Below are positions 1 through 64,000 of a DNA stretch of 64,000 nucleotides, piece by piece (the first letter of the stretch is position 1; every line of letters begins with the position of its first letter). Below the pieces are notes generated by a model. It was not told the DNA's origin and made no database searches. It saw only the letters and a list, made by a program, of their open reading frames with translations. Source of the DNA: Selaginella tamariscina (taxonomy: Eukaryota; Streptophyta; Lycopodiopsida; Selaginellales; Selaginellaceae); assembly GCA_003024785.1 (NCBI GenBank), contig PUQB01000078.1:434001-498000 (forward strand), given 5' to 3'. The position numbers and the translations under genes are program-made.

Positions 1-640
1 CAAGTGTAAAAATCCTGGACATACTAAGGATGAGTGTAGACTACAGTTGCCAAAATGTCAAATATGTGATAAAGAAGGACATTCGGCAAAAGACTGTAAG
101 TATTTTATTAATCAAAATGTGGCACGTGTGGAAAAAGAAAGGAGAAAGGAAGGAAGAAAGGAAGGCTGGTATAACAGGCCGTTTCCTGTGAGACAACCAC
201 CTGTTACCACATTCCCATCTCGGAATAGGAAGCTCTATTATGAGGAACAGCCTGGGAGTTGGGAAGAAGGAAGAAATAGGAATCCTTTTGATAACAGAAG
301 GAATGTTCCTTATACAGGAGGAGATGATAGGCTGTATGAGGGGAATCAAACTAGATATGCTCCACCATATAAGCCTAAAGGAAGGAGACGTCCTACAGAG
401 GACCAGAAAGATATCCAAGAAAAGAAAGTTATGGAGATCAAAATAACTATAGACAAAGACAAGTACAAGGAAGGAATTCTATTAATCTTACTTGTTATAC
501 ATGTGGAGAGAAAGGACATATTTCTCCAAATTGTCCTAAGAATCAGCCTTCCACCTCAAACAATGCTCCTAAGAGAGAGCTTGGAGCTCGGTTCATTGAT
601 GTGGACGAGAATGAGCTGGAAAACCATCCTGCCGTGAGAG
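1..640 (+). pseudogene. gag C-terminal part with three CCHC zinc knuckles (element A)
   Basis: Gag nucleocapsid region, which packages retrotransposon RNA. Two knuckles are visible in the first 100 bases (C-x-x-x-x-GHTKDEC and CQICDKEGHSAKDC). A third, CYTCGEKGHISPNC, lies near 490-535 in a different reading frame, so at least one frameshift separates them. Between them lies a basic, Arg/Gly/Tyr-rich linker typical of RNA-binding gag tails. The start of gag is outside the window. Confidence 0.75.
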
Positions 641-1169
641 CAGTAATCTGTACAAAAAGAAATATATGTCAGAAACAGGAATACCTTCCAGCAGAAGAAG
701 GAAATTCTGTGTATCCATTGCGGGATAGTACAAACAATGGGAGAGATGAACACTCATCTCCAAGAACGAGATCTCCCTGAGTATATCTCGGATGATGATA
801 CACAACCGACGGATATACCTAAAGATCTAAAAATAACTGATTCTATTTTAGGGAAGAATATTCAGGAGAAAAAGAATATTCCTGTAAAACAGAGTAACCC
901 TAGAAAACAGAGCATTCCTGTGAAACGGATTCAGGATGACGTGGCAGAATCAATGGCTCAAAGTGCATTGAGCCAAGAAATTACAATACGTTGGGACAAT
1001 TAATACATATTGCCCCATATATTAAAAATCAAATCTTGGAAATGTTGAACATTGTTCCAAAATCCTTACCTGCATATACAGGAAATGAAATTCACCGAGT
1101 AGAAAAACATTATGAAAAAGAAGGTGATTATGATGGGTATGTGCCCAGCATTACTGTATATATTGGTAA

Positions 1170-1480
1170 AACAAGATAAAAGAAGTCCTTATAGATGGAG
1201 GCTCAGGAGTTAATTTTATTGAGGAACATGCTTGTAAGAAAATGGGTTTAGGACCCATTGAGCCTGCTCCTTTTAATTTAAAAATGGCAGACCAGAGAAG
1301 TGTCAAGCCTACAGGTATAGTGAGAGGAGTGACTATATCTATAAAGGGTCTTAAATATAAGTGTCCCTTATTGTCCTCCAAATGGAAGGAAAAGATACTG
1401 TATATACTATGTTATTAGGTAGGCCTTGGCTGAAAACTGCTAAAGTTATACAGGATTGGGGAACAGGAAAGATGACGGAG
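1170..1480 (+). pseudogene. retroviral-type aspartic protease (element A)
   Basis: The stretch VLIDGGSGVNFIEE near 1,180-1,225 is a retropepsin active site of the D-G/T-G-S/A type, followed by a KKMGL helix and a hydrophobic GIVRGVTISIKG strand. The frame closes at once on both sides, so it is fused to its neighbours only after frameshifts. Its role is cleavage of the gag-pol polyprotein. The active-site form DGGS instead of DTGS is unusual but is known in some plant Ty3 lineages. Confidence 0.7.
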
Positions 1481-1839
1481 AAGGAGAAGGAAAACCGGTG
1501 ATATACAATCATACAAAAAGGTATGTTAAAAAGGAAAACAGACCCCTTATTTTAGAAGGATATGACTGGTTTAATGGCTTAGACGATCAGGAAGAAGTAG
1601 AAATCCTGAAAGCATATCCTGACTTAAAAGTCCTGACAGATATAGACTTAAACGTAGTGCTGAAAGGAAAGAAAACTGTTCAGCAGAAGGAAGAAGATAG
1701 GCCCGGATTGCAGGAAAAGTTCTATAAGGCAATCCCATATGAGATTGATTTACAGGAACAACCTGCGGAGTATACATATGTGTATACTACAGATCCTTTG
1801 CAGCAAGTGAATATAGGTACAGAAAATGAACCTAAAAAC

Positions 1840-3235
1840 CTATTCATTGCTCAGGAATTAGATAAAGAATTCCAGGAAAAAGGATTGAATTTGCTTCAAA
1901 AATATCAGGATGTTTTTGCCTGGTCCTATAAAGATCTTAAAGGCATACCTCCTGAATTGTGTACACACACTATACAATTATTACCAGGAAGTGAGCCTGT
2001 GAAACAGAGAGCATATAGGATGAATCCTAATTATGCACAGCTTGTGAAGGAGGAGATAGATAAGCTGTTAAGTGTAGGTTTTATTTATCCTATACAGGGC
2101 ACAATGGTTATCACCACTTGTGATTGTTCCTAAAAAGAATGGAAAGTTGAGAGTATGTGTAAACTATAAGAAGTTAAATGATGCCACAAGAAGGATGTTT
2201 TTCCTATCCCATTTACAGAAGAAATGTTGGATAGTGTGGCCGGACATGAGATGTATTCCTTTATGGATGGATTCTCAGGATATAATCAGATTCTAGTAGC
2301 TCCGGAGGACCAACATAAAACAGCTTTTATAAGTCCATGGGGTGCATATGCATATAAAGTTATGCCATTTGGCTTATGTAATGCACCTTTTACTTTCCAA
2401 AGGATCATAACTGATACCTTTAGGGAATATTTATTGGATTTTATGAAAGTTTTTATGGATGATTTTAGTGTATATAGTGATAAAGAGAATCATCTTTATT
2501 GTTTAGAAAGGTGTTTTCAGAAATGTAAGCAAAATCAGTTGCTTTAAATCCTGAGAAATGTAATTTTTTTGTAAAATCAGGAGTTCTCTTAGGACATGTA
2601 GTATGTAAGGAAGGAATCCTGGTGGATCAGGATAAGGTTAAAGTTATACTTACCTTACAATCACCGCAGGATCTAAAAGAATTAAGGCGGTTTTTAGGAA
2701 AGATTGGCTATCATAGGAGGTTTATTAAGGATTATGCCCAAATAGCCAGACCTTTAACTGACCTTTTAAAGGCAGGAAAATCCTATGATTGGACTCTTGC
2801 ATGTCAGGAAGCTTTTGATACATTAAGGAAATCTTTAGTAACAGCACCTATATTAGTAAATCCTAAATGGGACAGGGAATTTCATGTGCAGGTTGATGCC
2901 TCAGACATCGCAATAGGAGCATCCTTACGCAGACGCAGGAAGATGGAAAGGACCGTCCTATCTACTATGCAAGTCGCAGGTTAACACCGGCAGAGGTAAA
3001 CTATACTACCACAGAAAAAGAAGCTTTAGGAATGGTATATGCAATTCATAAATTCAGACACTATTTATTGGCTAATAAAGTCAAAATCTTTGTAGATCAT
3101 AAGGCTTTGTTACATCTTTTAAACAAGCCAGTCCTAACAGGACGTTTAGCTAGATGGTTTCTCCTGTTACAGGAATATGATTTTCAAATCATACATAAAC
3201 CGGTAGACAGCATGAACAGGCTGACCATTTAAGCC
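1840..3235 (+). pseudogene. reverse transcriptase and RNase H (element A)
   Basis: The connection segment (LLQKYQDVFAWSYKDLKGI) is followed by RT fingers (PKKNGKLRVCVNYKKLND), palm (MDGFSGYNQI, VMPFGLCNAP) and the catalytic FMDDF at about 2,455-2,469. RNase H follows from about 2,880 (VDASDIAIGASL, then FVDHKALLHLLNK and ARWFLLLQEYDF). The region makes cDNA from element RNA. It is split over at least four open segments by single-base shifts near 2,130, 2,547, 2,985 and 3,232. The catalytic aspartates remain, so the breaks rather than active-site loss disable it. Confidence 0.88.
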
Positions 3236-3265
3236 GCATTAAAACAGGAGAAGTTCCAATCCAGT

Positions 3266-4440
3266 ATGGATGACTTTCCTGATGCACACTTGTTTCATGT
3301 GCACATTCCTCCTACATGGATGGAGGATATAAAAGTTTATTTGTCGACTGGACTAGTTCCACCATCCTATGAGACTAATGATCAGAAAAAGTTATTTGTC
3401 GTGAGGACACGACGTTATTCTTTGGTGGGAGGAAAGTTATATAAGACGGGTCAGGATGGAGTGTTAAGACGTTGGGTGGAACCTTTTGAGGTTATGGATA
3501 TCCTGAAAGAGGCCCATGCGGGTCTAGCAGGAGGGCATTTTGCAGAGGAAATAACTGCAAGGAAAATATTACAGGCTGGGTTATGGTGGCCTACATTATG
3601 GAAGGATGTAGGAGATTTCTGTAGGAAATGTGATAAGTGTCAAAGAGCACATATACCACCTAAGAAACAGGTATATCCTTTAAATCCTATCCTACCGCTA
3701 GAACCTTTTCAAAGGTGGGGAATGGATTTTATAGGACCTATAAATCCTGCGAGTACAAAAAGGAATCAATATATTCTGGTACTTACGGATTATATGACTA
3801 AGTGGGTAGAAGCAGAACCTATGAGGAAAGCTGATGCTTATAATACAGCCCGTGCTATATATAATATGATTATAGTGCGGTATGGAATTCCTAAGGAAAT
3901 CATAAGTGATAGAGGAAAACACTTTATTAATGAAACAATTCAAACACTTATGGAAGAATTTGTTATAAAACATAAGAAATCTACACCTTATTATCCTCAA
4001 GGGAATGGTCAAGCTGAATCTACAAATAAAGTCCTTAAGAATGTTTTAAGGAAAGTGATTCAGGAAAATGGAAAAGACTGGGATGAAAGACTTCCTGAAG
4101 TCTTGTGGGCTTACAACAGCCTATAAGGTTGTAACAGGAATGACGCCTTTTAAGTTAGCATATGGACTTGAGGCAATAACTCCTGTTGAATATATTGTGC
4201 CATCTTTAAGGATTGCTGTAAAGCATAATTTAGGTGAGCAAGAATCCTTACAACGTAGGTTACAGGATTTAGAAAAACTGGATGAGATAAGATTACATGC
4301 TTTATGGACTGTACAGGCAATTCAGAAAAGAAGGAGAGCCTGGTACAATAGGAAAAGAAGAAGCATGATATAAGAGAAGGAGATTTGGTCTTGTGGTATA
4401 GAGGAAGTGTTGATAAACCACAGATAAATTAAAAATGAAA
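3266..4440 (+). pseudogene. integrase (element A)
   Basis: The HHCC zinc-binding domain lies near 3,510-3,655 (AGGHF ... CRKCDKCQ). The catalytic core then shows the three acidic positions: WGMDFIGP, ISDRGKHF and NGQAESTNK. It inserts cDNA into the genome. The main open segment ends at 4,126 and the C-terminal part continues in another frame to about 4,373 (VTGMTPFKLAYGLEAITPVEY, then a basic RRRAWYNRKRR stretch). There is no chromodomain, in contrast to elements E and F in this window. Confidence 0.88.
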
Positions 4441-4606
4441 TGGTTAGGTCCATTAAAGTCAAGGAGATAAGTGAGGAAGGTGTGGTAAATGTTGAAACCC
4501 TAACAGGAGACGGAATGCAGGAAAGGGTAAACATAAATAAGTTGAGGAGGTATGAAGTATCATTTATAGACGTTGAGATATATTCTATACGAATATTCCA
4601 ATACAC

Positions 4607-6816
4607 TTGGAAATCAGCGCCAAACCTAGATCTAGGGTTTGTAGCTTCTTTCTTCGCGGATATGGCAGGAGGAAGAATACTCTTGTGGTGAAAAATTGCC
4701 GATCTCTGCATAAGGCGGCTGAGGATCTGGCATGTGGCCATTTTACAGTCATGTTGACGGGATGGGAGATCAATCCGGAGCTGGAGAACGCTCTTCAGGG
4801 ATTGGGTCTTGAGAAGTACGCTCACCTTCTGGCGCAGGTAAATCCTGATGCGCTACAGTGCTATCATTTCATCATGATGGCAGAAAAGATGGTTGGGGAT
4901 AACTTCGTTGCATATGCCGAAGGGAGAAGGATGTTGATTAATGAGAAGGCAATCGCGGAGTATTCGGCTGCCATTAGGAGAAGGAGAGTTAGAGGTAGAT
5001 AAGAAGAATCTAGATATCTATCTGAAAGAGGGGAGGCAATACAATAGCAAGCTTGGCTTGCGTGTGGCGGATTTGGAGGAAGAAGTGGAGCTTGTGGTAA
5101 ATTTTCTGGTGAACTCTTTTGAGTTCAGACTTTCTTCCACCACAGCTTCAAAGACAGTTATGTCGCTGTATGACGCACTTAAGACGGGGAAGTGTGCAGG
5201 AGTTGCACGTTATCTCCTCAGGAAACTGGGTGAGTATGTTTTTACTGCTCAGGAGAAGGAGATACAGCAGAAGGAGTCTCCGATGATGGCATTGGCGTGG
5301 ATACAGATACTTGTGAATCATGTGATGGAGTGTGGAGAGGAAGTTGAGGAGCAGGAGTATGCTAGTAAGTTGCAGAAGGTGCTCACACCTCAGAACAGGC
5401 TGATAGGAAAGAAGGTACAGGAAGTGACTAGTGGGAAGCGTCAGGAGAGTACCAGTAAGGTGATGAAGACACCACCGGGGAAGAAGCAAAAGATATCACG
5501 AGTGATGCCGATGCGGAAGTCCGTGCGGAAGGGAAAGACGAAGCCCGCGACGGAGAGCATCCATTTGGATGATGAGGATTCAACAGGAACAGGAGAAGAG
5601 GAGGAGGAAGAGCATACGGAACAGGTTTTGAGGGTGAAGCCGCTGAAAACCAGAGAGCCACAGAAGGTGGGACAGCGTCCGGAGAAGAAGACGTTGGAGG
5701 AAGTGGTACAAATGGAGCTAGAGAAGCCACATGAACAAGTACCAGCGACTCAGACGAAGGTAGCAGAGGAAAGTCGAAAGAACAGTCGCAGGATAGAACG
5801 TCTGGTGAACACAATAAGGAAGAGAAGTCGCCTGAGTTGCGGGAGGTGACGAAGGAGGAGTTACCAACAATGGAGAAGGGAAATCGGTGGAGTTGTCACC
5901 GGAGCCGTTAGGGAATAAGGGAAAGGAGATTCCCGGGGATATTCCAGGAACAGTTGAGGAGGCAACTGCAGTTTTGTTGCAGTTACCAACAGGGCAAGAT
6001 CAATCACCAAGTGAAGGTATGGGACGTGTTCCAATGACACGGCAGCCATGGTTCAACCGTGGAGCGGCAGGGCATTCTCCAAGAGGAAGAGGTACGTTTG
6101 CACGAGGAGGGTATCCTATGCATCACGTAGGTGGGGGAATGACTCATGGCTACGAAGGCGGCGGAAGAAATGGCAACGGAGTTTATGGAACCAGGGACGT
6201 TCATGGACGGTGGTAAGCGGCGGAAATCCTTCAGACAGGAGGAAGTGCCTATGGAGGTTGAGGTACAGCTGGCGCAGGTTTTGTCTCGTATGCAGCAGGA
6301 GATACTGGACAAATCGGCAAAGGTGAGTTCAGCATCGCAGGATGTACCACAGTTGGCTTCAGCATTGTACAACCAGTTTGTGAATATGGGCTACACAGTG
6401 AAGGACAGAGCAGAAATTCGCAGGTTGATTGCAGAAGCGGTGGAGGCAGTGTAATGCCGAAGATCAACACCATGCAGGCTACGGTTAGTAGGATAGGAGC
6501 ACGACCGGTGAAGGCAAGGACTCCTAGTCCTACGGTTCTTGAGAGCAAGCCGGTGAGTGTTTCAGAACCTATGCCGATGGCGCAGAAGATAGTCAAGACA
6601 CAGGAAGAACTCCGACAGGGAGGAGCATTACTGACGGTGCTGGGAGAGGAACTTCAACGACTGCAGATGGAGAACCAGGGTCTCCGACTGCAGGTGGCAT
6701 CCATGGCACAGGAAATGGAGAAGGTAAAGGCAGAGTTTGTGAGGTACAAGGAGGAATATGAGACAGAGTATCCTGAGGAGCCGCAGGAGAATGAGGGTGC
6801 AGGACAGGTGCAGTGA
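4607..6816 (+). pseudogene. extra coding region between integrase and 3' LTR (element A)
   Basis: About 2.2 kb of GC-richer coding-like sequence on the element's strand, read in overlapping segments (4,607-5,002, 4,941-5,849, 5,887-6,216, 6,146-6,454, 6,454-6,816) that look like one frame broken by indels. Visible parts are a helical N-terminal domain (4,690-5,400), a long Lys/Glu/Ser-rich linker (5,400-5,830), an RGRG-like basic patch (about 6,045-6,140) and a C-terminal coiled coil (about 6,610-6,770, heptads LGEELQRLQMENQGLRLQV). I do not recognise the family. Tat/Athila-type elements are known to carry extra ORFs near this position, including env-like ones, but I see no signal peptide or membrane segment here. 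Confidence 0.55.
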
Positions 6817-6830
6817 GGACACTGCAAATT

Positions 6831-6845
6831 CAAGGTGGGGAATAG
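6831..6845 (+). other. polypurine tract (element A)
   Basis: The purine-rich AAGGTGGGGAATAG immediately precedes the TGTTAG start of the 3' LTR, the expected primer site for plus-strand DNA synthesis. Confidence 0.65.
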
Positions 6846-7297
6846 TGTTAGAGGCCAAAAATATAGCATGTAGGAACTGCATACATAGGACTTTCCTACA
6901 ATAACTTGTAGGAAAGTAGTAGTAGGAAATATCCTGTGTACAGGAAAAATCCTACAGTAGTAGGAAAATCCTACAGGGTAGGAAGGATCCTACGGTTGCA
7001 GGAAGCAGACAGTTATGACGGTTGGAGGAGGACAGGATTCGGTTAGGGCAAGGAAGGGCAAGGAAGAGAGAGGACTATGAAGGCTATGGAGAGCAATGCA
7101 TGAGAGAGAGAGTATCTTGGGAGAGAAGTAAGTCTCCACACTTGCTATCTCTTTGTATTCATATAGTAATGCAAGTGCATATTTATGGTGTATTGTGAAT
7201 GCTTATACATGGCAATGGCCAAAGCAAAATCCTATCCTTGACCTTAGAGACGAAATAAGTATATATCTAGAGCTCTCTATTGGACGAAATCCCTACA
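6846..7297 (+). repeat. 3' LTR of element A
   Basis: The segment starts TGTTAGAGG directly after a polypurine tract and is best closed at CCCTACA, giving about 452 bp with TG...CA ends. Its first third is a cluster of short inverted motifs (TAGGA/TCCTA, for example TAGGAAAATCCTA). The 5' LTR is outside the window, so the right border is by inspection only. Confidence 0.6.
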
Positions 7298-7299
7298 CT

Positions 7300-7960
7300 T
7301 TAACTTGCAAAGCTTTTCCTGCGCTGTGAACAGTGTTTTCTGCACACAGGAAAGTTTATGTTAACAACATCCCTAATGAGCTTACTTGTGAAAGCGAATG
7401 CCCCACCGTGTAGTTGTAAGGCCTTAAGTTGTGGTGCATAAGCCTTAATCACTTGATCGACTAAGCGCTCCACCCTATTGGTCCAATCGTTTGTGAACAA
7501 ATGTGTCGAAGTACTTTCCAACTGCATTTGTTGTATCCATTCTCATATATCAGAAATGAGTGTTTGGTGCTGGACGAGCAACGTGGTACAAGATTGGTGA
7601 GACTGGTACTACTAGTTCGGACTAGGATGCGGAGTTCAATGTTGTAGCGGAAGTGCTCGTTTGTGTCAGTGAATTCCTCCATCGATTCCATTAGTGAATG
7701 GCATATGAAAGAAGGAAATTGAGAAGGATATGAAGACTGTGGGGAAGAAGAAAAACAAAGAGGAAGTGGGAAACCCTAGTGTGTATATTCGGTTGGGTGA
7801 TGCTATTGTTTTATGCTTAGTATATTTATGGCATGTCAGTGTTTTCTGGGTAGTCCACATGTCGATATCTGGTTTGCTTGATGTGTGAACACCTTGGTTT
7901 TCGGTAGATTTGACAGAGAATATCTCATCATTGGATATTGGTTTCTCAGATTTCCCCATT
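7300..7960 (-). pseudogene. distal coding remnant after integrase (element B)
   Basis: Three short overlapping minus-strand segments (7,666-7,959; 7,461-7,691; 7,300-7,527) are the only open sequence between B's integrase and the border with A. The position matches the extra coding region of element A, but I see no convincing shared motif. Function unknown. Confidence 0.3.
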
Positions 7961-8533
7961 TCTTGGACTTCGGATTTCCCTCGTGAATGATCATGTTGAT
8001 GTTTTCAGAAGATTCTGCTTACATCTACCCGCTATATCGGCACATGTTTTTCCATGTTTTATTCCGATTTATTGTTGAGATTGTGTTCTGGGTTGTTGTT
8101 TAGTTTGTGTTTGCTCTTGCTATGCAATTCGTGTTCCAGCTTGCTGTGCAATTCGTATTCCAAGTCGTTGTCAAGATCGTCGTCTGGCTTGTTGAAGGTA
8201 TATTTTGTATGCGATTTGGATTTGTTGTAAGTAGGACTCGTGTTGTATTATCCATAAGAGTGACAGTATTGTTAGCTCCTATATCCGTAATAATGTACGG
8301 TCCGTACCATTTAGACTTGAACTTATGTCTGATGTGTCGAAGATTTCCTCGATAAGCCTTAATACGTGTTTGAATTGCTTGTATGTTGAAGACTACTTGC
8401 TGTCTTTTCTCATCGAGCTTTTCGAGTTTAGCAATCGTTGTCGAACTTGTTTTGGTTCCCCAATATCGTATTTGAGTGACATCCGTAATGATGGTATGAT
8501 ATATTCACTAGGTAATGGCTTCTAATTCGTATG

Positions 8534-9439
8534 TTAGTTTAAAACGGTGGTAAACTTTGTTGCCACTTTATACGTAGTAGGTATGCCCATAATGCGGAAG
8601 CGAGTTTTGTCCCAGTTTTTGCGATTCATGTTCACTATCTTGGTTAATACGGTTTTTAATATTTTGTTGGTAGCTTCTACTTGACCATTTCCTTGTGGAT
8701 AATACACTGTGGAGACATAATGTTTCACTAAGTACTTGTTATTGATGACGTTGTTGACAAAATGAGTTCCTTAGTCACTGATAAGTTATATAGGAGCACC
8801 AAATCATACTATGATATTCTTGTAGATAAACTTGGCGACGCGTGTTGTGTGGCAATCTCGTAGTGCAATAGCTTCAGCCCATTTAGTAAACATTTCTGTG
8901 AGTACCAGTATATATTGATTCCTCTTGTTGCTTTTAGGATTGATTGGTCCCATAAAATCCATTCCCCACTTCATAAATGGAGGTAATGGTTATGTTGGAT
9001 GTAGTGGCTGAACTTGATGATGGAGCTAGTTGATGTTCGTTACGTTTTCAAACATTTCTAGCAATATTCTATAGCATCTTTGAATAACATGGGCCACCAT
9101 AATCCGAAGTACAGAATTTTGCGTGCTATTAACGTTCTTGCAAAGTGTCCACCGTGTTCTCCTGAGTGAGCTTCTCGTAATACAAGCTGAACTTTGTCCA
9201 TTGGTACGCATCTCCTTAAGACTTCATCCCTTCCCTTCTTGTATAATATGCCTGATATCATTGCAGTACGGCTTGGAATGTAAGATGAGTTGTTTGTGTT
9301 GTTGTGTTGATGCATATTTGTTTGGTGCTAGTCCGGTAGTTAGAAAATGTTTCAAATTCCTGTAGATATCCTTAGTGGTAGTATCGTTTTGATTGTTCTT
9401 GTTGTATTTAAAATAAACTCGCATCTGGTAGTTCATCAT
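8534..9439 (-). pseudogene. integrase relic (element B)
   Basis: The zinc-binding part (EHGGHFARTLIARKILYFGL) lies at about 9,100-9,200. The end of the catalytic core is at 8,600-8,728 (YYPQGNGQVEATNKILK), which keeps the last acidic residue. The segment between them (8,730-9,050) is broken by stops and frameshifts. Cross-similarity to element A's integrase is evident in HFA-x-x-x-x-ARKIL and PQGNGQ. Confidence 0.75.
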
Positions 9440-11200
9440 TCACGCCCACATCGTCTTCTCATGCGTAATACGGCTTAAGAAATCTGCTTGTTGGTGTAGT
9501 TTGCCTGGTTTGTGAACGATCTGAAAGTTGAACTCTTACAATAGTAAGAACCATTGTACTAATCTTCCTTCAAGCTTGGTCTTACTTAATAAATGTATAA
9601 GAGCTTAATGATCGACAATGAATTTGACCTTATTTGCTAACAGATAATGTCGAAATTTACCATTCCGAATGCTTCCTTTTCCTTAGTTTGTTAGTTCTCT
9701 TCTGCATGTGCTAATCGTTGACTCGCGTAATATAACGGACGATCTTTTCCGTCTTTCTGTGTTTGTGTTAATTGCACTAGATGGCGATGGCGTATGATGA
9801 TGCGTCCACTTGTACATGAAATTCTTGTTTCCAATTTGGGCTAGCTAGTATGGGGGCCTTCATCAATGCTTGTTTTAAAGTGTGAAAGCTCTGTTCGCAT
9901 TGCGGGTCTCATACGAATGGTTGTTCTTTCCTTAAGATCATAGTTAATGGTTTCACTATTGCTACATAATTTTGATAAAATGCCTATGAAACTCAAAATG
10001 ATACTCAGCCAAGGTCGTGATTCACCTAAAAAAACTTCCATGTGAGCCCTTGTTGGCCCACCATAATTCCATCTTTGCATATAATATGCCCGAGTAGGAC
10101 TCTTGATTTTACAGAAAATACACACTTTTCCAAATTAAGAGCTATATTGTTTTCAATCGACACTTTCCAAAACACTTCGTTAAATAGTCCAAATGTTCGT
10201 CTTTCGTTCCATAAATGCTAAAAATTATCCAAGAAAACCTTCATAAATGTTGTTAGATAATCGCGGAATGTTTTCACTAACCAACCGCTGGAAAGTGAAT
10301 GGCGCATTACATAACCCAAAAGGTATAACGCGATACGCATATGTACCCCAAGGACTAATGAATATTGTTTTTTGATTGATCCGCTAGGTCCACTTGTACT
10401 TTGGTTGTATCTTGAAAATCTGTCTAGAAAAAAATACATTTCATGTCCTGCTACTGTATCCAACAACTCTTTGGTGAAGGGTATTGGGTACGTATCTCGT
10501 CAAGTTACATCATTTAATTTCTTATAATTAACGCCAAATACATAATTTACCGTTCTTTTTTGGTACGACGATAATTGGTGATAACCATTACGGATTTTTG
10601 ACTGGATAAATAAATCTGGCTTGTACTAACTTGTCCACTTCTTCCTTCTACCTCATTTCTATTGAGTCCATGCTATTTGTTTGTGCTTTGTTTCAAATTG
10701 TAGTTGTTATTGTGTGGGTTGTCTGAATTTGTCTGTTAGTTCGAGAATGTTCATATGTTGCTGCTATTGGTCATTAGTGGTCGTATTTTCTGCGCTCTCG
10801 TCCTCTGGGGTCATTTGATATAAATCAGCTTGTGCTATCTTTACAAGTTTTGGGTTGTTATCGAATAGGAGTTTTTTTTCTTCTGTGTTTAAGCCATAAT
10901 GCCAGTCGAAATCCTCCATTTGTAATGGTTGAGTTAGTCGTTCAATTGGCTTCTTTTATTGTGTTCTAACGACTACTTCTTGTCCATGCTTATATAGTAC
11001 CATTTCGTCGTCCTCCCAATTATGTCGTACTTTCACGTCTCTTAGCTAGGGTCTTCCTATCTGATATATACCGACGGGTCGTACTTTCCTTTGGTTAGCC
11101 ATTCGTACCAAGAATGGTGCGTTTTCTATGGCCCTAAACCCAATTCTTTGCAAGTCTTCTCTTCAATTATGTTGACTCTTGAGCCCCATTAATGGGTATG
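9440..11200 (-). pseudogene. protease, reverse transcriptase and RNase H relics (element B)
   Basis: The protease remnant near 11,100-11,200 reads IIEEKTCKELGLGP just after a site where the usual D-G-G-S has become N-G-G with a frameshift. The RT segment 10,218-10,466 contains MLDTVAGHEMYF and ends with FMKVFLDNF, in which the second catalytic Asp is Asn. RNase H sequence between about 9,440 and 10,150 is too fragmented for one reading frame. This copy cannot encode active RT. Confidence 0.7.
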
Positions 11201-11202
11201 TT

Positions 11203-12486
11203 CTAAATAATATTCTTGCCGATATAAGCAGTAATCATTGGCACCTCTTCATCCCAATTCTTTTCATCTCTAAGAACTTTGGTGGTATTCACTTCGACTT
11301 GACTAGTATCAGGTTGGATATTACTGAAGTCCAAAGCATTAGTTATTTGTGTTCGCAAAAATGGTGCTAAGGTGAGTAACTCTCCTATTGTTAACTGCAC
11401 AGGTTGTTGCAAAATGACGGCAACAATACGATCTCCAAGTGTGGATTGCTGTGAATGCATGCTTGCTTCATTAGGTATAGGGTTTTGCTTTTCTTCTTGC
11501 TATATTTTATGAATTTGATCCACCACTCTTTGTACCCAGTTTTTGTGTATTGGCTTTTCTTTGTTTGGTTCTACCCATACTTGTTTAGCCCGTGTTACTG
11601 CGTACATTTCCGTTGAAGGTAATTCCGTATCTTCTTCCCATTTGCATTCGTGATTTTGCTCTTCATGGTCATCCTCTTGATCATTTTGTTGGACTTCAAT
11701 CCTCCGTGTTGCTGGTTTTGTGGGTGGTGCTCTGGTGTTAAATTCGGGTTGTGGACACTTCGATGAATAATGTCCTAGCTCTCCACACGTGTAGCATCGA
11801 ACATTATTGAGTCTATTGCATTCGGTGGAATAGTGTTCTTTCTCTCCACATCTGAAATATGTCACATTTGGATTCGAACCACGTAATGCTGGTGGAGGCA
11901 GTATTGGTGGCAATAAAGGAGGTCCAACTTGTGTTGGGCTGGTAATAGAGATTGTCCCCTTGCGGTATCTCTGTATTATTGCCTTGTCGATAAATGCGCC
12001 AGATTCACAGGGAAATCTTCTTCCATTGCCGTTTCTTCATTCCCCGTTATATGGTCTTTGTGGATAGTTGTATGGGTTGGCATTTTGAGATTGTGGATAG
12101 TCATATGAGTTCGCATTCCTGGTGTTGTCCCATCTGGGTGGTAGTGGTGGGTAGCCTTCAGTGCACCCAATCATTGGTTGGGGTTTATATCCCGCACTTC
12201 GACATTGCCTTGTTTCATGACCTATTCCTTTGCACATCTGACACTTGGGTACTTTACATTCAGAAGCATTATGTCCTTCATTCTTGCATGTTGTAAAAAA
12301 TATTGCTTTGGTTTTTGCCCATATCTTGTTCTCCTTTCGGTATTGCCTTCTTGGTTTTTGTTCATCATTGTCTATGTATCTCGGAGGTATCAGTATTTCA
12401 ATTTGCCCAGCCTCTTTGATTGCATCTTTTAAATCTTTGAAGCTGTAAGTTGTCCTGTAGTCTGTTGATATACCATTTCCTGTCAA
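11203..12486 (-). pseudogene. gag with four CCHC-like knuckles (element B)
   Basis: Open segments 12,037-12,486, 11,500-11,913 and 11,203-11,460 carry zinc-knuckle motifs: TCKNEGHNASEC, CQMCKGIGHETRQC, RCGEKEHYSTEC and CYTCGELGHYSSKC. A paired knuckle arrangement also occurs in element A, supporting common descent. The downstream acidic, Glu-rich linker leads into the pre-protease region. The N-terminal capsid part (12,490-13,380) is present only as broken sequence. Confidence 0.75.
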
Positions 12487-13414
12487 TTTATCACTAACAT
12501 CTCCACCTTGCAGCGATTGTGTATCCTCTGAAATCTGCGGATGTAATCTTCCACGCCTTCGTAGGACCTTGCCATATTTTCTGTAACTAAAACTGTCGGG
12601 TCACGTTTGTGATACTTGCATACATAGTAATTCCTGAACAGTGCAAGTAGTGTATCGTACTTGTCAATTGTGATGGCATTTTCATAATGCCAATCACTAG
12701 CATCTCCTTCAGTGTAAATGGAAATATTCGAAGCTTCTCATTTTCATCCTTAATTTTGTTAGCTTCACACGCCTTCTCAAATTGCTGAATATAGCGATTT
12801 GTAATCCTCGTTCTCTAGGTAGATGGTATGACTTTTCCCATAATTGTTAGTGTTCCCATCTTCTCAAGTGTTTCAATTGTCAATAGATCCAAGTATTCTT
12901 GCATCGGTACGTGTTTTTGTTATCGTAGTTTTCCTAATGTTGTCCCCTTCTTCCGTAACTTCGTCGTACTTTGTTCTACTATTCCTCTTCTCTTCGTGTT
13001 TTCAGATTGCTCCTTCCTCCTCTATTCTTGATGTTCCTCCAACCTTTTCGGATCTCTATTACTGCTTGTCGTCGTAAGTATTGCTCCTCGCACTCTCTTT
13101 GCTGTCTCTGCTTATCTCTTCATATTGTTGACGTTCTACAAGAATACGTCGATAATCATCCATTCACTTACTACTAGATGCAGCAAATCCATTCTCATGT
13201 TATCTTTGTTGAGCATTCTTTCGTCTCTGCGATAGTTGTCCTGATCGTATTAAGTACTCGCTTCGGAGTCTATGGAAGCCTCAAATTTCTTCTTCCGCTG
13301 TAATTTCTCTTCAAACTCCAACACTTCTTTGGGTATCAGCTACCCATCTTGGTACATTCTACAGACAGATTGTTAGTTACCTGCTAATACGACCATCTCT
13401 CTATGGTCGCCATA

Positions 13415-14016
13415 TGTTAAGCAAAGAAAATCCTACATACCAAAATGTGGAAGTGGTTGCCACCGACAACACATAATAAGGGTTTATTAGAATAAGAAAG
13501 AATAAAAATAGAGTACAGATCAGACTTCAGAAGGTTGGGAATGGGTAAGGATGGCAAGGTATGTTACTACGGATCCCGTCACAGTGCTAAGAAAAGAATC
13601 ATATACATGAAAGTAGAAAGATGAGCAAAAGATAGTCGTATTGAGAGTGAAAGGAAATTTATATTATGTCCGCACACGACACATAGTACAAATTACAATA
13701 TACTCAGGATCATGTCCTAGTCTAGTCTGGTCTATTTATACCCGTACTTGGTCCCGTACTAGCAGTTATAGTAGCTACCTCTTAGCCTTATCCATTCATT
13801 ACTGTAATTCCTTATCCTTATTTAAGTATGTTGTACTCCGCTTCAAACATCGTATTGCAGTAGTGACTCACTCATATATAATAGTGACTCGTACTCCAAT
13901 ATTTCCATCCGACTCTCGTTTTCCACAAATATACTTTTTTAATGTTTTCCCATATATATTTGCCCATAAAAAAATATAACTAGGAATCTTTTATATGTCT
14001 AACTACGATCCTAACA
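13415..14016 (-). repeat. 5' LTR of element B with adjacent primer-binding site
   Basis: About 602 bp with ends TGTTA...TAACA. On the minus strand the LTR is followed, after two bases, by TGGCGACCATAGAGAG (about 13,397-13,412), which fits a tRNA primer-binding site beginning TGG. The LTR holds several TCCTAG/GTACTAG-like short motifs. No partner LTR is in the window. Confidence 0.55.
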
Positions 14017-14044
14017 CAACCTCCATTGTTGCTATTGAGCCCCC

Positions 14045-14155
14045 TTTCCCAGTCAAAGCGTGCCACTTTGTTGATTGTCCAAACCACAAAAGCTCATAGA
14101 AAAGGGCCAACAATATCAAGTTGAAATGGCTCTTAAGGCAATTCAAGTAGCATGT
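14045..14155 (-). pseudogene. integrase scrap of a further retroelement
   Basis: One minus-strand frame reads EPFQLDIVGPFL, a stop, then FVVWTINKVARFDWERG. This resembles the start of a Ty3-type integrase catalytic core (DIVGPF ... FVV-x-x-I-x-K). The scrap is about 110 bp, lies just outside element B's LTR and has no recognisable flanks. Confidence 0.35.
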
Positions 14156-14156
14156 C

Positions 14157-15559
14157 ATAACTTTTCCTTACCCTTAAATTAGCAAGGCAAAAAGGATCAA
14201 TTGATGTTTATGAAAAGGTCCTTAATCGTGATAATCCATGTCTGGTTGGGTCTTTCACATAAAAAATAATATTGAAGAGAATCTAAGCATGAGATACAGT
14301 ATCTATATTGTACAGTGATACGTGTGGGATTGTAAAAAGTGAGCTTACTTAGCTTGTTTATTAATATAGCCCACAAAATATTACTAAATAAAATAAAAAC
14401 AAAAAAATAATTAATTTACTAATTAAAATTTAACCACATTCAAATGCAGATTAAAAAGAAAACAAAACTGCAAGAAATACTTTTAAGCCATATAAAACTA
14501 AAACTCATAACATTAATAGTCCAATATTAATTAAAGAAGCAGGAAAGCCTTTGCGCATTGCTTATATTTGAATCTCTATATAATAGTCACATGTACACAG
14601 AGTCCGTCTAGTCTAGTTGCATACTTGATATATATATATAATATATACGTAATACATAAATAATACATACGTAATATAAAAATTACTATATAGCTACCCT
14701 GAGTGTGTACGAAGACATTGGTATGTGTTAGAAAAGTAATGTGCGTAAAATTTAATTGTATATACAGTAAAATCTGATTTCAATTAATATAAATTTATTT
14801 ATTTATATTTAACTAAACTATATAATTTAATAACCTGTCTAAATTAATATTACCACCTTGTTCCAACGTATTAATTTAGGGTTTTACTGTATATTGTATA
14901 TTTATATATGAATTATCAAATACTAAAAGTATATCTAAATTACTGGGAACTAAATATAGTTTTAGCATATCAAAACTATACTATTATTTGATATTTATTA
15001 TTTACAAATACGTTTATTTTTTTATTTTTGATAATTATATTTTATGTTTAAGACATTAATATTTTCCTTAAAGAGCCAATATGTAATAATATATCACTTA
15101 CATAAAAAAAACATGAACAAATATACATGTATAAAGATAAAATATACTCCTTGTATTTGTACTAATAAATATACACATACAAGAATGTATGTATGTATAT
15201 GTAAATCACATTGAAAATATTTAATATATAATAATCTAATATAAATGTAACTTACTTTCTCTTCTGGTAATAATTTAAGAACATGCCCACGAATACTAAG
15301 ATGTATATCCAAATAATATAAATTTAGAATTATTATACACTGTTATATAAATTAGTGAGTTATATATTAAAAATTAAATATAATGCATGAATGTTTTTAA
15401 TGTTAGCATATTTTAATTATCGTTGTGTTGTGTGGTGTCGGATAATAAGAACAATGTTAATCACCATTTAATTATCACAAGATTTTGCAGTCAGATTTCA
15501 CACACACACACATAAAAGGTGTGTTTTTCATATATAATGTCGTAGTGCTATTGTATTAT
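14157..15559. other. AT-rich intergenic DNA
   Basis: No supported gene. The sequence is strongly AT-rich with (TA)n runs near 14,630, a short (CA)n near 15,501 and long alternating purine-pyrimidine stretches. Open frames are short and low-complexity. Confidence 0.7.
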
Positions 15560-16256
15560 GCCCACTCCCACAGTTAACATGGTTAAGTTAAGTTAATTAT
15601 TATAACTTAACTAGATTGATCACACTCCCACCAAGCTTAGTTAAGTTATATTTAACTTAACTAAATTAGTGTGAGTGTGATGAAGTTAAGTTAAGTTAAA
15701 TAAGTTGTTTTAACAAAATCACACTCTCACCATTAGTTACATAAATAAAGATTGAATTAATTAATTTTTAATAAATTAATTTATTATGCTGTATTTGAAC
15801 CACAGACCTTCAATAAAAAACGTAGATTTTACAAAACTAAAAATTACCATATGCAAATGTATTTACAAAGCAGATGTTTTTTTTTTTTCCTCCACGCCTC
15901 TCTCTCTAGTGGAACGGCAGCCACTCCTTCAGAGCCTCCCTCTTTGCTAGTCCCTCCGCTTCCTCCCTCCCTCTTCCTCCGCGCTTCCGGCCCCAGGTCC
16001 TCGTCCCTCTTCCCCAGTCCTCGCCCGTTAACTAAATTTTGTTAAAATTACTAACCGGGGAGCACCCCCTAAATTTTACATTCAATTTACTAAAATAGTT
16101 AAGTTAAGTTAACTTAACTAATTTTTGGTGTGAGTACAACATTTAATAAACCCTTGTTAATTTTCACTTAACAAGTTTTAATAAATCTAAACTAAATTAA
16201 TTGGTGTGAGTGTGATTCGTTTAGTTAAATCCATTTAACTATCGGTGTGAGTGCGC
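15560..16256. mobile_element. MITE-like non-autonomous element
   Basis: A 697-bp unit is bounded by imperfect inverted ends (GCCCACTCCCACAGTTAA at left; the complement of TTAACTATCGGTGTGAGTGCGC at right). Inside are repeated AGTTAAGTTAACTTAACT-type inverted motifs and CACTCCCACC/GGTGTGAGTG boxes. The middle (15,880-16,030) is a pyrimidine-rich, GC-rich tract with no convincing gene. Both flanks contain TGTAT, but no clean target duplication can be shown. Confidence 0.45.
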
Positions 16257-17275
16257 TGTATATGTAATATGTATATAATACATAACATATATACAATAGT
16301 AATGTGTATCGATAATAATAAACTTGTATTCTATATACACGTAAATGATATACGGTTGATTAAAATAATTCTATGTGGGTCATTAATGTGAAACTAGCAC
16401 TCTACATGCGACTATATACTCTATGTAATAATGTATTTATACTTTATTATATAAATACACGTACAATATAGACTATTAATTATGTTAAATAAGATTTAAT
16501 TAAATTCAATTATATTACAAAATTCATTATTTAATTAAAGAGTATTAAATTTACAAGTTATTGAAAGTTTTATGTTTCACACATAATTTAAATTATAAGT
16601 ATAAATATATTAGTACATATAATATATTTAAAACATACATGTATATTATATCAGAATGTTAAATGGTGAAGCATAATCTATGTTATACACATAATAAAGT
16701 ATATTTAACACAACATAATTTAGAATGTTGAATAAAACTTAAATTGTTTATAATAATATATGTTAAGAGTATACTTAATTAAATAATATTTTAAAATGTT
16801 TATAATACTTATATACCCATATATTTGCATTTTAGTTTGAATAAGAAGGCAATAAAACAAACATTAACAGATTTGCATACTTGAATATAGATCCAAGTAT
16901 GCAGTAAATACAATCAAATATAGCTATATTACACACACACACACACAACACACACATATATATATATTAAAAGTCTATACAAGCCAGGTATTAATGTACA
17001 ATATGTATAGATAAAGTAATTTACTTAAATATACATATTGTATAACCCAGTATAATTTAAGAATATACCATTTATATGTCATCGTGACATCACATAACGA
17101 ATATTTGGTCAACTCTTGACAGACCTGTCAAAAGCGATGTTTTGCAGAGATGTACTAAGTAATCATATACATAGAATATCCACATAATATCCTAGTAAAT
17201 GCCACTTTTACTTCTGTTTCACTATTGATCTCCTCTAAGTTTTTCTATTAGATCTCTCTTTGTTATCAGCTACTC
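16257..17275. other. AT-rich DNA upstream of the DRB gene
   Basis: No gene seen. Contains TA-rich and (CA)n microsatellites (near 16,932-16,965). The last 180 bases hold a pyrimidine-rich segment (TCTGTTTCACTATTGATCTCC region) that could be the DRB leader. No clear TATA box could be assigned among many TATATA runs. Confidence 0.6.
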
Positions 17276-18238
17276 ATGGAACAGGTATTATACATAAACA
17301 TTCACACACACACACACACACATTGTATGTATGTGTACAGATGTATAAGAGTCGGCTTCAAGAACTAGCACAGAAAAATGCATGGCAAGGTCCTAACTAC
17401 AAGTTCAATGTGACAACCCCAAGCTACCAGGCAACTGTAAAGGTAAACGGGATCGAATATGAATCTGAACCAGGGTATTCCACGCTCAAGGCTGCACAAC
17501 AGGCTGCTGCCAAAAAGGCCCTAGATGCACTATCAACAAGGACTACACAGCCCCAGGCGCGTGTGTGTGCGTGTGCGTGTGCGTGTGGAGAGAGAGAGAG
17601 AGAATGCGGTCTGTGTGTATGTTGGCTGTGTAAGAGTGAAATGTAATGGTAATAAATGTATATAGACTGGGTTGCCGAAGAATGCACTGCAAGAGTATGC
17701 ACAGAAGAATGGGGTACACGTACCTCTATACACCACTGTGCAGACGGGGGAGGACCACGCACCGAGCTTCAGATGTACGGTGGAAGTCGGTGGAATATTC
17801 TATAGTGGTGGACCTGCAAATACTAAGAAAGAAGCAGAGGTTGAAGCAGCAAGGACTGCCCTGCTCGTCCTGGAATCACATCAAAGTAATATATATACAA
17901 ATACATCAATAAATATGTGTGTGTGTGTCTGTTGCTAATTGTTGGCTTTCCAGTCAGTACAGTCAACAATATTTCTATTTTCCAGGGAAGGAAGAGGAAG
18001 GAAGGTAATCATATAATATAATGTAAATGTAATCACACAAAGACACTAATACTTGTTTCTCTTCTAGTTAATGACAATGCTGCTGCTTCAGACGTGCATC
18101 ATGCGGTAATAGTTTAAGAATATGCCCACAAATACTAAGATTTTCCTACATGAGTTTAAATTACCCCTTTTAACAATTCTTTATATTTACATAATAATAA
18201 TCAGATATAAACAGTTCAAAATGTGGGAAATGTACACG

Positions 18239-18271
<33 letters not shown>

Positions 18272-18561
18272 CACAACTATACATAAAGAGTTCATAGGGG
18301 CTAAAATTTAGTTTCGGAACTTCTAAGGGTAAATGATTATACACTATGTAAATATGCATATGTAATTATTATTATAAATGCCAGATGCATATACCACAGG
18401 AGGAAGAGGAGAAGCAAATGCCCGGTCAAGGGATAAAAAAATGGTCAAAAAAAGCCCGGCCAAGGGATAACAAACGACGGTTAGCATATATCGGGCATCA
18501 GTGTTTAGCACCACTAGGCACAGGAACAATGTACTACAACTATGCATGTAAAGACATATAA
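17276..18561 (+). CDS. double-stranded-RNA-binding protein, plant DRB family
   Basis: Plant DRB proteins bind dsRNA through paired dsRBMs and assist Dicer-like enzymes in small-RNA pathways. My model is exons 17,276-17,284, 17,341-17,556, 17,666-17,885, 18,068-18,105 and 18,385-18,561, about 219 aa, with phases that agree at every junction. dsRBM1 runs from MYKSRLQELAQKNAW to the A-rich helix QQAAAKKALDAL; dsRBM2 runs from LPKNALQEYAQKNG through TKKEAEVEAARTALLVL. Each keeps the KK helix that contacts RNA. The order and spacing match DRB2/3/5-like proteins. The C-terminus is short and basic. The end of exon 2 is uncertain: either a GC donor after CAG at 17,556 or a GT donor six bases later, both in phase, beside a (GT)n tract. 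A 19-nt purine-rich block at 17,986-18,004 looks exon-like but would break the frame. The gene converges on the BAH gene. Confidence 0.85.
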
Positions 18562-19179
18562 ATTCATCTCGAAAACTAGAGGAACAAACATCTATATGAG
18601 TGACACCGAGTAGGGACTCTCTCTCTATCTATATATATAGGGATGTGTTGGGACGAATCTAAACATTACACACATACACACAACAGGTGCACATAAGTAG
18701 CATCCTGCTCTATATATACGAATGCATACACGGATGTATTGGAAGGAGCTGGGTATGTAAACATAATGCACGCAGACGTGTGTGTCTGGGATTGTAGGTT
18801 TTAATGGAAAAGGTACGAAGTTTTAAGGGACTCAGCAAAAAAATTAAATAAAATACATAAATGAAAAGATGTATGGATGTGGATATATATAGAGAGAGAC
18901 ACACACACACACACACTTTTAAAATGTATACATGTAACATCACTTGTATATCCAAATGACACACATACACGACAACAGAGCTGTATATATTCAATAAACC
19001 TTACAACATTCCAAAATCTAATGCTTTTGAATATTACAAAACTTATATTGTATATTACTTACAAAATTTGGATTTACCATATAATTGTTAGGTCTAGGGT
19101 TTCAAGAAACCGGCTATGGCGACTAAAAGGGATGAACGTTAGGCACGTATATATATGATGAGGTGCCCATTAAAACAGG
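18562..19179. other. intergenic DNA between convergent DRB and BAH genes
   Basis: No gene seen. Contains (CA)n at about 18,899-18,917 and AT-rich sequence; probable 3' UTR and terminator space for both genes. Confidence 0.6.
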
Positions 19180-20983
19180 CTAAGCAAAATCTATCAAAGG
19201 TACCTGTAGTAGAAACATATCAGACTTTCATGGACTTCACGAGTCCTGCAACCTCGTGCTCATAATGCTGCACATATGTTTGACAACCGTGTTAGTAACT
19301 TATACGTCCATGTGTGCATAACTAATATGAGTAATCCTCTCTCTCACACACACACACGCACGCACACCATACTCGAAACTATATGCGCATGCACAAACAC
19401 GTGTGTGCCTGCACATACACTATACATGTGTTCACATCTACACACTATAGACATACTTAGACATAGGTGTATATAACTGCATGTATGTTTATCGATCGAA
19501 TCTATAGCTATTGTGTGGTCTTTAACGGTCCTAATTATTTCTCTCTCTCTCGATATGAACACAGGTACAATTATATCAAGTACATGTGTCTATCTATAAG
19601 TATACATATATGCATGTCACTATACACACAAGCACGCACACACCTTTTTTATCAGCTCCTCTTGCCTGCGGTGTTGCATTTCCAGCATACGCCACTGAAG
19701 AGCCATCTCGTACTCGATCACATTCGGCTGCGAGCAATGAGACGTGGCGACTGCATCTCTCTACATTAATAAGTCTTAAAATTATAATGTAATGTATCAG
19801 TGTGTGTGTGTGGGGAGAGAGAGAGAGAGAGATAAGGGGATGGAGGGAGGGAGAGCTCACAAATTTATCTTTATTTGGTTGTCGCTTATCAATGGGAATA
19901 TGCCCCGGGAACATGCGGTTTACTTGACGGTCCAACGTGTAAGCCATGCAAGGCCTATTACAGTAGATAAGAAATATAAAAATGCTAAATATAAATCTCT
20001 CTTACTTGTGGCTTAGTATATACATGGATGCATGTGCAATCAGTATCTATGCACGCGCACACACAACTACTTCTGTTCGTTTAATTAAATAATGATAAAT
20101 TGAAGCAAAATGATATGTATATTACGAATTAATGCTATATATTATAAATTAACAACGAGCCTCACTTACAAATTATATGTATGAGAACTGCATAATATAT
20201 GGTTAATTCAAATAAAGATACTATATGAACATACCCTTCTTTTTCAGATAAGATGACGCAATTCTCATTTATATACTCCAAAACTTGGTTTCCCTGTTGT
20301 CGATCCTTGAAGGCAAGGACAGCTTCTCCTAGTTTTAAATTATATACTAGTAAGATATATATATATATATATATATCTGTGGGTGTGTACGTATATTCGT
20401 ATAATCCATATGTATATAGGCATATGTAGAATAATACAATAACATAAGTTCAAACATATTAAAAACACCTGTGTTACTAGTAGCTGATTTAACACAGTTC
20501 CGAGGAATGATAGATACTTCCATGTTGACGTCCGCAAATATGGACATCAAGGCTTCCTGAACAAACATCACATATAACAACCTTGAAATAAGAATAGAAA
20601 ATAACTAAAACTGATTGAGGAATAAGTATATTACCCTGAGATCACCAGAAGAACATCGGTGGTCGAAGCCTCGTAGCATGAGCACCTTGCCTTTGCTATA
20701 TGCCTCCTGTATACAGTCTTCCCAAGATGCGGCCTTGAACAGATTCCTCGGCTAATAGAGATGAAAGCCAGTAATTAGTTAAGGTTATACACACGGACAG
20801 ATCTTCTGTACGAAAATACGCACACTACATCTCTCTCTCTCTCTCTCACATCAAAACGTATATTGTATACCGAAGGAAGGGTGGTTTTCGCCTTACTGTC
20901 ACTAGCATTAGGATCACGAAATTGAACGTGTTTCTCCTTCTGTAATTTGAAAACAAAAGAGTAATTAATAAACAACTTAAAAA

Positions 20984-21053
<70 letters not shown>

Positions 21054-22551
21054 CGCTGTCTGTACATACCGGCGGGGAGATGTGCTTCTTTTCAAGATTC
21101 GCTTCTGGCCCTTTTAAAGCTACAGGTACATGAAAATAAGCATATGTTGTGTATCATGCAGTATGTATACATCAATGCACATTTACAGTATACATAGGTA
21201 ATGTATCGTAGTTATGGCGTGTAGCATAATATACTCACACATGTATTCATTGCATCAGCTTATATGAATATAAATGTATAATACATCTATACATACAGAT
21301 TACACACAAATTACATAAACACTGTCACACTACCCTAAACCCTAAACCCTAAATTATCCTGTATACATATACAGTACAGAATCATATATACTCATTTTAA
21401 ATACACGCACGCACCACACATCATATCACATACCTCCAATTATACGCAAGGTTTCCTTGAGGTTGTACCGGACCACGTCCTTAAAAGGATTGTAGCACCT
21501 GGAGACGTAATAATCGATTCCCTGTAATTGCTCTCTTGTTGGCTCAGAGAGTCCTGGAGGCGGCAGCAAAGCCTTACAGTTGCATTTTCCTTGCACAACT
21601 GCCTGAAAACACAAACATATATACAATGATCAGTTGTATTAACAGAAACCAAAAAGAATATGCGTTGTATGCTACTGCTAGTAGCTATTCGTATACAATT
21701 AAGACTTAATGAATGTTACTTTGTACAACAAACAATAGCGTATCACACAACTACGATTCCAGGTAGACCGAATTTATTTCGTATAAGTTAAATACATATA
21801 TAAAATGTGTGTGTGCTGCGTATATATTCCTACTATTCGGTATCCGTATATGAAACTTAAAGGTCTAAAATATAGTTTTCTACTTCCCAAGAACCTTAGG
21901 ATTTCGACAATATAAAAACTATACAATACACAAACAACAAAATCATAATAATATGGAATATGGAATTGTGATATTGTAATTGTAACATTGAGTGCTTCTA
22001 AGAGTTGTATATGAGCTTACCAAAAATACAGCTGAATATGAAATAAAAAAACCGTACACAATTAATTTAAGTGTGCTTGGTATATACTAGCTAACAAAAT
22101 ATTCTGATCAACAATATAAAGATATCAGCTATAGCAAATGAACTTTACCAATGATACACCTTTCTTATACGGACATACACAGTTTGCTATACGGGCACAC
22201 TCACACGTTTGATACTATCTAACATGAATGCAGATAGAGATTGTTGAATCTTACCAGATCATTCACGTCTTCTGCACCCTGGCCGCTGCCGAGAGCCATG
22301 AAGAGCTCATTGTTACCGGCGTCCATAACTGGAGTGTGCAGCTCGCTAGGGCGAAACATCCACCGAACAAGCATCCGCTTTGAGCCGCTCTCTGGATCTT
22401 GCCACAAGTCCATGATCATCCCGACATATGGCTTCTCCCTGCCCGAGTTTAGGTACACGAAATCGTACCGCTTGAGCTGCTGACCTTCCACGTGACAGAT
22501 TTGAGCCGAATGCGGGGATCGCTCATCCTGAGAACGTATTTCACGAATATC
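19180..22551 (-). CDS. BAH-domain plus RRM-like protein, ASI1-interacting (AIPP3) type
   Basis: Such plant proteins read histone marks with the BAH domain and act in nuclear complexes controlling transcription and polyadenylation. Minus-strand exons: 22,255-22,551, 21,434-21,602, 21,070-21,119, 20,871-20,939, 20,635-20,751, 20,469-20,556, 20,235-20,328, 19,861-19,954, 19,644-19,760 and probably 19,180-19,203. Every junction is in phase with GT/AG borders, giving about 372 codons. The first exon is BAH (KRYDFVYLNSGREKPYVG; VRWMFRPSEL; ELFMALGSGQG). The second continues QGKCNCKALL ... PTREQLQGIDYYVSRCYNP. Later exons give an RRM-like fold (ASWEDCIQEAYSKGKVLMLR ... GEAVLAFKDRQ), then FPGHIP and the conserved block DAVATSHCSQPN. 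No ATG lies in frame upstream within the first exon, and the proposed leader exon ends in a stop in that frame, so the true start is unresolved. All visible coding exons are intact. Confidence 0.85.
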
Positions 22552-22990
22552 CTACACAAAAACAGGCTTTTTGTGAAGAAAAACCCAAAAAACAGGGTTT
22601 TAAGAAGAAAAACAGGGATTTTGATGAATTTCTTAGAGATTTTAGTAAAGCCGAGAGGGAAAGTGAGGCTTAATGGTTTTCTATCGGATTTTGTGAATAA
22701 AAATGAGGATTTTATGAAGAGAAACTACGATTTATGTGATTTTCGATGGTTTTATGAATGAAAACAGAGATTTTGCAATAAAAAATGAGGATTTTTTGAA
22801 GAAAAACTGCGATATCTGAAGGAGTTTGCGAAAGGAAAGTGAAAAAAACATACCTAGAAAGAAGCAATGTCGGAGGCGCGAAAATCCTTCTTCAAGGCGG
22901 CTTAGGGTTCAAGAGACAGAATATGTCTGAGTACATTCCTTCTTAAACGCCGTTCGCAGTTAAAAATACGAATAATTATTATATTTAAAA
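22552..22990 (-). promoter_or_regulatory. leader intron and probable 5' UTR exon of the BAH gene
   Basis: On the minus strand a leader exon seems to end near 22,854 (TTCTAG before GTATGT), and a T-rich intron of about 300 bp runs to the acceptor at 22,552. The intron consists of degenerate repeats of about 30-35 bp built on a GATTTTGTGAA-like core (plus-strand sense). Only about 110 bp separates the outer end of this leader from the FAD2 stop region. Confidence 0.5.
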
Positions 22991-23102
22991 CCAGTCGTCG
23001 GATTGGATGCATCCAACGATGAAAGTTTCAAATATGTTTAACTTAATCACAATGACTTCTAAAGGATGGTCCCTTTTTATTGCTAATAGAGATAATTACC
23101 AG

Positions 23103-24899
23103 TTAAGCAAGCTTACTCTTGTACCACACAGTCCCACTCTCCGGAGAATCCCCTTCAACAAAAAACACACTCCTTTAACTCCCTCCACAGGGCCAAGTAC
23201 ACAGGCGTACTATCATACACATAGTATCTCCCCAACACAGGCTTTATAGCCTCCGTAGCCTCCACAGCGTGGTAATGCGGCATCGTGGAGAAGAAGTGGT
23301 GTGCAACGTGTGTATCCGTAATGTGGTGGAAAACATGATTAAGGATCCCATAATCTCTATCAGCTGTCACTAACTCTCCCCTAATCCAGTCCCATTCCGA
23401 GTCTTTGTAGTGCGGAAGTGACGGATGTGTGTGTTGGAGATAGGTGATTAGCACTAACCATGCGTTAACTATCATTAGTGGGACTCCATATACCATGAAC
23501 AGCCAGAGGAACCCGTACTGTTTCCCCAGGTAGAAGAGGCCCACAAAGACCGCGATCAATCCCAAGTCACTAGCTAGAACCTGATATGTAAAACACAGGT
23601 CATGTATAACTTGTATATAGATTGTATACAATTAAAAGTTTGATAGATAGCAGTTAAGTTGTTGTTATATAGTATGCTTAAGCTAGTTGGCTTTACATAA
23701 GAAAGCTAGTTTGACATTCTACTATGTCTACTAGTTAATAACTGTGATGACAAGGTGATTATAAACAATTAGTTTACCATACTTTTAAATACACGCTTAC
23801 CTGTAGTCTTTCCCTCTTGTTAAAAATAGGAGAGTCAGGATCGAAATGTGAAGCCAGCCTGGAGTATTTCCGACCCGAGACATTAACTAATAAGTAGCCT
23901 GGCCAACCAAGGGTAAGCATGAATGCAATGGACACAATCTCCCGGGTGTGTGTTGTAAGAGAGGAGTAAGTGAGCTCAAATCTTCTTTCTCCTTAGGAAC
24001 AAAAACCTGACATTATATAAAAGTATATTAATATACATTTAGAAAGTGTGCATGCGTGTGTGTGTGTGAGAGAGAGAGAGAGATATAATATGCATGGTCA
24101 ATAAGTGTGGTTGGAAACCATATAAATCGTAGAAAATGACAAATGTGTTAGCTAGACTTCTAGGCATCTATATTTAATGTTAATACGACACCATTATGTA
24201 GTTAAATATTACTTATTAAACAAAATATCACCATAAAAAACATCACGATCGAAAACAGAAAACAGGAAAGCAAACATCAGTATCAGCGTATACAAGAAAT
24301 ATCAGTATCAGTGTACACCAGATGTATCAGTATCAGTGTACCAGTCATAAAGTAGCCGTGATATGAATTATTGCACATATGTACAATATAAACACACAAT
24401 AAGCTCGTAGATATTATTAACACACGCTCGCAGCACACACGCACACAGGCACGCATACACAATTATATATGATTACCTCATCACGTTCCATGCTCCCATT
24501 GTTGGCATGGTGTCTCCGGTGGCTATACTTCCAGGAGAAGAAGGGAACCAGAAGGCAGGAATGCGTGACAAACCCCACCAGGTTATCTACCCACGCATAG
24601 TCACTAAATGCTCTGTGCCCACACTCGTGAGCAATAACCCAGAGCCCAGTAGACACACACCCCTGTGCAACCCAGTAGCACACCCACCCGATCCAGCCAA
24701 AGAAACCTGGGTTCACATTCAGGAACCGGGTAAGGTAGAATAAGAAGCTTATTATAGTCAGGTCCACTGCCAGGTAAAGAAATGACCTGATTAAGGACCT
24801 CTCAAAACAGTGTAGTGGAACTGCCTTCTTAATATCACTGTAGGAAAATGGCGGCTTTGAAGTCGGTACTCTGTCCAACTTACTCGCAACCTTTGACAT
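23103..24899 (-). CDS. FAD2: FAD2-like microsomal delta-12 oleate desaturase, two frameshifts
   Basis: FAD2 introduces the second double bond into oleate on phosphatidylcholine in the ER. Exons: 24,477-24,899 (ATG at 24,899), 23,801-24,006 and 23,103-23,580. All three histidine boxes are present: HECGH in exon 1, HRRHH at the end of exon 1 and HVAHH in exon 3. The hydrophobic membrane segments are also present. The predicted length is about 368 aa; the family usually has about 380. Exon 2 is 206 nt, one short of a whole number of codons, and the frame changes after HTPGRL near 23,935. In exon 3 a run of six T (minus strand, about 23,160-23,165) puts a stop at 23,155. With five T the frame would run on to 23,103 and end in an aromatic-Lys-Leu-type tail like an ER-retrieval signal. 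Two coding introns are unusual, since angiosperm FAD2 normally has only a leader intron. Either a recent pseudogene or indel errors. Confidence 0.88.
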
Positions 24900-25860
24900 T
24901 TCCCTGGTAGAAAACCAGTTAATAGATGTATAGCACCATGTGTATATAATGCATGTGTATACATTCAAATGTCTGCCGTGTGTGTACATATATATATATG
25001 AAACAGTGGTATTTAACTAAGACGGAGATGAACATATATATAAGGCACAGAAAGCATATGATACGTGATAGAGATCTGATATGATACTTTAAGAATAAAT
25101 AAATAAACAGATACTATTTCTTATTAATGGACAAACCAACACGAAGAATATGCTTAAAGTATATATTGTTTGTGCACTAGGAGACTAAAAAACATTGACC
25201 ACTTTTTATTTGTCGTACATAACGGTTGTAAATTCACCTATATATTTGGGGGAAAAAAAGAGATACACATGCGATATATTTAAACGCACGCAGACACATA
25301 TATGCATACATTATGTGCATATTACAATCATATGCACAAAGGGAAATTGCATGCTTATAGTACAACATAACTGTTCACAAAAGAGTCACGTGTATATAGG
25401 ATATTAAACTCTACAAACATGTGTATCAAATGAGTAACAAATTAAGCATATATGCATATGCATCTATTAACATACTAAATTACCCAATGGAAGAAGAAGA
25501 TATTTGCACACACACATATACAGTGGGTGTATATATGCGGTTACACCATGAGATCGTGACAGAAATTAAGGGAATTGTGTATAAAACAGATTAGATCGAT
25601 GGATTTTGAACAGAAAACATGCTTAAATACATGGATTTATGGGGGATTTTATGCAGAACATGAATTTCTACTTAGATTCGTGAACTTATACTGGATTTTT
25701 GAAACAATTGAATGTTCATGCAAATGTAGGATTTACCTTGTAAGAAAACAATCAATCACATGCAATGTAGGATCGACTCCGTAGATTTATTCACGCAGCT
25801 GCCCAAAGACTGGAGATTCGTACACGGATCTTGACCGCCCCGCAACAAACAAAGAGTCAA
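24900..25860 (-). promoter_or_regulatory. 5' leader intron and leader exon of FAD2
   Basis: On the minus strand an acceptor (TTCTACCAG) lies four bases before the FAD2 ATG, and a good donor (TTACAAG before GTAAATCC) lies at 25,736-25,737. This gives a leader intron of about 833 bp and a leader exon extending upstream to about 25,850. A long 5' UTR intron ending just before the start codon is a known conserved feature of plant FAD2 genes and often boosts expression. The intron is T-rich on the coding strand. Confidence 0.6.
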
Positions 25861-26480
25861 GAACCCTAATTAACTAAATACATACTTAACACTCGTGTCC
25901 TCGCCCAGCGGAGAACACGCCCCGTTGATTTTGGATCCGACGGCTGTCGGAATCATTGCCATGCGGATCTTTTTATTAGATTCTCTTTACGTGAAACGAA
26001 TATCCGTATATTTGATATGATTAAGTAATACCCATGTGATCCACGAGAACAATTATTATTATACGGTTGATTGTCTGAAATATCTTTATGACGCGTGGAA
26101 ATTTGGGCTGAGGAATCGGTGAAGTTTAACGTTTTACTAAAAAGAGAATCTAAAAAGAGACGTTTGTAAGTTGAATAACAGAAGCCCTTGGATGTATGAT
26201 CTCACGGCTGGGAGATTTCTGCGCAATACCGTTGGATGTACGCGATCCGACGGTTTTGGAACATTATTGCATAATATGTCATCAGTTTAATACATTAAAT
26301 AATCACATAAAAGAAAGACTTACAAGGCATTTTAATATTTTATAATTAAGAGAGTTGACTTTATTATAACACATTTTCTAAATAATTATTTTAAAGTCAA
26401 GTCAAATCAGTCCAAAATTGATGTTAATATAGAGTCAACATAAATATTAAAAATAAATATTTAACTATTTAAATAAGTAT
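25861..26480. other. FAD2 upstream region and AT-rich flank of element C
   Basis: No gene seen. Three sites resembling the TTGGATNNNATCCGACGG type (near 25,930, 26,188 and 26,232) lie here and may be promoter motifs of FAD2. The last 200 bp is AT-rich. Confidence 0.5.
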
Positions 26481-26641
26481 TGTAAGATCCACGTGTACGG
26501 CTGCATGTGCACATATTATTATTAGCGTAGTGGATTTTGATAGCCGTCGGATTGGATTCAATCTGGACCACTCGCTCTTGTATATAAGTTAGGGTTTCTG
26601 AACTAATGGATATACACATTTCTATATTCCGAGCTCTCACA
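26481..26641 (+). repeat. 5' LTR of element C
   Basis: 161 bp, starts TGTAAGATCC and ends GAGCTCTCACA. It contains a TATATAAG box near 26,580 as likely core promoter and a GCCGTCGGATTGGATTCA motif resembling those upstream of FAD2. It is followed by TTGGTGGAGGTGAGG, a probable tRNA primer-binding site. Confidence 0.92.
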
Positions 26642-26783
26642 TTGGTGGAGGTGAGGGGCACCTCTAATTGTCCCTACGGAGTGCTCGGATTTTGTCTTTT
26701 TCAATTTTCTTTGTCTTCTTAGGTCTAGCTTTTCCATTGTCTAGATCTATTCCTTTCTTGTGGATTTTGTCTCTTCTTGTCCA

Positions 26784-27736
26784 TGAATCCACAACAGGCA
26801 AATCCCTTGTCTGTGGAGCAGTTACTCATGCAGTTGTTGGATGCCATGCGTGTGCAACTGAACAATCATTCTCAGTTGATGGCAGCATTCACAGTCCAGG
26901 GTACTCCTCCTACTCATGTTGCAAACCCCCGTGTCCGGCCGGATTTCTTTCGCGGAAATCCTGGAGATGATGTGTACCATTGGTTTGACCACTTCATTGT
27001 GGTTGCCACATATCATTCGTGGGACGGTGCTCAGTGTTTGCGCGAGTTTCCTACTTGTCTTCAAGGGACGGCGTTGCAGTGGTACAATGGTCTGGACGTT
27101 GCAACTCGTGGAGATTGGAATATTCTTCCAGAGATCTTCAAACGTGCATTTGGGCATGCGGACGACTGTGATGATGCTTTTCAGCAGTTGCATCGTATTC
27201 GTCAGGAGCCATCTGAGTCGGTGATGCAGTTTGGTGTTCGCTTTCGAAGCCTTTTGCTGCGTGCAGAACCTAACATGTCGGAACGCATCAAGTTAGGTAT
27301 GTTGTGGCCAGCACTTCGTCAAGACCTTGTGGGGCTTGTGCATGCACTAGCTCCAGTGACTCTTGACGATGCTTTGAGGCTGGCACAACGATATGAGTCG
27401 TCACCTCTCCCACTTGCGCCTTCACGTGCTCTTGTTCCACTCCATGTTGGGGATGGACCTGCTCCGATGGAGGTTGAGGCTGTTGCCGCTCGTGTACCAG
27501 CACAAGGTGGGGCCCGTGGACGAGGACGTGGACGTGCAGTTCGTTGTTGGGCATGTGATGAGGTTGGACACACGTATCGGCGCTGTCAATTTCCCGATTG
27601 GCGTCCCCCATTTCCAGGATGGAGGCCATGGCGTCAACAACGTCCGGTTGGTGCTGCTGCATGGAAGGTTGTGATGCGGTGGATCTTCCGGGAAACGACG
27701 AATCGCACGAGTAGAGGAGGGTCCTCGTGCGAATAA
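26784..27736 (+). CDS. gag (element C)
   Basis: Open frame of about 317 codons beginning MNPQQANPLSVEQLLMQ, at an ATG about 140 bp after the LTR. The capsid-like part (about residues 55-195) shows the retrotransposon gag pattern FFRGNPGDDVYHWFDHF ... LQGTALQWYNGL ... FGVRFRSLLLRAE. It is followed by a basic RGRGRGRAVR patch and one CCHC knuckle, CWACDEVGHTYRRC, near residue 255. The protein forms the virus-like particle and binds element RNA. The stop at 27,736 separates it from protease, which lies in another frame. Confidence 0.88.
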
Positions 27737-27740
27737 ATTA

Positions 27741-28970
27741 GTGACCCCTCCATCTTTCTTTCGGGAGTATCATCAAGGGGTTCACTCGGCACCAAATCAT
27801 CCGGTTTTCACTTTTCAAGCTCGTTTTAATCGCACGCCTCGTCCTGTTTTCCTTTCAGTGTTGGTGGATACAGGTTCAAGTTTGTCCTCTGTTTCTCAAT
27901 CTGTTGCTACACGTTGCAGCCTTCATTTGCGTCGTGCGGTAGAACCAGTCTTCATTCTGTACGGCAACGGACATACTCATGCTTGTTCCGGGATGAAGTG
28001 GACATTGTTGTTCGTGTGGATGATTGTGAGCTCGAGCTTCAATCTTTGCGGGTGGTGCCGAGTCAAGCTTTTCACCTTATTCTTGGTATGGATTGGTTAA
28101 CTCGCAATCATGCCAAGTGTGACTTTGAAAAGTCTCCCCCTTGTTTGACTCTCCCTCGTCTTTCTTCCATTCCTCTTACTTCTATTCCACTTCGTCCATC
28201 TGCTTCCACCTCTGCTTCCATCACTTTTGTCTCACCCTATTTCCAACCATTTTCCCTTCATGCTCTTCCTTTCTTCTTGGATCCATCAGATGATCGTCGT
28301 GCTGTAGTTGTTGATCAACTCAAGAAGGAGTATGCTGATCTTTTCAACTTCGACTTGTCATCTGGGGCCAAGATTGCGACACGCCACCCTATTCCAACTG
28401 GAGAAGCTAGGCCAATCAAGGTACCTGTTCGGCGTCGATCACCAAAGGAGCTCAAGATCTTACGAGCGAATGTCAAAGAGATGTTGGAGAAGGGTGTTAT
28501 CCGGAAGTCTCGAAGTCCTTGGGCGTGCGAACCTCACCTTGTGACGAAGCCTGATGGGAGCGTTCGATTCTGCATTGACTATCGCCCGTTAAATGAGGTA
28601 ACCGTCTCAGATGTGTACCCACTTCCTCATACTGCAGACCTTTTGGATCGACTGGGGCGGAGCCGTTGGTTCACCAAGTTAGATCTCGCATCTGGATATT
28701 GGCAAGTTCCGATGGCTGACATGGACATTCCCAAGACTGCTTTTCGGACACCATTTGGCCTGTACGAGTTCCTGGTGATGCCTTTCGGTTTGAGCAATGC
28801 TCCAGCAACTTTCCAGCGTATGATGGATGAGGTTCTTTGCGACATGCCGGAGGTGACTGCCGATTTCATCGATGATGTTTTGATCCATTCGGATGGAACG
28901 TGGGAGGAGCATGTCGGTGATGTACGTAAGGTTTTGGATCGATGCGGGAAGTTGGTTTGAAGTTGAAGCC
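27741..28970 (+). pseudogene. protease and reverse transcriptase (element C)
   Basis: The protease active site VLVDTGSSLSSVS is at about 27,860-27,900 in a frame one base off gag; the frame then returns to that of gag. RT follows: ARPIKVPVRRRSP, PDGSVRFCIDYRPLNE, KLDLASGYWQVPMAD, FLVMPFGLSNAPATFQR and the catalytic FIDDVLIHS near 28,865-28,891. The catalytic residues look intact. A further shift near 28,960 interrupts the thumb region. Confidence 0.85.
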
Positions 28971-28978
28971 ATCTAAGT

Positions 28979-29640
28979 GTGTTTGGATCAAAGGACACCA
29001 CTTATCTGGGTTATCGCATTTCACGTGAAGGTTTGCAAGTCGATCCTGACAAACTAGTTGCAGTTTTGAAGTTCCCTACGCCAAAGTGTGTGAATGATGT
29101 GCAACGCTTTCTTGGCAAGGTACAATATCTGGGTCGTTTTGTGGATCATCTTTCAGATCGTACTGCACCGTTGCGCGCGTTGTTGAAATCGTCAATGACT
29201 TCTTTTGTTTGGTCTAAGGATTGCAAGCAGGCATTTGCAGATCTCAAAGAGTTGTTGACGACTCCTCCAGTTTTGGCGTACCCGGATTACACCGTCCTTT
29301 CATCTTGCGTGTAGATGCTTCTGACATCGGCCTGGGGGTGTATTGATGCAGGAGAGTACGAGTGTTCCTGGCCAACGACATCCCATTGCGTACATCAGCC
29401 GTACATTGCAGCCAGCAGAGGTGAATTACTCCACGACTGAAAAGGAGTGTCTAGCAGCAGTTTGGGGTTTTGAGAAGCTCCATGCCTACTTGCATGGTTC
29501 GCGGACGTTGTTGGAAGGCGATCATGCAGCAGTCACTTCGTTGTTGAAGCGGAAGAATTTGATTGGGCGTACTGCTCGGTGGGCCTTGAAACTTCAAATT
29601 TACGACTTTGAAGTTGTTCATCCCAGGGAGTTCCATGGCT
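28979..29640 (+). pseudogene. RT thumb and RNase H (element C)
   Basis: The RT thumb continues as TTYLGYRISREGLQVDPDK and VQRFLGKVQYLGRFV. RNase H follows with LRVDASDIGLG near 29,305-29,335 (in a shifted frame), then TTEKECLAAVWGFEKLHAYL and TARWALKLQIYDFEVVHP. At least two single-base shifts occur here (about 29,300 and 29,345). Confidence 0.8.
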
Positions 29641-31152
29641 GATGCTGATGCTCTTTCTCGGGCTCCTCTTCCACCTTCTCTCTCTTCTGTTGCCCCAGAG
29701 GAACCAGTTGTTCCAGCTTCAGTGGACTTTTTGGATGAAGATTCCGTACCATCAGCAGTTGCTGTGCTTGACGTTCAGTGTCCGCAGAATGCAGAGTTAG
29801 ATTTGCCGTCTTTGGATGAGGTTCGGGAAGCTCAAAAGGTTGAGCCGTGGATTCGAAGGCTTCGTGATGGGTTTGAGAATCCTGCATCACTTGCTGATGA
29901 CTTGCCTTTCAGGCATTTACATTCACAGTATCGCCTTCAGGATGACCTTCTTTATTTTGTGGGGACTGATCCAGATGATCCTTTGCGGTTGGTGGTGCCT
30001 TCAATCTTCATTCCACGCTTCCTCCATGCTTACCATGACTCTCCTATTCTTGGCGGGCACATGGGACATCGTCGGGTGATGGAGAAGCTGCACAGATCTT
30101 TCTATTGGCCGGAGTTGCGAGGAGATGTGATTCGGTATGTGCGTAGTTGTGTGTGGTGCCAAGCTCGCAATACTCCCCCATGTGCTTCGGAAGGACGGTT
30201 GGAGTCAATTGCAGTTTCTCGTCCGTTTGAATTGGTGGCATTTGATTTGATGGGACCTTTTCCGCGGTCAACTGCTGGTAACGAGTACGTTATTATTGCT
30301 TCTGATTACCTAACTCGTTGGGTAGAAGTTGGTGCTCTTGCTAGTGCGACTGCTTCTGCTGTTGGTCAGTTTCTCCTGAATCGGGTCGTGTTTCAGCATT
30401 CTTGTCCGGAGCGAATTCTCTCGGATAATGGTCCCGCATTTATGGCTGAGGCATTTCATGTTTTGACATCTCGATTAGGGATACGCCACACTTTCACAAG
30501 TGCTTATCATCCTCAGACAGATGGTTTAGTGGAACGGCTGTCAGAACCTTCAAGGGGATGATCGGAAGTATGTGAACTTTCAACATTCAGATTGGGATGG
30601 TTATCTGCCGTCTCTCCGATATGCTTATGTCACTGGAGTTCAAAGTTCCATTGGTACTTCCCATATAAGCTTTTGTATGGTCATGACCCGGTGTTGCCAA
30701 CGGAGTTGGGTTTGCCTTCTCGGTTACCGCGAGCTGCTGATGCTAGGTCGTGGGATCGGTATCTGACGAGCATTCTTCCATTGGTTCGTGGAGTCAGCAG
30801 AACACTTGGGCCGCGTACAAGTAGGACAACAACAACGCTACAACTCGCATCATCGTCCTCCTGCGGAGTACAAGGTTGATGAACTGGTGTTGGTTCGTTT
30901 TCCCAAGCTTACGGTACGTGGTTTAGCTAAGAGTCTCCTTCCTCAGTGGAAAGGACCGTATCGAGTGCTACGGCAAGTAGGCCACAGGTTTATGAGGTTC
31001 GGCACGACATTCAACCCGATCCTCCGGAGATTGTACATGTACAACGGTTGAAGCATTTTGTGCAACGGGAACAAGTTGTGCCGCCTACAGATCCACCAGT
31101 GCCTCCTCCTGATGTTCCTCCAGATCCGGGCCCGTCTACAAGAGAACCCTAA
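29641..31152 (+). pseudogene. integrase (element C)
   Basis: The HHCC domain lies at 30,050-30,170 (GGHMGHRRVMEKL ... CVWCQARN). The catalytic core has FDLMGPFPRS, RILSDNGPAF and TDGLVERL. The C-terminal part is in other frames (30,572-31,051) and shows a GPY/F-type module (KSLLPQWKGPYRVLRQVG). No chromodomain is seen. The tail before the LTR is proline-rich. Confidence 0.85.
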
Positions 31153-31184
31153 CCAACTTACACCCTTCCGAGAGGAGGGGATGA

Positions 31185-31345
31185 TGTAAGATCCACGTGT
31201 ACGGCTGCATGTGCACATACTATTATTAGCGTAGTGGATTTTGATAGCCGTCGGATTGGATTCAATCTGGACCACTCGCTCTTGTATATAAGTTAGGGTT
31301 TCTGAACTAATGGATATACACATTTCTATATTCCGAGCTCTCACA
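31185..31345 (+). repeat. 3' LTR of element C, with polypurine tract
   Basis: 161 bp, identical to the 5' LTR except for one T/C change in the ACATAYTATTATT stretch. The purine tract AGAGGAGGGGATGA (31,171-31,184) immediately precedes it. Confidence 0.92.
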
Positions 31346-32096
31346 ATATCTATTAATATCAAAAATATAATATTTACTATATATATTTTTAAATAAAACA
31401 AATAATAAATAAAAGCAACCTTAATAAACACAAGAATAAATTAGGAAACAACAAATTTACTACGGAACGGATTAAATCCAATCACTATTAACAAATTCAT
31501 ACTGAAATGATATGATAATTTTAAGTTTAAAATATAAATATATAAATTTTAATAATTTTTAATTTGATTAGTAGGATTTATATTTGAAAATGAAACATGC
31601 CACTATAAATTTTAAAAATCTAAAATTAATAATTTATAATATACAAATAAAAAATATAATATTTTATAAATTATATTAATAAAAGCGTACATAATCTGTA
31701 ATGTGGTGTTTATGCATGTAATTACAAAAATATAATAAATTAAAACATAAAATAGTATATAATTGATAAATAAAATAATAATTTCTCTCTCTCTAAGTAA
31801 ATGAAATATAATATACATCGTTGAAATATATTAATATATTCACTAATGTGTGCCATATTTAAAGCATTAAAAGATCTATAATAACACGTAAACTAGGTTA
31901 TGTTCCAAATATACTTAATATATGCATAAATTTTGTTTAAAAGTAATGATTATTGAGATCAAAATATATTAATAATACAATATGATATATAAATATAATT
32001 TATAATTACGTGTGACATATAGAGATATTTTAAGTATTTTCTGTTTTTATTTTTTCTGAGGTTTAACTCATCCATTGTAGACAGTATCTTTATATT

Positions 32097-32127
<31 letters not shown>

Positions 32128-32208
32128 ATACAATAATTAACTTGATTTCTCAACAAAAGTCCTAATGACTTTTACTGAAATAAATTAAAATTTTCTTCCT
32201 CGTCTACT
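31346..32208. other. AT-rich intergenic DNA
   Basis: No supported gene. Very AT-rich with a (CA)n/(TA)n microsatellite near 32,097-32,130. Confidence 0.7.
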
Positions 32209-32735
32209 AAGGGTTGATCTTAGTTTTGAGCAGTTCAATAACATTTGCTATGGCTTCATCAGGCTCCATTCTCGAGCTAAGCAGTAATTCAGAAAGAGTG
32301 GCAAGAGTAACACATGCATGCTCCTCGACTTGAGGAAGCAGTTCATGATCTTCGATTCTCAAGTAATTCTTCATGAGCTCAAAACTGTAGTAACCAAGAT
32401 GAATGTGCATATCCATACGTCCCCTCCTCAACAGTGCCAGATCGAGACTCTCCGGGTGATTAATAGTGAATATGAAAATCCTCTCGTCTGCTGACCCATG
32501 TCTTCTACAAGAATTATAGATCTCTTATGGGACTCCATAAAGAGACTGCGTAAGTCGTCATCCGTTTGCATGTCACAGAGGTTGAGCTCGTATGTATACG
32601 TTGTACTACAGGTAATTGGCTACGGTTGCACTATAACAAGGCTGGATTTGCATGTTCCCAACGAACTATATATTAAGTAGCCTCTCTTCCATGGCTTACC
32701 CACTGTTACAGTGTTGCCCATGGCCTTGGTTAAAG
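32209..32735 (-). pseudogene. BCS1-type AAA-ATPase fragment
   Basis: The plant BCS1-like family (mitochondrial or ER AAA-ATPases, often stress-induced) has the order GKAWKRGYLLYGPPGTGKSS, Walker B, then a GRMDMHI motif. Here the minus strand shows VGKPWKRGYLIYSSLGTCKSS (Walker A damaged: GPPGTGK has become SSLGTCK), then an in-frame stop, YELNLCDMQTDDDLRSLFM, Walker B RSIILVEDMG, a frameshift, then INHPESLDLALLRRGRMDM and a C-terminal tail ending at the stop near 32,209. The P-loop damage, stop and frameshift make it a dead fragment. The N-terminal half is absent, and the break lies beside the truncated 5' LTR of element D. Confidence 0.78.
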
Positions 32736-32745
32736 GTTGACCTTA

Positions 32746-32941
32746 ATTGATCTTGTGTTTAAGCTAATCATATAGGTTTAAGGGAAGCCCTAATTTGGAG
32801 AGCAACTTGAGTTGTGTGGTGTTGGAGTGGAGTTTAACTTGCTGCAACTTGGGGGTGAGCAAGAGTGCTCTAAGGTTGGGCAACGAGTTAGGTAGCATCT
32901 AGGTATGGTGATGTAGGAGTGTAACAGCTTGGTATTGGAGC
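32746..32941 (+). repeat. 5' LTR remnant and primer-binding site of element D
   Basis: TGGTATTGGAGC at 32,930-32,941 resembles the initiator-Met tRNA primer site TGGTATCAGAGC, and the sequence before it ends GTAACA (32,926), a plausible LTR end. The upstream border, about 32,746, is uncertain. The remnant does not overlap the visible part of the 3' LTR, consistent with loss of the 5' portion. Confidence 0.45.
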
Positions 32942-32999
32942 TTGAAATAACTTTGCTTTATTATGTTGAGCAGATATTATGTTTGGGATTAAGCAGTTC

Positions 33000-33539
33000 T
33001 CACGGAGGAATTGCAAACTCTCTTCCTTAGGCAAGTGGACTATGATGCTAAGTACCAAGAGGAGTTTAGGAGGATTAGAAATAGTCTTTATGCTCTGAGA
33101 GATGAGCTAAGAGAGATTAAGGAGCTCCTCAAGCGTAGGAGGAGTCAGGAGTGAAGCCCAGATAAAACATGACGCTCTAGGAGCAGTGATTGTCATCATG
33201 TGAGTTGCAAATCTTAATTGGTTTTGCTTACTTCATCATGATTTCTTCTAGAAGCTCTTGTAGCCAGACAACCTCTTGTGCTACCATAGTCATAGCCACA
33301 TACTTTGCTTCAATGCTCAAAAGAGCCACTATCAATTGTCGCTAGTGACGGTTCTTTGAGAAGAAGCCAGTTTGATGGCTGTGGTATGGCAAATCAATAC
33401 ATCTCGTGGTTGAGCAAAATGGACAAATTGCTAAGGATTACTGATCAGAGTGATGAGAACAAGCTCCTAGATGCATCCTTGGCATTCAAAGAGAGGTGGA
33501 CTCATGGTGGGATTGTGTGAAGGAGTCTTTGACTACTTG
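33000..33539 (+). pseudogene. gag, first part (element D)
   Basis: YQEEFRRIRNSLYALRDELR (about 33,050-33,110) is an N-terminal coiled coil. The capsid start WLSKMDKLLRITDQSDENK follows at about 33,395-33,455. The frame at 33,500-33,539 reads toward WWDCVKESLTT and is cut by element E. It resumes at 41,065 with WTHFMNAFKEYG, a typical gag retrotransposon-domain continuation. Confidence 0.72.
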
Positions 33540-34502
33540 TGTTAGAGTTTTTACCTAGCGCCACAAAGGCGGCTTGCCAGGTGCCAACCCTAGAATCCCC
33601 TCTCTGGAAACCCCACTAAATTTGGTAAAGTAACTCGTATTAGGAACCCAACCCTTAGGAACTTAAGCCCTAGCTGACCAAGTCCACGAACGAGGCTCAC
33701 CTTGTGAATCAGGACACGTGGACTAGCCGAGTTACGGGTATCGTTCTAGCTTGGCGTGGTTGAGGCGGCCGGAGCAAGGCCTCAACCACTAGTTTTGTGA
33801 AAGGTGAACTTCGGCAACACCTTTGAGCTTGCTAGCAGGTTTTCGGGCCAAGGAATCTGATTAACTACTTGAATGTAACGTACTCTTGTCACAAAGGCAC
33901 GATCCTACCAACAATAAGAATAGTCTAACCCAAAGGTGGGACATACCCCTGTATATGGTAGTTAGGGGCGGCACAACAAAGGGTTGCGCCTTAACGATAC
34001 AAGCTTAGCTTGCACCGGTAGGAGGTTAACGAACTCTCTTTTGAACCCAGGAAGCCTCACTACATATACTCTACCTTATTTATGTGACAGACCCCCCCTC
34101 CTATTTCCTAAGTGAGTAAGTGGGCTGGCATGGAAATGCCAGCCCTTAGAGAAAATGGTTGTCCTAACCTAACCCTAAACCTAACCCCTAAGGGGGGTTA
34201 GGTCAACCCTAGGGTTTAGGTCAACCCTAGGGGTGTCCCTAACCCTTATTTTTGATAAGCTATACTTTGCAAAAATCCTAACATGGAACATCAAAATGGG
34301 GGAGAGTTCTCAAAATGGAAGTGCTAGTTTCGCCTAGAGTTTCTTACAAATACCTAACGATACCCGGCCAGACCATCACTAGATACCCAAGTGCACTATG
34401 TGGGCCTGTTTCTTCTACATCTAGGGTTTGTCACATAATTCAGTAGGTAACAACAATCAAAACCCCAAAGTAAATGGTTGAGTCATAGTAAAAACTATGA
34501 CA
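33540..34502 (-). repeat. 3' LTR of element E (left copy)
   Basis: About 963 bp, TGTTAGAG...CTATGACA in plus sense. Contains telomere-like CCCTAA/CCTAAC motifs near 34,165-34,250. Pairs with 40,090-41,064. Confidence 0.9.
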
Positions 34503-34880
34503 CACTCCTCGCCTTTGAAAAATGTCAATGTCCTCCGTTGACGTCTAACTCCAAGACTAGACCAGGTTAGGAAAAATTAACTGAAAAACTAACGTTAATC
34601 ACTTTATGCGAAGTCAGCAAAAAGTTCACAAGTTTTATTACCCCCTTGCATTACGCAAGCCAAATACTTCAGAACTGTCGTTCACTGAGTGAGAACTTAG
34701 CTGCCAGAGGTATCACTTGCAACAAGAAGTCATTTGGAGACCTTTTGCACGTCTGCAAAGTCTGTCACCCGACACAAATAACAAGTTAGTTAATTCTTTT
34801 AGTTAACTAGAATTTATATCGGAGGCCTCTAGTTAATGTTGTCTGTTGGCCCCTAGGTTAAGAAGAAATAACTTTATTTC

Positions 34881-36035
34881 TTAAATAGTTTGAGACCTTG
34901 CCTCAAACTCATTCACCAACTCCATCACATTTTGTAGATTCTCCAATGGTTCCCATGTCAATTCGCACGCCGGATAGCCTTTCCATTTGATGAGATACTC
35001 AAATTTATGTTTTTACGGTCCATAAACCTTCCTTTGCCCAATATGGATTCGACTTCGTACTCCGTACCTTCATGAACCAGCTCAAGGGGCGGACGTAAGT
35101 TTTATATCTTTGCGGATGTTTCTCATCCTTGTGGAATGACTTGAGCAAATTGACATGAAACACATTGTGTATTGTTCCCAACTCTGGAGGAAGATCAGAT
35201 CTAATCCATAAGCCACTTTCCCTACTCGCTTCACCACCCTGTATGGACCTATGTAGTGCGATAAAAACTTCTTCGAAAGAGTCGTTGGAACCTTTAGGTT
35301 TCTGGTACTCAACAATACCATATCTCCAACCTGATACTCTACATCCCGTCGATGCTTATCATACTGTTAATGATACCTTTCCTGTGCTACAGCCATCGCT
35401 TGACGAGCAGCTTCCCATGTCCGATACAACTGTCTAGTGAACTTTGTAACAGAGGGAACTCGATTGACATCATCTTTTGGTAACACCATACTCTGAAGAA
35501 TACCACCGTTATTCCCAGTCAACAATTCCATTGAGCTACATTCGCAGTGTGTGTCGAGTTAATGTAACATATCTCAGCCATATTTAAGTGTTCAACCCAA
35601 TCAAGTTGATCACCTTGAACATAGCATCTGAGATATTCCTCAACTTGTCGATTCACCCTCTCTGTTTGACCATCAGTTTGCGGATGGTAGGTTGTACTGA
35701 ACTTCAGCATCGTACCAAACTGCTTAAACAATGTTCCCCAAAACTTGCCTGTAAATCGAAGATCTCGATCTGAGATCATCGTTTTCGGTAGCCCGCGCAC
35801 TCTTATGACTTCGTGGAAGAACAGCTTCGTTGTTTGAATTGCATTACTGTCTCTATAGTTGGAATGAAATGAGCAACCTTTGAAAACCGATCGACTACCA
35901 TCATGAACACGTTAAAACCACAAGATTTTGGCAATCCCATGATAAAGTCCAAAGTAACACTTTGAAATGGCCGCTCTGGAATTGGTATACACTGCAACTT
36001 CCTAGCTCATTTTTGCGATCGGCTCTTTACTTGTT
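34881..36035 (-). pseudogene. integrase and chromodomain (element E)
   Basis: Core motifs: TLDFIMGLPKSCGF, ISDRDLRFTGKFW and TDGQTERVNRQVEEYL, giving the D, D, E positions. The GPY module SHYIGPYRVVKRVGKVAY lies near 35,200-35,260. A chromodomain closes the protein (FEYLIKWKGYPACELTWEP ... NEFEARSQTI), ending at the stop 34,881-34,883. Such chromodomains direct integration to heterochromatin. Frames are interrupted near 35,080 and 35,800. Confidence 0.85.
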
Positions 36036-36253
36036 GACATGTGGGGCATGTCTTGACATACTTGGCAACATCGTATATCATACCCGGCCAATAGAATCCC
36101 TGTTTCAATAAAGCCAACGTCTTATGCTTTCCACCATGTCCTGCCAAAGGAACGCCGTGATGCTCTTTAACAGCCTCTCCCTCCATGTCTCTTCTGGAAC
36201 ATAGAGTCTCTTTTCTTTATAATAAAGAACTCCATCTCGTACTGCAAATGCGC

Positions 36254-37895
36254 CTATTTGAGTGCATCCATTCGACTTTTTATTCCTGCTGGAATATTAC
36301 TATCTCTTCGTAATTGATGAATTTGTTTCCTCTTTGCCACCAGACTTAAAGCCTCCTTAGCAAACTTGTCCTGAGGATATGCCGTCACAAATTCATTCAT
36401 CAAAGCTGACACAGGTGCTGACATAATACAAAGATGACCCTTCCTACTGAGTGCATCAGCTACCACATTTTCCTTTCTTGCCTTATATCTGATTTTAGGT
36501 TGGAATCATGCCAACTTCTACTGCCATCTAGCATACTTCGGTGATAGCTTCAACTGCGTTTCAAAATACCTTAAAGTTTACTATCTGTCCAAACTAGTGC
36601 CATGACTTGGAAGATAATTATGCTAATACTCCAAGGAAGCAACAATAGTATACATCTTCTTTTCATGAGTAGGCCATCGAGTTTGCATGGCATCTAACTT
36701 TTTCGAGAAAAAGAACACTGGATGTTCTTTCTGTTGCAATACAACCACCAATTGCAAAGTCGAAAACGTCACTTTCTACTTCAAAGGGATCTTCAAAGAT
36801 GGGCAATTACAAAACTAGCTCAGAAGAGATAGCCTCTTTGAGTTTGACGAATGCACGTTGGCACTCTGGAGTCCAATGCCATGGAATGTTCTTCGTAAGA
36901 TCTGTCAATGGGGCCGCTATTTTGAGTAACCCTTTATGAATCTTCGGTAATACCCTGTCAACCAAGAAATGATCTAACTTCATGCACGTCTTTTAAAGTC
37001 ATCCACTCGTAATAGCTTGAATTTTCTTTGGGTCCATGGCAACCTCCCCACCTGAGATTCAAGTGTCCCAAGAAATCTATCTTGGTTTGACCAAATGCGC
37101 ACTTGCTTTCTTTAGCATACAATTGGTTCTCCTCAACCTCTGAAACACTTTTCTAAGTGTTCCACATGTTCCTCAATTGTCGAACTGAAAACCAGAATGT
37201 CATCAATATACACCACTACGAACTCGTCTAATAGTCTCTAAACACATCATCCATCATTGTGCAAAAAGTTGCTGGAGCATTGCACAACCCGAATGTAAGA
37301 CTAGAAACTCAAATGATCCATAACACATTCGAAAAGCGGTCTTTTCAATGTCATTTTCTACTACCCGAATCTGATGGTACCAGATCTCAAGTTTATTCTT
37401 GAAAATATTTTGCCTTTGATAGCTATCAAATAAGTCGTCCACTCATGGAAAAGGAATACTTATTTTTGATAGTTATCGCGTTCAGTGCTCGACAGTCCAC
37501 ACACATTCACATCATACCATCCTTTTTCATTACAAACAAAATAGGTGCACCATACGGTGATCGACTAAGTCGAATGTGTCTTCGACCAATCAATTCTGTC
37601 AGCTGTCTCTTAATTCTACTAACTCTTGAGGATTCAACCGATATGGGACTCTTGCCGGTGGAGATGAACCTAGCAAAATTTCTATCCTGTAGTCCATAGC
37701 TTGACGTGGAGGTAACTCAGGTGGCAAGTCTTCTGGCAACACATCCTTAAACATGTTCAAGACTTCCAAAATAGGTTCGGGAACAGATTCCTTGACCATC
37801 TCTATTTTGACTTCACCAGTATCCAAAACCATTGCAAGAAACACACGTTCCCGATGTCTAACTGCCTTACGCAACTGAATTAAGGTAAGGAACAT
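36254..37895 (-). pseudogene. reverse transcriptase and RNase H (element E)
   Basis: The RT entry is MFKDVLPEDLPPELPPRQAM, then ARVPYRLNPQELVELRD. The palm survives around 37,250-37,440 (KTAFRMCYGSFEFLV), and the catalytic VVYIDDILVFSS lies near 37,180-37,215 in another frame. RNase H is broken; its end MVADALSRKGHL is at 36,430-36,466. Multiple stops prevent function. Confidence 0.8.
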
Positions 37896-37901
37896 AGGAT
37901 T

Positions 37902-38249
37902 CTAATCCTTATCAATTAGCGTTTCCATCTGAGCATGTTTTCTAATGTCCTCTTTATATGCTGCAAGCGTGATTCGATTATCTTCAGAACCTCTGATTTT
38001 AATTACATGTTTATGGAACCATTCCATACCCAAAACAAAGTCAAACCCCGTCATATTCAAGACAACTAAGTCTAGCTTAGCCTTCCAATCTTTGATTTGG
38101 ACATGAACTGCCCTTGCTATATTATTAGTATTTTGAGAACCTTTACCAAAATTGATCTTTATTTCACACATCTTTATTATATCTAAATTCAATTCACAAG
38201 CTAGCTTAGTCGATATGAAGTTGTATGTTACTCCAGTATCGATCATCAT
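37902..38249 (-). pseudogene. aspartic protease (element E)
   Basis: Reads MIDTGVTYNFIS at its start, the D-T-G active site, followed by the second retropepsin landmark FDFVLGMEWF about 65 residues later. Open for 115 codons. In a different frame from gag and RT. Confidence 0.8.
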
Positions 38250-38389
38250 TCGGACTCGGTCCCCTCATATCCTTCTTGTCAAATATAACAGAGGGTCAAT
38301 TTTGTCTTGAATAACGAATAAGGTAAGTTGTGTTTGGCACAACGTTACGTCTTTTAATTCATCTTCCGGATCTTCAAGCATTTCTGGTT

Positions 38390-39761
38390 TCAACAACTTC
38401 CTCTTTTACCATTGCTTTAAAATGACCCGACTGTTGTGAGGGTGCCCAACATTGTCTAACGACATGACTAGGCTTGTTACAATTATAACATGTCAGAACC
38501 TTGCCTGCAAATTGCGAGGGAGTAGACTTTGGAGCCGAGCCCTTGGCCTATTGAGGTGGTGGTAACGCTAACGGTTTCCAAGATCCGATGAGTCTTGATG
38601 TATTCAAGACTCACCCGACTGTTGTGAGGGTGCCCAACATTGTCTAACGACATGACTAGGCTTGTTACAATTATAACATGTCAGAACCTTGCTTGCGAAT
38701 TGCGAGGGAGTAGACTTTGGAGCCGAGCCCTTGGCCTATTGAGGTGGTGGTAACGCTAACGGTTTTCCGAGATTTGATGAGTCTTGATGTATTCAAAAAC
38801 TTCAAACTACCAACAAAGGGACTTACATTTCGATTCGATGGTGATTGATCTAGTCGCCTATCAAACCTTCTAAACCTAGACTTTGGAGGAAACCTCTTCA
38901 ATTTAGGTTTTGTTTCCTCCCCTTTGTACAAGTCCTCTAACGACATGCCATAAGCAACCTTTTGAGTTGCCTCTTGACATTCCCGATAGCTTGTTGGCTT
39001 GTACCTTAAGATTTCCCTTTGCATCTTCTTATTCAAGCTAGCCATGAAGCAACTTCAAGCTCTTCATCATCGCTCATATTTGGCACCAATTGCCGTACAC
39101 TTTCAAATCGATAAACGTGGTCCATTGGACTTCCTCAAACTCCCTGTTGACAAAGTGTCAGGTCAGCACGCAATCGCAAACCGAGATCATACAGCATATA
39201 CTGCTTTTTGATCTCCTTTTTATGTGTTTCCAACTATTCGGTATCCATGTTCATCTTCAACAATTCGCCACCAAGTCTTAGCTTCTTCTTTAATAAATTG
39301 CTTGGCACATGAACCTTTTCTGTCTCTCTCATGGAAATAGCCTCGAAATAGCTTTTCATATCATATAACCAGTCATCCAAAACCTTGTAATCCTTTGAAC
39401 CCATGAAATTCAAAGGCTTTACTGGTTGGAATTTGCTAGGACCTCCACCACCTACTTCCGTCGAAGAATCTGATTCAGAGGAACCTGACTCTGAGTCATG
39501 CTTCTTCTTTTTTTTCCGTGGTTGCGGAAGATCTGGCACTGCAGTATTTGTCGGAATCCTAACGGCAACATTATCAATTCTGTCGTTCAACCCCAAAACA
39601 TCCCCTCGAAGTTCATTTAGGGCATCCATCATTATTTCTCGCCAACCAAGTCGTTGTCTAACTCTAGGGGGCCGACCTGGATCAGCCTCATCCATCTCCT
39701 CATTTTGAGCCTCTGTGATAACCCTCTTTGCCTTAGGCTCTGGTTGCTTTCTTTTGCTCAT
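38390..39761 (-). pseudogene. gag with duplicated zinc knuckle (element E)
   Basis: Starts at the ATG at 39,761 (MSKRKQPEPKAKRV). An acidic/Ser-rich low-complexity linker comes before the capsid (PLNFMGSKDYKVLDDWLYDM, near 39,330-39,410), which continues to 38,671. The CCHC knuckle CYNCNKPSHVVRQC occurs twice because of a direct tandem duplication of 188 bp (38,425-38,612 and 38,613-38,800). Frameshifts separate the parts. Confidence 0.8.
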
Positions 39762-40089
39762 CGTATTGAACCCTAGTTTCAACACTTGGAGAATATGTTT
39801 GGAATATTCCCAATGTGAAGTTGGAAACACCCTGCACATGTTGTACACCCACACACATCAGCTTAAACTAGCATAAGACTTTCAGACATACCTAGAATCT
39901 CATGCCGACTCACTGAGCAAGTGTTCTCCAAAGTTTGACAACTCACAAGATCAAACTCTCTGCGTAGAATACAGACATGTTAACCGAAAGCAATAGAGTA
40001 TATCAAGAATTTAGAGTTATCTTAACACTGAAACACCCTATGACTTAAGGCAGTCCTACTGACCGCTAAGAACTTGCTTCGATACCAAT

Positions 40090-41064
40090 TGTCAGAGTTT
40101 TTACCTAGCACCACAAAGGCGGCTTGCTAGGTGCCAACCCTAGAATCCCCTCTTTGAAAACCCCATGAAATCTAGTAAAGTAACCCGTATTAGAAACCCG
40201 ACTCTTAGAAACTTAAGCCCCTAGCTGACCAAGTCCATGAACGAGGCTCACCTTGTGAATCAGGACATGCGGACTAGTCAAGCTACGGGTATCGTTTCTA
40301 GCTTGGCGTGGTTGAGGCGGCTAGAGCAAGGCTTCAACCACTAGTTTGCAGAACGTGAACTCGGGCAACGCCTTTGAGCTTGCGAGCAGGTTTTTGGGCC
40401 AAGGAATCTGACTAACTCCTTAAATGTAACGTACTCCCGTCACAAAGGCACGATCCTGCCAACGATAAGGATAGTCTAACCTAAAGGTGGGACGTACCTC
40501 TGTCATATGGTAGTTAGGGCGGCACAACAAAGGGTTGCACCTTAACGATACAAGCTTAGCTTGCACCGGTAGGAGGTTAACAAACTCTCTTTTGAACCCA
40601 GGAAGCCTCACTACATATACTCTACCTTATTTATGTGACGGACGCCCCCCCCCCCCCCCTTCCTCCCTCCCCTCCCTCCTCCTCCCCCCTATTTTCCTAA
40701 GTGAGTAAGTGGGCTGGCACGGAAATGCCAGCCCTTAGAGAAAATGGTTGTCCTAACCTAACCCCTAGGGGGGGGGGTTTAGGGCAACCCTAGGGGTGTC
40801 CCTAACCCTTATTTTGATAAGCTATACTTTGCAAAGAATTCTAACTTGGAATGTCATAACGGGGGAGAGTTCTCTAAATGGAAGTACTAGCTTCGCCTAG
40901 AGTTTCTTGCAAAGACCTAACGACACCCAACCGGACCATCACTAGATACCCAAGTGCACTATGTAGGCCTATTTCTTCTACATCTAGGGTTTGTCACATA
41001 ATCTAGTAAGTAACAACAATCAAACCCCAAAGTAAAGGGTCGAGTCATAGTAAAAACTATGACA
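40090..41064 (-). repeat. 5' LTR of element E (right copy) with primer-binding site
   Basis: About 975 bp, TGTCAGAG...CTATGACA in plus sense. It carries an expanded poly-C tract near 40,645-40,685 where the left LTR has only a short C run. On the minus strand the LTR is followed by ATTGGTATCGAAGC (40,076-40,089), resembling the initiator-Met tRNA primer site. Confidence 0.88.
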
Positions 41065-41760
41065 ACTTGGACTCACTTCATGAATGCTTTCAAGGAATAT
41101 GGGCTTACATACGATGCACATGATGCTCGTCTGAAGCTTAGAGATTTCAAGCAAGGGAATTTCTCACTTAAAGACTACATTAACAAGATGAGAGCATTGA
41201 TCGCTCGCAATCCTGAGATGCCATTCACTTTCTAGCGTGACTACTTCATTGACGGACTCAGGAGTACATAATTGGTGAATACATTGGAGAGTTAGAAGAA
41301 AGAGTTTAAGACTCTTGAAGAGGTATTGGAGGAGGCACATGTGGCTACTACGCAAATGGAAAGAAGTGCATTGGCAGCTGGAAAGCAAAAGGTTTGGGAG
41401 GACTCTAAGAAAGAGGAGTCTGAAACCAAGATCCAAAAGAGTTACGACCATGGTACTAAGAATTCCAAGCATCATAGAAATACCATAAGGACAAAGATAG
41501 TAAAGGGAGTTGGTCAGAGTCTTGACAATCGTGAATGCTTTTAGTATAATGATCCAAATCATTACATTAAAGATTGTCCTATCTTTAAGGCTAGGAAAGC
41601 CAAAAATCAAGAAGCATATGAAGGAGATGGAACGGGAGGAAACGACTTCAAAGGATTAGAAAACTCCAAGCTCCATGTGGTGTTTATGGTAGCTAGAGAG
41701 TTGAGTTATGTGCTTGAGAACACTGTTGCAATTATCTTTTAGGCTAATCCTAACAATTTG
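41065..41760 (+). pseudogene. gag, second part (element D)
   Basis: Continues the capsid (WTHFMNAFKEYG ... KLRDFKQGNFSLKDYINKM) with stops at several former Gln or Trp codons. A Lys-rich linker and a damaged zinc knuckle follow (about 41,535-41,580: ECF, stop, YNDPNHYIKDC), in which a cysteine is lost. Joins exactly to 33,539 across the ACTTG duplication. Confidence 0.75.
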
Positions 41761-41786
41761 ATTTGCTTTAAAGGAACGGTCAACAA

Positions 41787-42932
41787 ATGTCGGTGTTAGT
41801 TTTGTTTAATTTTGGTCACAGTGATGAGTTTATCTCTTCGGTGCTAGTGGAGAAATTAAACTTGTCAACTAAGAGAATTGATCCATACACGGTAGAAGGA
41901 GCTGCTACTTCATCACAAGAACAAAGTGCCTATGTAAAGCTCACATTAGAAGTTGGAGATGTGTCTTTCAAGGAGTAATTCTTTTTGACAGAGCTAAGGT
42001 GTTATGATCTCATCCTTGGGATGGCTTGAATGGAGAAGTACAATCCATGGCCTGATTGAATTAGGAAGGAGGTAGAGGTGACTCTGAGTGGAAGGAGCCA
42101 CGTCCTCAAGGGAGTTGGTTACACTCTTACTTCTAAGCTTCTATTGACTACCGCTTTAAAGAATTCAATGTGTGTTTTAAGGTCATTTGATGATGAATTT
42201 TATTACATCCACTTCAAGAAAGTTAATGCTACCAATGTGAAGGAGTCACTATTTACCAATCAACAATCAACAATCAACAATTTGACCAAGGTGGACGTTT
42301 GGTCAACTCTTGTTTAGGAGGTGTTGGGGGAGTTCAAGGATGTCTTTCCCTCTTATCTGCTTGCAGGAGTGCCACCATTTTGCGGAGTGGACCATGAAAT
42401 TGAGCTTGAGTATGGTGTTAAACCAATTTCAAGGAGTCCATATTGTTTGAGCCTCTTGGAGGAGCTGGAGGTGAAGAAGTAAGTGGAAGAGCTATTGGTA
42501 CAAGAATTTATTTAGCCTAGCAAGTCATCTTATGGAGCTCTAATGCTCCTTGTGCGAAAGAAGGATGGATTGATGAGATGTGTATCGATTATCATGCCTT
42601 AAATAAGGTGACTATGAAGAATAAGTTTCCTATGCCAATAACTAACAATCTGTTTAAGTGGCTTGCAAGGGCAAGGTGGTTTACCAAAATTGACTTATGG
42701 AGCATATTGTTGTGAGAGAATAGGACGTTGCTAAGACAACATTCAAAACCCGAATTAGTAATTTTGAGTTTCACGTTATGTTGTTTGGCATGGTGAACGC
42801 CCCTGCGACGTTCATGCAGTTAATGAATTCCATTTTTACTTATTATATCGATCATCTTGTTTAAGTCTTATTAAATAATATTTTTAGCTATAGCAGAACT
42901 TTAGAGGAGCATGTGGAACATCTACATCTAGT
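41787..42932 (+). pseudogene. protease and N-terminal RT (element D)
   Basis: The protease site reads LFNFGHSDEFIS, where D-x-G is replaced by N-x-G. RT follows: FKDVFPSYLLAGVPPFCGVDH, then broken fingers and palm with stops. The catalytic YxDD is represented by LLNNIFSYS near 42,870-42,895, so both Asp are Asn. The frame ends in HLHLV at 42,932, where DNA-1 begins, and resumes at 50,911 with LQILKEKKLYAKFSK. Confidence 0.75.
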
Positions 42933-42959
42933 ATGCACGTTGTAACTAAAGTGGGCATG
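42933..42959 (+). repeat. left terminal inverted repeat of DNA-1
   Basis: Begins ATGCACGTTGTAACTAAA and ends GGGCATG. Matches the reverse complement of 50,880-50,906 at 25 of 27 positions. The AT-rich subterminal DNA that follows is shared with DNA-2 up to 43,123. Confidence 0.9.
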
Positions 42960-43133
42960 ATACGTGAAAATGGGAATATAAAATAAATTACTAATTAATA
43001 CTTAAGTTTTAATTATTAATTAATCATTCAATTAATATGTAATTAAGCCTTAAATATTAATTAATTAATTAATTAATCCTTCAATAACCTTACTTAGTTA
43101 GGAATATTCCTAAAATATCTTAGGCAGGCCTTT

Positions 43134-43505
43134 GGCGGCGGGATTAATCCCGCCCGATTCCGCGCAGGGCAGCGGGATTAATCCCGCCGCCCAGGCCCTT
43201 TACTCGGGCCCTAGGTGGCGGGATTAATCCCGTCGGACGCCAATGCCCTGTGCAGAATCCGGCGGGATTAATCCCGCCGCCTAAGCCCTTCAGACAGGCC
43301 AATGGGGGGGGATAAATCCCGCCCGATTCCGCGCATGGCATGCGTACGCAACGAGATTAATCCCGCCGCTTATGAGGCTAACAAAATAGCCTGCCTGAAG
43401 GGCGGTGGGATTAATCCCGCCGCTGAGGGTCTAACCATATAGCGGCGGGATTAATCCCGCTGCTACACACGTCTCACCATATAGCGGCAGGATTAATCCC
43501 GCCGC
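43134..43505. repeat. palindrome array 1 (nine GCGGGATTAATCCCGC-type units)
   Basis: Nine units of the palindrome core CGGGATTAATCCCG lie roughly 35-50 bp apart, about 200-570 bp inside the left terminus. About four are near perfect; the others carry one or two changes (for example AGGATTAATCCCG, GAGATTAATCCCG). Apparent reading frames here only translate the repeat. Confidence 0.85.
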
Positions 43506-43812
43506 TACGCACATATATATTTATATATATGTATATGTGTGTAGGAGAGTGCGTGTGTGTGCCAGAGATAGACAAATCAGATAAAATTATACTGATACAC
43601 AAATTATCCGATACACAAATTATATGTATATTGTGTGTATGCGTGTGTGAAACAAATAAAATCATACAGATAAACAAACAAATCAATAAAATTATATATA
43701 TATATGTGTGTGTGTATATATATATATATAGGAGTGTGCGTGTGTGTGCGAGAGATACAATTAACAAATCAATAAAATTATACAGATACACACACACACA
43801 CACACATATATA

Positions 43813-43865
<53 letters not shown>

Positions 43866-43921
43866 AGGAGTGTGCGTGTGTGTGCGAGAGATAGAGATCT
43901 ATAGAGAAGAGAGAGAGAGAA

Positions 43922-43955
<34 letters not shown>

Positions 43956-44130
43956 GTGTCACACAAATATATATATATCTATGTGTGTGTATATGTATAC
44001 GAGTGTGCGTGTGTGCGAGAGATAGAGATCTAAATTATATTATTAAGATACACACACATATAAATATATAAATAAATAAATAAACTCAGAGGAGTGTGCG
44101 TGAGAGAGAGAGAGAGAATCTCACCTGTGT
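43506..44130. repeat. compound TA/GT/GA microsatellite block
   Basis: Alternating (TA)n, (GT)n and (GA)n tracts with repeated GGAGTGTGCGTGTGTG-type joints at 43,541, 43,731, 43,868, 44,001 and 44,091, so the block itself is a higher-order repeat. Tyr/Ile-rich frames over it are artefacts. Confidence 0.8.
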
Positions 44131-44489
44131 GAGAGAGAGAAGGAGATTTCGCCGCCGCCGCCTTACAAACCCTAGGAATATACTTAAACCCTAAAAGGAA
44201 TAGAATATATATTAACCCTAATCGAATATTCCTTCTAAGAATATACTTAAACCCTAAAAAGAATAAACTATAGATTCGCCCTAAACGAATATTCTTTCAT
44301 TATATTATCAGCATGTACGTGTGCGTGTGCGTGGGTGTATCACATACACCCCAAGAATAAATATCATGCAGGGGTTTAACACGTGTGTGTCCATGAGAGT
44401 GTTAAAGTTTCACGTGCAGCGATATATATATACACATAGTATATTATACACATAGACATACATACATATTAGTACATATTAATATTAAG
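44131..44489. other. unique DNA with two AATATACTTAAACCCTAAAA repeats
   Basis: No gene seen. The segment contains CCGCCGCCGCC and two copies of a unit of about 70 bp beginning GAATATACTTAAACCCTAAA (44,177 and 44,239). Confidence 0.5.
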
Positions 44490-45140
44490 AGACAGAGTAC
44501 AGATCATGTATGGTGTGTATGTATGAGAGAAGAGTGACAATACATATTATGGATCATGCATGGTGTGTATGTTTGAGAGAAGAGAGACAGTACATATTTA
44601 CATGGATCATGCATGGTGTGTATGTATGAGAGAAGAGTGAGAGTGTTAACAAATTAAATTCATACACATTGGATATATTAGTACACACATATACACACAG
44701 TGTATACACACAGACATACATACATATTACATGTGTAAATTCAATGTGTTACATAGGGTTTAGGGTTTAGGGTTTAGGGTTAGGGTTAGGATGGATCATG
44801 CATGGTGTTTATGTATGAGAGGAGTGAGTGTTATACACATATACATTATACATATTACATAATATTGTAACATCAGTACATATTATGGATCATGCATGGT
44901 GTGTATGTATGAGAGAAGAGACAGGCTACATATTATGGATCATGATCATGCATGGTGTGTATGTATGAGAGAAGGGATTATGCATGGTGACACTGTGTAT
45001 GTATGAGAGAAGAGATGTTTAACAAATGAAAATCGTACACATTGCATATATTATATTAGTACACATATATACATACACACGTGTATACACACAGACATAC
45101 ATATATATTACATGTGTAAATTCAATGTGTTACATACACA
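44490..45140. repeat. minisatellite with TGGATCATGCATGGTGTGTA units and telomere-like patch
   Basis: About seven units of GGATCATGCATGGTGTGTATGTATGAGAGAAGAG type, interleaved with two copies of a longer unit of about 110 bp (44,645-44,755 and 45,008-45,135) ending AAATTCAATGTGTTACATA. At 44,755-44,790 a run of TTTAGGG/TTAGGG repeats is embedded between units. Confidence 0.75.
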
Positions 45141-46019
45141 CACACTGAGTACATATAGATCATACATGCGTTGAACATGATGTTTTTCAATAAAGAAGCA
45201 ACATATAATTTCTCAAGTTTGGTTTAGGGCAATGTGCATGTGTGTGCATATGTGTCTCTGTAAGTGCTTCTAATGCGTGTGCACATGTATATATAAATTT
45301 ATGATTGTGTTTATATATAATATGTGCAAAACAAACATCGAATAATTAAGAAAATAATATTAATATACACACTATGAACATATTTTAAATTATACATAAT
45401 AATATATGATTTTATCTAATATATAGCCATATATAGTTTTAATAATATATATTAATTTAATATTGATAATAAGGTTTAACACTAGAATATTCTTGAAATA
45501 ATAACAAATTAATTGAGAAAATCCCATTAATATATACAATGTAGAATAATTACTGAGATAATTAAGAATAAGACTAATTTAATTATGATAATCATGTTTA
45601 ATATTGGAATATTCTTTGAATATTAAGAAAATAACAAAATATCCCATTAATAGTAGGAAATGTAAATTAATTACTCGAGTAATTAAGAAAATAATAATAA
45701 TAAACAGACTATGAATATATTTTAAATGATACATAATAATATATCAATTTATTTATTGTATTAGTGTATATATATATATATATATAAACTTAATAATATA
45801 TACTTGAATATTAAGAATGTAGAATAATTACAAAAATTTCGTAATATTAAACAGCTTGAAGCACTTGAATGACATTAAATGCAATTTTAAAACACTCATT
45901 GGAATTGGAGAGTATATATGTCAGACTGTCGGTTATTTGTTTCAACTCATCTTAAATTTTCTTTTTGTTATTTCAAAAATTTTGAATTTCTGACATAAGT
46001 ATTGTCTGACATGTAAATT
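45141..46019. other. AT-rich interior of DNA-1
   Basis: No gene seen; very AT-rich with loosely repeated TAATTAAGAAAATAATA blocks (near 45,345, 45,500, 45,610 and 45,680). Confidence 0.6.
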
Positions 46020-46204
46020 TGAAAATACATTTAATTTCCCACTCAAATTCAGATCTGGTTCTTTCTCCGGCAAGGGTTTCTTTATTTCTTTATTTTCACT
46101 CTTCAGATTTTCTTTTTTCTTCTTAGTGATCAGCTCAGGAGCGACATTAAATTGGGTGCGCTATTGTTTATAGGAAAGCACGGCGCCTTCAGTGCTGTTT
46201 ACAA
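46020..46204 (+). promoter_or_regulatory. probable 5' leader exon of the DNA-1 transposase gene
   Basis: This is a pyrimidine-rich segment of higher GC content than its surroundings. It ends in a consensus splice donor (CAA before GTAAGTATT at 46,205). A matching acceptor (TTATGTGCAG) ends at 47,284, seven bases before the first ATG of the coding region. The inferred leader intron (46,205-47,284, 1,080 bp) encloses palindrome array 2. Inference from splice signals only. Confidence 0.45.
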
Positions 46205-46371
46205 GTAAGTATTATAAACAAATTTAAATATATTTATAAAGATTCACTCTCTTACATTCTCTCTTAAATTTTAGAATTTAGGGATTTAGGAATGCATTAG
46301 GATTACAATATATTCTGTTAGGGATTTATCCCGTTTAAATATACTTTTAACTTAATATTCTCGGTTAGCCG

Positions 46372-47140
46372 GGGCGGCGGGATTAATCCGGCCATTTTTT
46401 TTTGCCTCTTTGAAGAGGTGGCGGGATTAATCCCCACCATCTCTTTCATAGCTATGGCAGAATTAGTTCGGGCAATGCTTCTCCGCCTCTTAAAAAGAGC
46501 GGCGGATTAATCCCGCGATAACTCTCTCAACTGATAATGATTTACTTGAATTTATTAAAAGAGTTGTCTACGGGATTAATCTCGCCAACCATTTTAGGAG
46601 GCAGAGAAGGGTGGCGGGATTAATCTCGCCATTCCCTTCCTGTTTTAAATATTTGTGGGCAGAATTCATCCCGAATCTCTTTGAAATCATAGTTTCGGAG
46701 AAGTTGTGGGCGGGATTAATCCCGCCGCTTATTCCCCGTCGTCAGAGTTGTGGGCGGGATTAATCCCGCCGCCTATTCTCCTTCGTCAGTGTTGTGGGCG
46801 GGATTAATCCCGCCCCTCTTCCTCGTCGGAGGAATTTGCGGCGGGATTAATCCCGCCGATTCCCTCCGAGGAAGAGCGGCGGGATTAATCCCGCCGACTT
46901 CCTCGTCGGAGGGAGCCGCGGCGGGATTAATCCCGCCGCTACTCCTCGTCGAGGGAGTCCGCGGCGGGATTAATCCCGCCGATTCTTCTGGGGAGGGAAT
47001 CGCGGCGGGATTAATCCCGCCGACTCTCTCCGATGGGTAGAGTCGCGCGGGATTAATCCCGCCGATTCCCTCCGAGGAAGTCGGCGGGATTAATCCCGCC
47101 GACTCCTCTGGGGAGTCTGGGCGGGATTAATCCCGCCCAT
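46372..47140. repeat. palindrome array 2 (GGCGGGATTAATCCCGCC)
   Basis: About 18 units in tandem. The first seven (46,372-46,690) are degenerate; the last eleven have a perfect CGGGATTAATCCCG core, starting at 46,711, 46,755, 46,799, 46,842, 46,880, 46,922, 46,965, 47,006, 47,048, 47,085 and 47,122. Spacing is 37-44 bp, mean about 41, near four helical turns. Spacers also contain small inverted motifs such as CCTCGTCGGAGG. Each unit can form a hairpin. A frame reading GGINPA/AGLIPP repeats is only translation of the array. Confidence 0.92.
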
Positions 47141-47290
47141 CAGTTATATTAATAAAGCATGAGATATTATTTTATATATAATTATGTATTATTGCACATG
47201 CATATTATTAAGCAACCGCAGTTATGATTTCTTAGAAATATTGCATAAACAGATATCATAAATAACACAATTATTTATGTGCAGGACAAT

Positions 47291-50200
47291 ATGTATAATA
47301 CTGGAGATAAATATGTCTTCTTCGGAACAACGAGATAGTTGGCACTGGAACTGTGGAAGTTCGAGATGATAATGCATCATGTCACAATATTGCCCAAGGA
47401 TCTTGTGTGTACGTATGGGTGAACACCATTTTCAAGCATGTTGAGGTTCCGGAATGGAATTTGAGGAGGGTTCTCCTGTATTGTGGAATTTGGATGAAGT
47501 CAAGGCTGACACAGAATATACAGAGTCACAAACAAACAGTAGCACGAGTTTTCCAGATGATGGCTTGCCTGCTGTGATGGATGAGGTGATTCTCTTTCTT
47601 CATGAGATTGAGGTTGGGAGAGGCATCATCACAGCTATAAATCCAATGGAAGCAGTGTCAGAAGAGAAACTAGGGTCCGACTTCGTGGGTGTAGTTGTGA
47701 CAGAGGTTTCACCTAATGGCACTTTGCATCCTGGATCCCTCGTGAGGTGGCGAACATCTGAATTAAGACGGCAAGATGGTTCAACATATTCTGGGTTGGA
47801 TTTCAATAATAACAACCCGGAAGAACAATCATATTTGAAGAGGTTCCTTGCATTGGTCCTATTGTAAGAAAAAGGCGATTCATGGGTTGCAGATCTTCCC
47901 CTACATGTTTCAGCAAGAGGGAAGATGGATCCTACATCTTCCGAAAGTGTTATGAGCATTTCCACGATTGACTGCTGCAAGAAGAAGTGTTGTCAGATGG
48001 CAGACCGGAATGAAATTACCCAATGTAGACATGTCTTTCGTACGCTCACCCAAAAGCAAAGGCATGAGTTTGTATATGCTGCACTAACTGGGTGTATTGA
48101 TGGAATGGCTTCGGACACAGGTTATCAGAGTACATCCATGGTATTTAATAAGGTGGCCATCTGCTTCAAAGCTTGGTACAGTATATATGGGATCCCAAAG
48201 ACCACGTTCTACCGTCGGAGGGATGAGTGGTTAGATGGAGCGCGAACCTCAGTACATGGGAACACTGGCTTGGTCAAAACCCGCTCTCACATTATGGCAG
48301 CCATAGAGATACTCAAGGCTTTTGTGGAAGCAAATGCAGACAGGATGCCTCACAAATGCCGAACCACAAATGCAGGGGTCAGGGAAAATCTCAAGGTTTT
48401 GCCTTCGATCTACACTCAATTGAAGCTGTGTGAACATGTGAACAAGTGCCTCAGCTTGATGGGGCTGCAAGCAATCTGCACTGGTACCTTCAACAACATA
48501 TGGAATACTCATTTTAAGGATGTGGAGATTGCAAAACACTCTAGCTTTTCCAAGTGTGACACTTGTACATCATTGAAGGCTGCAGAGGCTTGTGCAAAAA
48601 CCTTGGTGGAGATCACTGCCATTCAAAAGAAGATGGAGGCCCACATGATTGCACAACAAACTTGCCGGTCTCAGTACTATGCACACCGCATGCTTTCTGT
48701 GTCACGCCCATCAGAGTACCTGTGCTTGATCCATGACAAGATGGATCATTCAAAGACCAGCATTCCAAAGCTCGTTGCAACACCAAAGTGCCTTGGAAAT
48801 GTCATGAAACTTCCATTTCATTGACAGGTGTGCTAACACATGGACACGGTTGTGAATCATATGGACACTTTTCACTTCCACATTGGTCTAGCGACTCCAA
48901 TTTCACTATTGGGTCGTTGGCCATGTGTTTCAGAAACCTTGAAGCCCACTCACAGACAAGTCCTATCGTGATCTCAAAGTGAAGAAACAACACCTTCAAC
49001 CTTTACATAATGCTCTCATGAACACGTCTGCACTTGAGGCTACTTGGGAATATAGAGGCATTGTCAGCAGCCTGCACAAAAAACAGATGGCCCTGTTGAG
49101 AGTTCAGGTTCAGTGGAGGGATCTAGCTCAAATAGTGTACATGTGTCCTCAACATCAAATAAGCTTCCTCGTCATTTGCTTTTACAGATGGATAATTGTG
49201 CAGGCGAGAACAAAAATAGGTAAATCATTTTACTTAAGGGTTTCTCAAGCTCATACTTACTTTTATTTTCTAGATATGTGCTAGCATACTTGTCAATGCT
49301 TGTTGCCAAAGGTGTGTTTGAAACAATCACGCTCAGTTTTCTTATGGTTGGTCACACTCATGAAGATATTGATGCGTTCTTCAGCAAGGTCTCCAACTCT
49401 ACAAAAAGGACAAGTGCACTTACCTTACCGCATATGATGAATCTTTTTGAAAATTGCATCTCCAAAAAAAGTTGTGCTTTGCTTGTGACTGAGGTGCCAG
49501 ACTTCAAAAAATTTCTCAAGGAGTATATAAAAGAGGGGAGTGATTCTTTAGTTGGTCACCTTGTGCCGCTACAATTCTTTTTCTCCATACGAGATGGTAT
49601 ACCTATTATGCAGTACAAGTTACGGCCATCAGAGCAGGAGTGGTTACCGAAAGAGGGGTTAATGCTCTTCAAAAGTGGAGAGAATGGAAAGCCACTTCTC
49701 CCAGAAGGACAACCAGACCCTATTCCATTGAGTGCCCAGCTCAAGGAACAAGAGGTTATTATTGATGGCATCAAAAAATATGTGGCATGGGTTCAAAAAT
49801 CGATGCCAAAGAATTCTGATAAGGCAACTGGTTACTCAGAACTATATAAGCATGTGGTTGACTATTGGGAGACTGTTGTTCGAGAGTTGGAAGGGCCTAC
49901 TGTCACAAGTACAGAATTGCAACACCCTTTTTGGCCTAAAACAAGGTGGCGAGAGGAGATTGAAATGACATCACTGAGCACAGACGACATAGAAGCCAGT
50001 AGTGATGTGGAAGTGCAAACCCCACACTTTGTTGGACAAAGGAACCAAAAACCTAAAGCATACTTTGATTGCTGCCAGGATCTTCAAAAACTAATGATGG
50101 TTCTCATTACTCCAGATGCGTCATATAATCAGCCTATTTGGATGGGTCAAATTATCGACACACCTGAAGTAATCACAAAAAATAGTATTGTTAAGGTTGC

Positions 50201-50420
50201 ATGGTTCAAACCACAAAAAAGGCGACACGAGAAGGAGAGCGAAAGATATAATGGATGCCTAGAGAAAACATGGTCTCCCAATCAAAAAGACCCAGCATGT
50301 TTTATAAATGTTAAATCCATTCGATATGGGTGGATGTCAAGAAGCGTTGATAAAGTCACATTAACAAAACTGCAAGGGAATGTATGTTTTCTGAAGCTTA
50401 AAGCAATTACAAAATTATAA
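47291..50420 (+). CDS. putative transposase, DUF7869-like, of DNA-1
   Basis: Read in several frames: 47,291-47,453, 47,454-47,867, 47,925-48,824, 48,825-49,219 and 49,274-50,420, with a spliceable 54-nt intron at 49,220-49,273 (AATAG before GTAAAT; TTTTCTAG before ATATG). The core resembles DUF7869-type proteins of eukaryotic mobile elements. It shows KCDTC, then LIHDKMDHSK, SLTGVLTHGHG, QMDNCAGENKNRYVLAYLSM (across the intron) and GHTHEDIDAFF, with acidic residues spaced as expected for a DDE/RNase H-like fold. The N-terminal region has a GTGTVEV-type module; the C-terminal region (about 50,040-50,350) has a small beta-rich BAH/Tudor-like stretch (IWMGQIIDTPE ... VKVAWFKPQ). At least three frameshifts remain (about 47,330, 47,455 and 48,820), so this copy may be inactive or the sequence may contain indels. 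Confidence 0.75.
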
Positions 50421-50879
50421 AATATCATATATTTAATATTCATAATTATTATAAACTCTTTAATAATAGTACCAAATTGTTTACTTAACTATATAAATTT
50501 AAAAAATGATATGGAAGATTGACTATATTATTATAGGATTTATATATATATTATTACTACTACAAATTTTTAATTAATAATGTTATATTTAAATATTAAT
50601 ATTTTAATAACAACATCAATATTTATATAATGTACCTCTTATGCTCTTCCTTAATTGTTATATTAGGCAATATATTATATAATTTAATACCTTCTACTTT
50701 TATAATGTTATTAATTTTTGTTCAATGAATGCTATAATTTATTAAAGGGTCGAATACAAAATAGAATATTCTAAAGAATATTCTGTTTTCAAACATATAT
50801 TCTAAAGAATATTCCTTTAATATTAGAAAATGCTAATTAAATAGCTAAAATTGTAATTATTAGGAAATGGGACTATAGC
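50421..50879. other. AT-rich right subterminal region of DNA-1
   Basis: Downstream of the transposase stop. AT-rich with AGAATATTCTAAAGAATATTC palindrome-like motifs near 50,763-50,812. No gene. Confidence 0.6.
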
Positions 50880-50906
50880 CATGCCCATTTTAGTTACAAC
50901 ATGCAT
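50880..50906 (-). repeat. right terminal inverted repeat of DNA-1
   Basis: Its reverse complement begins ATGCATGTTGTAACTAAA and ends GGGCATG. Immediately followed by the TAGT duplication and the resumed element D frame. Confidence 0.9.
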
Positions 50907-52961
50907 TAGTGTTACAGATTCTTAAGGAGAAGAAATTATATGCTAAGTTCTCAAAGTGTAAGTTTGCTAAGAAGGAGGTGCAATACCTTGGGCATATTGT
51001 TTCTAAGGACAATGTTGCTCCTGATCTTAAGAAGGTAGATGCAGTGAGGCATTGGCATGTGCCTAAGGACATACAAAAGCTCAAGAGTTTTATGGGCTTG
51101 ATTAATTACTATCGTTGGTTCATTCAAGGCTTTAATCATTTAGCTCTTCTTTTAACATAATTGATGAGGAAGAATGTTGCATTTGAGTGGTCTGTAAGTC
51201 AAAGGGCAACATTTGAAGCTTTGAAGACTGCATTGACAATAGCACTAGTGTTAGTTATCGCTAATGAGAACGAGTCTTATGAGGTGTAGACATATGTGTG
51301 TGGTTATGCCATTAAAGGAGTTCTTATGCAAGTTGGTCATGTCATTGCTTTAAGAGTCAAAAGTTAAATGATACGGAGTGTTGGTACTCGACTTATGATT
51401 AGGAACTAATGGCTGTTTTGCATCCCATGCGCACCTGGAAGCACTATCTACATAATGGACGTCACTTCAAAGTGTTTATTAATCACAAACCTTTGAGGCA
51501 TTTCTTAGATCAAAAGGATATAAATGCTAGGTAAGCTCGTTGGTTAGTGTTTCTACACGCCTTTTCAAGATTTATGATTGTCCATTATAAGAAGAGAAAG
51601 GAGAATGTGGTTGCAGATGCTCTTTCTCATATCAGACGATTAAATGTTATTGGAAGGAGCGAAGAAGGTTTGGTTTCTTTTATTCGCAAAGCACAAGCTA
51701 AGGATCTAGCTTGTCAGCAGCGTCTAAGTAGTTTGGTAGAGCCTTATGCTGAGTAGAATGGTTTACTACTATACAAGCAACACCTGGTAGTGCTTAAGAC
51801 GATGAAGCTTGTTGCAGTAGTCATGCAGGAGATGCATGATAGTCTATTTGTTGGACATGGCGGAGAGGACAAGATGTATGACTTGGTGAAACGTTGATTC
51901 TTCTTGCCTAACATGGAGGACATTGTGGAGTATGTTTGCACTTGTGCTAAGTGCTCCTAAAAAGTGGCTTAGCATGGATTGCTGATGCCTTTGGAAGTGC
52001 CTCAGGGAAGATGGGAGAGTATTTGTATGGATTTTATTACACATCTTCCAAGGACACTACATTGCAATGAATATGTGTGGGTCATTCTGGATCGCTTGAG
52101 CAAGTATGCTAAGTTCATTCCATTAAAGAAGGATGTAACAGCACTCGCATTGGTGTATCTGATGCTAAGCATGGGATGCTAGAGAACATCGTTAGTGACC
52201 AAGATAACAAGTTCACTTCGGCATTTAAGTAAAGTTTTATAGAGGACTCGGCACTAAGGTTAACTTTAGTAGTGGAGATCACCTATAGTCAGATGGCCAA
52301 ATTGAGCGTGTGAACTAGGTTCTAGAGGATATGTTGAGAACATGCGTGGCTGAGAAGCAAGGATAGTAGGACAAGTTCTTGCATTTGGCTGAGTTTGCCT
52401 ACAACAATAATAAGCATAGCTCTTTGAAATGTAGTCTATTTTATGCTTACAAAGGTAGACATCCTTGGTCTTCAACATATATTGGAATATGTTAAGAAGT
52501 GGTGAGAGAGGATGTTGAAGCTCATAGCTTGGCTATGGAAATGGATGAGATACTTCTGATATGTCGGAAGAATTTACTTAAGGCAAGGGACCAAGCTAAA
52601 AGGCTAGTTGATGAGAAGCGCACTTACATGTAGTTCAATGTCGGAAACAAAGTGTTTGTGTTAGTCATCTTTGCTTCCTCATTGAAGCATAATTCTCTGC
52701 AACCATTGCAAACTCAGAAGTGTGAGAAGCTAAGTCCTCGGTATGCTAGTCCATACAAGATCCTTGAGAAGATCAATAATGAGGCTTACAAGTTGAGGTT
52801 GCCTGAGGGAGTGCAACTACATCTTGTGTTTCATGAGAGTCAACTAAAGAGGGCCCTTGTACGTGGAGAAGTACTAGTATACTCACTTGAAGAGTCAAAG
52901 GAGGATGTTTGAAGCAACTTGTTTTAAACAAAAAATTGTTGATGTAAATCTTTGTAAAGTA
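50907..52961 (+). pseudogene. RT thumb, RNase H, integrase and GPY tail (element D)
   Basis: The thumb (EKKLYAKFSKCKF, VQYLGHIVS, KLKSFMGLINYYRWF) is well preserved to 51,160. RNase H (51,190-51,630) and integrase (51,800-52,640) are present but riddled with stops. Recognisable traces include SICMDFITHLPRT near 52,020-52,060. The tail 52,652-52,912 keeps a GPY/F-like module (SPRYASPYKILEKINNEAYK ... HLVFHESQLKRA). F is inserted 50 bp after the stop. Confidence 0.75.
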
Positions 52962-53483
52962 TGTCAAGCCACGATCCAGGAACCAGGAAGAGAGTAGGAT
53001 TCCAAGAACAGGAAGGCTTGACTCAAGAGCAGGACCGAGAGTAAGACAAGAACTAGGAACAGGAACAGGACGGATCCAAAAGCAAGACAGGATCAGGATA
53101 GGATCCGGGAGGTGCAGGACAGGATCCAGGAGCGAGACAAGGAGAGAACAAGAAGCAAGAAACAAAACAAGAACAAGACAAGACAAGATTGATCGTAGTA
53201 AGACTGGTGTTGATAGTAACTAATTGTACAATAATTAGGTTGAAGCTTTTATGCTCACAACTCCAAGAGCTAATCTAGGCATGAGTGCTAAAAGTGGTTG
53301 CATGCATGCAAAGTGACTGCATGCATGCAGAGGCTAAGATGAGTCCACATGTCCCTTATCCTCTAGGCATATCTGTGGCATATCCTGTAGGAATATCCTG
53401 CAACCGTATCCTATATCCGGAATCCTGGTAGGAATATCATGTAGGAAAGTCTTGCAACCCGTATCCTGTATCGGGTCATGACA
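52962..53483 (-). repeat. 3' LTR of element F (left copy)
   Basis: 522 bp, TGTCAAGCCACGATCC...GGGTCATGACA in plus sense. The purine-rich tract on the minus strand just inside (TTTAGGGCGGAGGTGC) fits a polypurine primer. Contains AGGATCCGGGA and TATCCTGTAGGAA minisatellite units. Confidence 0.9.
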
Positions 53484-53494
53484 GCACCTCCGCC

Positions 53495-54738
53495 CTAAAG
53501 ACGAGTTCCACGAGTCTTGGGACCTAGTTTAGTAGGATAATGCCGATGGAAGGTAGCAACTTTGGAAAAAACATGGAGTAAGTTGGATGTAGGTTCCCAA
53601 GTGCGATCAGTAGGCAAATAACCTTTCCAATCCACCAAGTATTGGAGTTGGCGGCGATGAAGACGAGAATTGAGGATGGCTGCAACTTTGTACTCAGGTT
53701 CAGTGTCAATGACCACATGAGAGGAAGGAGAAGAAGCACGACCGAGAAGAGAAGAAGGATGATACGGCTCCAACAAGGAGGTGTGAAACACAGGATGAAG
53801 TTTCACCGTAGATGGTAACTCGAGTCGGAAAGCTACAAGATTGACCTCCGCCACAATCTTGTAAGGGCCCAATCGTTGAAAATCCAATTTAGAAGAAGGC
53901 ATGTTGGTGCGAATATGTCGACGAAGAAGCCACACGAGATCACGAATCTTGTATGCAGGTGCCGGCTGACGGTGAGCATCAGCATGATGCTTGTATTGTT
54001 CCTGTGCCGCTCTTGCAGTATAGGATCATCTCCAGCATCTTCGTCAGGTACATGATGATCTTCGGGTTCATCTTCAGCAGGAGAAGCGGAAGGAGCAAAG
54101 TCAAAACGTGGATGGTGGCCTGTAAGAACAAAGAAAGGTGTCTGTCCTGTAGATGCGTGAACGGAGTTGTTGTAGGCAAACTCCGCCATTGGAAGAAGGT
54201 CCAACTAGTTGTCCTACTGGTAACTGATGAAGCAACAAAGATACTGTTCCAAGGTCTGAATTGTGCGTTCGGACTGCCCATCAGTTTGCAGATGATATCC
54301 TAAAGAAAGATCCGCTTTAACCTATAAACTCCGAAGAAGCTCTCGCCAAAACCTGGACATGAATTGTGGACCTCGATCGGAAACAATGCTCTTAGGAAGA
54401 CCATGATATCGGAACACTTCACGGATCACCAACTCAGCAGTTGTCTGACCTGTAGTTGTCTTGTTGTAGGGTAGGAAATAAGCCTGCTTAGTGAAACAGT
54501 CAACCACCACAAGAACTGCATCGAATCCACGAGAAGAAGGAAGATCTATGAAGAAATTCATAGAAATGAATCTCCAAGGAGCAAAAGGAACAGGAAGAGG
54601 ACAAAGAAGACCAGAGGGTGCATGATGAGGCATCTTCAACCTGTTACAAGTGTCACAGCTCCGTACAAACCTTTCCACAAAACCTCGCAACCCAGGCCAC
54701 CAATAGTTGCGAGTCACCAATTCCACTGTCTTGGCCAC
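53495..54738 (-). pseudogene. integrase and chromodomain (element F)
   Basis: Zinc domain end NYWWPGLRGFVERFVRSCDTC. The core starts ISMNFFIDLPSSRGF, where the first catalytic Asp appears as Asn (other chromoviruses have SMDF), and continues VSDRGPQFMSRFW. The DGxxER segment is broken near 54,260. After a frameshift, 53,495-53,935 carries the GPY module ([11 protein letters not shown]) and the chromodomain (LQYLVDWKGYLPTDRTWEP) ending near the polypurine tract. Probably inactive. Confidence 0.83.
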
Positions 54739-54993
54739 ACCAAAATGTCCTGTAGCTGGGGTATCATGACAATCCTATACCACACGAGTCCTGGAAATAC
54801 CAACATGAACGTATAGGAGACCTTCCCGGTACAGGAGTCCATCCTGTATGGCGAACAACTTGTAGTCTGAACGGGAACTGGAGGAAGAGGAACTTGCAAT
54901 GTCAGGATGAATGTGTGAGAACACATTCTTTGCCAAGTTGTCTGTAGCCAACTACGAACGGATGTCCTATAGGAGTGTTGAATTCGCTGGAGC

Positions 54994-56300
54994 CTAATGA
55001 ACCTGTAGTGCCGCAAGTCGGAAACGATCAGGACCCAACAACACTTGCCTTTGACAGTCATATGTAGGATCGCCTAGGATCGGTGCAAGGTAAGAGTGCC
55101 TAGACAATGCATCCGCCTTGCCATTCCAAAAACCGGGCCTATAGACGATGACGAAATCAAAACGTGATAAGAACTTCGCCCACTTAGCATGTCGCCGACT
55201 GAGAACTCGAGCCGTTTGAAAGTACTCCAGGTTCTTGTGATCCGTAAGAACTTGTACAGGATGTGCAGCACCTTCCAGGAAATGCCACCACTCCTCGAAC
55301 GAATTCACAATGGCCTTAAGTTCCTTGTCATGAATCTCGTAATTGATATCCGCCGAAAGGAACTTACGAGAATGAAAAGCTACAGGATGAAGCAACTTGT
55401 CTTCTCCAACTTGTGATAGGACGGATCCTACTGCAAAATCCGAGGCATCTGCTTCAACGAAAAAGGACGAGAAGGGTTAGGATGTGCTAAAATCGGAGCT
55501 GTCGTGAAGGCGTCCACGCTTGGAAAAATCCTGTATAAACCGCCTGTAGAAGTTTGCAAAGCCAAGGAAACATTATACATCTCGTACAGACTTGGGCTTC
55601 TCCCACTCCACAATGATCTTCACCTTGTGCATGTCCATGGAAACGCCAGCATGAGAGACGATGTAGCCCAAGAACTCCACAGAATCCCTATCGAAAAAAC
55701 ACTTCTCCAACTTCGCATACAGGCCATGCTCACGAAGCCGTTGTAGAACTAATCGTACGTGCTTGTCATGTGTTGCCTGGTCCTTGGAGAAAATCAAAAT
55801 GTCGTCGAGGTAGATCACACAAACTGGTCCAAGAAGTCACGAAAGATGTCGTTCACCATGTGTTGGAACATGGCTGGGGCATTGGTAAGGCCGAAAGGCA
55901 TCACCGTGTACTCGAAGTGTCCATACCTTGTATGAAAGGCAGTCTTCCACTCATCACCTGGATGAATCTGTATAAGGTTGTAGGCCCTTGTAAGTCAATC
56001 TTCGTGAACACCTTTGCTCCTCGTAGCCGATCGAGAAGTCTGGGATCAATGGCAACGGGTACCGATTCCAAATGGTGACTTGATTCAAACCCCTATAGTC
56101 CACAACCAAACGTAAACTCCCATCCTTCTTCTTGACAAAGAAGATAGGCGTTCCTGCAGGGGACTTTGAGTGACGAATGAAGCCGGATGCCAAGTTGTTC
56201 TCGATGTACTGACGAAGAACCTCCAACTCTGTGGGTGACAATGCATAAATCGGTCCGAACGGTGGAGTCTTTCCTTCTGCAAGATCAATAGGACAATCGT
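54994..56300 (-). pseudogene. reverse transcriptase and RNase H (element F)
   Basis: RT fingers: [30 protein letters not shown]. The palm is broken near 55,810-56,050. The catalytic MIYLDDILIFSKD is at 55,780-55,818. The RNase H region is split at 55,400-55,600 and then intact (HPVAFHSRKFLSADINYEI, HDKELKAIVNSFEEW, ADALSRHSY). Catalytic residues appear preserved, but at least three frameshifts are present. Confidence 0.84.
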
Positions 56301-56888
56301 AAGACCTATGAACAAGAAGAATTGCAGCCTTGTGCTTGTCAAAAACGTCCTTAAAGTCGTGATACTTGGATGATAAGGAAGAAGGAGGAGAAGGAGAAGG
56401 AGTAGGAGAAGGAAAAGGAGTAGGAGAAGGAAATTGAAAAATAGGAGAGTCGGATACAGGAAAGGTAAAGAGGACATAGGAGCTACTTGAAAGGCAAAAA
56501 GGTGGAAAGGGGCAGGATCAGTGGCAAGTTCATGCATGGTAGTGGTAAGAACTCAGAGAGGAGAAGGAGGGAGCTATGACTGAAAAAGAGGAAGGATCTT
56601 GGGGGGTGGAACAGAAGCAGAGTAACAAAAAGAGGCAGGATTGGAAAGAACCTGTGTAGATGTTGACGAGTGTACAGGATTGGAAGAATCCTGTATAGGA
56701 GTCCGTGGTTGCGCAGGATTGGGAAAACCTTACGAATGTGTTGACAAATCAACAGGAGGTGGATCCTGTTGAGGAGGAACCTTCGACACTGATACAGGAT
56801 TAGAAGAACCCTGTACAGGAAAACACAAACTTACAGGAATGGAGAGAGCCTGCAGATGTGCTGAGGAATTGACATGAGGTGAATCCTG

Positions 56889-57419
56889 TCAAGGAGGAGT
56901 TTTCAACACTGGTACAGGAACAGGCACGGTCAATCCTGTAGCTTGTACTGCCTCAGATATTAAGGATGTATCCTGCACAAAGGAAGGTACAGGATTGATC
57001 CTAGCTGTTGGAGAGGAAAACGTGAACGTCCTAGACTTCCAGTCGATCTGCGGATTCGCAACAACGAACCAAGGCATGCCCAAAATGATGGAAGTCGACT
57101 GAGTCTTGATCAAGTTGAAGGAAATTGAACAATTGAATGTGCCATGACTACAGGAGAGAGGTTCGATAGCATGGGTAACTGCACCAGAAACAATCAGACG
57201 CCCATCGGCCACCTCTACAGGAACTGCACGCTTCAACTTCACCACCGAAATGCCATGTTGAGTTGCAAAAGTGTCATTCATGAAGCATGCATTTGCACCA
57301 GTGTCTAACAGGGCAAACTCCTTGAGCTCTCGATTATTAAAATGAATGTGTACAGGAAACTTGAGTGATGAAATGGTATGAGCAGCACCAATGGAGCCTG
57401 CACCTACGTCCAACTTCAC
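56889..57419 (-). pseudogene. aspartic protease (element F)
   Basis: Retropepsin with LLDTGANACFMND as active site, the GVSVVKL-like flap region and the second landmark TSIILGMPWFVVANP, followed by a Pro/Val-rich linker to RT. The 5' part is repeated at 58,706-58,944, where it runs into LTR sequence instead of the rest of the enzyme. Confidence 0.82.
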
Positions 57420-59075
57420 GACTCCTAAACGAAGTGGACATTGAAGTTTTCTGACTGAACTCCAGCTTCAACTTCACGCGTCTTGAACTTCCTGGCTTTA
57501 ATAGGACATTCTGCCACCTTGTGTCCTGCTTCACCACAATACACGCCACGATCCAGGAACCAGGAAGAGAACAGGATTCCAAGAACATGAAGGCTTGACT
57601 CAGGAGCAGAACCGAGAGTAGGACAGGAACTAGGAACAGGAACAGCACGAATCTAGAAGCAAGACAGAATCCTATCCCTCAGGAGCAGAACCGAGAGCAG
57701 GACAGGAACTAGGAACAGGAACAGCACGGATCTAGGAGCAAGACAGGATCAGGATAGGATCCAGGAGCAAGACAGGATCCGGGAGCAAGACAGGATCCGG
57801 GAGCAAGACAGGAAGGCACAGGACAGGATCCATGAACAAGACAGAAATAGGACAGGATCCGAGAACAAGACAGGAGCAGGATAGGATCCAGGAGCAGGTC
57901 AGGAAACATGAGCAAGACAGGAGCAGGACAGGATCCAGGAGCAGGTCAGGAAACATGAACAAGACAGGAGCAGGACAGGAAACAAGACAAGAACAAGACA
58001 AGATGAGATTGATCGTAGTAAGACTGGTGTTGATAGTAACTGATTGTACAACAATTAGGTCGGAGCTTTTATGCTCACAACTCCAAGAGCTAATCTAGGC
58101 ATGAGTGCTAAAAGTGGTTACATGCATACAAAGTGACTGCATGTATGCAGAGGCTAAGATGAGTCCACATGTCCCTTATCCTCTAGGCATATCCTGTGGC
58201 ATATCCTGTAGGAATATCCTGCGACCATATCCTGTATCCGGAATCCTGGTAGGAATATCCTGCAACCATATCATGTATCCGGAATCCTGGTAGGAATATC
58301 CTGTAGGAAAGTCCTGCAACCTGTATCCTGTATCCAGAATCTTGTATCATGTATTGGGTCGTGACAAAGTATACACAATTTGTCCTTGAGGGCAAGTGTC
58401 AGAGTTTTAACCCAAAGGGCCAACACGTGGCAACACGTGGCTGCCATTAGGTCGGAGCTTTTATGCTCACAACTCCAAGAGCTAATCTAGGCATGAGTGC
58501 TAAAAGTGGTTGCATGCATGCAAAGTGACTGCATGCATGCAGAGGCTAAGATGAGTCCACATGTCCCTTATCCTCTAGGCATATCCTGTGGCATATCCTA
58601 TAATCGTATCTTGTGTCCGAAATCCTGGTAGGAATATCCTGTAGGAAAGTTATGCAACTCGTATCCTGTATCCGGAATCCTGTATCCTGTATCGGGTCGT
58701 GACAGGTAACTGCGCCAGAAGCAATCAGACGCCCATCGGCCACCTCTACAGGAACTGCACGCTTCAACTTCACCACCGAAATGCCATGTTGAATTGCAAA
58801 AGTGTCATCTATGAAGCATGCATTTGCACCAGTGTCTAACAGGGCAAACTCCTTAAGCTCTCGATTATTAAAATGAATATGTACAGGAAACTTGAGTGAT
58901 GGAATGGTATGAGCAGCACCAATGGAGCTTGCACCTACGTCCAACTTTGCGGCTCCTAGACGAAGTGGACATTGAAGTTTTCCGACTGAACTCTAGCTTC
59001 AACTTCATGGGTCTTGAACTTCCTGGCTTTAATAGGACATTCTGCCACCTTGTGTCCTGCTTCACCACAATACAA
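57178..59075 (-). other. chimeric duplication inside element F (protease copies around LTR-flank-LTR)
   Basis: In plus order: protease/knuckle copy B (57,178-57,541), a long LTR copy (57,545-58,368), 80 bp identical to element D flank (58,369-58,447, matching 60,646-60,725), an LTR tail (58,448-58,704) and protease/knuckle copy A (58,706-59,075). The LTR-to-flank junction includes AAGTA, so it reproduces F's right-hand insertion junction. The active-site LLDTGANACF occurs in both protease copies. This looks like recombination or duplication of a junction fragment into the element, or an assembly artefact. Confidence 0.75.
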
Positions 59076-59916
59076 GCATAGGTTCTCACTGCGGCGACGT
59101 TGCTTCTCAGTAGTGGAAAGAGAGCCACGCTTGGATTTCTCGACCTCCATAGGAACTACTCCAGAAGGTGGTGCAGGAACATGTACCATAGTTGCAGGAT
59201 TGGTTTGCAGGAACTGCTGACGGAATCTTTCCTAACAACGCTCGAACAAGCAGTTGTCGCAACGAACAGCTTGTTGCATGATCTCCGCTAATGTTTGGGC
59301 ATCCGGTAACATAAGAAGGAGGTCCTTCAACCCAAAACAAAAGTGTTTGATCAATGCAGTCTTGTCCCATGGAATGTTCGTGCAAAGTTGTTGAAATTTG
59401 GATGCATAGACGGAAGCTGGTCGGGATCCTTGAGTGAGCTTTTGTAACTTTGTGCATGCGGAATGGTACTTGTCAGGATCCCCAAAGCAGGCTTCAAAGG
59501 CAGCCACAAATTCAAAGTCTTCCATCAATGGGTCGTCACGCTCCAGCAAGGGGGCAACCCAAGCCCGTGGAGATCCACTTAGTAAGGATGCCAAAAGGCC
59601 AACCTTTTGTGCATCAGTTGAGTAGCAGCGTGGTTGCATGCAGATCAAGAGCTAGATCTGATTCAGGAAACCTTGGAAATCGACACGATTGCCACTGAAC
59701 TTTCTGGCATGCTGACCTTTAGCTCCAAAGAAAAATTCAATGAAGAGGGAACCATCGATGCCTGAGAGAGAGCCTGCACAGCAGCCTTGGAGGATGCATC
59801 AGCAGCTGCATGCACCATGTTGGTGGAACCTTGTAGGTCGGTGACCACTTGGCGCAAAGTGGCCAGCTATGAAGTAACATTTGGTGCTCGTGTTGAAAGT
59901 GCTCAAATTCAGCCAT
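58956..59916 (-). CDS. gag (element F)
   Basis: ATG at 59,916 (MAEFEHFQHEHQM); the capsid region continues in a second frame from 59,648. Capsid features: LLSGSPRAWVAPLL, FVAAFEACFGDP, KLQKLTQGSRPASVYASKF and FCFGLKD, the pattern of Ty3 gag common in fungal, animal and basal-plant elements. A CCHC knuckle, CLYCGEAGHKVAEC, lies near 59,045-59,090. One or two frameshifts (near 59,650 and 59,230) interrupt it. Confidence 0.8.
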
Positions 59917-60015
59917 GATCTATGAAAGAAAAAGGAGGAAAACGAAGGAAAAGAATCAAGAAAAAAAAAAAAGTAGCTGGAAAACGGAGAGCTATGAAAG
60001 CAGTTACTCTCAAAC

Positions 60016-60645
60016 TGTCAAGTCACGATCCAGGAACCAGGAAGAGAGTAGGATTCCAAGAACAGGAAGAGAGTAGGATTCCAAGAACAGGAAGGCTTGA
60101 CTTAGGAGTAGGACGAGAGCAAGACATGAACTAGGAACAGGAATAGAACAAATCCAGGAGCAAGACAGGATCAGGATAGGGTCCGGGAGCAAAACAAGAA
60201 GGTGCAGGACAAGATCCAGGAGCGAGACAAGGAGAGAACAAGAAGCAAGGAGCAAGACAAGAATAAGACAAAGATTGATCGTAATAAGACTGGTGTTGAT
60301 AGTAACTGATTGTACAACAATTAGGTCGGAGCTTTTATGCTCACAACTCCAAGAGCTAATCTAGGCATTAGTGCTAAAAGTGGTTACATGCATACAAAGT
60401 GACTGCATGTATGCAGAGGCTAAGATGAGTCCACATGTCCCTTATCCTCTAGGCATATCCTGTGGCATATCCTGTAGGAATATCCTGCGACCATATCCTG
60501 TATCCGGAATCCTGGTAGGAATATCCTGTAGGAATATCCTACAACCATATCCTGTATCCGGAATCCTGGTAGGAATATCCTGTAGGAAAGTCCTGCAACC
60601 TGTATCCTGTATCCAGAATCTTGTATCATGTATTGGGTCGTGACA
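60016..60645 (-). repeat. 5' LTR of element F (right copy)
   Basis: 630 bp, TGTCAAGTCACGATCC...GGGTCGTGACA in plus sense; longer than the left LTR because of extra GGAATATCCTG and AGGATTCC units. On the minus strand the LTR is followed by GTTTGAGAGTAACTGC, which does not begin with the usual TGG, so the primer may be unconventional. Confidence 0.9.
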
Positions 60646-61416
60646 AAGTATACCACAATTTGTCCTTGAGGGCAAGTGTCAGAGTTTTAACCCAAAGGGC
60701 CAACACGTGGCAACACGTGGCTGCCATGTGGCTATTTGGCATCATCACCCTATGTGAGCAACGCTAAGTCTTCTAGTCTAACTTAGGGGCCTAATTAGGC
60801 AAAAGACTTAGAGTTCTACCCTAAGTCCCTAGAATGAACATCTCTTGAACCCTAGAGGATAACCCGAGTAAACTTTAGGATCATGTCCCAGTAAACCTAG
60901 ACAGGCTCATGCCCTAACCCCACAAAGGAGATGTATTTCACACATACCCCCGTGATATAGCTAAGGCATCGTCACTTACCCCTTAAGGTATCACCCTCAT
61001 CCGGGAGTACAACCCCTTTAGGGCGACAAGGGGTACCTAAATCACGACTAACCCTAAGGGTTTATGTGGCCAAGTCTTACCCTAGACCTAAGGCTAGTAC
61101 TTAGTGAGGATACGAATGTGCACCATAGGCGGACACAAGTGTTCTACTAAATAAACTCCCTAAGGCTAGGTTTGGATAACCCTAAGTACATAACTTTACG
61201 AGTGCTTCACGAAAAGGCTCTTACTAACAAGCTTAGGTTGTTCAACCCTGGATTCCAAGAAGAACACTCCCCTACCCAAGTGTGCCTAAGCACACCTAGT
61301 TACAAGACTTAACCTCCCTTGAGCAAATGCCTAAGGCTTAACACCCTAGTGCGAGCACAAGCATGTTTGTTTGCTAGAGTATCAACCCTTAGCGACAAGC
61401 CCATGACACAACCCAA
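60646..61416 (+). repeat. end of element D: polypurine-like tract and 3' LTR start
   Basis: After the AAGTA duplication the sequence resumes with TTGTCCTTGAGGGCAAG, a purine-rich tract, then TGTCAGAG at 60,679 as LTR start. About 738 bp of LTR is visible, rich in CCCTAAGG-like motifs. It is cut at 61,416 by the ATGCACGTTGTAAC end of DNA-2. Confidence 0.65.
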
Positions 61417-61443
61417 ATGCACGTTGTAACTAAAGTGGGCATG
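61417..61443 (+). repeat. left terminal inverted repeat of DNA-2
   Basis: Identical over 27 bp to the DNA-1 left terminus (42,933-42,959). Confidence 0.85.
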
Positions 61444-61701
61444 ATACGTGAAAATGGGAATATAAATAAATTACTAATTAATACTTAAGTTTTAATTATT
61501 AATTAATCATTTAATTAATATGTAATTAAGCCTTAAATATTAATTAATTAATTAATTAATCCTTCAATAACCTTACTTAGTAAGGAATATTCCTAAAATA
61601 TCTTAGAATATTCATATTATTCTAAAAATAGTTTACAATAATGAAGAAATACTATCAAACATAATTACAAATGAAATCATTTTCTTATCAACATGTTTTT
61701 T

Positions 61702-62850
61702 TTATAAATACTTTCTTTCTATCATACAAAGAAATCTTTTCATTTTGTCTAAATCATCACTCTCCGGATTAATCAAATCATTTTGGTCAATATCTTGATG
61801 TTGTTGCCACCACTTAACACTCTCACGAATGCAATTGGGAGTTGCCATCCTTGTTAATACATAAGATGTGATAAGAGAAGGTCTGCATAAAGGCTCATCT
61901 AAAAACTGACGTTCCTTAAGAATAATATTATAAAGCGCCCGGTTGCTATCCTTCATTTTATAAAATTCAATATCACGAGAAAGAAAAGCTTCAGGAAATG
62001 TATGATACGGTGGATACTGCTCACAAAAATTTTCGAGATTCTTCTTTCTGAGGCACGTATCCAAGTAGTTCACTAGCTCATCCATGATATCGGTATCAGA
62101 ATATGGATCGAAAGTGATTGGATGAATACAAGCAATGTTTTGGTTGAGCATAGCCTTCTGAGGAGAGTCGTCTACTACTAAATATGTGCATTCTTCATTA
62201 TCCTTAAGCGACTGATCTCCCCATGAGTCCCAATTATTCTTTCATTCTTGAAGAAGTATGGCTTGCTTTCCTTTCTTATATTGTGAAATTCGAGAGGTTT
62301 ATAACATTCGCTGGTCAAAAATCCAATCTTTACGAATCACCTCTTCTGCAACACTACAATGTTTCTTAAGTAAATCAACAGCGGTGTTAAGTTATGAATC
62401 TGCATGCATGACCAAATCCCCACAAGCGCACCCATCTCCTTAAGCTTTTGAAAGAGACGATCCAACCCTGGACGAAAAATAATATCATATCGAAATTTAC
62501 CATGACAAGGAATGAAATCTCCTTGTTTGATTTCTGTTTTTCTATCCTCGGGCCTTTGTCGATGAAGCAGAACACCATTGACATCCAACAACACAATATG
62601 GCCATGAGTAACATGAGATAGCGTTGCCTCTTGAATACTTTGCAAATCACTTGTTTGCTCCCTTTCACATTTATCCGTTGCCACTATTCGTTGCCTATCC
62701 CTTCATCATTTAATTGTACATCATCCTTACAAGATTCAGATATTGCATGCGCTGAAGAAATTGATTTCGGAACTGAAGCCAATAAAAATGATGATGAAAA
62801 ACTGAAGTGGCCCCCATGGTAACGATGTTTTGAGCTGCATTATTATCCAT
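61702..62850 (-). pseudogene. FCP1/SCP-like HAD phosphatase domain protein, broken
   Basis: FCP1-homology proteins dephosphorylate phosphoproteins such as the RNA polymerase II tail. On the minus strand a likely start is at 62,850 (MDNNAAQN). A frameshift near 62,690 precedes HIVLLDVNGVLLHRQ, the HAD motif I. Its second Asp is Asn, as in the plant DLNG-type subfamily. Then come FRPGLDRLFQKLKEMGALVG and IWSCM. Around 62,200-62,400 the reading jumps between frames (HCSVAEEVIRKDWIFDQ in one, KPYFFKNERI in another). It recovers as ECTYLVVDDSPQKAMLNQN, the motif III/IV loop, and ends ERKYL at 61,702. At least three shifts make it a pseudogene unless the sequence has errors. The N-terminus is Ser-rich. 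Confidence 0.62.
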
Positions 62851-63143
62851 TTCCTGCATGAACTCTGTCATTCTGACATGTGGCACAAGAAATTGTCGCC
62901 AAACCCCTCTCTTACCTCATGGCAATGCTGAAAATCCATGTTCTCAATTATTTCATTACATCTGCAAAATGATAATTAGCTGACCTTAAAATTATCAAGG
63001 TATATTATTTACCTTGTTAATGTGTGACCCATGTTTGAACTAAAAGCTTCATTAATCCTTGAGAATTTATTTTCTGTACAAATATAAAAGAAATATACAA
63101 AAATGCCTTATGTTACACTCATTTACAACTATTCATCACTCTA
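62851..63143. other. spacer between the FCP1-like and methyltransferase-like genes
   Basis: AT-rich, with no gene seen. Probably 3' UTR of the methyltransferase-like gene and promoter of the FCP1-like gene, both on the minus strand. Confidence 0.4.
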
Positions 63144-64000
63144 TCAATTCATTATCAATTCTTCTTCGCTATTACCTTCTGAATGAGGCGAAGAAGGTCT
63201 AAGCCGCTTGTGAGATGGTTCAAGATCTTCTGCATCTTCTATTGATGTTTCCATGGGTCCTGGAGTGTGCGAATGTTCTGTACTCCTCGAGATAACTTCC
63301 GGTCTAATATCTGATTGATGTTCGTTCTCAGACTCCGAGATTGAACCAGATTCACCTTCAGAGCTATCGCACTTATCTGGAGGGAACTTTCTCAAATACG
63401 CCTTTATGGATTCGTTGGGGTACTCAGTTGAGACCCAATCTATCCACTTGTTCAGGTCCTCAACCATGGTCTTATCCTTCTCAACGGCAAACACACATGT
63501 ATGCCGAAGGTAACACTCCTTCAAGACGGACCCCCTAGTGCAGTAGTCAAAAACCCACGCATCACTGTGAGGACCCCTGATCAAGTTGACGATGCTCCGT
63601 GCCGCTTGACTTGTAATGTTTGGATAACGTACATTGCCGAATACGTCACTCATACCTATCGGTGTATCGGATGGAGGTTCAGGGCCGTTGGAGTGCAAAC
63701 AGATGCCTGGCCAGTCATTTGGAAGCTTGAAATTGTTTGGCGCATTCCTAACAACCAAGTGAACAACAGTATCAATGCACTTGGGATTAGCATCGTTCAT
63801 ATAAAATCCTGTCCAACGATGTCTATTCTTCTTGGCGAAGGCGAAGGCAAAAGTATCGGTGACATGAGCAAGAATCAAGAAATAAATACCTGAAAAAGTA
63901 GGTATCAGTGAAGAGCGCAAGCATGAATTCAATAATAAATACCTTCTATGTATATGCTTGCACGGCTAAGTTTCTCCACCAGATCCTCTAGTGCCCTATC
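63144..64000 (-). CDS. permuted DNA/RNA methyltransferase-like protein, 3' exons
   Basis: Two minus-strand exons: 63,943-64,000 (continuing outside the window; LEDLVEKLSRASIYIE) and 63,144-63,889, joined in phase by a 53-nt GT-AG intron. The second exon is open for about 248 codons. The strand GIYFLILAHVTDTFAFA and TVVHLVVRNAP precede DAWVFDYCTRGSVLKECYL and CVFAVEKD. In N4/N6 (beta-type, circularly permuted) methyltransferases the SAM motif D-x-F-x-G-x-G-S followed by an acidic-ended strand lies C-terminal in this way. Here motif I is degenerate (DYCTRGS). The tail (about 110 residues) is acidic, Ser-rich and ends with a possible nuclear signal (HKRLRPSS). No obvious damage. The function call rests on fold pattern only; it could be catalytically dead or unrelated. 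Confidence 0.5.

Follow-up and report, generated by a model that had tools for sequence, protein, structure and literature searches.

Palindrome arrays in putative leader introns of a Selaginella tamariscina DNA transposon as candidate operator sites

An array of 18-bp palindromes upstream of a transposase gene

In a 64,000-nucleotide stretch of the Selaginella tamariscina genome (contig PUQB01000078.1; hereafter the window), the 18-mer palindrome GGCGGGATTAATCCCGCC is repeated at short intervals upstream of the putative start codon of a transposase gene. Why would a non-coding region hold so many copies of one sequence, and are they read as DNA, folded as RNA, or left behind by mutation? At up to three mismatches, we found 24 matches to the 18-mer in the window and none in 100 dinucleotide shuffles. 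The initial annotation had described eleven perfect palindromes at 41-bp spacing, and the core of this array (array 2; 46,709-47,137, unstranded) does comprise 11 units with a mean step of 41.1 bp (44, 44, 43, 38, 42, 43, 41, 42, 37 and 37 bp), but ten of them, not eleven, are perfect, the unit at 47,046 alone carrying one mismatch. Together with a leading part of seven weaker units with 1 to 6 mismatches (46,376-46,675, unstranded), whose steps recur in similar form in other copies, the array reaches the 18 or so repeats counted before. Mismatches drop toward the gene (Spearman rho -0.70, p 0.001, 18 units), in agreement with the earlier remark that the units worsen away from it. The further suggestion that bound dimers would sit on nearly the same face of the helix did not hold up: phasing at 10.5 bp was absent from the core (Rayleigh p ~0.43) and from the 18 units together (0.24), and 186 of the 274 palindrome steps pooled from all fetched copies measured 44-46 bp, or ~4.2-4.4 helical turns. 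Because such steps are not whole turns, and no phasing is seen in the window, the argument from a common face fails.

Array 2 lies in a putative leader intron on the plus strand (46,205-47,284), and the consensus donor and acceptor proposed for it are borne out by a splice-like GT at 46,205 and AG at 47,284. Of 15 copies of the surrounding element, 14 have the exact donor string and 13 the exact acceptor string, with 951 to 1,235 bp between them in the 12 copies that have both.

Anatomy of the transposon

Array 2 is part of a DNA transposon copy, E1 (42,933-50,906, plus strand, 7,974 bp), which we delimited by its TIRs, its TSD and comparison with two longer copies, E2 and E3. The 27-bp left (42933-42959, plus) and right (50880-50906, minus) TIRs match at 25 of 27 positions and are bordered by the TSD TAGT (42929-42932 and 50907-50910, unstranded). 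E1 was inserted in a Ty3/gypsy pol gene whose halves remain on both sides (42233-42932 and 50907-51606), and joining the flanks restores the gypsy pol reading frame. Fragments of Ty3/gypsy gag, RT and integrase are also present at 3266-4126 and 26777-30561. E2 (14,411 bp, TSD CCAA) enters the window with its left end (61417-64000, plus), while the remainder, including its arrays, extends beyond the window edge on contig C1148. E3 measures 14,367 bp; its left TIR is damaged, and its flanks show no matching TSD. A fourth, shorter member (C1:312117-323972, ~11.9 kb) is bounded by intact TIRs and the TSD ATGT, and its second transposase exon is open. TIRs with a 4-bp TSD are present, in all, in three of the four elements (TAGT, CCAA and ATGT), E3 being the exception.

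The longer copies E2 and E3 carry two divergent genes, one on the minus strand in the left arm and the transposase gene in the right arm. A second series of palindromes, which the initial annotation did not mention, precedes the ATG exon of the minus-strand gene (array 1), just as array 2 precedes that of the transposase gene. In the window, array 1 (43,137-43,503, unstranded) consists of 9 units, 2 of them perfect, with no mismatch gradient (rho 0.39, p 0.29) and no demonstrable phasing at 10.5 bp (p 0.06); it begins only 204 bp from the left end of E1, a left-arm-deleted member that retains just the terminal 191 bp of that arm ahead of array 1. In E2, the units of array 1 start at 5,169-6,632 and those of array 2 at 9,782-10,619, and a lone unit is found at 3.4 kb. 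Past array 1, on the side of the minus-strand gene, follow TTTTGCAG, a short ATG exon and the donor-like GGGTAAGA; these leader signals are present in 7 of 8 copies, and the eighth, L033, was scanned only in an orientation in which they could not match. Both arrays are located shortly upstream of a start-codon exon that has an acceptor-like site before it, and the placement in a putative leader intron, proposed at first for array 2, is kept across copies and mirrored at the second gene. The ~3 kb region flanked by the arrays is rich in simple repeats in the window, and includes five TTTAGGG-type telomere-like units (44754-44787), which, like the liverwort proteins among the transposase homologues described below, are in keeping with a plant host.

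The coding region of the transposase opens with a putative start codon; its first part, up to the first conserved Asp (47291-48824, plus), is frameshifted in E1 and open over 659 codons in E3. It is followed by a second exon with the motif VGHTHEDID (49278-50420, plus), which matches Pfam PF25273 (DUF7869; E 3e-25, 89.4 bits, cut-off 26). In a 33-row alignment numbered after the homologue P0029, the D-D-E residues were conserved in 12/12 (D269), 24/24 (D353) and 28/31 (E392) of the rows with a letter at each position. In its motif, and in a fold that may be RNase H-like, the transposase resembles DDE-type enzymes. The structure model of its first half was too weak for use (pLDDT 66, pTM 0.45), and a search of PDB sequences with the second exon gave no match. 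One piece (47445-47864, plus) weakly resembles PF03017, TNP1/En/Spm, below the cut-off (E 0.05), and P0029 bears a weak likeness to an RFX DNA-binding domain that likewise falls short of the cut-off (E 3e-5; 25.1 bits, cut-off 27).

In the left arm of E2 and E3, the minus-strand gene comprises several open stretches. Those in the window, all on the minus strand, are an open stretch at 61702-62241, a NIF-type (FCP/SCP) phosphatase-like segment at 62337-62702 (PF03031, E 8e-5, 22.8 bits, cut-off 21.8) and an exon without a known domain at 63144-63965, which was stop-free in all 141 scored copies (5,855 candidates). The NIF/FCP-type segment is possibly a captured host gene; aside from it and the DUF7869 exon, none of the transposon protein pieces scanned matched a Pfam family above the cut-off, and NCBIfam returned nothing for seven pieces of the minus-strand gene. 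A ParB-like identity, considered by eye from a short motif, found no support in Pfam, PDB sequences or a protein search.

Homologues of the second transposase exon were found in liverworts, corals, molluscs and other organisms; they share the DUF7869 domain with it, and we compared them by that domain alone. Pfam gives DUF7869 the title "domain of unknown function", and we found no literature on it among open-licence papers. Its association with a transposon leads us to suggest that this domain, present in animals and liverworts, may be a transposase domain. A search of viral contigs yielded one contig with a single 18-mer, dissimilar to E2, and confirmed no DUF7869 relative; plasmids searched with the array gave no match.

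The position of the arrays bears on whether they serve transposition itself, as enhancer-like transposase-binding sites for synapsis or cutting. A DDE-type transposase would suit such a role; in the 14.4-kb E2, however, the arrays begin at distances of ~5.2 and ~9.8 kb from the left end, away from the termini, and C1:312117-323972, despite its intact ends, TSD and open second transposase exon, keeps array 2 and has no array 1 within the part examined. We consider a role in transposition highly improbable.

A high-copy, recently amplified family

The genome (300.7 Mb) contains 27,128 perfect copies of GGCGGGATTAATCCCGCC, against none for the reversed control, and 59,903 sites at up to two mismatches. 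TIR ends, also at up to two mismatches, number 4,092 (2,097 + 1,995), roughly 2,000 element equivalents. We scored the best 108 of 7,408 candidates for the second transposase exon. Stops are absent from 106 of them, and 59 have an identical score of 833.0 bits; 19 of the 108, C1:312117-323972 itself included, share the score of the exon in that copy. The best 141 of the 5,855 candidates for the minus-strand exon are all open, and 48 of them, including the window's own, tie at the top with 100% identity. Scoring the best candidates alone favours intact copies; nevertheless, so many identical exons point to a recent amplification of the family, which looks recently active, so that expression, binding and methylation could be studied directly.

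We examined 100 of the 27,128 perfect sites, all of them on contig C1. They fall into 11 regions, nine of which are clear copies of the element and two of which resemble diverged relatives. Two sequences that are only partly element-like (L040, 2808-5120; L041, 3677-5469) contain palindrome arrays of irregular spacing, interrupted by gaps of several hundred bp, and probably represent other subfamilies. This distribution speaks to the possibility that the palindromes are sites for a host transcription factor, recruited so that the element is expressed in dividing or germ-line cells. Each palindrome can be read as two inverted, E2F-like GGCGGGA half sites or as having a homeodomain- or GARP-like GGATTA/TAATCC core; such GC-rich half sites with dyad symmetry, in arrays that at both genes separate the central region from the start codon, are what captured sites might look like. 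Yet all 100 sites belong to the element or its likely relatives, a requirement of 18 bp would be long for such a factor, and the E2F likeness lacks the usual TTT. On balance, we find sites for a host factor very unlikely.

Conservation and turnover of the arrays

The initial annotation had proposed looking for the array in other copies, and had stated that relatives with an intact transposase and no palindromes would speak against its reading. Both anchors of array 2 were found in 10 of the 12 sequences scanned, the exceptions being L033, a left-arm piece, and L040, a diverged relative; all 10 carry the array, with 14-19 units at steps of mostly 44-45 bp. Six places upstream of open transposase exons were also targeted, and five of them have the array. 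The sixth, L066, has no palindromes and no element sequence either, so it says nothing in one direction or the other. In the five copies, array 2 has 13 to 22 units. The core is perfect in 11/11, 12/12 and 16/17 units in three of them, and less well kept in L063 (8/12 core units perfect) and L068 (2/13 units perfect); when all fetched copies are taken together, perfect units make up 208 of 482. Array 1, targeted in two copies of this kind, was present in both, with 19 and 22 units.

Within the arrays, the palindrome stays while the spacers diverge, flip and vary in number. Palindromes in the core of array 2 in the window are 99% identical and spacers 66% (shuffled spacers, 53%); the corresponding values for array 1 are 88% and 52%, and the spacers of one array resemble those of the other at chance level only. 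Between copies the picture is different. In pairwise comparisons of 10 copies, palindrome columns differ by 4.2%, flanks by 4.6 and 4.8% and spacers by 14.9%, this last figure coming mostly from the core, with its gain and loss of units and unsure alignment, since leading spacers differ by 4-8%, as flanks do. At A/T sites, the copies differ by 1.06% in palindromes and 1.7-1.9% in flanks. Across copies, the palindromes are scarcely better preserved than their flanks, and for this reason we read constraint from the comparison of unit with unit. Transitions at CpG and at other C/G positions left no clear methylation footprint (in palindromes, 2.2% at CpG and 2.1% at the others; in the exon, 2.0% and 1.0%).

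This turnover raises the question of whether the arrays are a functionless product of mutation, with hairpins extruded in replication leading to template switching and unequal exchange, so that blocks multiply and invert and recombination between palindromes homogenises them. Several observations are what such a process would produce: spacers occur in both orientations in the window and in all five arrays examined, and two of these (L064 and L067) show alternating orientation over most of their length; in 8 of 13 arrays the spacers repeat best at a period of 164-182 bp, or about four palindromes (6 of the 8 at 171-177 bp), a figure that stands without a shuffled control, the other five arrays (E2 array 2, L035, L037, L065 and L070) having another best lag; the number of units differs between copies; and flanks are about as conserved as palindromes. 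Mutation alone would leave unexplained, however, why one 18-mer is found in two arrays with unrelated spacers, both before a start codon, and why perfect symmetry survives in several cores, as homogenisation by itself would be expected to spread mutations as readily as it removes them. We regard a mutational origin without function as unlikely, though it is the alternative we take most seriously.

Independent change of the palindrome arms

If the palindromes were kept as hairpins, a change in one arm should tend to be matched by a pairing-preserving change in the other. Among 482 units we counted 16 such changes on both sides against 11.1 expected, which is no excess (arms shuffled, maximum 21 in 500 shuffles), and hairpin-driven explanations, one of which the initial annotation had offered, gain no support from compensatory changes. 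Covariation between the two flanks of a palindrome was also considered and dismissed, as no signal was obtained when flanks were swapped (p 0.06 to 0.66). Since the arms change independently, it is the letters that are kept and not their pairing.

These results weigh on the possibility of a device at the level of RNA, in which the leader, once transcribed, would form long duplexes or a series of hairpins and act through splicing, stability or the production of small RNAs. The arrays are located in putative introns and are predicted to fold strongly as RNA (z -20.5 for array 2 and -16.0 for array 1), and the real arrays fold better than versions with palindromes kept and spacers shuffled (z -7.4 and -6.1, 60 shuffles each). 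Strong folding is trivial, nonetheless, where perfect palindromes are combined with inverted spacers. Besides showing no excess of paired changes, spacer halves are no more complementary to each other than swapped halves (p 0.56 and 0.19), arrays with randomly flipped spacers fold on average at least as stably as the real order, and an Rfam search gave no matches. A functional RNA structure is, in our judgement, quite unlikely.

The palindromes as candidate operators

The two arrays, each before a start-codon exon, share one 18-bp motif of dyad symmetry, which is kept in both; a device that reads its letters, as a DNA-binding dimer would, fits best. We propose that the palindromes of this young, high-copy DNA transposon may be reiterated operator sites, bound by a dimeric protein that the element itself probably encodes, a reading to which we would give an even chance. 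A homodimer, most likely encoded by the element, with the DUF7869 transposase region or the product of the minus-strand gene as candidates, would bind the 18-bp dyads cooperatively and regulate both divergent genes together. It might do so either by keeping the leaders open against silencing, as VANC or TnpA would, or by autoregulating transcription, and expansion and contraction of the arrays could supply the number of sites. A more specific version goes further: mirrored intronic operator arrays would control both genes of a 14-kb DUF7869 type with a 4-bp TSD that our searches did not find described, the arrays being built, in several copies, from four-palindrome blocks of about nucleosome size with alternating spacers, and the ~27,000 dyads would form a genome-wide platform for one element-encoded dimer acting in trans against silencing. 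This version we put forward tentatively, as possible rather than expected.

VANDAL elements are Mutator-like (MULE) elements, and they offer a first comparison. According to the portion of the report consulted, the VANC21 motif, nine letters long (YAGTATTAY), is reiterated in the introns and upstream regions of the genes of Arabidopsis VANDAL21 as tandem repeats that change fast (PMC5735166). As summarised in a partly consulted source, VANC proteins and RNA-directed DNA methylation have overlapping targets, although the overlap is less obvious for VANC21, and TnpA activates Spm, which correlates with demethylation (PMC10398659). In these excerpts, VANDAL21 and VANDAL6, with their VANC proteins, resemble the present element in having a short reiterated motif in introns and upstream non-coding regions of their own genes, and in the change of unit number between related copies. 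The element described here, known from its sequence alone, differs by its 18-bp perfect palindrome and its DUF7869 transposase, the second transposase exon matching DUF7869 only and no Mutator-like transposase.

CACTA elements are a second comparison. The motif recognised by TnpA in En/Spm, as far as the excerpts describe it, is likewise reiterated; there the binding protein is the element's own, whereas here such a protein is only proposed. In the soybean CACTA element Tgmt*, the consulted part of the report describes asymmetric subterminal repeats, with 14 stem-loops possible, lying within 159 and 732 bp of the ends and built on a motif that differs between subfamilies (PMC2613891). Arrays of inverted motifs able to fold back are common to Tgmt* and the present element, but the CACTA motifs are, in those excerpts, subterminal, whereas the arrays of the present element are internal (in E2, at the distances from the left end given above) and precede the start codons of two divergent genes. 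The two also differ in TIR sequence, TSD length and transposase family: the termini here begin ATGCA... and the TSD has 4 bp, in place of CACTA termini and a 3-bp TSD. Judged by its features, the present element belongs to neither the VANDAL nor the CACTA type, and the nearest published parallel that we found, as far as the excerpts allow the comparison, appears to be VANC21. In the open-licence literature searched (titles and the beginnings of abstracts), we found no description of such palindrome arrays, nor, among open-licence papers, of a large two-gene DUF7869 transposon type. Should the palindromes be operators, they would represent an independently built case of a transposon that packs its own leaders and introns with protein-binding motifs, one falling outside the Mutator-like and CACTA elements, and would allow testing whether motif packing is a general way to escape silencing.

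Finally, two further features were observed outside the transposon copies of the window. Among ten open frames scanned, the sole clearly host-like match was a fragment of a fatty-acid desaturase gene (PF00487) at 24417-24989 on the minus strand, which had no match among phage records, and a 188-bp unit is present at 38425-38796 in two tandem copies that are 96% alike.
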